DNA of 64,000 nt from Ryuthela nishihirai (lineage: Eukaryota > Arthropoda > Arachnida > Araneae > Heptathelidae). The notes under the pieces were generated by a model. The model was not told the origin of the DNA and did no database searches. It saw only the letters and a program-made list of their open reading frames with translations. The position numbers and the translations under genes are program-made. Every line of letters begins with the position of its first letter. Position 1 is the stretch's first letter. Below are positions 1-64,000 of this stretch, piece after piece. Where the stretch lies: contig JAWZYU010000006.1 in the NCBI GenBank assembly GCA_038380435.1, positions 37,512,501 through 37,576,500 on the forward strand, written 5' to 3'.

Positions 1-600
1 TGACGGTAAATAACAGCCAAAGATGAAAGAGGTGTAGAGAGACTAAGCGTTGACGAGGTTTTCCCTGTGGAGATTTCCATTTAGGAAACAAATTAATGGC
101 CTTTTGAGCCCTCGCTTTAGACTGCTTTCATATCCATTGACGTATTCCATAAAAAATTTCATTTTAGTTCCATTAGTTGGGAGGTCTATCCTCGATGTTA
201 TATATAAGATGCTAATATTGAGCATAGGTCTTTAGGAAGAAGGTTGGGAAGAAATCGGGTCGTGCTAGTGGGTGGGCAAGTGAGTAAGAAAGTAATGTGG
301 CGGTGCGATTCTTAATATTCGCTGTTAATAAGATTGATGCCTGACTATTAGCGGCAAGATGCAAATATCCTTGGAGCCTTCATGTTAGTAAACATTTGCT
401 TTCGTACAAGGAAATGCGCTTTAAACAACGCACTTTAATAAACGTTTTGTTCCTATATATGGCAAAACTAGAAGCACAGCTTGCAGAAGTGATCTAAGTT
501 TTGTTAGAGATAGTTCCTCATGTTATTGCTGAATAATAAGTAGCATGTTGCCTGAATGTTTACAGTATATGAAAATAGAAAGGATAATGGCGACATTATG
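1..600. other. unassigned AT-rich DNA
   Basis: No gene, RNA or repeat recognised. Short open frames of about 60 codons occur on both strands but show no known motif. Confidence 0.5.
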
Positions 601-605
601 AGATA

Positions 606-815
606 CAAGAAATTCACTATGGCCGCATTGCTGGCCATAAGAAATTCGCTGAGGATTCATTACTAGCCATGAAGTATTCACTATGGCCACTTATTGATCT
701 CTGTTCTCGCCACAATTCAATCTCGTATTCTCTGTTTCCGTATTACCCACCACAAAAAATTTGCTCTGGTCGCATTACCCACCACAGGAAATTCATTTTG
801 GTCATATTACTGGCT
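606..815 (+). repeat. left part of a 32-bp satellite, diverged
   Basis: Degenerate copies of the unit AAGAAATTCGCTGTGGCC plus CATTAC..., the same unit that forms the clean array at 2247-2862. The LINE fragment beginning near 815 separates the two parts, so the array is likely the target into which the LINE inserted. The left copies are much more diverged than the right ones. Confidence 0.6.
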
Positions 816-1694
816 ATCTACACAGATGGGTCCTACATAAAAGATTCTGGGTCATCCAGTGCTGCTGTATATATTCCATCACACAACATATCATTAGCAT
901 ACAAATTGCCTGATTTTACTCAGATATTGCATGCTGAAATTTATGGAATATTTGCCGCACTTAACTGGACATTAGACAATTTAACAAATCAATCAATAGT
1001 TATATTCATTGATTCTAAAAGTGCTATACACACATTAATACAAGACAACACATACACCACATATCCATACTACACACATACACTCCTAAAACTTTATAAT
1101 GAAAACCTAAATGAAAAAAATAACCATATTCAACTTTGTTGGATACCAGGACACTCTGGATTTAAAGAAAATGAATATGTAGATAGCATAGCAAAATCAG
1201 CACATGATTATGATAACATCTCGCCAACACACAATTTTTATATACATGTTAAAAAAGAAATAAAACAATTAGAATTCAAAATTTTAGAAAAACATGTTCA
1301 ATTTCACTCTATCTTCAAACCAAATTTCAGATTTGAACTTTCCAACAAAATTAATACCTTCCTACAATTACCATTTTCCAGACATGAATCCAAAATCATA
1401 TTTCGGCTAAGAACAGATACAATTCTTTTAAATAAATCAAAATTCTTACTCAAATTAAGTACCTCACCCAAATGTACAAAATGCAATATTACTGAAAATT
1501 CCTCACACCTTATATTAAATTGTGCAAAATATGACTCACAACGAGAAAAATTCTTTGAAAAACTTAGAAACATAAATATTAACGAATTTACTCTGAACTT
1601 AATTTTAAATCACCCTACAATCTCAATTCAAACAAAAATATTTGCCTTCCTATTGGAATTCATCAAAGAAACAGAGATATGGAATAAATTGTAA
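669..1694 (+). CDS. non-LTR retrotransposon 3' ORF fragment: RNase H plus C-terminal zinc motif
   Basis: The open frame has 341 codons; its first ~49 residues are read through satellite DNA and are not original. From residue 50 it is a type I RNase H domain. Motif IYTDGS supplies D53, HAEIYG supplies E90, FIDSKSAI supplies D115, and GHSGFKENEYVD supplies H162 and D172, so the acidic catalytic set looks intact. A C-X2-C-X7-H-X4-C pattern follows (C269, C272, H280, C285). RNase H downstream of the reverse transcriptase is typical of I/R1/LOA-type LINEs, where it removes RNA from the RNA/cDNA hybrid during target-primed reverse transcription. Endonuclease and reverse transcriptase are missing: the copy is 5'-truncated at about 815. 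The frame is open, suggesting moderate age. The clade assignment is inference. Confidence 0.85.
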   Translation: MKYSLWPLIDLCSRHNSISYSLFPYYPPQKICSGRITHHRKFILVILLAIYTDGSYIKDSGSSSAAVYIPSHNISLAYKLPDFTQILHAEIYGIFAALNWTLDNLTNQSIVIFIDSKSAIHTLIQDNTYTTYPYYTHTLLKLYNENLNEKNNHIQLCWIPGHSGFKENEYVDSIAKSAHDYDNISPTHNFYIHVKKEIKQLEFKILEKHVQFHSIFKPNFRFELSNKINTFLQLPFSRHESKIIFRLRTDTILLNKSKFLLKLSTSPKCTKCNITENSSHLILNCAKYDSQREKFFEKLRNININEFTLNLILNHPTISIQTKIFAFLLEFIKETEIWNKL

Positions 1695-2246
1695 CACAGA
1701 ACAACAACAAAAAAAAACGTAATATAAAAAAAAGAAAGAAAAAAAGAAAAAAAATTTTTTCTTTCATTAATAAAAATAAGAAAAAAAATAATTAAAAAAA
1801 AATCTTAAAAAAAAAAATTAAAAAATAAAAAAAAAATTAAAAAGAAAAAAAAAATAAAAAAAAAAAAATTTCTAAAAAACAAAAAAAAAGAAAGAAAAAA
1901 AAATTAACAAAATAACAAAAAAAATATAATAAAAAAAAGGGTTATAAAAAAAAATTAAAGAAAGCCAAAAAAAAAATAATAATAAAAAAATATATATATT
2001 TATACCAAAAAAAAAAGACATAAATCAAAATTAAATAAACAAAAACAAAATAAACAAAAGAATTAAATCCTAAAGTTTAGGAGGAAGACGAAACAAAAAA
2101 AAAAATCTCTTAAAATCTAAGAGGAAAAAAAAATACTGAACATTAAGAATTTTCAAAAAAAAAAAGGAAAACATAAATTCTATGGGAAAGTCTGTGCAAG
2201 GAACTCCCAATTTTTGTGAAGTGTAAACTAAACTAAACTAAACTAC
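1695..2246 (+). mobile_element. A-rich 3' UTR and (TAAAC)n tail of the LINE
   Basis: About 500 bases are extremely A-rich on the plus strand. They are followed by a short non-A-rich stretch and then CTAAACTAAACTAAACTA near 2225-2245, a microsatellite tail such as many LINEs carry instead of plain poly(A). The satellite resumes directly after it. Confidence 0.7.
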
Positions 2247-2862
2247 AAGAAATTCACTGTGGCCTCATTACCCATTAGAAGAAATTCGCCGTGGCCTCAT
2301 TACCCGTCAGAAGAAATTCGCTGTGCCTCATTACCCGTTAGAAGAAATTCACTGTGGCCTCATTACCCGTTAGAAGAAATTCGCTGTGGCCTCATTACCC
2401 GTTAGTAGAAATTCGCTGTGACCTCATTACCCGTTAGAAGAAATTCGCTGTGGCCTGATTACCCGTCAGAAGAAATTCACTGTGCCTCATTACCCGTCAA
2501 AAGAAATTCGTTGTGGCCTCATTATATGTCAAAAGAAAATCGCTGTGGCCTCATTACCCGTTAGAAGAAATTCGCTGTGGCCTCATTACCCGTCAGAAGA
2601 AATTCGCTGTGGCCTCATTACCCGTTAGAAGAAATTCTCTGTGCCTCATTACCCGTCGCAAGAAATTCGTTGTGGCCTCATTATATGTCAAAGAAATTCG
2701 CTGTGGCCTCATTACCCGTTAGAAGAAATTCGCTGTGGCCTCATTACCAGTTAGAAGAAATTCGTTGTGGCCTCATTACCCGTCAGAAGAAATTCGTTGT
2801 GGCCTCATTACCCGTCAGAAGAAATTCGCTGTGGCCTCATTACCCGTCACAAGAAATTCGTT
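2247..2862 (+). repeat. 32-bp satellite, about 19 copies
   Basis: Head-to-tail copies of a 32-bp unit containing AAGAAATTCGCTGTGGCCTC and ATTACCCGT(T/C)AG. Variants are single substitutions or 1-bp losses, and two variants carry TTATATGTCA in place of TTACCCGTTA. Because 32 is not a multiple of three, the frames across it are chance products, not genes. Confidence 0.95.
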
Positions 2863-2869
2863 TCGTGTA

Positions 2870-3600
2870 TTTGTTATATTTTTTATATTTTTTTACCTTG
2901 GAAGTAGCCAACTTTTTAAAAGTGGTTTTAGTATAACGTGTTAGGGAATATTTAGTAATTCTCTGTGAAGTTGATTGAAAAGATATGGTATCATGTACTT
3001 TTTTTAGGTATTCTTTTCGTAATTATTTTAAATTTTGTGTATTTTGTAGTAATTATTCTTTCGTCAAGAATGTTATAACGAAGAAATAAATTTTTATTTT
3101 ATAGAAAATTTAGCTTTTTAATCAATTTTAAATATAGTTTTGAATAGAAGTTTCTTTGTTCAAATAAGTTTTAAATACAGATATGTCCGTAACTTGTGAA
3201 TCGATATCTGAAAGTAGAATCCAAAGTACATTTCTTAATAGTGAGCTGATATATTTGGGGATTAAGCCAATTACATTTGCATCAAAGACTAAAATGCATC
3301 AATACAAATTCCTCTTCCCCACGAAAAGTAACTTTACCATTTGTTTCCTTCCAGATTTATTGATTATGTGATTTATGACTATACCATTCCTATGAAAAGA
3401 CTTCTGTCAGTCATATTTGTAAGCCTGGAATTTGCAAATATATTTCTCTACATTTCATCCCATTATTATCTTTTAGTTTGGAGACATAGAATAATTGTCG
3501 ATTTATTATATCATTAAATCTTGCCTTTGGAATTTTTAACTCCTCTGAATTTCAAAAGTTAAAAAAACCCTAATTAGAATCTACTGTCGCATTTTATTCG
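2870..3600. other. unassigned AT-rich DNA
   Basis: No recognisable coding or repeat signal. Confidence 0.5.
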
Positions 3601-3616
3601 TCACCACAATGCCAAG

Positions 3617-3991
3617 GGCGGGGGTGGCTCAGCGGGCCAGGCTCGTAATCTGCAGTTCCCAGGTTCGAGTCCCGCCTAGATTAGCGTTGAGATTTATCTC
3701 CGGAAAATTCCCCGCCTTGACCACGGTCAGTAGGGGACACCGATGGGCTTGGAAAGGCCACCGTCCGTCGGATGGGACGTTAAACCGTGACTCCGTGTGC
3801 GGGAGAGCCACACCCTGTGCACGTTAAAGAACATGCTGGATGTCCTTGACGGGAGGCTACCATCTGTCTCCCAACTGCTATTCCAGTGTGTTTCGTCCCC
3901 CAACCTTCTCTGAACCTTCGGGGTCCATGTGACCTGGCCATTTAGCCCTTGGTGTGTAAAAAAGTGCCGCTCAGAGGTAAAACAACCCAAC
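3617..3991 (+). mobile_element. tRNA-derived SINE, family 1 (full length)
   Basis: Copy of the dominant SINE of this window. A tRNA-like head carries an A-box-like TGGCTCAG and the B box GGTTCGAGTCC. A central part contains GATGGGACGTTAA and CACGTTAAAGAACA. A unique tail ends GCTCAGAGGTAAAACAACCCAA. Imperfect target duplications CCACAATGCCAAG and CCACAATCCCAAAG flank it. Confidence 0.9.
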
Positions 3992-4005
3992 CCACAATCC
4001 CAAAG

Positions 4006-4704
4006 AGATATCAAGCCAAACGCATTTGCCTAGAAGATAAAAATGCATCAATACCAACTCCTCTTCTTTGAAAAGTAACTTTAGCATCTTTTTTATCCCC
4101 TAATATATGCTGATTCCTTTCTTTAAAAGAACAATAGTCAGTATGTTTTCTTTTTAAGTCTGCTTATTATTCTGACTAATATCTAATGGGGAAAAAGCAG
4201 TTCACAACAAATTAAACCTCTGAAGAGGAACTGACGAAAATCTTGCCTAATAAATACAACACTTTTTGATCTTCTTTAAACTTTATTCGCGCATCTTAAT
4301 GCAGTTTCGCGAGCCGCAATCTCTTTGCAATACAGAAAAACTAAGAAGTCCATTTACTTATTTTACCTATCAAATCAATTAATTCTTGCATCGTTTGATG
4401 ACAACAACGCATTCCTACAAGCGTCTCAAGCCACATTAAAGGAGAAAATACTCTAGAAAGAAAAAAGAAAAACTTGCCTCTCAGAGCGTAAACTTGTTCA
4501 TTAATGGAAAGTCAGAGACAATGGGGACTTAACTAATGGTGACATCAACTCACATCGACCGGATGTAATGACGATCTAATTTCCGGAAACCTGGGCCCAT
4601 TCGTTGCTTCTTCTGCTGTAATTCTTTTAACCCAGGAAATAAAGCAGGATCTCTTAAATATACGTCTTCATTACGAACCTCAGATAGGTAAACGAAAACA
4701 TCCT
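4006..4704. other. unassigned DNA between two SINEs
   Basis: No gene, RNA or clear repeat recognised. Confidence 0.5.
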
Positions 4705-4719
4705 CTGTGTTTACTCAGG

Positions 4720-5082
4720 GTTAGGTTGTTTTACCTCTGAGCGGCGCTTTTTTTGCACACAATGGGCTAAATGGCCAGGTCACAAGGACCCCGAAGGCTC
4801 AGAGTAGGTTGGGGGAGGGGACCCACTGGAACAGATGTTGGGAAACAGATGGTAGCCTCCTGTCAAGGCCATTCAGCGTGTTCTTTAACGTGCACAGGGT
4901 ATGGCTCTCCTGCACAACGGACCACGGTTTAACGTCCCATCCGACGGCTGCCTTTTCAAGCCCATCGGTGTCCCCTACTGATCGTGGGCAGGGTGGGGAG
5001 TTTTGCGGAGATAAATCTCAACGCTGACGCAGCTGGGACTCGAACCTGGGAACTGCAGATTACAAGTCTGGCACGCTACCGA
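4720..5082 (-). mobile_element. SINE family 1, head-truncated
   Basis: Minus-strand copy flanked by a perfect 15-bp target duplication, CTGTGTTTACTCAGG, at 4705-4719 and 5083-5097. The first ~15 bases of the tRNA head are missing, as expected from incomplete reverse transcription. Confidence 0.93.
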
Positions 5083-5204
5083 CTGTGTTTACTCAGGAGT
5101 ATTTGAACAATCCTTTGAGTGAGTGAATGTACGTTACAAGTAAAAAAAATGGAACAAACATGCATATTTCATTCAAAGAATTTTTTCCCACTCTGAGCCG
5201 TAAT

Positions 5205-5574
5205 GGGGCGGGGGTAACGCGCCTGGCTCGTAATCTGCAGTTCCCACGTTCGAGTCCCACATGGGCCAACTTTGACATTATCTTCGCAAAATTCCTCGCC
5301 CTGCCCTCGGTTAGTAGAGAACAGCAATGGACTTCGAAAGACAGCCGTCCGTCGGATGTGATGTTTAGCCGTGGCCCACTGTGCGGGAGAACCATGACCT
5401 GTATACATTAAAGAACCAAATGGATGGACTTGATGGGAGTCTACCATCTGTCTCCTAACAGCTGTCCAGTGGGTCTCCTCTCCCAGACATTCTCAGAGCA
5501 CTGGGATCCTTGTGACCTGACCATTTAGCCCACTGTATGCAAAAAAGTTCCGCTCAGAGGTAAAACAGCCCAAC
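5205..5574 (+). mobile_element. SINE family 1, older copy
   Basis: Head, central domain and tail are all present, with many substitutions and part of the A-box region lost. No target duplication could be found, suggesting an older insertion. Confidence 0.88.
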
Positions 5575-5782
5575 CTTGTATGAAAGCAGTATTTTGATAT
5601 ATTTAAAAAATTCAGCAAACTCTCTGCTGGCATCAGTGAGCTAATCTGAAAAAATCCAACTCAATGTTTATCATATGCGGCCACTAGAAAATATCAATAA
5701 ATTAAATGAAGAAAAAAAGTATTAACGATAATCTTTTTTTTTTTACATACAGATTCACTGAATTCTAAAGCTAACTACAGAC

Positions 5783-7695
5783 TGGACATAAAAATGGAAA
5801 CAGTTTTATGTTATCTCAATAGAAAACCACATTCAGAGTTCAATAACTTCTTCAATAGGATTTTCAATAAAAAATATATTTAAAGATAAATCAAACATTT
5901 CAATCAAATCTGTCTAAATCCCGATTTTAAACAAATTTTATTTAATTTTTAAAGAGTTATGAACGCTGGAGTATAAAACAGCTACAAATATTTAACCCCA
6001 AAATTATATTAAAATAGATTAATGGATCAGTACCGGGTCCGAGGCAACCTCTACTCTACTAGAGTCAACTATGATCTCTTTACGGGGGCGGGGGCGGCTC
6101 AGTCGGTAGCGCGCAGGCTCGTAATCTGTAGTTCCCAGGTTCGAGTCCCATCTGGGTCAGCGTTGAGATTTATCTCCGCAAAATTCCCCGCCCTGCCCAC
6201 TGCCAGTAGGGGACACCGATGGGCTTGGAAAGGCCGCCGTCCGTCGGATGGGACGTTAAGCCGTGGCCCCGTGTGCGATACCCTGTGCACGTTAAAGAAC
6301 ACGCTGGATGGCCTTGACGGGAGGCTACCATCTGTCTCCCAACAGCTGTTCCAGTGGGTCCCCTCCCTCAACCTTCTCTGAGCCTTCGGGGTCCATGTGA
6401 CCTGGCCATTTAGCTCATGGTGTGCAAAAAATGCCGCTCAGAGGTAACCCAAATGATCTCTTTACCCTTCCAGTGTTCAGAACGTATATATCTGTTTTTA
6501 GTACAATAAAAGAATACGATTTTTAAAAAAATAAAAATTGCCATTTTAAAAATTTTTAATAGATATCCTATAAAAATATGTAATTTAAGCTTGATAAATA
6601 ATATTTTCTTTTTTTATTTGATGCATATTTTATTAAACTATGACGTAAATAATTTGTTAAAGCCATCTGTTTGCCATTTCTTAGAAGTTATATAAGGTAT
6701 TGCCAATTTGTTTGTTAACATTACTCTGTGCTGAAACAATCCTCTAATTTAAGCTCAGAAGTTTGATTTGAACTATTATCAACAAATTTTTCCTTAAAGT
6801 TTTTAAAATTTCCTGATAATTAACAAAGAAATCTACTTTTTAAAAAGGGAAGATTTTGGAAGTAATTATCAAATATTTACTTTTTTTGGTATATCACTGT
6901 AGAAATTGTTATTGAAATTAATATGTTACTACATTGATCAAATTTTTTACTTCAATAAAATTCAGAATTAAATTCTTTTTAATTTGGTTTATAACATGAG
7001 CTATTTCTGTTGATTAGTTATTAAAAATATTCTAAATGTGACTTGTATATTGGACTGCAACAAGCCTGGACTTTTACTCAAAATATAGTATGTAGAAAAA
7101 AATTTCAAAATGGAAGAAATGTTTACTTTAAACAAGAAATTTTTTTATTTAGAAATAAATTCTATTCATGTGCATTATAATCATTTCTGTCTATTAGCTT
7201 TTTTTTTTATAAATTTTTATTTGTGTTGCCAGATGCATTTTTTTACTACATGACTCTAAAAAAGTCCTATTAAAATGAAACATATAGTCTTTTTGGTTAA
7301 ATATTTTATTTTCAGAAAATCCAGAATAAAATGTTGATTAATTTGGCACATAACATGCCACAATTCCTATCACTACTTATTTGGCAAAAAAGTTCTAAAG
7401 TTAAATTTGGCCTCTGGATGTAAACCAGTTTTTCAGGCTGGACACTGAAAGGGTTAAGAAGGTTTTAATTAAATTTTGGGGTCAAATTTTTGTAACCTGT
7501 TTTACATTCCAGGGTTCATAACTCTTTGAATACTGAACAAATATTGTTTGTAATGGAAATTTAGACAGATTTGATTAAGATCTTCAATTTATCTTTGGAC
7601 ATATTTTTCATTAAAAATCATATTGAAGAAATTATTGAACTCTAAATGGGATTTTCTATTGAAATAACATGGAACTCTTTCCCTTTTTGTGTCCA
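5783..7695. mobile_element. repeat with 234-bp inverted arms (foldback-like)
   Basis: The segment 5783-6016 recurs as an imperfect reverse complement at 7462-7695. Shared blocks include AATCAAATCTGTCTAAAT, AAAGAGTTATGAAC and GACCCCAAAATT-like ends. The AT-rich interior has no coding region. SINE 6084-6452 lies inside next to the left arm. Related arm sequences recur near 26.74-27.49 and 59.90-60.60 kb, so this is a family. Whether it is a foldback transposon or a long-TIR MITE is not decided. Confidence 0.65.
6084..6452 (+). mobile_element. SINE family 1
   Basis: Flanked by a perfect 13-bp duplication, ATGATCTCTTTAC, at 6071-6083 and 6453-6465. The tRNA-like head is well preserved. A short deletion removes part of the GTGTGCGGGAGAGCC block, and the tail is shortened. 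It is inserted in the inverted-arm repeat. Confidence 0.93.
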
Positions 7696-7699
7696 ATAC

Positions 7700-8055
7700 T
7701 TATATTTAATACCGACTCTAATTCGTCTAATGTTAGATTTTAAATAGGTTAGATTTTATGACGGTAGAGTAGATCTGGATACGCATTATGCTGTTTCTTG
7801 ATATCTGCAGGTTTAATGTAGGTCACAAAGATCCCTAATGAGAACAGATCGGGGTAAGATCAAATAATATATTGTGAGAATGAGATCTTATTTTGAGTGT
7901 AATTCAAACATCCAGAATTACCTTACCCCTACATGGAGTTATGATTATTTTGACAATCTTTGTTTTGGTTCACGGAATCAACCGTGTACAAATAAAGCAT
8001 GGTGATATATACGCTCTAAACCTCAACTGGTTATTCTATCACAAATCATTTTAGG
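7700..8055. other. unassigned DNA
   Basis: No recognisable signal between the inverted-arm repeat and the P-element relic. Confidence 0.4.
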
Positions 8056-8059
8056 TAAA

Positions 8060-9740
8060 GCAGGATTACAGGGATCTAAAATTTATGTCGGCGAATAAAA
8101 GTATTTACAGATTAGAAAATGCATTATGTCTTTCTGTCTTTCTCCCCCTAAAGTTCAAATTGTATATCCTCATCCATCAAATAAATCAAGACCTTTATTT
8201 TTTGCTTACTGACGCAGTTCATTTGTTGAAGTGTATCAGAAATAACCGGCTAAATCAAAAACATATTGAAAAATGTGTGTACTATCCACATTTTGTAAAT
8301 AATGGATATAGTATTTCATCGTTCAAAATTGCATCCTTATCAACCCTTAAAGACATGCCTAAAATTGAAGCAAACACATTGTTAAAATTTGGATTTAATC
8401 TATCTTGTAGAGCTTTGAACACAAGTAACCTTGAGAGACAAGATGGTAAATTAGTCTTAAATATTTTTAATGACTTTGTAGTTAAATGACTTTTAGAAAT
8501 AGGAGAAAAGCACAAAACGTTACATTACCAAGATACAACAGATTTTATTAAGTTCATTTTAACATGGTGGCATATTGTAAATGTAAAATCACCTTTTAAA
8601 GGTGAACGCTTGAATAACAAACACCAAATGCCATTGACGAGTTCAGAGTCAGATGAAAATGTCTCATTTCTGAATTCGTTCCTGAATAAATGTATGCGTC
8701 ATTTTTCTGCTGATGTCCTGCCATCCTCACAGACCTTCTACTATGGCATATAAACTAACAGGCTCCTGTCAGTCCTCTGTGGCAAGCAGCTGCTTGAGGG
8801 GTATTTATTTTACTTTATTGTTGGCTAGATAAATGGGAACAGATGTGTTGCACAACTGGTATGCTAACGAAAGAAACCCATTCTGAGTTAAGACTTAGTA
8901 CATATTCATTGCTTGAAATTGCTTCATATTGTACCTCTGAACTCAAAATATATTTTACCTGGTATATCAAACTGTTCAAATTGATAATTTAGAGAGTCGT
9001 TTCAAACTGATAATTTAGTGAGTCGTTTCGGCCTCTACAAGCAGTTAACTGGAAGGCAATATAATATAAGTATGTCAATTATTTGAATGTGAAACAAAAT
9101 TAAGAGTGCAGTCATTGTTGAACCACGTCAAGTGGTAAAATTAAAATAATCGATTTGGATTTTAAAGATGATTTTAAGGAAATTAATTTTATGTCTATTA
9201 GCTTAAAATTTAACATTACAGTGCTTCCTTCAGATTTGTTTGATTGTGATAACTCTCTTCCTGTAATTGTATATATAGCAGGTTATATATAGCAGGCATA
9301 TATAGCAGGTTATTGTGTATTTTCAGTTTTGAAAAGTTTGAAATGTGATCATTGTAAACATTTATTATTACTTGATAAAAAAGTAGAATTGGAATTTAAG
9401 TATTTAGAAATATTTGATAGAGGCAGTCTTTTTTTGCCCAAATGAGATAGTAATTAATGTATTGTTAAATTATGTTACTATGAAAAAATTGTGTACTGAA
9501 TTTGAACAAGAATTTATGGAAATGGCAAATCAAAGAAATGTTACTTTAATCACAACCAGTCTTTTACGTGATGCAGAATTACTTGATTATCATACAAGTT
9601 GTGAATTTGGCCACTGTATTGGAAAAATTCTAGAAATGATTATCTGGTGTTCAACAAATATATTTTAAAAAAAATGATTGTTTGTTAGAGAATTTAGGAA
9701 ATAAGAAAAAATGTCTTCGTGCCAAAAAACAAAAGTTGTC
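8060..9740 (+). pseudogene. P-element/THAP9-like transposase relic
   Basis: Pieces in several frames read as a P-element-type transposase. 8085-8489 gives TDAVHLLKCIRNN, the RNase H-like core motif, then SLSTLKDM and ALNTSNLERQDGKLVLNIFN. 8820-9130 gives MLTKETHSELRL, LLEIASYCT and then GLYKQLTGRQYNIS after repairing shifts by eye. 9235-9660 gives the C-terminal part with VIVYIAGY, HCKHLLLLDKKVE and CEFGHCIGKILE. Frameshifts, stops, a duplicated ~26-bp piece near 8980-9028 and a SINE remnant at 8691-8815 break it. The THAP DNA-binding domain is absent. P transposases cut and paste DNA using GTP. This copy cannot be active. The family call rests on remembered motif patterns. Confidence 0.7.
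8691..8815 (+). mobile_element. SINE family 2, 3' part
   Basis: Matches the 3' half of the SINE at 60033-60232: TTTTTCTGCTGA, GGCATATAAACT, ACAGGCTCCTGTCAG and GGCAAGCAGCTGCTTGAGGG are shared. It lies inside the P-element relic and lacks the tRNA head. Confidence 0.8.
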
Positions 9741-9854
9741 TACCCTCAATAAATAGTATCCACAGAGTTGGACTCCACTGTTGGTTTTGAAATTAATAGA
9801 ATACCACTGTATATGTTAAATAGAAAACCACTTGTTGGCTTTGAAATTAATAGT

Positions 9855-10012
9855 TTTGTTGGCATGTGGGATTTGAACCATATCTCTCCAGGTATATGCC
9901 ACAGTGTTCTAAGACCACTGAACTAATAAGTTCTATTAGTGGAAAAAAGGCAGAGTCTGTTAGTTTAGTGGTCTTACAACACTGGCTTATATCTGGAAAG
10001 ATGTATGCCTAA
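9855..10012. mobile_element. pair of inverted tRNA-like SINE heads
   Basis: On the minus strand near 9857-9930 there is TAGTTCAGTGGTCTTAG followed by GGTTCAAATCCCAC, an A-box/B-box pair. On the plus strand near 9957-10012 the related TTAGTTTAGTGGTCTTA and a matching continuation recur. The two face each other about 30 bp apart. Functional tRNA is unlikely because no acceptor stem closes. Probably a third tRNA-derived SINE family. Confidence 0.45.
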
Positions 10013-10059
10013 ATGATTTAATCTTTCTTTATCAGGCTGCTAGAAATATACTTTTAACA

Positions 10060-10990
10060 ACGGAAGATTGATTAGAGACTATTTTCTTTATATTTGGGAG
10101 GTTAGTTAAGGGATATATTATCAAATCTTAAGTCAATAGATTTACAGGTAGCTTTGTAAACCAAAATGTGTATGTGCTTGCAGTAAATTGTAGTTTGTAA
10201 AGTTTAGATTCACTTTTCCTTCTAGTTTTTGAATATGTATTACATCGAAAGGTTGTATCCATGTCCTATAATTCAGTTTCATCACTAAGAAAAAGTATTT
10301 CAATTAAATCATAGCTGCAATTGTTACAGTTAAGGCTATTACAGTACATCATTAATTTGTAGTTCACATTTGTCAATAAAACTGTTTTGAAGAATTTTAG
10401 CGTATTTTTTTTCCTTTTAAAGTAACACACTAGTTTTCCATAACAATTTATATCATGATTTTATTATCAATGGCATATAAAACTGGATCACTAATTGACA
10501 GCATTTATCAGGAAAAATATGTGAAAGAAATGATTTTATTTTTGTTAATATATATCCGAGAAATTATTCGCATTTTACCTTGTTTTTAAACATATTGTGT
10601 CATTTTAATTATAGGTAGAACCGATTATGACGCTCCTGGTAATTTATATATATATCGTAATACATGTTCAGAGAACGTTAAACGACGATTACTCTGCATT
10701 TTGAGTCATCAATTTAGCACAATTACAAATCAAGATCTATTTTAGTTTAAACGTCTTCCTTATTTTAAAGTTTGCCATAGAAATATTACACTAATGTACA
10801 TATATAAAATAAAATCATACTATATCAATCAGTTTTTGATCAGTCTATATCAAACAAAAGTGTATCAAACAAAAATTCCCACCGACCTTATAAAAAAGTA
10901 AATGCTCGATTTGCGACGGTTGTACTACGTCGCAAATCGCTTACCTGTCTAGTAGGCTTACCTGTCTAAGTAGTAGGTAACGCGTCTACT
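10060..10990. other. unassigned AT-rich DNA with one hairpin
   Basis: Nothing coding is recognised. Near 10907-10939 an 11-bp perfect inverted repeat, CGATTTGCGAC/GTCGCAAATCG, spans an 11-nt loop, followed by two near copies of GCTTACCTGTCTA. Confidence 0.4.
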
Positions 10991-10999
10991 GTAATTATT

Positions 11000-11640
11000 T
11001 TGTCAACAGAGCTACCCTCGAAGCAATTCGTCCACAGTGACTATTCAGAGACACGCTTCCTTCAAGAGCATTGTCGTAGGGAGCTGTTACGTTTCCTAAG
11101 TACAATACCCCTTCCCAATGCTTCTCAAAGAACCTCGCTCTTGAATGAACGGACCTCTCAGAATAGGAATGACAGTCAAGAAACGATGAGAGCGATAGAA
11201 CCTGGTCCGTTAGCCTACCTTTCAATATTGACATGAGTTACGACATTTTCACTGATGCTATCGCGTTTAGAGACCATCTGTGTGAACCGTTCGTGAAGGG
11301 GGAAAAGGCGGGCTACCAATAAAATTAGTAGCCCCATCCCAGGATGTCGAACTCTCAGAGAAAAAAAAATCTGTAGTCATGGCCTCTCAAGCTTCTAGCG
11401 AACACGCAGCGATGACGTCAGTTCGGACACGCCCCTCTTAAAAAGTAGGAAACCTAGCAACAGAAAGCATCCAGCGCACACGCAGGGGAAGGGGGAAGGA
11501 ACTTTTCCTCTCCCCTTATATTCAGTAGTTTCTACTACTTTCTCTAAACTTTAATGCACAGACAAAGACAAACTATGTGTTCCTTCACACTATATTTTTC
11601 CTTAATTCCAATAAATTATTCATTCTTCTTCTTGAAGTCA
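11000..11640. other. unassigned, less AT-rich DNA, possibly LTR body
   Basis: Overlapping 78-79-codon open frames occur on both strands at 10995-11236, with no recognisable motif. A CRE-like TGACGTCA lies at about 11414. It may be the body of the minus-strand LTR ending at 11713, but I could not find the other LTR end. Confidence 0.3.
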
Positions 11641-11713
11641 AGTTCGTTCGATCTCGTAGTGTCCATGACGCGTTTTTCATAAATTCATTATAGCACGCTC
11701 ATCTGTGGTAACA
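11641..11713 (-). mobile_element. gypsy-type LTR terminus
   Basis: Read on the minus strand from 11713, TGTTACCACAGATGAGCGTG closely resembles the LTR start at 17046 (TGTTACGACAGATGAACGTG) and the one at 51354. Similarity continues through a GAAAAACG block. Only this end is identified, so it is a solo or broken LTR. Confidence 0.6.
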
Positions 11714-11719
11714 CTATAT

Positions 11720-13465
11720 ATTTTTATGAGCATATTTTTTTATAATTTATAGAATACCTTTGTTTGAAATCGCTTTATATTTAGTGTTTTAGTTGTGGAC
11801 AATATCTCAGAATCGCGTGTCTTTGGCCTTATCTTGAATTCTGAAAAAACATGCACAAAATTATCCATTTCGTTTTTTCCCTGTTGAATTTTGTGTTTGC
11901 TACTGCCTTATTGTTTTATTTCAAAGTAGTTAGCTTCATCGTATATTTTCTGAGTACGTTTTTCTAATTCAACGTTTTTAAATAGAAATAAAAACACACG
12001 CATACACGCGCTCTTTATAAGTCTATTCAGAGTAACTGGTGCTCCTATTTTTTTCCTTGGTAGTTCCTCCCAGCGTCGACAGCATCTGCCTACCTCTTCG
12101 AATCTCTGTACGGTCCACTTCCTTTTCACAAGGTAGAGAGGATTGTTGGATGCAGCACATCTTCCGCTTCTTAAGCGGGCGCTGGTAATCCCTCGGTGCT
12201 GTTTGTCTTCCTCATCTTCCAAAGAGAACTAGCTCGCCGAGCAACGCGATTGTGTTGGTCCCGGTAAGATTGAATTAATTCCTCTTCAAAGAGCTCAATT
12301 TAAACACGAATAGTGGAAAACCTGGAGCTAATTTATATACAGTTTTCTTTCGGATATTTTTCCTTTTGAACAAACGCAGAGTTGAGAAGGAATTGCGTAG
12401 GAACACATATGAAAGAAATAAGATGTTCCACTTTTCTGATGTTTGTATTTTTTTTATCTTTTAGAATTTAATTTTTTTCTTTGCATTTTTCTTACCGTTG
12501 ATTAACGTTCACGAAAACTCAACTTTATACAACTACATTACTTTAATACTCATCTATGGAGTTTCGTATGGTTGAAAAGAAAAAAAGAATTTATACAAAA
12601 ATTCATAATTAGCTTAATTAAACAAAAAAATTATTATTCTTAATGAAGGAATCAATAAAGAGCAAGATAAAATTGTTTAATCAACGTAAGCAAAGAAAAT
12701 AAATATCGAAAATCTGAAGAATTGTGAAAAAATATGCACTTGCTCAGTTCCCAAAAGGTTCTTCCAACAGAGCTCACTATTTAAAAAGCACAGATAAAAA
12801 TTATAATATTTTATTAATAATTTTTTGAGGAGAATAAACACACAATGCACAACACTTTGTCAAATACGTTATCAATACAACAGTTTACAAAGAAATGAGA
12901 AACAATAAAAGCACAAAACTAAGCGGAACCATCAATATGTATATGTGAACAACCAAGGAGCTTTCAAGCTCTTCCTGGTTATAAAAAAATGATTAATTTT
13001 TGTTAAAGAAAATAAAGTAAATAAAAAAAAAAAGCATTAACTATTACGAGTGTTGTGGGTATGCAATTTTATCAAATATCAGTTCCAATATAAATGCTAT
13101 CAAAATATTATTTAATCACAGTAAACATACATTCAATGTTGTCTAACTTTGACAAATATGCATGCAAACATTTCTTAAAAGTTGCAAAAATTTTTTCCTT
13201 TCTTATTGTGTAATGCAGTGAATTAAAAAAATTTAGGCACAATAAAATGAAACTTTTTATTGAAAATTTCCATTTTCGTTTTTTCTATATAAAATTGTAA
13301 ACCCAAAACTCTGAAGTTCAAATTAGGATTTCTAATCGGAATTAAATCTTGACTTTTATACAAAAAGATAGTTGAAATATATATAAATGTATAATTTCCT
13401 TAGTGGCAATATATTGTGTTTGTTGTATAATATTGTGCTCCCAGCAAAATAATTATAATTAATTA
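11720..13465. other. unassigned AT-rich DNA
   Basis: A 104-codon minus-strand frame at 11908-12222 has no recognisable domain and no supporting context. I do not call it a gene. The rest is AT-rich with homopolymer runs and no detected element. Confidence 0.4.
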
Positions 13466-13469
13466 TAAT

Positions 13470-14756
13470 TAACATAACGATTTAAGTAGTAAATATTACA
13501 TAACGTTCTGTTTAGTTTTGAACAAAGTGAGTAAATATGTTTTTCCCATTTTAAATTAGATTCTATCATTAATTCTAAATTATTGTAGCTTTCTGTCACT
13601 TCGATAATATCACAGTTACAGCAGTTTGTATTTAATCAGTTTAATTCGTGAAGTTTGATGTTATTTCCAAATGTGTGTAATGAAGTTAATGTAAAATATA
13701 TGTACTTAATTTTTTTACATTTAATTCTAGTTCATTTTTAGTAAGCCATTTTTTAATAATTATTAAACTACTGTTAATATTTCCAAGTAATGCTTCATTA
13801 TCTTCTGTATCTAAAATTATAGATGTATCATTCGCAAAAGAAATAATTTTTCCGGCAATTTTTAATTTACAGATATCATATATATAAGAAAAAGTAAAGG
13901 ACCCAACACAGAACCCTGAGGGACTCCACTTACACTCAATAATGCTTTACTTTTAAAATTGTTAATAATCACAATTTTCTTCTATTCTCATTGAAACTTT
14001 TAAACCAATCATAGACTACACCACGAAAACCATAAAATTTCAGCTTGTGTAAAAGTATTTTATGATTAATAGAGAAATGCTTTTCTAATATCTAAAAAAA
14101 CCCCAATAATCTTTTTATTTTTATTAATGCTCTTATAAATCAATTCATTAAATATCATTAGTGCGTGAGACGTACTGCAATTTTCACGGAAACCAAACTG
14201 GTTTTTTGCAAAACACTCAATGCTAAAAAGAGTGGTTACTTATCCAAATAAGTAACCACTCTTTTTTAACAATTTTTTCAATGACTTTAGAGAAAATTGG
14301 TAAAATTGCAATAGGTCGATAATTATTATAATAATCTCTGTTTCTCTCCTTATAGATTGGTTTAATTATAGAAAATTTCAAATCGTCCATTGATATATAA
14401 ACAATATAAACTAATAAGTCTAATTTATGTCTTGCTATTATTTTTAGTATTTTTGCATTTAAAGTATCGTATCAACAGCTTTATTTTTATCTAAATTTGA
14501 AATTAAAATCAAGACTTCTCCTCCATCTGTTTCATAAAATACAAAGAACTCAAGACTGGTTGTTGATCAGATATGCTAAAATTTGATTCCGATTTCGGAG
14601 ATACAGATAAGCTTCGGTTACTGTTAACATTTGTAAAAAATTCGTTAATTTCATTCACTGCAAAATTAGTTTCTTTATGATTTGGAAAAATATTATGAGC
14701 AGTTGATGTACCTGTTATATCATTTACTAATTTCCACTGTCGTCATCGATCATTGT
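13470..14756 (-). pseudogene. non-LTR reverse transcriptase relic (CR1/Jockey-like)
   Basis: Translating the minus strand by eye gives reverse-transcriptase blocks in order: IKPIYKERNRDYYNNYRPIA, LPIFSKVIEKIV, NQFGFRENCSTSHAL, GVFLDIRKAF, GVPQGSVLGPLLFL, FANDTSII (family FADD) and, further on, ESNLKWEKHI. Stops and frame changes lie between blocks. FANDT replaces the catalytic FADDT. A 42-bp hairpin (14225-14266) interrupts it between the finger and palm motifs. The right end stops at the TA of a Tc1 terminus at 14757, so the transposon lies directly against it. It is inactive. The clade is inferred from motif style. Confidence 0.75.
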
Positions 14757-14758
14757 TA

Positions 14759-15345
14759 CAGTACTGTGCAAATTAGTTGGGACAATAGGAAAATGCAGTA
14801 ACACACACACAACTAAAATATTTATTTGTTTAATAGTGTATATAGTTAATAGTGAATGTGACCCCCCTTAGCTTTAATTACTTCTTTCACCTCTCAACCA
14901 TTGATGCCGCTAGTTTTCCACACATCTTCTTCACTTCAGGGTCGTGGTACCACACTTTCATGACACTTTCTATCATTTTGGTTTTCGTCGTGCAATCCAT
15001 CTTAGATATGCGCGCTTTAATAATGGCCCACAAACTTTCAATGGGGTTTAGATCGGGTGAATTTCCTGGCCACTCCAATACCTTTAAATGTTGCTTGGTA
15101 AAGAAGCTCTTAGCAAGCGTAGAATTGTGGTATGGAGCCAGATCTTGTTGAAATACCCCATCGCCGTTAGGAAACAGTTTCTGTAGTGTTGGGACCATTT
15201 TCGCCTCCACAACGCCTATGTACTTTTTGCTGTCTGTCATTCCTTCAATACGGTGAGGTGTCTGTGGCCCGGAAGCTGTGAAACACCCCCAAAACATGAT
15301 CTTGGGTGGGTGTTTGGGGGATTGCTTGATGTGGCCGGATCGAAT
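14759..15345 (-). pseudogene. Tc1-like transposon, 5'-truncated, transposase C-terminal half
   Basis: The minus-strand frame at 14887-15297 (136 codons, extending to about 15340) matches a Tc1-family DDE transposase from SPKHPPKIMFWGCF onward. FQQDLAPYHNS carries the second catalytic Asp and WPGNSPDLNPIESLW the third, Glu. The N-terminal DNA-binding domain and first Asp are missing. The 3' terminus at 14759 reads CAGTACTGTGCAAATTAGTT after a TA, as expected for a Tc1 end. The other end is replaced by satellite at ~15350. Not autonomous. Confidence 0.9.
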
Positions 15346-15349
15346 ACGA

Positions 15350-16440
15350 CATAAATTTTGAATTATTACTCAGTTATTATACTACATTAATTTTGAAATA
15401 TTACACAGTTATTACATTGCATTGATTATTGACTATTACTTACTTTTATATTACATTAATCATGAATTATTACTCAGTTATTACACTACATTAATTGCGA
15501 ATTATTCTTTCCATTATACTATATTAATTTTGAATCTTTATTCAGTTATTACACTACATTAAGTATGAAATATTACTTCCTATTATACAACATTAGTTTT
15601 GAATTATTACTCAGTTATTATTCTACGTTAATAATAGATTATTACTCTCTATTTTATTATATTAATTTTGAATTATTACTCACTTATTACACTACATTAA
15701 TTATGGATTCTCTCCTTATTACACTACATTAATTGTGAGTTATTACTCAGTTTTTATACTGCATTAATTATCGAATATTACTCCCTATTAGATGCAAAGC
15801 GTGAGAGGAAGCAATTAGGATATTGAGACTGATTAATGATTCTTACGGTTCATTGATTTACCAAATTAACAAATACTTGTCAATAAGCCAATAGTGTCAT
15901 TGATCAGAAATTGCATTATAGATCATTCGTTGACTGAAAAGCGACTTTTAGCTTCGTCAGCCAATGATCTACAGGAATCGTCGTTTCGTCAACTGCGCAG
16001 TCTCATTGTCTCAATTGCTTCCACTACGCTTTGCAGCTGATCCTTATTATAATGTATTAATTTTGAATGATTATCCAGTTATTACACTACATTAAGTATG
16101 GATTATTACTCCAAATTCTGTTACATTAATTTTGAATTATTACTCATTCATTACACTACATTAAAATGTATATTTGCTCCTTATTATACTACATTAATTA
16201 TGAATTATTAATTCCTGATTTACTACGTTATTTTTCGGTTATTACACTTCATTAATTTTGAATTATTAGCCAGTTATTAGATTTAATTAAATATGGATTA
16301 TTACTCTATGCTACACAAATTTTGAATTATTACTAAGTTATTACACTGCATTAATTTTGGATTATTTCTAATTTATTATACAGTATTAAATACGGATTAT
16401 TACTCAATTATTACACTACATTACTTTAATATTATGTATA
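15350..16440 (+). repeat. AT-rich satellite, ~35-bp unit
   Basis: Degenerate tandem copies of a unit with ATTATTACTCAGTTATTACA and CTACATTAATTTTGA. About 24 units, strongly diverged, interrupted by the MITE at 15794-16034. Confidence 0.9.
15794..16034. mobile_element. MITE with ~38-bp terminal inverted repeats
   Basis: The left end GCAAAGCGTGAGAGGAAGCA... and the reverse complement of the right end GCAAAGCGTAGTGGAAGCA... match over about 38 bp with small differences, both reaching GAGACTG. The 241-bp interior is non-coding and clearly unlike the host satellite. No certain target duplication could be defined. Confidence 0.75.
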
Positions 16441-16469
16441 GCAAATTTATGTGGTTTACATTCTGATAT

Positions 16470-17046
16470 TGTTGTGAATTTAAATGAATAAGCACTGAGC
16501 GTGAGTATAATTAAGTATATTTTTAGAATATAAATTACAAATTATTATAATTGTGTGGATGAAATAACTTATTAACAAACTAACTACTATCGTGCATAAG
16601 TTAATAACCTTTTTCTACAGAACAGTTAAGACCGACTCTGTCTGCTGAACCGAATTATTACCTCTTCATTTTGATTGCCAAGTCTCTTGAATTTCTTCAT
16701 TTCAGACGTAAAGAATCCTTTTTTTGCGCTAACTCATTAGATTTATTATATTAGTAAAAAATAATAATCAGGCGCGCACACACCATATAAAAATATGTCT
16801 TGTTTTTGACTTATCACGCACTGATTCAGGTAATCTATACCTCCTTTTTAGATCTATACCTCCTTTTTAGATCTAAACCTCCTTTTTAGATCTCTTCAAT
16901 TCCAGCACTGAAATTCTATTATTCTCTTTTTCAGGTCGGTTCTACATTCAAATTCGTTTGTTGTATAAATCTCACGCACAAGTATATGCGAGCGTTCATG
17001 TCACGTTTTTCATGAAGTCACTGCAGCACGTTCATCTGTCGTAACA
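16470..17046 (-). mobile_element. 3' LTR of decayed gypsy element
   Basis: Begins TGTTGTGAAT... and ends ...CTGTCGTAACA on the plus strand, 577 bp. It shares the terminal blocks CACTGAGCGTGAGTAT and CTGTCGTAACA with the young LTRs at 36113 and 39661. A 20-bp unit with CCTCCTTTTTAGATCTA is triplicated inside at ~16837-16893. The internal side at 17047 is a polypurine tract. Confidence 0.88.
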
Positions 17047-17066
17047 CTGCCCCCCCCCCTCCTTAG
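17047..17066 (-). other. polypurine tract of gypsy element
   Basis: On the minus strand a purine run GAGGGGGGGGGG directly precedes CAG and then the LTR start TGTTACGACAG. This is the plus-strand primer site for reverse transcription. The same layout occurs at 36757. Confidence 0.8.
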
Positions 17067-18318
17067 GTCTTGTTCGTCCCGAACAATTCTGGATTCCGAA
17101 GATTCTTCAGTTCTTCGATGAAATGGAGCCAAGCAATCTACGTGAACCACCTTGCACTTTGTAGTTGGACGTTGACGAATGCGATATACCACGTCGTTAA
17201 TCCTGTTAACTATCGTATATGGACCTTCCCAAGGTTTCTGAAGTTTTGGAGAAAGCCTCTTCTATGTGGATTGTATAGCCAGACAAGATCTCCTTGATTG
17301 AAAACAGTTCCATTTATTTTACTGTCGTATCTCGTTTTGGTTGTCTCGTTTGCTAAGTTGATGTTATGTCTAACGGAGAGATTGATTTCTTCTAGTCGTT
17401 GTTGTATTCTTGTATGTATTGTGGAGGATACAGGTATTGCTTTGGGCCGACCCCGAAGCAATGCCTTTTAATGTAGTGTAATAACTGGATAATCATTGCT
17501 TCGGGCCGATCATATAAAAGGTCATAGGGAAGACGTAACTCTCTTCCAAAGAGCATCATGGAAGGTGTCTGTACAGTAGTCTTGTGCATTGCTGTTCTGT
17601 ATACCAACAAAAGGAGTGGTATATGGTGATCCCAGTCACGTTGATGGTCGTCGACAAACTAATATGTTGTGCAATTGTCCTATTATTCCTCTCAACCATA
17701 TCATCCAACTGAGGGTGAAGAGAAGTTGTTCTTGTTTTCTGAATACCTAAGAGTTGACAGATGCCTTTAAACACATTGGATTAAAAATTCCGTCCTTGGT
17801 CTGAGTGGAGTTGTAAAGATACTCCATACCTACTAATCAAGTTATTTACTATTATCTCTGCAACTGTTGTTGCCTCCTGGTCTTGGATGGGATAGACTTC
17901 AAGACACTTCGTGAAATAATCTATTACCACTAATAAATAATGATTTCCATCATCAGTTCTACGAAACGAAATCATTACATCAATGGCTATTCTCTCAAAA
18001 TGAGCACCAACATTATATGTCTGCAGCTTACCCTAACTCCTAGTCTTAGGGTCTTTGCTGCACAACCTCACATTGCCTACACCATCTTTGAACGTCTGCC
18101 CTACTTTTCAGTCAATGAAATCGTTCCCTGGTTTTACCCAATGTCTTATTAATATTGAAGTGTCCTCCAGTGGCATTATCATGCACATCTTTCATCACTA
18201 GTTCCCCTCGGAAGCAAAGAAGGATTATCTGCCAACGGATCCGCCGTCCAGTGGGATTCTCCCATTTTCTGTATAATATACACCGTCCTTCACTTCTAAG
18301 GAGTCCCACTGTGCCCAA
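17047..18318 (-). pseudogene. Ty3/gypsy integrase, broken
   Basis: Several short minus-strand frames together cover an integrase. 18112-18318 has the start of the zinc-binding domain (VHDNATGGHF). 17781-17975 has the catalytic core with VVIDYFTKCLEVYP (first Asp) and LHSDQGRNF (second Asp). 17556-17774 carries TTSLHPQLDDMVERNNRT, the region of the catalytic Glu. 17392-17610 reads YRTAMHKTTVQTPSMMLFGREL and 17210-17461 GDLVWLYNP. The last piece, 17010-17192, contains KCKVVHVDCLAPFHRRTEE and runs into the LTR. Frameshifts separate the pieces, so it is inactive. Confidence 0.9.
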
Positions 18319-18690
18319 TAACTTTTAGTAGTTGGACTATACCTCGAGATGTGTTCCCAATTTGATCTTACATCATATTTTTCAATCAAATCCATTATTG
18401 GTCATATCTTCATCGTCTAGTTGGGCCTTTCTAATTTCTATTGGACTCCAGATGTTAGGAGTATCACTGTTTGCTTGTGTCGATGTTATTTGTCTTATGG
18501 GCATAACCTACTCAGTTACAAATTTCAACTCTGCATTACAGCAATGTTTACGGTTTTCAATTCATGGAAGTCTGGAAAGGGCATCTGCATTCTTAGGGAT
18601 TTTACCATTTCGATGCTCGATGGAAAAATTGTATTCTTGTAACCGTTTATCCACTAGCGATTTGTCCTTCAGGTTTTTAAAGTTCAGTAA

Positions 18691-20286
18691 TCATCTAAGT
18701 GCATCATGATCAGTGCGTATAAGTAATTTTTGGCCATAGAGATAATGATGAAAATATTCTATTGCTCTTACTATTGATAACATTTCTATTCGTGTAACAC
18801 AATAATTTCTTTCTGGTTTGGATAGTTTTACTAAAATATGAAATAACGTTTTCTTGTCCGTCTTGTTGTTGTGAAAGTACAGCACCAACTCCTGTGTTAC
18901 TTGCGTCAGTATCTATTATGAATTATTTTCTAGTTTGTTGATATGCTAACACTGGTGCTGTGGAAAGAGCTTGTTTCAGCTGTTGGAAGGCTACATCACA
19001 TTCGGTGGTCCACATAAACTGCTGGCCCTCCTCTGTCAGACGACGTAATGGCCTTGCGATGTTAAAGAAACCCTTGACAAATCTTCTACAGTAGGTGCAA
19101 AGTTCAATAAAAGTACGAGGTTGATGAACATCTTGTGGTGGAGACCAATCTCTTACAGCTTCTATTTTACTAGGATCAGTCTTAATCCCTGATGTAGTGT
19201 TCACATGATCAAGGGAATGAACTTGCTGGAACAATTTACACTTAGTCGGTCCTACTTTTAGCTTGGCTGCCCTACGTTTTTCAAACATTTGACGAAGATT
19301 TCTAAATGTTTTTCAAAAGTTCTTCCAAGAACGATGATGTCGTCCAAGTAAACCAGGCAGACCTTCCATGACAAGAGCATCGACTCCATTAGTTGTTCAA
19401 ACGTTGCAGGTGCATTGCAAAGTCCAAATGGTATCACTTTAAACTGCCAAAGTCCATTTCCTGAAGTGAAAGCTGTTTTCTCCTGGTCTTCAGGATGTAT
19501 ACCAACTTGCCAATAGCCTCTTTTCAAGTCTAATGTCGAGAGCCATTCTGACCCAGATGGAGTGTCCAGCTAAATGGAGTTTCCTAAAAATTATTTATAG
19601 TCGCTAAATGGAGTTTCCTAAAAATTAGTTATACGCACTGATCATGCTGCAATTAGATCATCAATCTTGGATAAAGGAAAACAGTCTTTCTTTGTTATAT
19701 CATTTAATCTGCGATAATCCACACAAAATCGGGTAGAGCCATCATTTTTCTTGACAAGAACCGCTGGTGATGTCCAGGGACTCTGTGATGGTTCTATAAT
19801 GTCTTCAGAATCCCTGTCCCTTATGAGTTGCTCTGTTTCCTCTCGTTTTGCCAATGGAAGCTTTCTTGCCGGTAGCTCTACAGGAGGAGAATCACCAGTG
19901 TTGATCTTACGTTCTATCAGGTTAGTTCGTCCATAATCATTTGATGTAGCAGAAAAAATGTCGGAAAACTCTTTTAGTAGGTTCTCTGGCTTAGCAGCTT
20001 GGTCTTCAGTTAATATTCTTCTTGTTTCTTTCCATAAGTCAGTAAGATGAGATGGAATGTCTGTATGATGTTGGTTTGAGTCAGTAACTTCTATTGTGTT
20101 TACACTTGTTACCCATGTAACAGGTTCACCTATTGCTAATTCTTCACCCTTTTTCAATATTCTATTGGATTTGTTACAGTTCATCACTCTGATAGGAATC
20201 TGTTCTTTATCTATATTGACTACAGTTCTTGCAACCAGGATACCATGAGCCAAAGCTCCTTTACCAGGGGCATCAGAGAACGGCAT
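18691..20286 (-). pseudogene. Ty3/gypsy reverse transcriptase and RNase H, broken
   Basis: 19642-20286 holds the linker and the start of reverse transcriptase: SPAVLVKKNDGSTRFCVDYR and RLNDITKKDCFPLSKIDDL. 19258-19527 gives KVIPFGLCNAPATFEQLM and the catalytic YLDDIIVLG. 18923-19288 covers the thumb and connection. 18691-18888 holds RNase H-like NYCVTRIEMLSIVRAIEYF and IRTDHDALR. Between 19527 and 19642 a short piece with GCTAAATGGAGTTTCC is tandemly duplicated, disrupting the domain. Gene order PR-RT-RH-IN is that of Ty3/gypsy elements. Confidence 0.92.
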
Positions 20287-20358
20287 TCGTAATGCTCCAG
20301 AAGTCTCTGCCCGATTTCCACGGACTATAACTTCACTTTGTGCTGGGATTTCTGTGTC

Positions 20359-20721
20359 TTACATTACTAATATTGTAGCCACGCTTGATAAAGATTCAGA
20401 TGTTCGACCAAGCAGAGGGATCTCTTCTGTCTTATAGATGATTAGGCTGTCACTGGGTCTTATGCTGAAGCCATATTTCGTAAGGAAATCAAGGCCTAAT
20501 ATGCATTTATCGTAGATGTCAGCGATGTAAAAAGGATGGCGTACCAGACAGCTACCAACTCGGATGTTAAGTTCTATCTTTCCATGTACTTTAACACGAT
20601 CTCCAGTGGCTGTCTGTAGGGTTATATTAGAATGTATAGTATTCCAATTTGGATGAGGTATTAGTTTCTTTATTTTATTTGTTCTGAGCAAAGTTACATT
20701 TTCACCAGTGTCTACTATCAC
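20359..20721 (-). pseudogene. gypsy aspartic protease
   Basis: The 120-codon frame starts at the active-site motif VDTGENVTLL (usual form DTGA) and contains CILGLDFLTKYG, the ILG motif that closes retroviral-type proteases. It would process Gag-Pol. Its upstream part is out of frame with the zinc-knuckle piece. Confidence 0.85.
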
Positions 20722-21292
20722 ACGGCAAGTATTCCATTTATGGTTCCATCAGCTACTAATCCGTTATCTTCACCATGTAGTGCGTGGGCGACTTCCCCTG
20801 GGGCCAACCAATGAGCAGCCAGCCTTTGCCTTTCACGTTTCTTCTGCTGGTTCTGTTGTCTGTTAGACGTGCTTGAACTTTGTACCCACCACTTTTTGCA
20901 GTTGGCTCGAATGCGTCTAGTCGTACCACAATTCCAACACTGTATGCTTATAGAAGTTCTTGGAGAGGAACCTTTAATGTCTTTCAAAACGGATAATATA
21001 GCTTGGTTAATTCTTTCATTTCACTATCCTTTTCTACAATTTCTTCTGCATTCACAAATCTCACTGTACGTTAGTTCGCTCGGGAGGAAAGCCTGGAGCA
21101 CTCGTATTTCATAGCATGTACCACAGCTGACTTTATTGTTTCACCTTCCAACATCTTCAGAGATTGTTGAGTCTCAGGGTCAGCAAGAGCATCAATAAAT
21201 TGTAATTGAGCTAAGTTATGTTGGATTTCTGGTGGACAGTTACTATAAGCCAATCTAGCTAGACGTTCAATATCATTAACAAGTACTTGCAA
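20718..21292 (-). pseudogene. gypsy Gag-like fragments with zinc knuckle
   Basis: 21071-21292 reads RLARLAYSNCPPEIQHNLAQ, typical of the C-terminal part of a gypsy Gag. 20718-20987 contains CWNCGTTRRIRANC, a CCHC knuckle whose His has become Arg. The N-terminal Gag and 5' LTR of this element are not found between 21300 and 21900. Confidence 0.75.
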
Positions 21293-21309
21293 AGTTTCGC
21301 CACTCTATA

Positions 21310-21900
21310 TTGAGTCATATAGTATTATTTTAAATAACTATCACCAAACCTGAGTTCTAATGCAGAAACCAGACTTGATAATCAAATCGATTTTCTTCTG
21401 GATCTTTTTCCAATAGAATAAAACATTTCGCACGCATTATCAGTAATGGAATAATACGGATGTATATCATATATCTATGCTGAGAATGTCTAGAAACTTA
21501 CTTCTTCTTTCTGCGCAAAATTTCCGCCATTACAGTTATACAACTTTTGCATTATTTCATACCACATCCTACTTTTCCCGAATTAATTTGTTCAATCTGA
21601 TAACTATGGGCACGAGAAACGAAAGAAAAAAATACTTAATCATAAATATATTACGTGTTCTGATGTAGTAAATTTCTGGATAAAATATTTATTATTATTG
21701 AAATAAAGTTTTACATTTAGTGTTTCCATGTGGAGGAATGGGAAATATAATTTGTGGGTGTTAAATCGATGAAAGCTAATTTTTCGGATTTTTTTAAGTG
21801 CATAATGTTTGATTAAGATGGAAAGTTGAATTCGACAGTTTTCCGTTTTTTCTCGCCGTAAAAGAAAATGCCTTTCATTGGCTATCTGTTTCGCAACCGT
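21310..21900. other. unassigned AT-rich DNA
   Basis: No recognisable end of the gypsy element, and no gene. Confidence 0.4.
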
Positions 21901-21904
21901 TTTT

Positions 21905-22478
21905 CATTTAAATCAAAATTTATTTCCATTTATTTGGCTTTAGATTCGCAGCCGTTTTGCACCTGGGATCAAAATTTATATCTATTTCAGTTGCATTTAT
22001 TTTCGCAGTTGTTTTGTATCTGACATCAAAATTTATTTCCGTTTCTTTGGAAGTTAATTTATCAACCGTTTTGCATCTAGGATCAAAATTTATTTCTATT
22101 TTTGTAGCTTTAATTATGCAGTCGACTTGCATTTGGGATCAAAGTTTATTTCCATTTCTGTAGCTCTCAGTTTCGCATCGACTTATATCTAGGATCAAAA
22201 TTTATTTTCATTTCTTTGGTTTTTACTTTCGAAACCGTTTTGCCTCTGGGTTCAAAATTTATTTCCATTTCTGTAGCTTTTAGTTTTGCAACCGTTTTGC
22301 ATATTGAATCAAAATTTATTTCTATTTCTCACATTTAATTTCTCAAACGTTGTGCATTTGGGTTTCAAAATTTATTTCCATTTTTCGGAATTTAGTTTCG
22401 CAATAGTTTTGCACCTGGGATCAAAATTTATTTCCATTTCTTTGACATTTTGCATCTAGGATCAATATTTATTTCGTT
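21905..22478 (+). repeat. ~57-bp minisatellite, about 10 copies
   Basis: Repeated blocks CAACCGTTTTGCATCTGGGA then TCAAAATTTATTTCCATTTC, with a variable T-rich linker. Units vary in length. Open frames on both strands across it are incidental. Confidence 0.85.
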
Positions 22479-22479
22479 T

Positions 22480-23850
22480 TAGCGACCACGGTGAAGAATT
22501 GTTTTCGCAATCCACGTAACACCTTTTTTTCGGGGAAGAGGGAGGATTATTCCAGATATCAAAAGCTTCAGATAATTATCTTTCGCATCTCTGATTTGTT
22601 TCGTCTTTAAGCTCCAACGATCTCAAGGGTTCAAAAGTTCTTTCTTTCTGCTCTGCCGCCATCGCATGTTTTGCGTCAGCTCTAATGGGTCAAGACAGCG
22701 ACTCTCTGATGAAATAACGACTGCACTTACCGCATCCAACATCACCGTGAGAGGTTCAAGAAGATGAGGACATCAAACGAAAAGAAGATCGGGAGCAGAA
22801 AAAGAAAAAGGAAGATTACTGAGGATCAGATGAAAGGAGACTTCATTTTCCTCTCTGAACTTCTAAAATATTTAAGATGGGCACTTTTCTTCATTTGAGA
22901 CGATCATCTTCTTCTAATTCCAGAAATAAAAATAATGAAAGACTAAATATTTGGTCTTTTTTTACTCTGAAAGATGAAAAAAGAATTCGAATTTATATTT
23001 AACCAATAAACAGAGAAATTTCAGAAAACTATAAAAGTTTCTAATGTTTCCCTTTCCTTTCTCAACTTTTAAAATATTTAAGAAGAGAACTATTCGCCAT
23101 TTAAGAAGAGAACTATTCGCTATTTGAGACAGATCATCTTCTAATTCCAGAAATGAGAATGATGAAGAACTAAATATTTGGTCCTTTTCTTTAAAAGAAA
23201 AAAGAAAAGACGAATTTATATTTAATCAATAGGCAAAATAGTGATGTGGTTGGGAAACGCAACTCTTTAATTTTAAGAGATAATCGAAAAATACTTTATT
23301 TTTTGTATTTTTATTAATGCAATATTATAATTCGCATTTTGTTTTAAAAATCCTTAAGTAGTTTCAATTTACATTGTTACAGCTCACTAAATAGAGAAAT
23401 GGCAAAACGTTTAACGAATTTTGCAAGTGATTTGTTCACGGTAGATATTTGAAATTTCGGTGGAAGAGCATCAAGACACATTCCACTGACAGGAAAAATC
23501 TGTCCCTTTTCTCATAAGAGTCTGAGAAAAGCAACTTTTCAAATTGATAGATGGAAGACAAATATTCTTTATGTTGTATAAGTACTAATAATATTCGCAT
23601 CTTCCCTATCATCCATTATCTCGAATTAAACTTCTTACGGAACGAACGAATAGGCAAACCAAAAAACTCCATTCTCTTTGAAAACGAGATTCCCATATGC
23701 ACCAGAAGCGGTAGGCGTTATTCTAGTTTCCCTATACGATAAAAAGACCAAATTTTTATATTAAAAAAAAAAAGCAGCAAAGTTTAAAATAATTCCAAAA
23801 AAATGCTAAAAAGTTCTAATACTTCACTTTGTTTTCCTCAACTTCCAAAA
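22480..23850 (+). repeat. diverged local repeats
   Basis: Similar paragraphs recur at ~22850, ~23070 and ~23838: AAAATATTTAAGA(A/T)G followed by CTTCATTTGAGAC-like and TCTAATTCCAGAAAT blocks. The third copy is interrupted by the MITE at 23853-24186. No gene recognised. Confidence 0.6.
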
Positions 23851-23852
23851 TA

Positions 23853-24186
23853 CAGTGGACCCCCGATATAACGCGCATGTCGGGCGGGAAACAACACCCG
23901 CGTTATAAGGTGAACCGCGTTATACCGAGCGGCGCGGTGGCGACACAAAAAATTTCACACTGTAAGCTTTTCTTTTACTCATCATGCATACAATAATTAA
24001 ACACTATTCAAAATACATGCAGGAACTCAATACATACACAATTACTCAATACGCAGTAACAATAAAATGCGATACTCACTAACGCCGCACGGACCTGTAT
24101 AAACATGTTTGAACTTATCGCGAACATCGCCCGCGCTATAACCGAGTGCGCGGTATAGCGAGCAGCGCTATAACGAAGGTCCACTG
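23853..24186. mobile_element. Tigger/pogo-like MITE, 334 bp
   Basis: The ends are CAGTGGACCCCCGATATAAC and, inverted, CAGTGGACCTTCGTTATAGC, with TA duplications at 23851-23852 and 24187-24188. The interior is unusually CpG-rich (CCGCGTTATA, GCGCGGT) and non-coding. TA target and CAGTGGACC...ATAACG ends fit the pogo/Tigger branch of Tc1/mariner. Paralogous local repeats show the unoccupied site AAAATATTTAAGA. Confidence 0.88.
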
Positions 24187-24403
24187 TATTTAAGAGGGGA
24201 ACTTTTCTTCATTTCAGACAAAACAACTGTTTCTAATTCCCAGGGTGGAATTAACATAATCCTGAGAAGCCACCACCTTCATGAAGTTTAAAGAGGAAAA
24301 TATTTAAAATTATTTCAATAATTCCAATGAAATACAGAAAGAAGCGGAGAGATGAAGGAATGACAAATTTGAAGAGAATGAAAGCCTACACCTTTTCCCC
24401 ATA

Positions 24404-24784
24404 GGTGGCTCAGTCGGTAACGCGCCAGGCTCGTAATCTGTAGTTCCCAGGTTCGAGTCCCAGCTGGGTCAGCGTTGAGATTTATCTCCGCAAAATTCCC
24501 CGTCCTGCCCACGGTCAGTAGGGGACACCGATGGGCTTGGAAAGGCCGCCGTCCGTCAGATGGGACGTTAAGCCGTGGCCCCGTGTGCGGGAGAGCCATA
24601 CCCTGTGCACGTTAAAGAACACGCTGGATGGCCTTGACGGGAGGCTACCATCTGTCTCCCAACAGCTGTTCCAGTGGGTCCCCTCCCCCAACCTTCTCTG
24701 AGCCTTCGGGGTCCTTGTGGCCTGGCCATTTAGCCCATGGTGTGCAAAAAAGTGCCGCTCAGAGGTAAAACAACCCAACCCAAC
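24404..24784 (+). mobile_element. SINE family 1, young copy
   Basis: Close to the family consensus, flanked by a perfect 13-bp duplication, CCTTTTCCCCATA, at 24391-24403 and 24785-24797. Begins at GTGGCTCAGTCGG, so the first G-rich bases of the head are lost. Confidence 0.95.
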
Positions 24785-24799
24785 CCTTTTCCCCATATG

Positions 24800-25090
24800 A
24801 ATCTCTTTTAGCTCTATAAGGTACCTAATATTATTGTTTTATTCGAGTGATCGTAGTTAAGACTAACTTCGAAACATCTGCAACTCCTTATAATTTAATT
24901 AAAATGTTTTTATCATGTAAAAACATTGACTTAGTTTTTTGTTATTCTTAAGTGAAATTGCGGATGCAATGTAAAAATAATAATAGGAATAAGAAGAAAA
25001 ATATTACACTTATGAAAATTGATCAACTCTGTTTTCCCCCTCATAACAAAAAAATAAAATTTTTAATTTTTATTATCGTTGTGGATTTTG
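24800..25090. other. unassigned DNA
   Basis: AT-rich, no signal recognised. Confidence 0.4.
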
Positions 25091-25093
25091 TCA

Positions 25094-25270
25094 CTCTCTA
25101 TGTGAAATTTGTCCCTATCTATGTGAAATTTGTCCCTATCTATGTGAAATTTGTCCCTGTCTATGTGAAAATTGTCCCTGTCTATGTCAAATTTGTCCCT
25201 GTCTATGTCAAATTTGTCCCTATCTATGTGAAATTTGTTCCTGTCTATGTGAAATTTGTCCCTGTCTATT
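25094..25270 (+). repeat. 21-bp repeat, ~8-9 copies
   Basis: Unit TATGTGAAATTTGTCCCT plus GTC or ATC. Because 21 is a multiple of three, one frame is open through it and reads YVKFVPV repeatedly. No start context or flanking coding signal supports a gene. Confidence 0.92.
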
Positions 25271-25274
25271 AGAT

Positions 25275-25620
25275 AGATATTGATCGAGGTGGGAAGGGGG
25301 GGGGGTCTCAGTTTTAGATTTGGTCAGGAGCTAAAAAATGCTTAATTCGGGCCCAGTCAATTACAGGAATAAAAATTCTTCTTTTTTTCTGTTTCATAAA
25401 AAGAAAAAGCCGAATTAATATTGAATCAATAAATAGCAAAAGTTATAAGAGATTGAAAGCTTTTTTACGTTTAGAAAATATTATTTGTCTTTGAAAAGTA
25501 GAAATATAGAAAGATTATGTGGGTTTCGAATTTATAGAAAGTTGTAAACAATTGTTTTACAGATAGAGATGATAAATATTTTCTGTGTTAAAGTACAGGT
25601 CTTCACTTAAATTATATTAC
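25275..25620. other. unassigned DNA
   Basis: A short G run at ~25297, otherwise no recognisable feature. Confidence 0.4.
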
Positions 25621-25629
25621 GCATTTGAT

Positions 25630-26246
25630 GGGGGGGGGGGGTGAAACTCAGTCGGTAGCGCCAGGTTCCCAGTTCCCAGGTTCGAGTCCCAGCTGGGTCA
25701 GCGTTGAGATTTATCTCCGCAAAACTGTCCGCCCTACCATCGGTCAGTAGGGGGGACAATGATGGACTTGGAAAGGCTGTCTCCGTTGCATGAGACGTTA
25801 AGTCGTGGCCCCGTGTGCGGAAGAGCCATACCCTTTGCCCGTTAAAGAACACGCTGGATGGCCTTGACGGGAGGCTACCATCTATTTCCCAAATCTGTCC
25901 AGTGGGTCCCCTTCCCCAACCTTCTCTGAGCCCTCGGGATCCTTGTGACCTGGCCATTTAGCCCATGGTGTGCAAAAAAGTGCCGCTCAGAGGTAAAACA
26001 ATCCAACGTTAAAGAACACGCTGGATGGCCTTGAAGGGAGGCTACCATCTAAAAGTGCCGCTCAGAGGTAAAACAATCCAACGTTAAAGAACACGCTGGA
26101 TGGCCTTGAAGGGAGGCTACCATCTATCTCCCAAAGCTGTCCAGTGGGTCCCCTTCCCCAACCTTCTCTGAGCCCTCGGGATCCTTGTGACCTGGCCATT
26201 TAGCAGATTGTGGGCAAAAAGTGCCACTCAGGGGTAAAGCATACCA
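25630..26246 (+). mobile_element. SINE family 1 with partial tandem duplications
   Basis: A complete but diverged copy runs 25630-26008. Directly after its tail comes a mid-element piece starting GTTAAAGAACACGCTGG. It jumps at GGCTACCATCT to the tail block AAAAGTGCCGCTCAGAGG, then a second mid-to-tail piece runs to 26246. Both extra pieces share the variant CCTTGAAGGGAGG, so they arose from one another by tandem duplication. Confidence 0.88.
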
Positions 26247-26249
26247 AAA

Positions 26250-26740
26250 CGAATTTGATGCATTTTAACAAGAGGGAATTGTAGAAGTTTGTTCATTATA
26301 TCCACAAGCAAAATTCTTAAGCGGACACCGATTAAGTACACTCGTTTTGAAATAACAGGAAATTTGATTATAAACAGGGTAAAAGACAGAAAAGCAGGGA
26401 ATTTCTGTAATCTTTTTTCAATACTGAATGCCTAATATTAAAGATAACAAGGTATAATTTAATTTCATTTTCTTAAAACAGCTATAAGTAATTCCTAGGA
26501 ATTGCTTATTAAAAATAAAAAAATGCACAGGATATTAATTGAAAACATCGAATAGAGCAGTGGATTTATTTGATTTCTGTAAAGGGGGACGTTGCAAAAT
26601 TTTTGGTAGCTGGATCATTTAATTAGTGCAGTACCATTGCCAAAAATTTACAGATTTTCTTACGAGTTAATACGTGATATGTGGCGACAGAGCTACTCCT
26701 CAATGGCACCGAGCAGTGTGTGGAAGCTGGAATGTTTAAG
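26250..26740. other. unassigned AT-rich DNA
   Basis: No gene or repeat recognised. Confidence 0.4.
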
Positions 26741-27490
26741 AATAAATTATCGCGTTTCAAAAAAAATCTATTCGAAATTGTCTGATATTGAAAAAATCAT
26801 GACATAAACTTCTGAAATGTATGTCTATTTCATTAAATGGTTTGAAACAACTGGCTGATAAACAAAGATGGTAATTGTTTATGACGCATTATTATTGTGA
26901 AATATTCTAGCTTCCGCAACTCTTAGGGGCGGGGGTGGGTCAGTCGGTAGCGCGCCAGGCTCGTAATCTGTAGTTCCCAGGTTCGAGTCCCAGCTGGGTC
27001 AGCGTTGAGATTTATCTCCGCAAGAATTCCCCGCCCTGACCGCGGTCAGTAAGGGACACCGATGGACTTGGAAAGGCCGCCGTCCGTTGGATGGGACGTT
27101 AAGCCGTGGCCCCGTGTGCGGGCGAGCCATAACCTGTGCACTTTAAAAAACACACTGGATGGCCTTGACGAGAGGCTACCATATGTCTCCCAACAGCTGT
27201 TCCAGTGGGTCCCCTCCCTCAACCTTTTCTGAACCTTCGGGGTCTTTGTGACCTGGCCATTTAGCCCTTGGTGTGCAAAAAAAGTGCCGCTCAGAGGTAA
27301 AACAACCCAACGCGCAACTCTTTAAATACTGATTGAATGTAGTTGAAAACCGAGATTTAAATAGATTTGATTATGATCTTTAATTTATCATCAGTCACAT
27401 TTTTCCATTAAATGCATATTTTAGAGGATATAGAGCTTCGAAGTTAGACTGCCATTGGTATAACATGAAAATTCTGTAACATTTTGGTAG
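26741..27490. mobile_element. second copy of the inverted-arm repeat family
   Basis: Shares GAATAAATTATC, ATTGTCTGATATTGAAA and the arm block AAATAGATTTGATTATGATC with 59.90-60.60 kb and with the arms at 5.8 and 7.5 kb. A SINE (26926-27312) splits it. Confidence 0.6.
26926..27312 (+). mobile_element. SINE family 1
   Basis: Full length with complete G-rich head, flanked by a ~10-bp duplication, CGCAACTCTT, at 26915-26924 and 27313-27322. It lies inside the inverted-arm repeat. Confidence 0.92.
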
Positions 27491-27494
27491 GGCA

Positions 27495-28076
27495 ATGCAA
27501 TTCAGAATCCTAAAGAAAATCAGCAAAGCAAAAACAAGCGAAAGTCTCTAGGATCATTAACGGCCACATTTTATCCAAAAAAAAAAACTGAATTTTTATG
27601 GAAAAAAAACCTAATTCTCCTAACTGGGAACTTTGTCAAGAGATAGAATATGTGCAACATCTAATCATAAAATTAAAAAAACACGGAAAATCATAGAAAA
27701 ATCGTGATCGGCAATTTTACAAAACTCAACATTGAAACCCAAACGTTAAAAAAATACAGAATCCGGATAAAGAAGATAAAAAAAAATCAAAGCTTGGCAC
27801 CTAGTGCTACAGTTCCTTATCATTTAAGAAACAAAAACTGTTGTCGTCTCAGAAGTTTTAAATGGAAACATTAGATCAAGCTGTCTTTCGCATTATTGCC
27901 CTTAGAAATAGAATTTCCTTAATGATCAGAAGTTAAGAGACCAACATGTCTGAGGTGACGGAACGCAGCTCAAGGAGTAAAAGCCTCAACAGATAGCCAA
28001 ACCACAAACATCACATGACTCACATTAGAATGTTGATCCGTGTTGTCCTATTATCCTTGTTATCCCTGTTATCGTT
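27495..28076. other. unassigned AT-rich DNA
   Basis: No feature recognised before the minisatellite. Confidence 0.4.
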
Positions 28077-30056
28077 GGACAAGGTGAGCAATAGATGAAA
28101 AGAGCAACCATAATATCACTTCCAACAGAGTTTCAAGGACAAGGTGAGCAATAGATGAAAAGGGCAACCATAATATCACTTCCAACAGAGTTTCAAGGAC
28201 AAGGTGAGCAATAGATGAAAAGGGCAACCACAATATCACTTCCAACAGAGTTTCAAGGACAAGGTGAGCAATAGATGAAAAGGGCAACCACAATATCACT
28301 TCCAACAGAGTTTCAAGGACAAGGTGAGCAATAGATGAAAAGAGCAACCACAATATCACTTCCAACAGAGTTTCAAGGACAAGGGGAGCAATAGATGAAA
28401 AGGGCAACCATAATATCACTTCTAACAGAGTTTCAAGGACAAGGTGAGCAATAGATGAAAAGGGCAACCACAATATCACTTCCAACAGAGTTTCAAGGAC
28501 AAGGTGAGCAATAGATGAAAAGGGCAACCACAATATCACTTCCAACAGAGTTTCAAGGACAAGGTGAGCAATAGATGAAAAGAGCAACCACAATATCACT
28601 TCCAACAGAGTTTCAAGGACAAGGGGAGCAATAGATGAAAAGGGCAACCATAATATCACTTCTAACAGAGTTTCAAGGACAAGGTGAGCAATAGATGAAA
28701 AGGGCAACCACAATATCACTTCCAACAGAGTTTCAAGGACAAGGTGAGCAATAGATGAAAAGAGCAACCACAATATCACTTCCAACAGAGTTCAAGGACA
28801 AGTGAGCAATAGATGAAAAGGGCAACCACAATATCACTTCCAACAGAGTTTCAAGGACAAGGTGAGCAATAGATGAAAAGGGCAACCACAATATCACTTC
28901 CAACAGAGTTTCAAGGACAAGGTGAGCAATAGATGAAAAGAGCAACCACAATATCACTTCCAACAGAGTTTCAAGGACAAGGGGAGCAATAGATGAAAAG
29001 GGCAACCATAATATCACTTCTAACAGAGTTTCAAGGACAAGTGAGCAATAGATGAAAAGGGCAACCACAATATCACTTCCAACAGAGTTTCAAGGACAAG
29101 GTGAGCAATAGATGAAAAGGGCAACCATAATATCACTTCCAACAGAGTTTCAAGGACAAGGTGAGCAATAGATGAAAAGGGCAACCACAATATCACTTCC
29201 AACAGAGTTTCAAGGACAAGGTGAGCAATAGATGAAAAGGGCAACCACAATATCACTTCCAACAGAGTTTCAAGGACAAGGTGAGCAATAGATGAAAAGG
29301 GCAACCATAATATCACTTCCAACAGAGTTTCAAGGACAAGGTGAGCAATAGATGAAAAGGGCAACCATAATATCACTTCCAACAGAGTTTCAAGGACAAG
29401 GTGAGCAATAGATGAAAAGGGCAACCACAATATCACTTCCAACAGAGTTTCAAGGACAAGGTGAGCAATAGATGAAAAGAGCAACCACAATATCACTTCC
29501 AACAGAGTTTCAAGGACAAGGTGAGCAATAGATGAAAAGGGCAACACAATATCATTTCCAACAGAGTTTCAAGGACAAGGTGAGCAATAGATGAAAAGGG
29601 CAACACAATATCACTTCCAACAGAGTTTCAAGGACAAGGTGAGCAATAGATGAAAAGGGCAACCACAATATCACTTCCGACAGAGTTTCAAGGACAAGGT
29701 GAGCAATAGATGAAAAGAGCAACCACAATATCACTTCCAACAGAGTTTCAAGGACAAGGTGAGCAATAGATCAAAAGGGCAACCACAATATCACTTCCGA
29801 CAGAGTTTCAAGGACAAGGTGAGCAATAGATGAAAAGGGCAACCACAATATCACTTCCAACAGAGTTTCAAGGACAAGGTGAGCAATAGATGAAAAGAGC
29901 AACCACAATATCACTTCAACAGAGTTTCAAGGACAAGGTGAGCAATAGATGAAAAGAGCAACCACAATATCACTTCCAACAGAGTTTCAAGGACAAGGTG
30001 AGCAATAGATGAAAAGAGCAACCACAATATCACTTTCAACAGAGTTTCAAGGACAA
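28077..30056 (+). repeat. 60-bp minisatellite, about 33 copies
   Basis: Unit begins AAGGTGAGCAATAGATGAAA and ends CAGAGTTTCAAGGAC. Copies are over 95% alike. Variant copies marked by AAGGGGAGCA plus CTTCTAACAG recur at 28381, 28621 and ~28980, each preceded by a GAAAAGAGC copy, indicating higher-order units of 4 and 6 monomers. Since 60 is divisible by three, the minus strand is open in blocks of up to 238 codons reading LEVILWLPFSSIAHLVLETL per unit. One- and two-base losses near 28791, 28800, 29040, 29546 and 29920 break these frames, so coding is unlikely. Confidence 0.95.
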
Positions 30057-30059
30057 GTT

Positions 30060-31138
30060 GTGCGATAAATGGGATGTGGCACAGGTGCAGTGACAGGTGG
30101 AGTGATTTTTGCCATTCCAACAGCTACGTTGGAATCTAGGGGACCGATCCCAAAGGGATAATATGTAGGGAATAAAGAATAAAGCAGAGAAAAAATTATA
30201 AATTTACGCGCAAAGAAATCTCAACCTACTGACAAACCTTTTAGCCCACCGGATTCAAGAAAACTAATTCTTTAAAAAAAGGAATTCCTACAAATATAAG
30301 ATCCTATGTAAATTATTTAAATGTCTCTAACGCTACATGGCAAAACCTCCATCGTATAATTCAAAGAAAAACGACGCAAATTGTAGATATCTCCAATAAA
30401 GATAGTCAAGTCAGAATCAAGTATCCGAAACTCAACTATTAAGCAAAACTTGTGGTCAATTGAAATTGAGATATCTTTTTCCTTCCAGAAATATCTTAAG
30501 TCTTTCTCCTGCGAAAACTAAACTGATCCTTAACTTTAAAAATAAAGTTATTAAGTACACAGGAATAGAAGGCTCAATAGGCCTGAACATTCCTGCAGCA
30601 TTGGAATTAGATAGATAATAATGTCAGTTCCTATTTTTAATGCTCATAAAAAGTTTAATCTGGTAAAAGAGCAACCACAATATCACTTCCAACAGAGTTT
30701 CTTTCGAAAGGCTGAATTGCTCGGCACAGCTTCTAGTTCTTTCTTGAATCAGCGACAGAGTTACTCGGTTCTCGAATTGCCGCAACCTCTTTCTGTTGCT
30801 ATGCGAGATCAGATGCTCTTTGAGTTAGTGGCAATTTCCCTGTAACGTGAGAAACCTTGCAACGAAGCGCTCAGTTGGGCGTTTGCATTCCAGCCACATT
30901 CTATGAAGAGGAGCAGCAGCTTTGACTACGAAGATGGTTGAGCTTGGAGTTGTATAGATTGACTGGGTTAGAAATTTAACTTTTTCCTGGACAGCATTTT
31001 AGTAGGAGGAATATTTTTCTGCAATGTGAACTGAGATATTTGAAAAATCTCTGTGCACGTGGTGACTAGAGATGTGCTCAGGGATTGGTGTTTGTCAGAC
31101 TGGGGCCTGGCCACTTGGTTTTTAATTATGAAACGAAG
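30060..31138. other. unassigned DNA containing one isolated minisatellite match
   Basis: At 30665-30700 the second half of the 60-bp unit (GAGCAACCACAATATCACTT and following) occurs once, about 610 bp outside the array. A 74-codon plus frame at 30621-30845 covers it but shows no known domain. Nothing else recognised. Confidence 0.5.
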
Positions 31139-31140
31139 GC

Positions 31141-31512
31141 TTGGGTTTGGTTGTTTAACCTCTGAGCGGCACTTTTTTTGCACACCATGGGCTAAATGGC
31201 CAGGTCACATGGACCCCGAAAGCTCAGAAAAGGTTGGGGGAGGGGACCCACTGGAACAGCTGTTGGGAGTCAGCCTCCCAACAGCTGAGGTAGCCTCCTG
31301 TCAAGGCCATCCAGTGTGTTCTTTAACATGCACAGTGTATGGCTCTCCCGCACACGGAACCACGGCTTAACGTCCCATACGACGGACGGCGGCTTTTCCA
31401 AGCCCATCGGTGTCCCCTACTGACCGTGGGCAGGGCGGGGGATTTTGCGGAGATAAATCTCAACGCTGACACAGCTGGGACTCGAACCTGGGAACTGCAG
31501 ATTACGAGCCTG
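31141..31512 (-). mobile_element. SINE family 1, head-truncated
   Basis: Minus-strand copy with tail, central domain and B box; it stops inside the tRNA head at AGGCTCGTAATC. A short duplication around GCTGTTGGGA/CCCAACAGCTG makes a local inverted repeat near 31257-31285. Confidence 0.9.
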
Positions 31513-31514
31513 AA

Positions 31515-32800
31515 CTGAGGAAAGAAACAGTATTTTTTTATACTATAATTCCAAACTTTTAATCAGTCTTTTAATCAGTCCTCTTTTTTCTCTCTTTAAA
31601 TTAAAAATAAGCATCACGTTGCTTTTGATTATTTTTACGAATTATACATTTTTAATAAATCGATGGTTCTCTGCGTTTATACTACTGTGAGTGACTGTTG
31701 GCTAATAGCTGACTGACGATGATCGACTGATTGATAACGGATATGACGCTAATTCTAACTATGATGCAGAAATGGTAGAGCTCTGAAAATTTGCATTTAG
31801 GGGTAATCCGGGTCGTAGATCTCGGGGGAAAATCCAAAATCTAACCTTCGTCGTGTCCTTTAAGGTCAAATGCAGGTCACATAGAGGTCAAATCTTGATA
31901 TACGAGTGCTAGAAACATGAAAATTGGTGACTGGTGGTGTTCGGGATCTTGAAAATGTTACGAAATTTCGAATCCAAAGGGTCCTTTGAGGTCAAAGATC
32001 TACCGGTGTCTTTGAGGTCATATAGATCTACCGGTGTTAGAGGGATGAAAATTGGTGCGTGAGAATATTTTGAGTCCGTTACCACAGAATTTGCCGCCCT
32101 ATGGCACCTGTGATATTCGTCGTACGGTCCAAATTTCCTGTACATCGTCCCCCTTGTGCCCCAGTGATTGGTTTAAAAATCATGTTCCCATTTGGACCGT
32201 GGTTTCGTTTCTACATAAAATGTGACAGCTCGTGTGTCACTTTTAATCTGCATATTCTGTGTTTCTTGCACTACTGGTTAGTTCTGTGAGTATCTCCCCA
32301 GACGTTTTACACAGTTTGAATACGAAGAATTTCCCGGTGTGTCAAAGGTCATTGCTGATTCGGCGCGCGCTCTCAGAGCCCGTGGCAAACGATCGAGTTA
32401 TTTATTTCGTCAGATTTTGGTATTCTGTTGTTCCCGACGTACTTCACTGAAAGGTCCCAAATTTCGTAGGCGGATTCCCCCTACCCGACCCCATGTTTGG
32501 TTAGAAAATCAGGTCCTAGCTGGAATGGAGCGACTAAATAATGTCTTTTGGAAATGTGAGGAGTCTGGCAACAGCAGCAGATTTAAATGCTATTTTAACT
32601 CTTTACTTTCACAGTTAGGGAGCAGTAAATGGCAACAATAAATAAGAAAACGATTCTTGTTTACCGTAGGAATAGCATGGTAAATAGTTTTGCTTATAGA
32701 AAGCCCCCCGTTTGGAACCTGAAATTCGGTACTACTATCCGAAACACAACCAGAAACATTCTCTGAAAATTTGAAGCGTGTGCGTTGATGTCCCGATGAG
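31515..32800. repeat. GGTCA-rich dispersed repeat and unassigned DNA
   Basis: 31.80-32.05 kb carries several AGGTCAAA/AGGTCA blocks with ATGAAAATTGGTG. A related stretch in opposite orientation lies at 53.45-53.67 kb (TTTGACCTTTGACCTTGAAG). Two similar paragraphs (CCAAATTTC...GTTTGGTTAGAAAATCA-like) occur at ~32130-32190 and ~32455-32515. No coding region recognised. Confidence 0.45.
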
Positions 32801-32811
32801 TTATGGCTGCC

Positions 32812-32886
32812 ACAGACAAACATGCGCACACAGACACACATACACACATAGACACACATACACACACAGACACACAAACACACAGA
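32812..32886 (+). repeat. CA-rich microsatellite
   Basis: Imperfect CACACA/CACAGA/CACATA repeats. Open frames rich in Cys/Val or Thr/His across it are artefacts of the repeat. Confidence 0.9.
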
Positions 32887-33109
32887 CATCTTCTTCTATT
32901 ATATAGATGTTGTTTCAGAGAATTTTTTTCTCCCAAATCGGACTTCGTATGGGATCAGTTTTACTTCCCAAATCCTCTCGGGTTCAGTAACTCAGATCTT
33001 GAGTAGCCAAGAGTTCGAAAACTTCATACGGAACTTATATCTAGCGGATAACTCTACTCGAAATTTAAACTGTCACCACTTCCAATAGCAGTTATTTTCC
33101 CACAAGAGG

Positions 33110-33240
33110 GGGAGATATTATGGGTTTAAATCCTCCGGGGGGATTTCTTATTTCGAGTAATCATTAGTTCAGCAAACATATTGAAAAATTCTTCAAAATA
33201 TCCCATTTTCAAGATTTCTGACTAGGCTACTATTATTACA
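33110..33240 (+). repeat. dispersed repeat, copy 1
   Basis: Ends AAGATTTCTGACTAGGCTAC followed by TATTA; a related paragraph with the same ending lies at 40480-40615. They bracket the LINE and LTR-element block. Confidence 0.55.
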
Positions 33241-33271
33241 ACTAATTAATTACTAATAATATAGTAATTAC

Positions 33272-33272
33272 T

Positions 33273-33342
<70 letters not shown>
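33272..33342 (-). repeat. (GAT)n tail of the RTE-like LINE
   Basis: About 23 ATC units on the plus strand, GAT on the minus. They directly follow the LINE's C-terminal coding sequence, which reads into them as a Met run. A trinucleotide tail instead of poly(A) is common in RTE-clade LINEs. Confidence 0.85.
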
Positions 33343-35985
33343 AGTAGCCATGGGCTACGGGAGGTCCAACAAGACCGTGCAATTCAGTTCTCCAAGCAAG
33401 TCTGTCCTGAGCTACATCTACTGCATCTGGCTACTGCACACCAATTCTAACAAGGTCCTGTTTGACATTGTCTGCCCACCGCATCCTGGGTCTCCCCTTC
33501 TTTCTGAGGCCTTTAGGTACACTGTTCATAAACCTATTCGCCAATCTATAATTATTCATACGGGCAACATGGCCAAACCAACGGAGTCTCTCTCTGCACA
33601 ATATGCTGCTTAAAGGAGGTTGCAAACTCCTTTGCCTAACTTCATCATTAGTTACAAAGTTGAACCACCTAATGCCCAAGATACTGCGTAAGCATCTAGT
33701 TTCCTGTTATCTTGTTTACAAAGTGTCCAAGTTTCACTACCATAACTAACCCTAGAAAGAACCAAACTATTATACAGCCTAATTTTAGTTTTTAGGTGTA
33801 TACGCCTATTTCTCCACACTCTCCATAGATTCTTAAAAGTCCCGGCAGCAATCCCTATTCGTCTGTTAATCTCATGCCACACATCACCATTATCTGTTAC
33901 ATAGCTCCCAAGATAATTAAACTGTGACACCTGCTCAAGACTGCAACCATTCAGATTAACTGAATCACAGTCTGCCTGACCAATTTTCATCACTTTAGTT
34001 TTCTCTCTGTTTATAACCAAACCTACTCTACTACCAATTTCATCAACAGCTCGAATGAAAGAGTTCATCTCATCAACATCATTTGCCAAAAGGGCTAAAT
34101 CATCAGCATAATCTAAATCAGAAATTTTCGTATCTCCAGTACATTTAAGGCCAAAATCTTTCCCTTGAAGTGAATTTTGCATAACATAATCAATAACCAA
34201 ACTAAAGAGAAAAGGAGACAAAATGCACCCTTGTCGAACACCAGAAGTAATGCTAAACCAATTGCTACAAGCTTTACCAACTCTCACACACCGCTCAGTG
34301 TTATTATAGAGAGCTTTCATTATGTTAACTAACTTGTCAGGTATACCATATGATTTCACAATCAACCACAAATTATGACGATCAACAGAGTCAAAAGCCT
34401 TTTTGAAATCAACAAAGCTAGCAACCAAAGGTTTCTGAAACTCTAAACATTTCTCATGAATCTGCCTAAGTGAAAATATGTGATCCACACATCCCCTACC
34501 ACTTCTGAATCCACATTGCTCATCACGCAATTGACTGTCAACCAGATTCTTAATTCTATTAAGCACAATCATGGAAAGAACTTTACCTGGAACAGAGAGT
34601 AGGCTGATACTCCTATAGGTATGACAAGAACTGCGATAACCTTTTTTGAAAATATGGATAACAATAGCTCTCGTAAAATCCTTAGGAACCATGCCTTTAT
34701 CATAAAAGATATTCAGAATTTCAGTCATCCAAGTGGTAACCGAAACATTCCCAGCTCTGAGCATTTCTGTAGTAATTTCATCTACCCCTGGGGATTTATG
34801 AAGTTTGAGTTTAGAAATAGCCAAAATAACTTCTGATTGTGTTATAGAGCCAACATTAAAGCCCCCAATACATTTATCATCACTACAAACAATGGGAGTA
34901 GTACTAACCACATTGTTTAGAACATCACTGAAATGCTCAGCCCACCTAGCCATGACAGAATCCTCACCTTCTATAACCTTAACTTGTTTATCCTTCAATC
35001 CCTGTATACCTGTCCGTTTTCTACCACACAAAACATTAACTATCTGGTACAGCTCTCTGCTGTTGCGCTGTCTAACTGCTTCCTCGGCTTTGTCAGCCAT
35101 GCCATCAAACCAAAAATTCTTATCAGCAGCTAACTGATCCTTTACACGTTTATTACGTTCTCTGTAATGCTTTCTATTAGGACTAGTATGGTATTGACTA
35201 AGGACATTCCTGCAGTTCTTTCTTTCTGAAATAAGCTCAAGTGCCTTATCACTCAGATAATTCTGTCTCCTCTGCTCCTTTACTCCTAAAAGTGTACTGT
35301 TAGTTTCCAAAAAAGCCTGTTTAAAATGATCCCATTCTTCCTCAACTTCAGTAGTAAGCATACCATAACTGTCATAATGACTAAGTAACCTATCATGGCA
35401 AGCTTTGACTATAACTGGGTCATTCAGAGCTTCAGTATTAAAAGTAAATTTTTTAACTCTAGCACAACACTTTTTAAGTTTAAGTTGCAAGATACTTTTA
35501 ACAAGGTAATGGTCAGATCCAATTTCAGCTACCCTATATGACCTGGTATTCCTAACAGAACTAGCCCATTTGCTGTTAATTAATATATAATCAACTGTAT
35601 TCTTATGCAGTCCATCGGGTGAAACCTATGTGTACTTATGTATGTCGCGGTGTTTGTAATATGTGTTAGTTATTCTGAAACCATTGAGTTTACTTACCTG
35701 TAGGAGACGTTGCCCATTGCCATTGCAGCTACCAATACCAAATTGGCCTATCACGTATCCCCAAAGGTCAGAGTCAGTACCAACTTTGGCATTAAAGTCA
35801 CCTAGAACAAGGGTAATATCTCCTTTTTTGACAGAATTCAAAATATCCTGAAGTCCGTAAAACCTATCCTTCTCATCCTCATCGGCATCCTCAATGGGGG
35901 CATAACAGCAGATAACATTCAAATCTTTAACGATTGTCTGAAATTTTGCTGTAAGAAACCTTTCATTAATGCACTCATATGGAAT
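33343..35985 (-). pseudogene. RTE-like non-LTR retrotransposon, endonuclease plus reverse transcriptase, nearly intact
   Basis: The minus strand reads one ORF with few defects. The APE-type endonuclease begins inside the domain at ~35985 (5' truncation) and shows ICCYAPIED, LVLGDFNAKVG, NGNGQRLL and IHKYT. An amber codon at 35626-35628 replaces the Trp expected after HKYT. The frame then continues without a shift through VDYILINSKW and SDHYLVKSIL into the 612-codon stretch 33652-35490. That stretch holds the reverse transcriptase: KLKLHKSPGVDEITTEML, CGFRSGRGCVDHIF, ASFVDFKKAFDSVDR, GVRQGCILSPFLFSL, catalytic LDYADDLALLA and FNYLGSYVTDNGD. Near 33680-33700 a small deletion shifts the frame. 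The C-terminal piece 33431-33679 (LRWFGHVARM, GRPRMRWADNV) follows, and a second TAG precedes the last ~30 codons before the tail. Such LINEs copy themselves by target-primed reverse transcription; this copy is disabled. Confidence 0.9.
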
Positions 35986-35989
35986 TTAA

Positions 35990-36112
35990 AAAAAACATAG
36001 TGTCAATAAGGAAGCAAAAAATGTGATTGAGAACTGAGGGAAATGCTGTTTTGAGCATAAAAGAACTAATGGATTTATTTACGTATATATAAATAAAGTA
36101 TATATAAAGTAT
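35990..36112. other. AT-rich flank of the LTR element
   Basis: Contains TATATAAAGTA-type repeats near 36083-36112 that resume on the other side of the LTR element at 40305-40460, so the element inserted into this short tandem array. Confidence 0.6.
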
Positions 36113-36756
36113 TGTTGCGGATCACAAAAATGGATAGCCACTGAGCGTGAGTATTAAAAGCTATATTTCAAAACCAAATTCAATACAAGGTAAATTGTTA
36201 CAAAGGAAATATGGATGAAGTATCTTATTAACCAATCAACTACTAACATGCACAAATCATCAATCTTCCTGCGTAGAGCACACAACATCAGCTCTGTGTA
36301 TTTTACTAAATACTACCTTTTACTTGATTTACCAGATCACCCGAAGATCTTCACTCGTAAACCAATTCTCGTCCTGTGCTAATAACTTTTCACACACTAG
36401 CCGAACAAAAAGACAGTCCGTGTAGACATTCGAAGTTAGCCATAAAAGTTCCCACTTTTATACTTCCGCGTATACACAACACATCAAGTTACTTCTTGAT
36501 ACTTAACGATAAAAGATCCCACTTTTATCTTTCCGCGTATACACAACACATCAAGTTACTTCTTGATACTTACGCGCACTGTCTCAGAACAGCTCACCGT
36601 CCATTTTCGAACTCTTCGACCGTTACAATACACAACGACCGTTACAATACAAAACGACCGTTAACGCTCCACTCTTCTTCTCCAAATTCTCCCAACGTTC
36701 TTATTCGTTGGCTGAAACTTTTTGCTTTCGGTTGCCAGATTCCTTCTGTCGTAACA
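36113..36756 (-). mobile_element. 3' LTR of the chimeric element
   Basis: 644 bp, identical to 39661-40304 except for one base in an ACTTTTATC(T/C)TTCCG context. A ~75-bp internal paragraph with CCGCGTATACACAACACATC is duplicated within each LTR. The last 31 or so codons of the element ORF lie in this LTR. Confidence 0.97.
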
Positions 36757-39630
36757 CTGCCCCCTTCCTAGGTCTTGTTCGTCCCGAACAATTCTGGATT
36801 CCAAAGTTTCTTCAGTTCTTCGATGAAACGGGGCCAAAAGATCCACGTGAACCACCTTGCACTTTGTAGCTGGACGTCGACGAATGCGGTATTCCACGTC
36901 TGTGTCAAAATGAAAGCGAATCTCATTATGACTTAGATTTCTTTTCTGACTGAAGCCTCGTCCACAAATATAATACGTGTAAGGCCTATAGCCCTTGTGA
37001 ACACGTTTATGTCTCCGCAGGGAGAAGAATCGACTAAGAGTTTTCGTGCAAAACCTGTAAAAAGTTTTCTTCTTTGTCGAAAGTTTTCTTCTTTGGATTT
37101 TTACTTCTATCAACAGTAACAAGGAATGAAAGTCATTAGTGACATAAAATCTAGGGAGGAGTTTCATCCTCCAGTCTGACCCTTTTGTCAGTTGACTTTC
37201 ACTTAATTCAGAACTGTCGTGATGAACCTTCAGCCATATTTCACCTGATTCAATTTGATCCCCAAGGTGCTTCACAATTATATCAGCTCCATAATTCTTT
37301 TTAGCGCTTCGGTCCATCTCCTCCTTCCATACTCTTGCTAGGACTGCAGCTTCTAATCCGACAACCTTACCTGTTTCTCCTGTATAAGTGAAATCAGTGA
37401 TGTGTCGGGCTGCTAGCAATATTTTTTCTGTTTTATCTTCACATAGCCAGCTTGCAACATCTTCAGATACTCCTTGTTCTATTAACATGTTACGAAACTT
37501 GTTCAAAGCATTGCCGTTATGCAGAACCTTGCGGACACGTGATGCTTCATCTACCCTATTATCCACAATGTTCACCAAACGCAGAAGTTCTCCTCCTAAC
37601 TCTTCGACGAGCTCTTGCAGTTCCAAGGATCCGTCACCAAGGAAACACTGAACAGCTTCCATCACTTCCAGAGAGTTGTCAACAGAGTTTTCAAGAGGTG
37701 AATCCATGTTGCTGATAACAGCTGAACAACTCAAACTCTTCATTCCACGAGCTTGTGATGCTGCAACCATTTTCTTAACTAAATCAACAGCAACATCTTC
37801 TGTACTGATGAGATCAATAGCTCCTTTTCCGAATTCAACATCATAAACCAAAGCGCACACTCCTTCAGCCAGCTTTTTGGACACAATTGAGCATCTCCTT
37901 AGAGGAACGCTATCTACGGTAGCCGTCAGATCCTTGCAGCGGTAAATCTCCTTATCTGTTGGCACCAGCTCCTCTGTCTGTCCTACGATGCAGCATCCGA
38001 CGTCTTCCATCATCTGCTCGATTTTATCTTTAGTGCAGTCGACTGTGAAGCCAGGGATGGATTCCAATTTGTCCAGAGTATCTCCCGTCAATTGGAGAGC
38101 ACGACCGGAGATCATAGGGACCTTGAGACCTAAAGCAGCAAGTGCAGGAGCCAAGACAAGACTCACTTTGTTGCCGACACCTCCTGTGCTGTTTTTATCT
38201 ACCATCCGATGGCGCCACTCGGGTCTCCAGCAAAACATATGACCCGAGGAGGTCATATTTGCTGTTTCTTCCGAATTCACTTTCTTGGAGCTCTCATTGT
38301 AATTAGCCAGGGAAATATCAGTCATGATTGCCAAATTGTTCATTCTGGAGATCAGCGACGAGTTCTGTAACATGATATTGTCCACTTTAGAGCTCTTGTA
38401 GTCGTGATAAAACTTTTCTATATCCTTATAATCTAAATGGTTATAATGTCCAAATCTGCACATTGACTGTTCAGAAAAGAAATTCAGCGTGGCTACGTTG
38501 AAATTATCTGAGGGATTCACTTCTCTCTGATCGTAACTCTGAGGCTTAGTTTCATCCAGAAAGTTAGTCTTTGAAGTACTGTCTCTGCCTGAAGCTCCTT
38601 TACTAGCATCACCTGTTACGCTTCTAAGCCATTCTTCGGAATTCTTCTTTCTTAAATCCCCACTTTCTATAAACGATTCGAGTGTGGCTATATGTTTCGG
38701 AAAAATCTCTCCGACTTCCCCAGTAACGTCGAATGGCACTTTGTATCTATGATGAATGGACGCCTCTTCTTTACTCGGACCACTCTGCGAAACGTAAACT
38801 CTGTTTCGTTCCCCCTCATTACCACTCGTTACTCTGCCTTTGCGATAATTGTCCATGACGCATTTTGCTGACGGCGAGGAATAGAATACCTTTCGTGTGG
38901 ATCTCTCTTCAGATCGTGCCAGACTTGTATACCTAGGTATTTTGAAGTGCAAAGCGTACTGTATAGTCTCACAGCTCTCTGATCTGTGTGATTGTTCTTC
39001 ACAGTTCCTAGACATGTCACCAGCGACATAGACACTCTGCCATGCATCACCAGTAGTTGCGTGGTCAAAGGCATTATCTGCGCTATCTCTACGATTCTTG
39101 ATTTCCAGTAGCAGATCCACATTTTTATATGCGTTGCCTTTCTCTTTTCCATGTTTACAATCTAACTTAACACTATCAAGATCATCTTTTTCACTGACAA
39201 ATTCAACATTTAAACTATTGCATTGTCTATTGAGTTCGGTTTTATGATCCTTGAAGTGATCAATAATCTTACCAACTCGAGAAGCCACTTCAGCTCTCAT
39301 CTCAGTATTTTGTGCGGCCATTTCGGCTTTCAAGTCACCTATTTTATCGCTTTGGGCGGCTATATCACCTTTAATCTCAGTTTTTTGTGCGGCCAGGTCA
39401 CCTATTTTGTTAGCCATATCGGCTTTCAAGTCATTATTTTGACTTTTAATGTCATTCATCTGTGTAGCCATATCGGCTTTCATATCAGTCATCTGCGTAG
39501 CCATATCGGCTTTCATATCAGTCATCTGCGTAGCCATATCGGCTTTCATATCAGTCATCTGCGTAGCCATATCGACTTTCAAGCTATTTATCAACTTTAC
39601 TAATTCATCCATACTTCTAGTTAACGGCAT
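36661..39630 (-). CDS. chimeric ORF: coiled coil, thymidine phosphorylase, zinc fingers, integrase tail
   Basis: 989 codons without a stop. ATG 39630 lies 31 bp after the 5' LTR, as a gag start should, and MPLTRSMDELVKLI is gag-like in character. Residues 1-135 form a coiled coil with an 11-residue repeat DMATQMTDMKA. Residues 136-449 are unrecognised. Residues ~450-815 are thymidine phosphorylase: WRHRMVDKNSTGGVGNKVSL, APALAALGLKVPMISGR, TLDKLESIPGF, CCIVGQTEELVPTDKEIY, DLTATVDSVPL and SKKLAEGVCALVYDV, plus the C-terminal PYNP-like domain to KVHHDSSELS. The family enzyme splits thymidine with phosphate in the cytosol; here the first ~100 residues are missing. Residues ~855-910 resemble two C2H2 fingers (SRFFSLRRHKRVH, CGRGFSQKRNLSH). 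Residues 911-956 are gypsy integrase C-terminus, and the rest is LTR-encoded. Catalytic activity is doubtful because key residues differ. Product function is unknown. Confidence 0.93.
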   Translation of the reverse strand: MPLTRSMDELVKLINSLKVDMATQMTDMKADMATQMTDMKADMATQMTDMKADMATQMNDIKSQNNDLKADMANKIGDLAAQKTEIKGDIAAQSDKIGDLKAEMAAQNTEMRAEVASRVGKIIDHFKDHKTELNRQCNSLNVEFVSEKDDLDSVKLDCKHGKEKGNAYKNVDLLLEIKNRRDSADNAFDHATTGDAWQSVYVAGDMSRNCEEQSHRSESCETIQYALHFKIPRYTSLARSEERSTRKVFYSSPSAKCVMDNYRKGRVTSGNEGERNRVYVSQSGPSKEEASIHHRYKVPFDVTGEVGEIFPKHIATLESFIESGDLRKKNSEEWLRSVTGDASKGASGRDSTSKTNFLDETKPQSYDQREVNPSDNFNVATLNFFSEQSMCRFGHYNHLDYKDIEKFYHDYKSSKVDNIMLQNSSLISRMNNLAIMTDISLANYNESSKKVNSEETANMTSSGHMFCWRPEWRHRMVDKNSTGGVGNKVSLVLAPALAALGLKVPMISGRALQLTGDTLDKLESIPGFTVDCTKDKIEQMMEDVGCCIVGQTEELVPTDKEIYRCKDLTATVDSVPLRRCSIVSKKLAEGVCALVYDVEFGKGAIDLISTEDVAVDLVKKMVAASQARGMKSLSCSAVISNMDSPLENSVDNSLEVMEAVQCFLGDGSLELQELVEELGGELLRLVNIVDNRVDEASRVRKVLHNGNALNKFRNMLIEQGVSEDVASWLCEDKTEKILLAARHITDFTYTGETGKVVGLEAAVLARVWKEEMDRSAKKNYGADIIVKHLGDQIESGEIWLKVHHDSSELSESQLTKGSDWRMKLLPRFYVTNDFHSLLLLIEVKIQRRKLSTKKKTFYRFCTKTLSRFFSLRRHKRVHKGYRPYTYYICGRGFSQKRNLSHNEIRFHFDTDVEYRIRRRPATKCKVVHVDLLAPFHRRTEETLESRIVRDEQDLGRGQCYDRRNLATESKKFQPTNKNVGRIWRRRVER
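36757..36770 (-). other. polypurine tract of the chimeric element
   Basis: Minus strand AGGAAGGGGGCAG abuts the 3' LTR start TGTTACGACAG. It primes plus-strand DNA synthesis in LTR retrotransposons. Confidence 0.85.
36901..37068 (-). other. zinc-finger-like module within the chimeric ORF
   Basis: Residues 855-910 have the spacing of two C2H2 fingers. Finger 1 has Tyr858 where the first Cys is expected, then C861, H874 and H878. Finger 2 has Tyr886 for the first Cys, C889, Asn902 at the usual first His, and H907. Zinc binding is therefore probably lost. The source gene is unknown. Confidence 0.65.
37186..38283 (-). other. captured thymidine phosphorylase segment
   Basis: Using E. coli DeoA numbering, phosphate-site residues are kept: Lys84 is K479, Ser86 S481, Ser95 S490, Ser113 S508 and Thr123 T518. 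On the pyrimidine side Ser186 (S581) and Lys190 (K585) are kept, but His85 is N480 and Arg171 is K566. The loop GLGHTGG has become ALQLTGD. No intron interrupts the segment, as expected from capture of a spliced mRNA. Confidence 0.9.
39437..39585 (-). repeat. 33-bp in-frame repeat in the coiled coil
   Basis: About four copies of a unit containing GTAGCCATATCGGCTTTCAT and ATCAGTCATCTGC on the plus strand, encoding the 11-residue heptad-like repeat DMATQMTDMKA. The near identity shows recent expansion. Confidence 0.9.
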
Positions 39631-39640
39631 TCAATAAATT

Positions 39641-39658
39641 ATCCCGCTGCTGACACCA
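39641..39658 (-). other. primer-binding site
   Basis: Minus-strand TGGTGTCAGCAGCGGGAT lies 2 bp inside the 5' LTR. The leading TGG fits a tRNA 3' CCA end, as used to prime minus-strand synthesis. Confidence 0.75.
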
Positions 39659-39660
39659 AG

Positions 39661-40304
39661 TGTTGCGGATCACAAAAATGGATAGCCACTGAGCGTGAGT
39701 ATTAAAAGCTATATTTCAAAACCAAATTCAATACAAGGTAAATTGTTACAAAGGAAATATGGATGAAGTATCTTATTAACCAATCAACTACTAACATGCA
39801 CAAATCATCAATCTTCCTGCGTAGAGCACACAACATCAGCTCTGTGTATTTTACTAAATACTACCTTTTACTTGATTTACCAGATCACCCGAAGATCTTC
39901 ACTCGTAAACCAATTCTCGTCCTGTGCTAATAACTTTTCACACACTAGCCGAACAAAAAGACAGTCCGTGTAGACATTCGAAGTTAGCCATAAAAGTTCC
40001 CACTTTTATACTTCCGCGTATACACAACACATCAAGTTACTTCTTGATACTTAACGATAAAAGATCCCACTTTTATCCTTCCGCGTATACACAACACATC
40101 AAGTTACTTCTTGATACTTACGCGCACTGTCTCAGAACAGCTCACCGTCCATTTTCGAACTCTTCGACCGTTACAATACACAACGACCGTTACAATACAA
40201 AACGACCGTTAACGCTCCACTCTTCTTCTCCAAATTCTCCCAACGTTCTTATTCGTTGGCTGAAACTTTTTGCTTTCGGTTGCCAGATTCCTTCTGTCGT
40301 AACA
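39661..40304 (-). mobile_element. 5' LTR of the chimeric element
   Basis: 644 bp; see the partner LTR at 36113-36756, from which it differs at one position. It should carry the promoter for the 989-codon ORF. Confidence 0.97.
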
Positions 40305-40460
40305 GTATATATAATTACGTATATATAAAGTAAAATTGCCAAAGGACAAATAGTATATATAAAGTATAATTTCCAAAGGACAAATAGTATATAAATAAAG
40401 TATATATAAAGTATATATAATTACGTATATATAAAGTAAAATTGCCAAAGGACAAATGGG
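40305..40460 (+). repeat. short AT-rich tandem array
   Basis: Three imperfect copies of a unit with ACGTATATATAAAGTA and ATTGCCAAAGGACAAAT. Confidence 0.85.
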
Positions 40461-40479
40461 AGTGATATTTCCAGGGGGT

Positions 40480-40615
40480 AGCGGAAATTATGGGTTCATA
40501 TCCTGCCGAGAAATTATAATTTTCAGTAATCATTAGCTCATTAATTAATCTTAACAAATGTATTTATAAATTCTTTAAAATTCGCAATTTACAAGATTTC
40601 TGACTAGGCTACTAT
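40480..40615 (+). repeat. dispersed repeat, copy 2
   Basis: Related to 33110-33240, sharing AGTAATCATTAG and the ending AAGATTTCTGACTAGGCTAC. Confidence 0.55.
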
Positions 40616-40829
40616 TAAACTGTATAGCAGTTTGGCGATTTTTATGAATTCTGTATTACAGAAAGTCTGTATATATAATTTTTTGCAGATATATTATATT
40701 TGTGTCCTAGTTAAAACATGCATAATCTATATTTCATTCAATGGAAAAAGGAAATGAGAAAATAACAAATAGAGATGCATTTGAAATAGTATTGCAGTAG
40801 ATATGGTTATCATTAACATCTCAAAGTTT

Positions 40830-41090
40830 TTATTTTTTTTTAATTTTTTTTTTTGATTTGCGACATATAGGACAGAGAAGAATCCTAGAAGCTACTCCTA
40901 GCTTAATACAGGTCTTCTCATACAAGGACATGCCCTACTAAAACCGAAGTCACTGCTGACCACTGCCTTAGTTAGAGCTAACACAACACACACAAAAAAA
41001 GTTAGCCACTAATTTCCCAGTTGTAACCACCCTGCTGCCGCCTTTAAGGATTGAACTGTGACTTAGTCTACGGCAGGAAATATGGTGAGA
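40830..41090 (-). mobile_element. possible poly(A)-tailed retroposon
   Basis: On the minus strand the sequence ends TATGTCGCAAATC followed by a long A-rich tail (T run at 40830-40852 on plus). Near its start is AGTTCAATCC, a weak B box. It could be a SINE or a retrocopy. No target duplication found. Confidence 0.35.
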
Positions 41091-41231
41091 GGAAAACAAT
41101 TCAGCCGAAATAAAACACGAAAAAACCGAAATAAACACATTTCTTTGTTCTATTTGATTTTAATTCGCTTAGAATCGGTGTAAATAATTTCAGAATTTGG
41201 CAGAATTCATTTAAGAGATTTCGGATCTTGA

Positions 41232-44200
41232 TTCAAGCTTTTTCTGGTTCCATCTCGTTTAAGTGCTTTCAAGTTTCAGTTTAATTGAAGTGCTTTCTGA
41301 TCCTATTTCATTCAAATGCTTTCTGATTCTATTTTAATTATTGTAAGTTAAGTGCTTTATAATTCCATTTTAATTATTATAATTCAAGTGCTTTATGATT
41401 CTATTTTAATTATTGTAATTCGAAAGATATCTGTTTCTATTTCATTCAAGAGCTTTATGATCCTATTTTAATTATTATAATTCAAATGCTTTCTGGTTCT
41501 ATTTCATTCAACTGCTTTACGATTCTATTTTTATTATTGTAATTGAAGTGCTTTATGATTCAATTTTAATTACTCTATTTCAAGTGCTTTCTGTTTCTAT
41601 TTCATTCAAGAAATTTATGATTCTATTTTAATTATTGTAATTCAAGTGCTATATGATTCTATTTTAATTATAGTAATTCAAGTATTTATGATTCTATTTT
41701 AATTATAATAATTCAAGTGTTTAAGATTCTATTGTAATTTTTATAATTTAAGTGTTTATGATTCTATTTTATTTTTTATAATTCAAGTGTTTATGATTCT
41801 ATTTTAATTATAATAATTCAAGTGTTTATGATTCTATTTTAATTATAATAATTCAAGTGTTTTTGATTCTATTTTAATTATAATAATTCAAGTGTTTATG
41901 ATTCTATTTTAATTTTTTATAATTCAAGGGTTTATGATTCTATTTTAATTGTTGTAATTCAAGTGTTTATGATTCTATTTTAATTATTATAATTCAACTC
42001 TTTATGAATATTTCAATTATTATAATTTAAATGCTTTCTGGTTCTATTTCATTCAAGTGCTTTATCATTCTATTTCAATTATTGTAATTCAAGTGCTTTA
42101 TTATTCCATTTTAAATATTATAATTCAAGTGCTCTATGATTCTATTTCGATTTTTGTAATTCAAGTGATTTCTGTTTCTATTTCATTCAAGAGCGTTATG
42201 ATTCTATTTTAATTACTATAATTCCAGTGTTTATGATCCAATTTTAATTATTATAATTTAAATGCTTTCTGGTTCTATTTCATCCAAGTGTTTATGATTC
42301 TATTTTAATTATTGTAATTCAAATGCTTTATTATTCTATTTTAATTTTTATGATTCAAGTGTTTATGATTCTATTTTAATTGTTATATTTCAAATGTTTA
42401 TGATTCTATTTTAATTATTATAATTCAACTCTTTATGAATATTTCAATTATTATAATTTAAATGCTTTCTGGTTCTATTTCATTCAAGTGCTTTATCATT
42501 CTATTTTAATTATTGTAATTCAAGTGCTTTATTATTATGTTTTAATTATTATAATTCAAGTTCTTTATGATTCTATTTTGATTATTGTAATTCAAGTGGT
42601 TTCTGTTTCTATTTTATTCAATAGCTTTATGATTCTATTTTAATTACTATAATTCCAGTGTTTATGATTCTATTTTAATTATTATAAATTAAATGCTTTC
42701 TGGTTCTATTTGATTCAAGTGTTTATGATTCTATTTTAATAATTGTAATTCAAAGGCTTTATTATTCTATTTTAATTTTTATAATTCAAGTGTTTATGAT
42801 TCTACTTTAATTGTTATAATTCAAATGTTTATGATCTTATTTTAATTATTATAATTCAAGTCTTTATGATTATTTTAATTATTATAATTTAAATGTTTTC
42901 TGTTCCTATTTCATTCAAGAACGTTTTGATTCTATTTTAATTATTGTAATTCAAGTGTTTATGATTCTATTTTAATTATTATAATTCAAGTGTTTATGAT
43001 TCTATTTTGATTTTCATAATTCAAGTGTTTATGATTCTATTTTAATTGTTATAATTCAAGTGCTTTATTATTCTATTTTAATTATTATAATTCAAGTGCT
43101 TTATGATTCTATTTTGATTTTTGTAATTCAAGTGATTTCTGTTTCTATTTCATTCAAGAGCTTTATGATTCTATTTTAATTACTATAATTCCAATGTTTA
43201 TGATACTATTTTAATTATTATAATTTAAGTGCTTCATTATTCTATTTTAAAATTTGGAATTCAAGTGCTTTATGGTTCTATTTTAATTAATATAATTGAA
43301 GTGCTTTATGATTCGATTTTAATTATTATAATTCAAATGCTTTCTGGTTTTATTTCATTCAAGTATTATATGATTATATTTTAATTTTTATAATTCCAGT
43401 TCTTTATGATCCTATTTTGACTATTGTAATTGAAACGCTTTCTGGTTCCATTTCATTCAAGTGCTTTATGATTCTATTTTGCTTATTATAATTCAAATGC
43501 TGTCTTGTTCTATTTCATTCAACTGCTATATAATTCTATTTCAATTATTATAATTCAAGTGTTTATGATTCTATTTTAATTTTATAATTCAAGTGCTTGC
43601 TGATCCTATTTTGATTATTATAATTCAAGTCTTTATGATTCTATTATAATTATTGTAATTCAAGTGCTTTATGATTCCATTTTACTTATAATTAAAGCGC
43701 TTTCTGGTTCTATTTCATTGAAGTGCATTATGATTCTATTTGGATTAATATAATTCAAATGTTTATGATTCTATTTAATTATTTTAATTCAAATGCTTTC
43801 TGGTTCAATTTCATTCAAATGTTTATGATTCAATTTTAATTATTTTAATTCAGTTGCTTTATGATTCTATTTTGCTTATTATAATTGAAGTGCTATATGG
43901 TTCTATTTGATACAAGTGCTATATGATTCTATTTTAATTATTATAATTCAAGTATTTATGATTCTATTTTAATTATTATAGTTCAAGTGCTGTATGATTC
44001 TATTTTGATTTTTATAATTCAAATGCTTTCTAGTTCCAATTCATTCAAGTGTTATATGATTCTATTTTAATTATTATAATTCAAGTGTTTGTGATTCGAT
44101 TTTAATTTTTATAATTCAAGTGCATTATGATTCTATTTTTATTATTATAATTCAAATGGTTTCTGGTTCTATTTCATTTAGGTGCTATATGATTCTATTT

Positions 44201-45135
44201 TAGTTATTATGATTCAAGTGTTTGTGATTCTATTTTAATTATTATAATTCAAGTGCTTTATGGTTCTATTTTAATTATTATAATTCAAATGTTTTCTGGT
44301 TCTATTTCATCAAGTGCTCTATGATTATATTGTAATTATTTTAATTTAAGTGTTTTTGATTATATTTAAATTTTTATAATTCAAGTGCTTTTTGATTCTA
44401 TTTTAATTATTATAATTCAGATGCTTTCTGGTTCTATTTCATTTAAGTGCTATATGATTCTGTTTTAGTTATTATGATTCAAGTGTTTGTGATTCTATTT
44501 TAATTATTAAAATTCAAGTGTTTTATGGTTCTATTTTGATTATTATGATTCAAATGCTTTCAGGTTCTATTTTATTCAAGTACTTTATGATTCTATTTCG
44601 TAATTCAAATGCTTTATGATTGTATTCTACTTATTATAATTCAAGTACTTTCTGGTTCTATTTGATTCAAGTGCTATGTGATTCTATTTTAATTATTATA
44701 ATTCAAGTGTTTATGATTCTATTTTGATTATCATAATTCAAGTGTCTACGATTGTATTTTATTTATTAGAATTCAAGTGCTTTCTGGTTCTATTTCATTC
44801 AAATGTTATGCGATTCTATTTTAAGTATTGTAATTCAGGTGCTTTATGATTCTATTTTGATTTTTATAATTGAAATGCTTTTTGGTTCTATTTCATTCAA
44901 GTTCTATATGGTTCTATTTTAATTATTATAATTCAAGTGTTTATTATTCTATTTTAATTATTATAATTCAAGTGTTTATTATTCTATTTTAACTATTGTA
45001 ATTCAGTTTCTTTATGACTATATTTTGCTTTTTATAATTCAAGTGCTTTCTGGTTCTATTTCATTCAAGTGCTTTATGATTTTATTTTAATTATTGTAAT
45101 TAACTGCTTTCGGCTTGTATTTGATTGAAATGCTT
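41232..45135 (+). repeat. 3.9-kb AT-rich satellite
   Basis: Two interleaved unit types: ~36 bp with TTATGATTCTATTTTAATTA and TATAATTCAAGTG, and ~26 bp with CTTTCTGGTTCTATTTCATT and CAAGTG. Roughly a hundred units, each with a few substitutions. No open frame of note. Confidence 0.95.
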
Positions 45136-45139
45136 TGTT

Positions 45140-45905
45140 TTTCTATTTCCGATACGAAAAACCTAAGAAACTTATAAGAAATCGAGAAAACGTGCAATGA
45201 TATGTATCTTTATATGCAAAGCTAATTACATGAGTTTCTTGACGGTTATAAATTATTAGGCGAATAAAAAAAGAGTATAGGTTTAGAGAGTTTAGAATAA
45301 CTATTAATGGGAAATATTAATTCTTAGATTGAGGTAAAAAACCCTTACTTATATTAGTGATAAATGTTCGAATAAATTTGTGTTTTATATTTCATTCAAA
45401 TAAAAAAATTCTTTGGTAAAAGAAGTAGAATCTGCTATGTAATTATTCGTGCTGAAGACTCTACCTTTACAACTAGGAAGAATCATCCTGGCTGAAAGGT
45501 GTAGAATGTTATTTCCATGAATACATATCTTAGCTGTGAAAATAAATATATGTAATGAAATTTCGCGTTATTCCATTCTTGAAGGCGTTGTTAAAATACA
45601 TAGAAATTTCCGAAACAATATCTCATGTTAGACAAAACTGGAGTCGCTATTGTTTTTTGGTAATGTGATATTTTTCTGTTGGTTATGGAATAATATCTCA
45701 ACATATACAACACATTGAATTTGCATTTAGTCAAAGGCATTAATTGTGCGTCATTGCATGCAAATAACCTTTTACGGAAGGAATAACTTTTCCATCATCC
45801 GTAATAAAGTGACTCAAAAACTATATTCCTCATCACTTCACATAGCCAAAGGTTACTTGTATGATTTCTGAAATGAAAACGAGACGAATGTTCAGGTGTT
45901 TTCTT
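45140..45905. other. unassigned AT-rich DNA
   Basis: No feature recognised between the satellite and the next SINE. Confidence 0.4.
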
Positions 45906-45917
45906 TGTACGCAATCC

Positions 45918-46313
45918 GCAGTTCCCAGGTTCGAGTCCCACATGTACGGGATGGTGGATCAGTCAGTAATGCGCCAGGCTTGTATTTAACAGTTCCGAGG
46001 TTCGAGTCTCAGCTGGGTCAGCGTTGACTCTCCATCCTGCCCTCGGTCAGTAAGAGACACTGATGTGTCTGGGAAAGACAGCTGTCCGTTATATTGGACG
46101 TTGTAAGACGTGGCCCCGTGTGAGGGAGAGCCATCCTTGTGCACATTAAAGAACACGTTGGATGGCCTTGACGGGAGGCTATCATCTGTCTCTCAGGAGC
46201 TATTTCGGTGAGTCCCCTCCCCCAATCTTTTCTGAGCTCTCGGGATCTTTGTGACCTGGCCATTTACCCCCAGTGTGCAAACAAAGTGCCTCTCAGAGGT
46301 AAAACAACCCAAT
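45918..46313 (+). mobile_element. SINE family 1 with an extra partial head
   Basis: A short head piece (GCAGTTCCCAGGTTCGAGTCC, 45918-45938) is followed by a second, complete but diverged head from ~45947 and the rest of the element. Either two insertions at one spot or a tandem duplication of the tRNA-like part. Confidence 0.85.
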
Positions 46314-46314
46314 T

Positions 46315-47072
46315 ACTGTTAAAGGGTGCAAATTTCGGTACATGAAAATTTGCATTTTCTGTGAAAACGGTCATCTCATATTCGTCATAGGCGATGTGTT
46401 ATTCTTCTAATTTCGAATTTCTTTCAAGGAAAAAAATCTTCAGTTTCTGATGATGTTTGAAGATGATTAACTTACAGTTCCAATTGCTACAAGTAATAAA
46501 GCCAACAAACATACATATATTGTTTGTAAACATCGTCAAATCCATCAGGTATACACATCATTTGCTTCATGTAATGTTTAGATTTGCATTAGTAGCCAGA
46601 AGATGACTTATTATTAATTGAAATCTCCCTTCTTATGAAGAAACGTCGTAAAATGTAAGTTGAATTTGGAAAATATTATGAGAAAAACAATTCACATTTT
46701 AATTAAAATTTTAAATATGAGAAATTTCGCTGCGATGCTGTTTTATTTTTATTATAATACCAGCTTTAGGTTTTTATTGTAGAAAAGAAAATGATTAAAT
46801 CTACGGTGTACTGGATGGAAGAGGTCAAATGAAGAAACAAGTAAAAGTAGTGAATGAGAATGAATGTGGAAGAAATATAAATATCAAAATCATAATTCAA
46901 AGGTATACTAGTTTGAATTGGGCTTGGCCCGGATATGGAAAAACATAAAGAAGGGTCAAGTGACGCAACTTAACCGGAAATACGTAAAAGGGGTGGGAGG
47001 AGAGACCGGATTTTCACTACCCTTTAACCTTTTACCTTCAGTTTAAAATATGCCCAAGTTTTACATTTTGTT
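46315..47072. other. unassigned AT-rich DNA
   Basis: No gene or repeat recognised. Confidence 0.4.
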
Positions 47073-47080
47073 GTCCACAT

Positions 47081-47384
47081 CAGTGTTTCTCAACTTGTGG
47101 TTCGTGACTGCGATGCCAATAATATAAAATTTTTCATCTTTAATCTAATTCTCAACCACCGTTGTCGGCTTTGAGCATAGAGATACATTACATCTACATC
47201 CATCATCTACATCCATTGCAGTAAATAACAACTTGTATTATTGAATATAAGCCTATTCCTTCATTGGCCAGCATTTAAAGATTTTAATTTAAGTCACTAA
47301 ACTGTTAAATGTGTAGTGGGTGTCCGCAACTCAAATCTGATTTGGGAATGTGGTCCTCTGATTTAAAAAGATTGGAAACCACTG
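47081..47384. mobile_element. hAT-type MITE, 304 bp
   Basis: Ends CAGTGTTTCTCAACTTGTGG and, inverted, CAGTGGTTTCCAATCTTTTT. A perfect 8-bp duplication, GTCCACAT, lies at 47073-47080 and 47385-47392, the target size of hAT transposons. Non-coding, so moved by a transposase from elsewhere. Confidence 0.92.
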
Positions 47385-47400
47385 GTCCACATTTCCTTTA

Positions 47401-47773
47401 GGTGGGGTTGGCTTAGGCGATAGCACGTCTGGCACGTAATCTGCAGTTACCAGGTTCGAGTCCCGCTGGATTAATATTGAGATTTGTCTCCGCAAAACTC
47501 CTCGTCCGGCCAACGGTCAATAGGAGACACTGATGGTCTTCGAAAGGACGCTGTCTATCAGATGGGACGTTAAGCCGTTGACCGTGTGCGGGAGAGCCAT
47601 GCCCTTTGCACGTTAAAGAACACTCTAGATGGCCTTGACAGGAGGCTTCCATCTGTCTCCCAATAACTATTCCAGTGGGTCTCCTTCCCTGAACCTTCTC
47701 TGAGTCCTCAGGATCCTTGTAATCTGGCCATTTAGCCCATTGTGTGAAAAAAAGTGCCTCTCAGAGGTAAAAG
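47401..47773 (+). mobile_element. SINE family 1
   Basis: Diverged complete copy with a B box GGTTCGAGTCC, starting 9 bp after the hAT MITE's target duplication. Confidence 0.88.
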
Positions 47774-47774
47774 A

Positions 47775-48150
47775 CCTCGGGGGTAACTCAGTCGGTAATG
47801 TTCCAGGCTGCTAATCTGCAGTTCCCAGGTTCGAGTACCACCTGAACCAGAGTTGAGATTTATCTCCGCTAAACCCGTTCCATGAGTGAGAAAAGGGACA
47901 CCGATGGTCTTGGAAAGATAAATCTCTGTTGGATGGGGCGTAAAACCGTGGTCCCGTGTTCAGGAGAGACAACCCTGTGCCCGTTCAAATAACACGCGTG
48001 ATCTGTCTTGGCCTACATTTGTCTCATATCAGTATCCAATGGGTCTCTTTCCATGCTGGACTAAAATACCCAGATAATTACTAAATATTCCGCCCTTCTC
48101 TAGGCTAAAACATTTCCTATTAAATTGGTTGCTTTAAAGGTAAAAAAAAA
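47775..48150 (+). mobile_element. SINE family 1, old copy
   Basis: Immediately follows the previous copy in the same orientation. Head clear (GGTAACTCAGTCGG, GGTTCGAGTACC); the 3' half is strongly diverged, ending in an A-rich run. Confidence 0.75.
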
Positions 48151-48154
48151 TAAA

Positions 48155-48703
48155 TAACAGAACAAACACCATGACTTGCACACTTTTTTTAAGCATAAGT
48201 TATATTCCCTGCGAATAAGCCTTCTCAGGCTCAGCGGAGATGTGCAAATGTTTGTTCTCTCCAATGCTCTAACACGCGAGTACTTTCTGGAGTGGAAGTT
48301 ATGTATTATTAGTGTTCAGAATTTTGCTTTTTTCTTCATTTATTTCAAGATGTAATAAACTTTATTGCTATGTAATAGTAAATGCAATGTAAATGTGTGT
48401 CACTTTCTTGTTGAATAAACTGATTTGATTTGAAGACCCCGTTGTAAAAGATCACAGGCTACCAACTGTTCAGGAGTACGTGTGTTGATACTCAACTACA
48501 AGCATTTTTACAACCTAAGGATGGAAAAAGGTTTGTAGCGGATTAAACAAATTGAATTATGGAAAGGCATAAATAGAAAATTTAGTGTCTACTATGTAAA
48601 GCTGAAATCTAAACAAAAATTATAAAAGACATCAAGTATCTGTTCATTTTTAACGAAAATCACATCATATTCGATATTAATCTAGGGAAAAAACAGGAGT
48701 ATG
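48155..48703. other. unassigned DNA
   Basis: No gene or known repeat recognised. Confidence 0.4.
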
Positions 48704-48705
48704 TA

Positions 48706-48899
48706 CAGTCGCTCAAAAAAGTATCCGAACACTATAACAGTGCAAAGAAGGGACACCTTCTTTGCACTGTTTAGTGATCTGGCAATCTTCGTGTACGTAC
48801 ACGAAGATTGCCAGATCATTAATTCTAAAAAAAGGTTGCCAGATATTTTTTCCGAATTCTGTAACAACCATAGTGTTCGGATATTTTTTTGAGCTACTG
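48706..48899. mobile_element. Tc1/mariner-type MITE made of nested palindromes
   Basis: Terminal repeats of ~30 bp: CAGTCGCTCAAAAAAGTATC at left and, inverted, CAGTAGCTCAAAAAAATATC at right, both reaching CCGAACACTAT. TA duplications lie at 48704-48705 and 48900-48901. Inside are a 16-bp-stem hairpin (48736-48751/48756-48771) and a perfect 44-bp palindrome (48775-48818) centred on GTGTACGTACAC. Non-coding. Confidence 0.9.
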
Positions 48900-48949
48900 T
48901 ACATAAGTAGTACATTATACTGATTGTGAAATGATTTCATCCATAAAAC

Positions 48950-49528
48950 ACTGGGGGGGGGGGGGTCTTAGTTGGTAGCACATCAGTCTCATGATCTGCA
49001 GTTCCTAGGTTCGAATCCCACCTGTGCCTGCGTTGAGATTTTTGTCTGCAAAACTCATCGGTCAGTAGGGGACACCGATGGGCTTGGAAAGACCACTGTC
49101 CATGGGATAGACCCTTGCGCCGTTAGCGGAAGAGACATATCCTGTGCACGTTAAAGAACACATTGGATGGCCTTAATGGGAGGCTACCATTTATTTTCTA
49201 GCAGCTATCTAGTGGGTTCTCTTCTCTGAGGCCTCGGGGTCCTTGTGACCTGGTCGTTTAGACCAGGGGTGGGCAAATAGCGGCCCATGGGCCGCTATTT
49301 GCCCACCCCTGGTCACGCTAAGAGTTTTTTGTGACCCGCCAAGACAGTCAGGAAAATCCGCCTTGAACCGAGATTTCCTTCCCGTGCGCGACCGAAGATT
49401 CGTCTCGTATTTTCCACTAGGACGGCCACGTCAATACGCATGCGCAGTGTAGATACGAAAACAATTGCCCACCCCTGGTTTAGACCATTCTATGCAAAAT
49501 AAAGCACATTTGAGAGATAAAACAACCG
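48950..49528 (+). mobile_element. SINE family 1, interrupted by a hAT MITE
   Basis: Old copy with a long G run before the head. Positions 48950-49263 hold head and body; 49486-49528 holds the tail (GATAAAACAACC). The MITE at 49264-49477 and its target duplication lie between. Confidence 0.85.
49264..49477. mobile_element. hAT-type MITE with 50-bp palindrome
   Basis: Ends CAGGGGTGGGCAA and TTGCCCACCCCTG with a perfect 8-bp duplication, GTTTAGAC, at 49256-49263 and 49478-49485. The left 50 bases (49263-49312) are a perfect palindrome centred on GGCCCATGGGCC, containing the terminal repeat in both orientations. The remainder is GC-rich and non-coding. CAGGGGTGGGCAAA ends are typical of hAT elements. 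Confidence 0.95.
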
Positions 49529-49529
49529 A

Positions 49530-50270
49530 AATCTTCGAAGGACTAATTTTGTTAATTTCAACAAACTTGTGTCACTTCCAGAAATGTTCTGAAAATTCTT
49601 CCTTATCGATTTTCTTTTAATTTTTTCGCCACCCAGCAAAATATTCATCTCCAGAATGTTGTGGTAGCCATTGATATGTGATGACATCATAATTTAAGCA
49701 ATGGCTGGTTCTATGGAAATCATACTGGATTGCTTTTACTAGTTTAGCTGTAGCGCTTTGAAGAGTCCTCTAGGAAACACAGAAGAGCAATAAAGGGCTT
49801 GAAAGAGAAGTGGCTGTCAAATAATCCACTCAGTGGAACTTCAAAGTAACAGAGACATGGGATCATGGCAGAGATGCCTAAGGAATAAGAGAAGCCTTGG
49901 AAAAACGCTTTCATTCCTACACCATGGCTATATTTCAAGAACATCTTCCCTCGGGAGACTGCAAAATGTCAACACGGTGAGCTATCTTGGAATACAAACT
50001 CGGTAACCGTAAGCCTCCCACGAGGAGGCTCTTGAAGAACAGGATTACTTCTGCTGATGCGGAAACTGTTTTGCTGCCATTCGTCATCAGAGATCTAACA
50101 CCTTGTGAGACTCACTCAGCTGCTGCTTTAAACTTTCATAAAACTGTCTGAAAAGTGACGAGAATTTTAAATTTAGTGTAACAAATAGAGAAGAAAAGGA
50201 GAAACAGTTCTTTTTTTTCTAATTTCTTTTGAAAAAAAAAAAGGGGGAATTAAACGAAATTGAGATTTAA
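49530..50270. other. unassigned DNA
   Basis: Two 66-codon minus frames have no recognisable motif. No repeats identified. Confidence 0.4.
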
Positions 50271-50271
50271 T

Positions 50272-50632
50272 GGGGTTGTTTACCTCTGAGAGGCACATTT
50301 TTTGCACACAATGGGCTAAATGGCCGGGACATAAGGACCCCGAAGGCTCAGAGAAGGTTGTGGACCCACTGGAACAGCTGTTTGGAGACATATGGTAACC
50401 TCCTGTCAAGTACCATCCAACGTGCATAGCGTTATGACTCTCTCGCACACGGAGCCACGGCTTAACGTCCCATCCGAAGGACGGCAACCTTTCCAAGCCC
50501 ATCAGTGTCCCCTACTGACCGTGGGCAAGGAGTTTTGGGGAGATAAATCTCAACGTTGGCCCAGCTCCGACTCGAACTTGGGAATTGCAGATTACGAGCG
50601 TGGTGCGTTACCGATTGAGCCGCCCTCGCCCT
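50272..50632 (-). mobile_element. SINE family 1
   Basis: Full-length minus copy including the G/C-rich head end CGATTGAGCCGCCCTCGCCC. A possible imperfect duplication around TTTAATGGG/TTTTGATGGG. Confidence 0.9.
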
Positions 50633-50639
50633 GAATTTT

Positions 50640-50905
50640 GATGGGAATAATTTAGAGTTTATTAAGAAAGCTAACCAAAATTAAATTTTAATCTGCCTGA
50701 TGATTTTTAATGGAAGTACTAAAGATAATAAAGTTGAAATCCATGTTTTCAGTTTGCAGTGAGTCTAGTTTTATACATTCCAATTTTCCTTTGAGCCTCA
50801 AGAGTTAGTAATCAACATAACTGATGGCGTATCAGGAATATATTTAGATTCAGACAGAGCCATCTAGATTGCACCGCACATGGATAGCTTTGCAACAAAA
50901 TGAGA
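50640..50905. other. unassigned DNA between SINEs
   Basis: No feature recognised. Confidence 0.4.
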
Positions 50906-50917
50906 ATTTTTAACAAA

Positions 50918-51285
50918 GGGTTTGTTTTACCTCTGAGCGATACTTATTTGCACACAATGAGCTAAATGGCCAGGTCACAAGGACAACGAAGGCTAAGAGA
51001 AGGTTGGGGGAGGAGACCCACTTGAACAGCTGTTGGAAGGCAGTCTCTCGTTAAGGCCATACAGCATGTTCTTTAACGTACACAGGGTATGGCTCTCCCG
51101 CACACGGAACCACCGCTTAACGTCCCATCCGACGGACGGTGCCTTTCCAAGCCCATCGGTGTCCCCTATTGACCGTGGGCAGGGAGTTTTGCGAAGATAA
51201 ATCTGAACGCTGACCCCGCTGGGACTCGAACCTGGGAACTACAGATTACGAGCCTGGCGCGCTACCGACTGAGCCACCCCCGCCC
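50918..51285 (-). mobile_element. SINE family 1
   Basis: Full-length minus copy flanked by TTTAACAAA at 50909-50917 and 51286-51294. Confidence 0.93.
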
Positions 51286-51353
51286 TTTAACAAACGTCAA
51301 AATTTTAAGTTTATAGGAGCCATATGACATAACCCCAACATATATATATATAT

Positions 51354-53278
51354 TGTTACGACAAATAAATGTGCTACAATGAATCGTGATGTGATGTATC
51401 GTATTGATGCTTGTGAAAATTATGTCACCAACTACTTCGAAAGAACTTGATTTAAAAAAAATAAAGAATAAAGAGTAATTAAGAGGAATTGGAGTGCGAA
51501 GAAAAGCGTCGTTTGTTTTAGTCTGCGCGGTATAATAAAAAAAGAAGAAACGTTTTTATTTAGTGTGTTCTCGGGAGATTAAATAAATTTATTAGTGTTG
51601 ATCCTGTTAGCGGACTGCAAGAAAATGAAGGATGCTTAGGATATTTAAAAATGTGACTGAGGATGTCATGTACCTCGAATTTTATATTTATTTATTTATT
51701 GTATATTTTTGTTATGTTTTATTGTTGTATATATTTTTATGTGTTCTTGGAAATGTTTGTGCTGGGATGATTCACTGTTGTTGTTTTTCGGGTCTAAAGC
51801 TGTTCCGTGTAAGTGATGACGAATGCCAGCAGTTGTTTATGCCGTAAATGACTAGCCTAGGGGCGCTAGTGCAGCGACGAGGCTTGGCGGTAGATTTGAA
51901 GCGTTAGTCTGTCAGCGAAGAGGTCGCTTGGACACGCGTCAAAGGGACGCCATCTTTCTCAAAGTAACCCTTGAAGTGAGGGTGTGATTCCAGGAGGGAA
52001 TCTAGATTCTGATGTGAATCTGTTTTATTTTTGTGGATTCAGAGGATCCACAGTTTAGGCAAAGGTTGGTTATCCTTTCGTCGAGTATTGAGGTCTGTAA
52101 AGTGAGGATTCGCAGAGCGTGCGATTCTCCACCTCATTATGTTATTGTTTGCAGCAGTGAAGCAGCAAAGGCCCACGGAGTGGAGCTCATTCCCAGCACG
52201 TAGCTGTATATATTATAAATAAAACTGTGTCGTCCCTATCTAACTCTCGTGCAGTAATTACTGGACTTTTGTTATTCGTCATTCGACACCGGTTTCTTCA
52301 AAGGCGTGCAGTGGCACGGGCCTAAAACCCGAGAACCTGTAATTTCACCGAAGTGAATCTGAAGTAATTATTAAACAACAACCGCATCGTCCTCCGGCAG
52401 CCACGATGTTTGGCTCAGTTTCCGTAGATCTGAGAAGGGAGGACATCATATCTGGCCCAGTCGGACAGGATCCGAACCCAGGGTTCCCAGGTTCGAGTCC
52501 CAGTTGGGTCAGCGTTGAGATTTTTCTCCGCAAAATTTCCCGCCCTGCCCACGGTCAGTAGGGGACACCGATGGGCTTGGAAAGGCCGCCGTCCGTCGGA
52601 TGGGACGTTAAGCCGTGGCGCCGTGTGCGGGAGAGCCATACCCTGTGCACGTTAAAGAACACGCTGGATGGCCTTGACGGGAGGCTACCATCTGTCTCCC
52701 AACAGCTCTTCCAGTGGGTCCCCTCCCCCAACCTTCTCTGAGCCTTCGGGGTCCATGTGACCTGGCCATTTAGCCCATTGTGTGCAAAAAAGTGCCGCTC
52801 AGAGGTAAAACAACCCAACCCAATCCGAACCCAGGTCATCACATCTGTCATAGTCAGACAGCATCGGAACTTCATTGGGTCATCACAGAGGAGGTCATAT
52901 GTTAGTCGAACAAACACAGCTAATCTCAACTTTTCTGTAGGAAGAGTTCATTATTTGATGTATAGTTATATTTAGTTTGTTTAGGAATTGGTAAGGTTAT
53001 TTTTTATAGATTGCAGGTTTGTTCACAAATATGATTTTGCCACTGATCGACTGTTGTAAAAGCCTTATATTATGATTTTGTGTAGATAGTAAGAATGGTA
53101 ACAAGGTGTTAAGTTCTTTTGAAGATTTATTTTCATACTGATATAGATTTATATTAGTTGAGTTTATATAAATGTTTTCATTTATACTTTTGTAATAAAT
53201 TACATTATTTTAGAATTATAATTGTTAAATACTTTTTTTTGAACTCACGCTCAGTTCACATCCGTTTAATTCATAACA
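51354..53278 (+). mobile_element. solo LTR-like element of gypsy type, 1.9 kb
   Basis: Starts TGTTACGACAAATAAATGTG, matching the gypsy LTR starts read from 17046 and 11713. It ends AACTCACGCTCAGTTCACAT... CATAACA, matching their other end (CACTGAGCGTGAGTAT reversed). ATAT flanks both sides, but in low-complexity sequence. No gag or pol is seen inside; a 71-codon frame at 51632 has no motif. The SINE 52483-52822 is inserted. It is either an unusually long solo LTR or an internally deleted element. Confidence 0.7.
52483..52822 (+). mobile_element. SINE family 1, 5'-truncated, inside the LTR
   Basis: Perfect 13-bp duplication, ATCCGAACCCAGG, at 52470-52482 and 52823-52835. The copy begins at GTTCCCAGGTTCGAG, so the A box is missing. 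The duplication itself resembles B-box-like sequence. Nearly consensus, hence young. Confidence 0.95.
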
Positions 53279-53279
53279 A

Positions 53280-53825
53280 TATATTCATATTAGCAATATA
53301 TTCTTATATTGATATATTCATATAACAATATATTCATATTACCAATTTTTACCTCTGATTTCTAAAAACATTCATCATATCCGACATGCCACACAATATC
53401 TATACGATTCGATTAAGATATACGATTCAAAGCATCCCCAGGCGCCAATGTTTAGCCCTCTTGCATCGATAAACTTATATTTGACCTTTAACCTCCAAAG
53501 ACTTCTAACCTCCAAAGAGACACTGCATCAAAAATTTCATAAGAGTTGTGACATCTATGACCCAAAATACCCCCAGGAACCAATTTTCAGCTCTCTAGTA
53601 CCGATGATCAGTATTTGACCTTTGACCTTGAAGGACCCTCTGTATCCAAGATTTCGTAATTTTCCGACAGCTTCGATTTAGCATAAAACAAGTTACTGGC
53701 GTTTCGTCCCCCCCGCACCCCTCCTGGTAAAAAGTTTATCCTACGCTTTTAGGATATTGAATAGATGTCACTTTCCACGTGATTTTTAATAACTGCTGGT
53801 ACTAAGTCTGTGAGAGACATCAATG
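53280..53825. repeat. AT repeats and GGTCA-rich dispersed repeat (opposite orientation)
   Basis: ATATTCATAT repeats at 53281-53335, then TTGACCTTT blocks at 53470-53650 related to 31.80-32.05 kb in reverse. No coding region. Confidence 0.45.
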
Positions 53826-53827
53826 TT

Positions 53828-54836
53828 TTCCAGCTAGTGTTAAGTCTATGAAACACATCGACGTTTAACCGCTAATGTTAAGTCTATGAGAGACACCGAT
53901 GTATAACCGCTAATGTTAAGTCTATGAGAGACACTAAACGTTTAACTGCTAATGTTAAGTCTATGAGAGACACCGATGTATAATCGCTAATGTTAAGTCT
54001 ATGAGAGACACTGACGTTTAACTGCTAATGTTAAGTCTATGAGAGATATCAACGTTTAAATGCTAATGTTAAGTCTATGAGAGACACCGATGTATAACCA
54101 CTAATGCTAAGTCTATGAGAGACACTGACATTTAACTGCTAATGTTAAGTCTATGAAAGACACCAACGTTTAACCGCTAATGTTAAGTCTATGAGAGACA
54201 CCGACGCTTAACTGCTAATGTTAAGTCTATGAGAGATACCGATGTATAACCGCTAATGTTAATTCTATGAGAGACACTGACGTTTAACTGCTAATGTTAA
54301 GTCTATGAGAGACACCGATGTATAACCACTAATGCTAAGTCTATGAGAGACACTGACATTTAACTGCTAATATTAAGTCTATGAAAGACACCAACGTTTA
54401 ACCGCTAATGTTAAGTCTATGAGAGACACCGACGTTTAACTGCTAATGTTAAGTCTATGAGAGACACCGATGTATAACCAACCGCTAATGCTAAGTCTAT
54501 GAGAGACACTGACGTTTAACTGCTAATGTTAAGTCTATAAAAGACACCAACGTTTAACCGCTAATGTTAAGTCTATGAGAGACACCGACTTTTAACTGCT
54601 AATGTTAAGTCTATGAGAGACACCGATGTATAACCGCTAATGTTAAGTCTATGAGAGACATTGACGTTTAACTGCTAATCTTAAATCTATGAGAGACACC
54701 AACGTTTAACCGCTAATGTTAAATCTATGAGAGGCACCGAAGTTTAACCTCTAATGTTAAGTCTATGAGACACACCGCCGTTTAACCTCTAATGTTAAGT
54801 GTATGAGAGACATCGACGCTTAACCGCTAATGTTAA
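53828..54836 (+). repeat. 38-bp satellite, block 1 (~26 copies)
   Basis: Unit CGCTAATGTTAAGTCTATGA then GAGACACCGACGTTTAAC. Copies alternate between CGACGTTTAACTGCT and CGATGTATAACCGCT forms, suggesting a 76-bp dimer. Confidence 0.95.
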
Positions 54837-54840
54837 GTGA

Positions 54841-54980
54841 ACAGGGCACGAAGTTTTGCGGAGATAAATCTCAACGCTGACCCAGTTGGGATTCGGACGT
54901 AGGAGCTGCAGATTACGAGCCTGGCGCGCTGCCGACAGAGCCTTCCCCACCTCACAGCTCAGAGGTAAAACAACCTAATT
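54841..54980. mobile_element. SINE rearrangement: minus head joined to plus tail
   Basis: A minus-strand SINE head (54841-54951, with GATAAATCTCAACGCTGACC and ATTACGAGCCTGGCGCGC) is joined directly to a plus-strand tail piece (GCTCAGAGGTAAAACAACCT). The same arrangement recurs 1060 bp downstream. Confidence 0.85.
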
Positions 54981-55103
54981 CTACTACCACAGCAAGGACG
55001 TGTGTAAATAGTGTGTAGGGAAGTCAGTATAGTTTTAAAAATTGAACAAGTATAAAACTTTATTCCATACAGAATATAATTTTAACCAAAACCCTACTCA
55101 CAC

Positions 55104-55494
55104 GGGGCGGGGGTGGCGCAGTCGGTAGCGCGCCAGGCTCGTAATCTGTAGTTCCCAGGTTCGAGTCCCAGCTGGGTCAGCGTTGAGATTTATCTCCGCA
55201 AAAATTCCCCGCCCTGCCCACGGTCAGTAGGGGACACTGATGGGCTTGGAAAGGCCGCCGTCCGTCGGATGGGACGTTAAGCCGTGGCCCGTGTACGGGA
55301 GAGCCATACCCTGTGCACGTTAAAGAACACGCTGTATGACCTTGACGGGAGGCTACCATCTGTCTCCCAACAGCTGTTCCAGTGGGTCCCCTCCAACAAC
55401 CTTCTCTGAGCCTTCGGGGTCCTTGTGACCTGGCCATTTAGCCCATGGTGTGCAAAAAAGTGCCGCTCAGAGGTAAAACAACCCAACCCAACCC
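55104..55494 (+). mobile_element. SINE family 1, full length, near consensus
   Basis: Complete G-rich head, boxes A and B, body and tail. The right side joins 38-bp satellite directly. Confidence 0.94.
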
Positions 55495-55896
55495 GACGTT
55501 TAACTGCTAATGTTAAGTCTATGAGAGACACCGATGTATAACCGCTAATGCTAAGTCTATGAGAGACACCGACGTTTAACTGCTAATGTTAAGTCTATGA
55601 AAGACACCAGCGTTTAACCGCTAATGTTAAGTCTATGAGAGACACCGACGTTTAACTGCTAATGTTAAGTCTATGAGAGACACCGATGTATAACCGCTAA
55701 TGTTAAGTCTATGAGAGACACTGATGTTTAACTGCTAATGTTAAATCTATGAGAGACACCAACGTTTAACCGCTAATGTTAAATCTATGAGAGACACCGA
55801 AGTTTAACCTCTAATGTTAAGTCTATGAGAGACACCGTCGTTTAACCGCTAATGTTAAGTGTATGAGAGACATCGACGTTTAACCGCTAATGTTAA
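55495..55896 (+). repeat. 38-bp satellite, block 2 (~10 copies)
   Basis: Same unit and alternation as block 1; the order of variants matches 54437-54836. Confidence 0.95.
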
Positions 55897-55900
55897 GTGA

Positions 55901-56040
55901 ACAGGGCACGAAGTTTTGCGGAGATAAATCTCAACGCTGACCCAGTTGGGATTCGGACGTAGGAGCTGCAGATTACGAGCCTGGCGCGCTGCCGACAGCT
56001 CCTTCCCCACCTCACAGCTCAGAGGTAAAACAACCTAATT
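55901..56040. mobile_element. second copy of the SINE head/tail rearrangement
   Basis: Near identical to 54841-54980; the visible difference is GACAGCTCC for GACAGAGCC. Confidence 0.85.
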
Positions 56041-56163
56041 CTACTACCACAGCAAGGACGTGTGTAAATAGTGTGTAGGGAAGTCAGTATAGTTTTAAAA
56101 ATTGAACAAGTATAAAACTTTATTCCATACAGAATATAATTTTAACCAAAACCCTACTCACAC

Positions 56164-56555
56164 GGGGCGGGAGTGGCTCAGTCGGTAGCGAGCCAGGCTC
56201 GTAATCTGCAGTTCCGAGGTGCGAGTCCCAGCTGAGCCAGCATTGAGATTCTCTCCGCAAAATTCCCCGACCTGCCCACGGTCAGTAGGGTACACTGATG
56301 GGCTTGGAAAGGCCACCGTCCGTCGGATGGGACGTTAAGCTGTGGTCACGTGTGCAGGAGATCCATACCCTGTGCACGTTAAAGAACACGCTGGATGGTC
56401 TTGACGATAGGCTACCATCTGTCACCCAACAACAACTGTTCCAGTGGGTCCCCTCCCCCAATCTTCTCTGAGCCTTCGGGGTCCATGTGACCTGGCCATT
56501 TAGTCCATGGTGTGCAAAAAAGTGCCGTTCAGAGGTAAAACAACCCAACCCAACG
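56164..56555 (+). mobile_element. SINE family 1, diverged
   Basis: Occupies the same place in the duplication as 55104-55494 but carries many more substitutions, including in the B box (GGTGCGAGTCC). Confidence 0.9.
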
Positions 56556-56559
56556 CAAC

Positions 56560-56925
56560 AAAAAAACTATATATATATTTAACAGTATATAATAAAATTA
56601 CGATTTGGGAAAAACGAAACAAAATTAAAACAGATGGCGCTGGCCAATTTCCGCCCCATCTGATAAGGAAACAGCAACACTATTTTTATGAAGTCTTGCG
56701 ATGGAGAAAAGAAAGATTTCTGCTCGTCTTTTACGTCACCGCGGAAGTGGCAATGTGCCAGGAAGAAGGAAAGCGAGATTTACCTCAGGAGAAGAGAGGT
56801 GACTTATGTTTGTTTATTTATAACATTTAATACGGAAAACGTAATGAACTGTTATATTATGTGAATGCTTAAATTGTAGATGTTACTTAACTATTTGACC
56901 AGGGGTCATTTAATAGTGAGACAGA
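56560..56925. other. unassigned DNA
   Basis: A 107-codon plus frame at 56507-56830 begins in the SINE tail; the remainder has no recognisable motif. Not called. Confidence 0.4.
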
Positions 56926-57096
56926 TCAGTATATCTGCATTTCCCAGGTTGGAGTTCCATTTTTGCTATCATTGAGATTTTTCTCCGCTAAACATTTACC
57001 TTTACCTAGGTGAGAAAAGGGAATGGGCATGGAAAGACAGCCGTCCGTCGAATGGACGTTAAGCCGTGTGGCACAGTGTATATGGGAGCCATACTT

Positions 57097-57489
57097 CAGG
57101 TTGGATTGTTTTACCTCTGAGTGACACGTTTTTTCATACAATGGGCTATGTGGCAAGATCACAAAGGCCCCAAGTCTTAAAAAGGTTGGGGGAGGGAACC
57201 TACTGGAACAGCTATTGTTGGGGGACAGATAGAACCTACCGTCAAGGCCATCCAGTGTGTTCTTTAATGTGCACAGGCTATGGTTCTCAATCACGCGGGA
57301 CCAAGATTTAACATCCCATCCCACGGACGGCGGCTTTTCAATGCCCATCGGTGCTCACTACTGACTGTAGGCAGGGCGGAGAGTTTTGCGGAGATAAATC
57401 TCAATGCTGGCGAACCAGCTGGGACTCGAACCTGGACTCTGCAAATTACGAGTCTGGTGCGTTACCGACTGAGTCACCCCCGCTCAAGG
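57097..57489 (-). mobile_element. SINE family 1, first nested copy
   Basis: Minus-strand complete copy from TTGGATTGTTTTACC to the head end ACTGAGTCACCCCCGC, inserted in the older plus-strand copy. Confidence 0.85.
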
Positions 57490-57970
57490 GTTGGGTTGGG
57501 TTGTTCTACCTCTGAGCGGCACTTTTTTGCACACCATGGGCTAAATGGCCAGGTCACAAGGACCTCGAAGGCTCAGAGAAGGTTGGGGGGTTGGGTTGTT
57601 TTACCTCTGAGCGGCACTTTTTTGCACACCATGGGCTAAATGGCCAGGTCACATGGACCCCGAAGGCTCAGAGAAGGTTGGGGGAGGGGACCCACTGGAA
57701 CAGCTGTTGGGAGATAGATGGTAGCCTCCCGTCAAGGCCATCCAGCGTGTTCTTTAACGTTCACAGGGTATGTCTCTCCCGCACACGGGGACACGGCTTA
57801 ACGTCCCATCCGACGGCGGCCTTTCCAAGCCCATCGGTGTCCCCTACTGACCGTGGGCAGGGCGGGGAATTTTGCGGAGATAAATCTCAAGGCTGACCCA
57901 GCTGGGACTCGAACCTGGGAACTACAGATTACGAGCCTGGCGCGCTACCGACTGAGCCACCCCCGCCCAT
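57490..57970 (-). mobile_element. SINE family 1, second nested copy with duplicated tail
   Basis: Flanked by the perfect 12-bp duplication CCCCGCTCAAGG at 57478-57489 and 57971-57982. It contains a complete copy (57593-57970) plus an extra ~103-bp tail piece (57490-57592). Confidence 0.88.
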
Positions 57971-58084
57971 CCCCGCTCAAGGAGCGATACCTTTTGCACG
58001 TTAAAGAACTCGTTCGATGGCCTTGACAGGAGGCTTCCATCTGCCTCCTAGCAGCTGTCCAGTTGGTCCCATCTCCCCAATCTT

Positions 58085-58580
58085 CCGCCCTGCCCACGGT
58101 CAGTAGGGGACACCGATGGGCTTGGAAAGGCCGCCGTCCGTCGGATGGGACGTTAAGCCTTGGCCCCGTGTGCGGGAGAGCCATACCCTGTGCACGTTAA
58201 AGAACACGCTGGATGGCCTTGACGGGAGGCTACCATCTGTCTCCCAACAGCTGTTCCAGTGGGTCCCCTCCCCCAACCTTCTCTGAGCCTTCGGGGTCCA
58301 TGAGACCTGGCCATTTAGCCCATGGTGTGCAAAAAAGTGCCGCTCAGAGGTAAAACAACCCAACAACAACTCTGAGCCTTCGGGGTCCATGTGACCTGGC
58401 CATTTAGCCCATGGTGTGCAAAAAAGTGCCGTTCAGAGGTGAAATAACCCAAATCCCCAATCTTAAATAATCTGCTAAAAAGCTTCTCTGAGCCGTCGGG
58501 GTCCTTGTGACCTGGCCACTTAGCCCATTGTGTGCAAAAAAGTGACACTCAGAGGAAAAACAAATATCAAACAACCTAAC
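58085..58580 (+). mobile_element. SINE family 1 truncated copy plus two tail fragments
   Basis: 58085-58365 is a head-less copy. Tail-only pieces follow at 58371-58452 and 58486-58580, all in the same orientation, each beginning near CTCTGAGCC(T/G)TCGGGGTCC. Confidence 0.88.
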
Positions 58581-58589
58581 CCCCATTTC

Positions 58590-58960
58590 CCCCCTACACC
58601 CTGCTACTGCCTATGCTAATCTAAGTACCTCACCTAAAAAATTTAGTCAGGAACTGCCACTGTTCTATATAAAACAGGGTATAGATATGATTTGTTTCCT
58701 GCTGTGTACCTATGACTGTTTTGTGGGATTTAAAGTGTTAATTTATTCTGTTTGGTTGAAAAGCACTTACGTGTAGAAATATTTACATCTTGACATATGT
58801 AATACATCACCTCGGCACATTTTCTTAAGCAATTAATAGTGAAATATTCAGACTAAAAGAAAATTCTCCTGTATTTTTTCGCTGTAATCAGGTAAGATAA
58901 TGTCAAAGGAAGACACTTCGCTCAGGAATATTGGAGAAACGTTTCTATTGGAATAGAAAA
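58590..58960. other. unassigned DNA
   Basis: No feature recognised. Confidence 0.4.
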
Positions 58961-58961
58961 G

Positions 58962-59347
58962 GTGGATTGGGTTGTTTTACCTCTGAGCGGCACTATTTTG
59001 CACACCATGGGCTAAATGGCCAGGTCACAACGACCCCGAAGCCTCAGAGAAGGTTGGAGGAACGGACCCACTGCAACAGCTGTTAGGTGATATATGGTAG
59101 CCTCCCGTCAAGGCCATCCAGCGTGTTCTTTAACGTGCACAGGGTATGGTTCTCCCGCACACGAAGCCACGGCTTAACGTCCCATCCGACGGACGACGGC
59201 CTTTTCAAGCCTGTCGGTGTCCCCTACTGACCGTGTTCAGGGCGGGGAGTTTTTCGGAGATAAGTCTCAACGCTGACCCTACTGGACTCGAACCAGGGAA
59301 CTGCAGATTACGAGCCTATCGCGCAACCGACTGAGCCACCCCCGCCC
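58962..59347 (-). mobile_element. SINE family 1
   Basis: Full-length minus copy with head end GACTGAGCCACCCCCGCCCC. An approximate duplication TGGAATAGAAAAGG/ATGGAAAAGATG may flank it. Confidence 0.92.
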
Positions 59348-59409
59348 CCATGGAAAAGATGAAATCTTCACTTCTAGGAATGCGGTGTATAATGTGATAT
59401 TGCATTAAG

Positions 59410-59792
59410 GTTGGGTTGCTTTACCTCTGAGCGGCCCTTTTTTGCACATCATGGGCTAAATGGCCAGGTCACATGGACCCCGAAGTCTCAGAGAAGGTTG
59501 GGGGAGGGGACCCACTGGAACAGCTGTTGGGAGACAGATGGTAGCCTCCCGTCAAGGCCATCCAGCGTGTTCTTTAACGTGCACAGGGTACGGTTCTCCC
59601 CCACACGGAGCCACTGCTTAACGTCCCATCCGACGGACGACGGCCTTTTCAAGCCTGTCGGTGTCCCCTACTGACCGTGGGCAGGGCGGGGAATTTTGCA
59701 GATATAAATCTCAAGGCTGACCCAGCTGGGACTCGAACCTGGGAACTACGGATTACGAGCCTGGCGCGCTACCAACTGAGCCACCCCGCCCC
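59410..59792 (-). mobile_element. SINE family 1
   Basis: Full-length minus copy flanked by a perfect 12-bp duplication, TATTGCATTAAG, at 59398-59409 and 59793-59804. Confidence 0.95.
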
Positions 59793-59899
59793 TATTGCAT
59801 TAAGCCTTGCTAGTAAACGATTAGAGAATTTCCGTGTTATTGTGAATGCAAATCTAAATTGCAAGCTTTAAAGCTTCTAAAATATGCAAATGATGGAAA

Positions 59900-60600
59900 A
59901 ATATGACTGAACATAAATTAAAGATCATAATCAAAATTATTTAAATCTTAATTTTAAAAATATTTCTTTATGGTTTAGAGTTATGGAAGCTGGAATATTT
60001 AACAATAAATTATCTTGTTCTATATGTACAAATAAAGCCGTCCCGTGGCCGAGTGGTTAGCACGCTTGGCTACTGATCTACGGGACCTGGGTTCGAGCCC
60101 CGGATAGGCATGGCTGTTTGTGTCGTTTTTCTGCTGAGGTCCTGTCATTCTCTCAGACCTACTTTGGCATATAAACTGACAGGCTCCTGTCAGACCTCTG
60201 TGGCAAGCAGCTGCTTGAGGGAATTTTTATTTTATGTACAAAAATAATTCACAATTGTCTAATACCGAAATAATCACTACACAGACTTCTAAAATCTATA
60301 TTTATTTTATTAAAGGGTTTGAAAATATGCTTATTATTTAAGTTTTAATTAATTCCTGAGCTGTCATGGCTCATTACTGTGGAGAAACATTCTAACTTTC
60401 ACAACTCTTTAAATGCTGAACGAATATTGTTGAAAATCGGGATTTAAATAGATTTGATTATTATCTCTAATTTTACATCAGTAACATATTTCCATTATAT
60501 AAATATTTTAAAAGTTAAGGGGCTTCGAAGTTATATTCCCGTTGACACAACAACATGAAAATTCTGAAATATTTTGATAGGGAAGTGTATATAAGGGTCG
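59900..60600. mobile_element. third copy of the inverted-arm repeat family
   Basis: The left arm (59905-60020, with AAAGATCATAATCAAAATTA) and right arm (60402-60490, with AAATAGATTTGATTATTATC) are inverted relative to each other. The SINE family 2 copy at 60033-60232 lies between. Confidence 0.6.
60033..60232 (+). mobile_element. SINE family 2, full length
   Basis: tRNA-like head with A box TGGCCGAGTGG and B box GGTTCGAGCCC, then a body with CTGCTGAGGTCCTG, ACAGGCTCCTGTCAG and GGCAAGCAGCTGCTTGAGGG. Flanked by TATGTACAAA at 60023-60032 and 60233-60242. Unrelated to family 1 after the head. Confidence 0.92.
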
Positions 60601-60894
60601 TTCAAAAGAAAAGTGAACAAGTCGGAAATGAAGTGTAACTGACCTCTAAATCCTTGGTGCCCTTGTGACTTGATATTCAGCCAGGAGTTCTCAAACTGTG
60701 GGTCGCTACAATCAGAAAAGTCGCAAGCAGCTTGGGATTCGTAAAAGCTCTGACAGTTTATATTTCCTAGTATTTTTGGTTGACTTTTTTTTTTTTTGAA
60801 AATTTGTAGGCTACAACGTAGAGAAGTAATTGGATAATTTTATCTACGATTCTAAGGGGTGCAGTGTCAAAAAGTTTCAAAATCATTAAATTTA

Positions 60895-61625
60895 GGGGCG
60901 GGATCTCAGTCCCTAGCGCACCAGGCTCATAATTCATCCTATGTGGGCCAGAGCTGATATTTATCTCCGCAAAACTCTCCGACCTACCCTAGGTCAGTAG
61001 GTAACACCTATGGGCTTGGAAAGACCGCCGTCCTTTGTATTGGAAGTTTAGCCTTGGTACCGTGTGCGGGTTGGGTTGTTTTACCTCTGAGCGGCACTTT
61101 TTTGCACACCATGGGCTAAATGGCCAGGTCACATGGACCCCGAAGGCTCAGAGAAGGTTGGGGGAGGGACCCACTGGAACAGCTGTTGGGAGACAGATGG
61201 TAGCCTCTCGTCAAGGCCATCCAGCGTGTTCTTTAACGTGCACAGGGTATGGCTCTCCCGTACACGGCTTAACGTCCCATCCGACGGACGGCGGCCTTTC
61301 CAAGCCCATCGGTGTCCCCTACTGACCGTGGGCAGGGTGGGGAATTTTGCGGAGATAAATCTCAACGCTGACCCAGCTGGGACTCGAACCTGGGAACTAC
61401 AGAATACGAGCCTGGTGCGCTACCGACTGAGCCACCCCCGCCCCCACCGTGTGCGGGAGGCCATACACTGTGCACATTAAAGAACATGCTGGGTGGCCTT
61501 GACAGGAACAGCTGTCACATGGGTCCCTTCCCCCAACCTTCTGTGAGACCTCGTGGTCTTTGTGATCTGCATATTTAGCCCATTTTGTGCAAAAAGTGCC
61601 GCTCAGAAGTAAAACAACCCACTGA
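60895..61625 (+). mobile_element. old SINE family 1 interrupted by a younger copy
   Basis: The 5' half 60895-61070 and 3' half 61446-61625 form one diverged plus-strand copy, split by the minus-strand SINE 61071-61445. Confidence 0.88.
61071..61445 (-). mobile_element. SINE family 1 nested in SINE family 1
   Basis: Near-consensus minus copy flanked by a perfect 12-bp duplication, ACCGTGTGCGGG, at 61059-61070 and 61446-61457, a piece of the host SINE's own conserved centre. Confidence 0.95.
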
Positions 61626-61629
61626 ATTA

Positions 61630-62570
61630 TGTGCAAAAAAAACGCTCAGAATAAAAACAACTCAAACACTGAACTGGCGATTTACTAGTGGCATTAATGT
61701 AAATCCAAATGTGTTCCAAATGTTTCCAAATGATCGAATCAATACCAGAATGAAATACTCGGCGGCAGATATTTCCTAACCAAACATTAATATCTTGCAT
61801 TTTTCTCTACATTGCCTTTAAATCCGTAAAAAGGTAAAAATTCTGAATATTTTTTTTATTTTTATGATGGATGTCAGTTTTGCAAAGTAGTTTCAGCAGT
61901 AGTAGCATTTTTATTTCATATAATATTCAACAGAATAAAAACATATTTTAAGCTCTCACAAGAGTCGTTCTTGAGCTCTCCATACAGAAACAGTTTAAAT
62001 TACAAACATCAAAGGTCGCATTCAAGGAATACCCACCCAGAAAAAAGAAACTTCAGGAACGGAATAAAAATACAAACAAAATTTCTAGTGTAACAGAAAG
62101 CGCGAAATTTTTTAAAAAGCAGCATCTAGTAGCTACGATAGGCAGTTGTAGGATTTAAATGCAAAAAAGTTTCCACATCGTAAATTTTCAAAATGTATTT
62201 CTTTATAACTCTTAAAACTCGTGGAATACTCCTCTTAAATCATGATGCGTTGTTTTGGCAACCGATCATTATTCTTTCTTATTCATTACTGCGAAGTTTT
62301 TTCTTCTGAAAATGATTCAGAACTTGATTTCCTTAATAGTAATACTTTTCAAAAACTGTTACCGAACATTTTATGCTGAAATAAACAACCCGGAAGATGA
62401 CTTTTCACAATTTGTATCATTTTAATGACTTACAGCGAGAGATGACAGTTTTCATCATTTTTTATCTCATCTTTCAATAAATTTCCTTTTCAGGCATTAC
62501 AGCAATTCAAAATGATAAAAGAAAATACTGATATTAATGATAATAAATTCTAATATTCGGTGTGATTTGT
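61630..62570. other. unassigned AT-rich DNA
   Basis: Near 61625-61665 a further short tail-like piece; otherwise nothing recognised. Confidence 0.4.
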
Positions 62571-62572
62571 AG

Positions 62573-62945
62573 TCGGGGGGGGGGGGGGGAGGTCAGCGCA
62601 GTTGATAGCTGACAAGCGACACAATCGAGCCGAAAAAAGTTAAAAAAAAAAAGGTGGGTGGAACAGAGACTGGATTTCCATTGAAGTTTTCAATAACAAT
62701 TTCTTCTTCGTTTTAGAGATTTTTAAAAACTTTAATGAAAAATACGTCAAATATGCACAAGTTTGATAATTTTTGGCCTGCATTACTCTTACTAGGGGGG
62801 TCTGCTTGTTCTCCCCCTTCCTAGATCTGGCCCTGGTTCCAGTGTTGAGATTTATCTCCCTAACCCCTTCCTTCTTTTCTCCCTCCCCATCGTGATCTCG
62901 GTTGGAAAGGGGACACCGATGGCCCTGGAAAGCGAGATCTGCAAT
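62573..62945 (+). mobile_element. degenerate SINE family 1 pieces
   Basis: A G run plus GGTCAGCGCAGTTGATAGC at 62575-62612 looks like a ruined head. 62835-62930 keeps GTTGAGATTTATCTCC and GGGGACACCGATGG. Confidence 0.55.
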
Positions 62946-63002
62946 TCAGCTACGGTGATATTTTTTCGTTAAAAAAAAGAATATTTTCGAAGTTAGGAAG
63001 CT

Positions 63003-63290
63003 TTGGGTTGTTTTACTTCTTAGCGGCACTATCTTGCACACAATAGGCTAAATGATTAGGTCACAAGGAAGAGAATGTTTGGCGAAGGGGGCTCGCACAG
63101 CTTAATCACTCTTCAAGGCCATCCAGCGCGTTCTTTAACGTTTACAAGATCCTTCTCTACACGGGACCACGGTTTAATGTCACATCGGTGTCCCCTATTG
63201 ACCGAGGGTAGGGCGAGGAATTTTGAGGAAGTAAAGCGAACTTGGGAACTGCAGATTATGAGACTGGCGCGCTACTGATTGAGCCCCCAG
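63003..63290 (-). mobile_element. SINE family 1, strongly degenerate
   Basis: Minus-strand remnant with TTGGGTTGTTTTAC, GTTCTTTAACG and GGTGTCCCCTATTGACCG; several internal deletions. Confidence 0.8.
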
Positions 63291-63350
63291 AATTCGGAAT
63301 TCGTTGCTGAAAGCTTTGGAAATTTACTAAAAGAAACCGTCACATTCGAC

Positions 63351-63364
63351 CACGAGAGGGCGCA
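63351..63364 (+). promoter_or_regulatory. CTCF-like motif
   Basis: CCACGAGAGGGCGC matches the CTCF core CCASYAGRKGGCRS at all but one position. It lies just upstream of the CpG-rich block. Single-motif evidence only. Confidence 0.35.
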
Positions 63365-63387
63365 CACATCTGTCATCCTGGAGAGTC

Positions 63388-63965
63388 AGTGTTTGACGTC
63401 AGCGGTAGGAAAGTTAAGAGGAACATTCACAGATGTAGATGAAGATTTCTAACAAACTTCTGTGAGCGTTGTTTGGTTGTGGCAGATTACTCCGATAAGA
63501 ATAAGAGAGAGGTGGATAATGCATCAGAGGCAGAATGGACCTTTACGAAACAGGAGAGATCCGTCTTGATTGATGGCCGAAAACTTTTTTCATTAGATGC
63601 GCGCTCTGGGAGAGGTAAAGGGGATGCAGAGAGCGTGCGCTGTCAGTGGCGGTGCTGCGAGCGGCTGGTGATGCAAGCGGAGGGTCCGCGGGCGCATGCT
63701 GTGCTGGTCAGCGGAGTGGCAGACGGTGCGCCGCCCGTACAGCGGGATTGTTGTTCACGTGCCTCCGTATTTCTGTTTCGCCCCGTTGCGATATGTTAGT
63801 GTCTTTGTGTGCAGTGAGTGCCGTGTGCGACGTTTGAGGTCGATCTACAAGAAGAACGGTGGATTCGTTCGTCTCTTTGATGCAAGATTGAAGTTATCAG
63901 CTGTGGATGCTTTTCTCCTTCCAGGATGTTTTCTGTGTTTGGAGTATCGCGTCTGACGGAACAGA
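63388..63965 (+). other. candidate promoter-proximal first exon
   Basis: From ~63350 base composition changes to CpG-rich and repeat-free. TCAGT at 63386-63390 fits an arthropod initiator and a CRE half site TTTGACGTCA follows. At 63966 the sequence ACAGA/GTAAGTATG is a near-perfect splice donor. Frames of 108, 63 and 86 codons exist (63473-63956) but none shows a known domain, so the exon may be 5' untranslated. The gene would continue right of the window. Confidence 0.45.
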
Positions 63966-64000
63966 GTAAGTATGTTTATATGATATCGAAGTGATTTTGT

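Follow-up and report, generated by a model that had tools for sequence, protein, structure and literature searches.

We present here an LTR retrotransposon whose single open reading frame (ORF) fuses a thymidine phosphorylase (TP) segment to retroelement-like and zinc-finger pieces. We consider it probable that this is a recent, apparently non-autonomous gypsy-type element whose chelicerate-type TP, predicted to be dead, came from a spliced host mRNA by template switching of reverse transcriptase (RT). The element lies in a 64-kb window, the whole stretch of DNA that was analyzed, and is present there in one copy.

Element structure and insertion site

The complete element occupies positions 36113-40304 on the minus strand. 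Its 5′ LTR (39661..40304, minus strand) and 3′ LTR (36113..36756, minus strand) are each 644 bp long, start with TG, end with CA, and are identical at 643/644 bases, with the sole mismatch at 36530. The 4-bp target-site duplication (TSD) GTAT flanks the element on either side (36109..36112 and 40305..40308). When the flanks are joined with a single GTAT, the resulting empty site equals 70/70 bases of a tandem-repeat copy at 40388-40457; the insertion target is this tandem repeat, of which the neighboring copy is unoccupied. A single difference over 644 LTR bases, together with an intact TSD, shows that the insertion is recent and the copy young.

A primer-binding-site-like (PBS) sequence, TGGTGTCAGCAGCGGGAT (39641..39658, minus strand), is located 2 nt inward of the 5′ LTR; no other such site was found in the window when up to 4 mismatches were allowed. 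We take it to resemble the complement of the 3′ end of tRNA-Leu; no tRNA genes were found in the 64-kb window. The polypurine tract (PPT) AGGAAGGGGGCAG (36757..36769, minus strand) directly adjoins the 3′ LTR. An earlier note on this DNA had described one LTR element at 36109..40308 with 644-bp LTRs, a 4-bp duplication, a PBS, and a PPT, and each of these components was recovered. The same note had asked whether the LTRs might belong to two different elements. The empty-site match and the GTAT copies indicate that both came from one insertion, and an origin in two elements is ruled out by the 643/644 identity together with the 70/70 empty site.

Each LTR contains an internal 70-bp tandem duplication whose copies are 93-94% identical (36436-36572 and 39984-40120). 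Beside the element, 41252-41988 holds tandem arrays spaced at 26/36 and 35 bp.

Hybrid reading frame

Between the LTRs lies the single 989-codon ORF that the earlier note had reported, an uninterrupted frame (36661..39630, minus strand) that starts just after the PBS and ends within the 3′ LTR, which holds its last codons. When the bases of five ORF segments were shuffled, four were open in 0/2000 shuffles, and the integrase/LTR tail was open in 0.8%.

The N-terminal residues 1-140 (39211..39630, minus strand) form a coiled coil built on 11-residue repeats. The segment had been called a gag-like coiled coil; the coil stands, while no gag family in Pfam matched it, and it can be termed gag-like only by position and repeat pattern. 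The orphan middle of the ORF (residues 141-396; 38443..39210, minus strand) is an open frame for which no relative was found. A search with residues 130-460 returned 0/1512 candidates at E ≤ 1 (eligible proteins were 0.55-1.75 times 989 aa long), and a single-sequence fold of residues 130-450 had a mean pLDDT of 33 and no confident fold. A Pfam hint of the NSUN2 pre-PUA domain in the middle of the ORF (E = 0.027, 15.3 bits) is under the cut-off of 24.

Residues 397-455 (38266..38442, minus strand) occupy the expected place of the TP N-terminal domain, with homology that is not convincing. The TP segment follows in one uninterrupted frame with an altered active site (residues 456-816; 37183..38265, minus strand) and is identified by sequence, profile, and fold. 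A linker (residues 817-857; 37060..37182, minus strand), in which A content over 48 nt reaches its maximum for the ORF, connects it to two C2H2 zinc-finger remnants (residues 858-905; 36916..37059, minus strand). The remnants have a PDB match to PRDM9 (E = 4.3e-12), yet fall under Pfam cut-offs, and have one cysteine apiece (861 and 889) where two are expected. Residues 911-957 (36760..36900, minus strand) form a gypsy integrase C-terminal tail, which shares 85% protein identity over 47 residues and 90% DNA identity over 141 bp with a decayed gypsy relative at 17055-17195; against Pfam Integrase_p58_C it scores 19.6, or 21.2 as an isolated piece, short of the cut-off of 27. Finger remnants and an integrase C-terminus had both been read from this frame before, and these matches agree with that reading.

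At E ≤ 1, Pfam detects no protease, RT, RNase H, or integrase core in the element, and D[TS]G and YxDD-type motifs are absent from its ORF. Judged by its sequence, it is not an autonomous Ty3/Gypsy (Metaviridae) element, the polymerase genes being undetected, and it would need outside proteins to move. It is apparently a non-autonomous, Ty3/Gypsy-derived element, a derivation indicated by the integrase tail, LTR ends, and PPT that it has in common with the gypsy relative.

That relative (16470..~21600, minus strand; the outer limit is approximate) contains a 3′ LTR, an integrase tail, RNase H and protease matches, and gag traces seen by eye. The 3′ LTR (16470-17046) has the same end sequence as the element LTR and aligns with it at a score of 66.6, with 375/534 aligned columns identical, compared with -0.9 for the best of 50 shuffles; the two PPTs are similar. 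An aspartyl protease match passes its Pfam cut-off, an RT-RNase H match does not reach its own, and the two stand in gypsy order; the 238-aa piece between the protease and RNase H is RT-like by eye, with no Pfam match at 0.01. Its 5′ LTR was looked for in the window and not found. The TP element would derive from an autonomous element of the kind that this relative represents.

Thymidine phosphorylase segment

ORF residues 456-813 align to human TP from the PDB with E = 4.3e-77, and the segment scores 276.7 bits against NCBIfam NF004490 (cut-off, 269) and E = 2.3e-33 against PF00591; these three results rule out a chance match. A profile of 11 TPs (6 identified chelicerate TPs and 5 further sequences) scored 455.6 bits against the ORF, aligned from residue 397. 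The earlier note had placed ~365 residues of TP here, captured in frame, and had proposed a protein search with residues 450-815. The segment found is close to this (456-816, ~361 residues, in a single frame), and nucleoside phosphorylases were matched as anticipated, with TP homology unconvincing upstream of residue ~456.

The TP search gave 7957/7996 scored proteins at E ≤ 0.001. The closest among the best 120 of the 7957 matches was from Limulus, at 48% identity, and the top ten also included Tachypleus, four spiders, and four others. In a maximum-likelihood tree with 32 rows, drawn with a midpoint root, the element TP and 11 chelicerate-group TPs fall on the same side of a branch with 100/97 support, and the element TP stands beside a group containing all four spiders (support, 81/78). 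By its sequence, the captured TP thus groups with the chelicerate type, and the host of the element is probably a chelicerate. The 11 chelicerate-group TPs are without a precomputed PF07831 label (presumably PYNP_C), unlike most other animal TPs among the matches listed.

A search with ORF residues 130-980 found 25 proteins among 7994 scored, 23 with a TP core and 2 zinc-finger proteins. A retroelement domain was recognized in none of the 25 matched proteins, the scored candidates being those with the most shared words, so that a relative of the fusion could be missed. Further domains in some of the 23 TP-core proteins include cytidine deaminase, tetraspanin, and SCO1, judged by Pfam accession. 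Viral contigs gave no match.

Active site and predicted fold

Human TP numbering was obtained by subtracting 364 from the ORF number, from the gapless start of the human TP alignment. On this numbering, the element TP carries H116N, D123N, G153D, R202K, and K235E, with ORF residues N480, D517, and K566 standing at H116, G153 (phosphate loop), and R202, respectively. Each of the five positions is invariant in 116/116 compared TPs (the 120 best-listed minus 4 dropped for length). The element TP keeps 62/70 near-invariant core columns and departs from 8, with H116N, R202K, and G153D among these departures, compared with 4 for the worst of the 116 other TPs, and over all 77 near-invariant columns it departs at 13 and the others at most at 4, in a comparison that favors those 116 because the columns were picked on them.

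In PMC2719695, the human TP mutants H116F, H116K, R202E, and R202S had no measured activity, H116N not being among the mutants assayed, and the N-terminal helices of human TP are given as the dimer interface. R202K and G153S in TP are predicted to be deleterious (PMC11069602).

The N-terminal dimerization domain is not convincingly present in the element, and both sequence and model lean toward its absence. Residues 380-470 score 10.1 bits against the 11-TP profile, but this piece includes true TP from residue 456; residues 400-462 score -0.4 bits and residues 130-460 score -4.8 bits. Shuffling residues 380-455 cost ~4 bits on average, with 5/100 shuffles reaching the native score, and ORF residues 406-452 have pLDDT values of <50 in the predicted model. 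The PF00591 core fold is present in the TP segment by both sequence and model. The predicted fold has a pTM of 0.80 and superimposes on human TP (2wk5) with a TM score of 0.81 and an rmsd of 2.0, in a model that leans on 23 aligned TPs.

Given the five active-site changes and a dimerization domain that is not convincingly present, the TP module is predicted to be folded but catalytically inactive. A working thymidine enzyme is rejected as unlikely, since H116, R202, and G153 are changed and the H116 and R202 mutants of human TP are inactive. The role in handling thymidine within a virus-like particle that the earlier note had suggested is unsupported: H116, R202, G153, D123, and K235 are all changed here though kept in 116/116 TPs elsewhere. 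The changes could already have existed in a host TP paralogue.

Six of the 8 core-column departures (ORF residues 480-783; 37282-38193, minus strand) are explicable by a single sense-strand G-to-A change. The excess has a simulation P value of 0.0008 to 0.014, depending on transition bias, in a post hoc comparison of few sites. The pattern is of the kind left by editing of reverse-transcribed DNA.

Origin of the hybrid frame

The TP segment and finger remnants lie in sense orientation and in frame between the coiled-coil start and the integrase tail, and this orientation together with the single open TP frame fits copying from mature mRNA. Template switching between LTR element RNA and packaged mRNA has been described (PMC5408686). 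In the mechanism that we favor, host mRNAs would have been co-packaged with element RNA and joined to it by copy-choice in reverse transcription, and the captured pieces would have taken the place of most gag and pol sequence. Reverse transcription and integration may have been provided in trans by proteins of an autonomous relative like the one now decayed at 16470-21600, presumably acting on the LTRs, PBS, and PPT of the TP element itself. The TP module is predicted to have no enzymatic role in the particle and to be carried as cargo or, at best, to act as a spacer. Its identity to the best listed TP is 48%, yet 361 open codons and 62/70 columns are kept, which suggests that it was under constraint during most of its past, either as a host gene until lately or by selection within the element.

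The main rival, which we regard as unlikely, is arrival at the DNA level, in which a TP processed pseudogene made by a LINE would have entered a gypsy copy, by insertion or recombination, before that copy transposed once more. Directly after TP comes the 48-nt stretch of the ORF with the highest A content (37062-37109, minus strand; residues ~841-856); it contains repeated AAAGAAGAAAACTTT and is 58% A, compared with an ORF mean of 33%; only 3/2922 windows of the ORF reach this value. One possible reading is that an older retrocopy left a poly(A) tail that has since decayed, and this counts against the mRNA-capture explanation. An old retrocopy would also account for the active-site changes, and an ORF that reads as a LINE-type RT is near by (33652-35625). 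However, there is no clean poly(A), the longest A run being 5; the longest exact word common to the TP edges is 7 nt and falls inside the A-rich stretch, with no clear LINE target duplication; and TP is without its own C-terminus ahead of that stretch. Moreover, several sense-strand, in-frame joins would imply several independent DNA events, and we retain capture from a host mRNA as the preferred explanation.

Whether the TP module does anything for the element bears on two further readings. That the element represents an animal LTR family with a TP pseudoenzyme, its catalysis lost and its fold kept through repeated transposition in a hybrid gag-like protein, seems quite unlikely. More doubtful still is that the element kept the module for use, be it catalytic or, more likely, non-catalytic, as a stable particle fold or in nucleoside/nucleic-acid binding. 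Such use would fit a 989-codon frame intact across modules, the 62/70 near-invariant TP core columns kept, and a TP core confidently folded in prediction. It fits poorly with the change of all five active-site residues, a dimerization domain not convincingly present, the loss of cysteines also from the fingers of the same ORF, and the single copy seen in the 64-kb window.

Domestication of an LTR element into a gene that serves the host could explain the long intact ORF, but LTRs with 1/644 differences and an intact TSD mark a young copy, and the catalytic and zinc-binding residues are changed; we hold this to be very improbable. An assembly artefact is hardly credible: the inner joins are known from the assembled sequence alone, but the LTR pair and TSD are complete, the empty site is exact, and one frame runs through several joins.

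Comparison with known elements

The maize LTR element Bs1 keeps gag and is without pol. It holds segments of three host genes (PMC13317346 and PMC5408686), and the title of a reference cited in both names its hybrid ORF. As an LTR element with host gene pieces and a hybrid ORF, it is a close precedent. Bs1 belongs to a plant and contains ATPase, xylan endohydrolase, and glucanase pieces, whereas the present element is a gypsy-type one, probably of a chelicerate, with TP and zinc-finger pieces. Among the pieces fused in its frame, TP is clear, the fingers are present but degraded, and the coil is gag-like in the limited sense given above. By analogy, the element is likely an animal parallel of Bs1.

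LTR-mediated retrocopies have also been reported in animals (PMC5408686). In metazoan LTR-mediated retroposition (Tan et al. 2016, as described in PMC5408686), host mRNA was likewise joined to LTR cDNA by template switching; here, in contrast, the TP piece lies in one intact ORF of a fully bounded element. Crocodilian endogenous retroviruses, LTR retroelements of animals too, have captured host mRNA from KIT-ligand and nectin3, but they are retroviral, with nectin3 in place of the envelope protein and KIT-ligand ORFs under reported purifying selection (PMC4299795). Enzyme domains have been acquired by orchid Ty3/Gypsy elements, whose AlkB domain is active in vitro (PMC9289625), and by bdelloid LTR elements, which took up GDSL/DEDDy ORFs and a dUTPase and in which the GDSL invariant residues are intact (PMC5408684). 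Unlike in the orchid and bdelloid elements, the TP active site is altered here and the piece is fused into the main ORF. Compared with animal TYMP of the chelicerate group, the element TP shares the core fold and the 62/70 near-invariant core columns but is without a convincing N-terminal domain, has a C-terminus that is cut short, and has active-site residues replaced.

The earlier note had called the fusion undescribed. For TP this agrees with the open-licence literature, in which, among the matches listed, no report of TP in any retroelement was found; the kind of event, however, has precedents in Bs1 and in animal LTR retrocopies (PMC13317346 and PMC5408686). If confirmed, the element would be a clear-cut counterpart in animals of maize Bs1, with host-type pieces, including most of an enzyme, in one intact frame, and it would test whether captured folds persist as pseudoenzymes or merely ride along. 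If the donor genes were also known, it could be read step by step, at single-base resolution, how animal gypsy elements join captured mRNAs to their own sequence.

Other features of the window

Close to the element, a 657-codon stop-free frame at 33652-35625 (minus strand) matches RVT_1 at E = 7.7e-36 and is LINE-type by eye. A DDE_3 transposase fragment is located at 14887-15369 (minus strand), and 588-1694 (plus strand) holds a frame matching RNase H that is probably part of a retroelement. Frames encoding similar peptides (e.g., ...DGSLPSRPSSVFFN...) recur at 6099-6437, 25607-25957, 52555-52947, 57516-57896, 58100-58432, and 61091-61480 and are probably an abundant short interspersed repeat of the genome.
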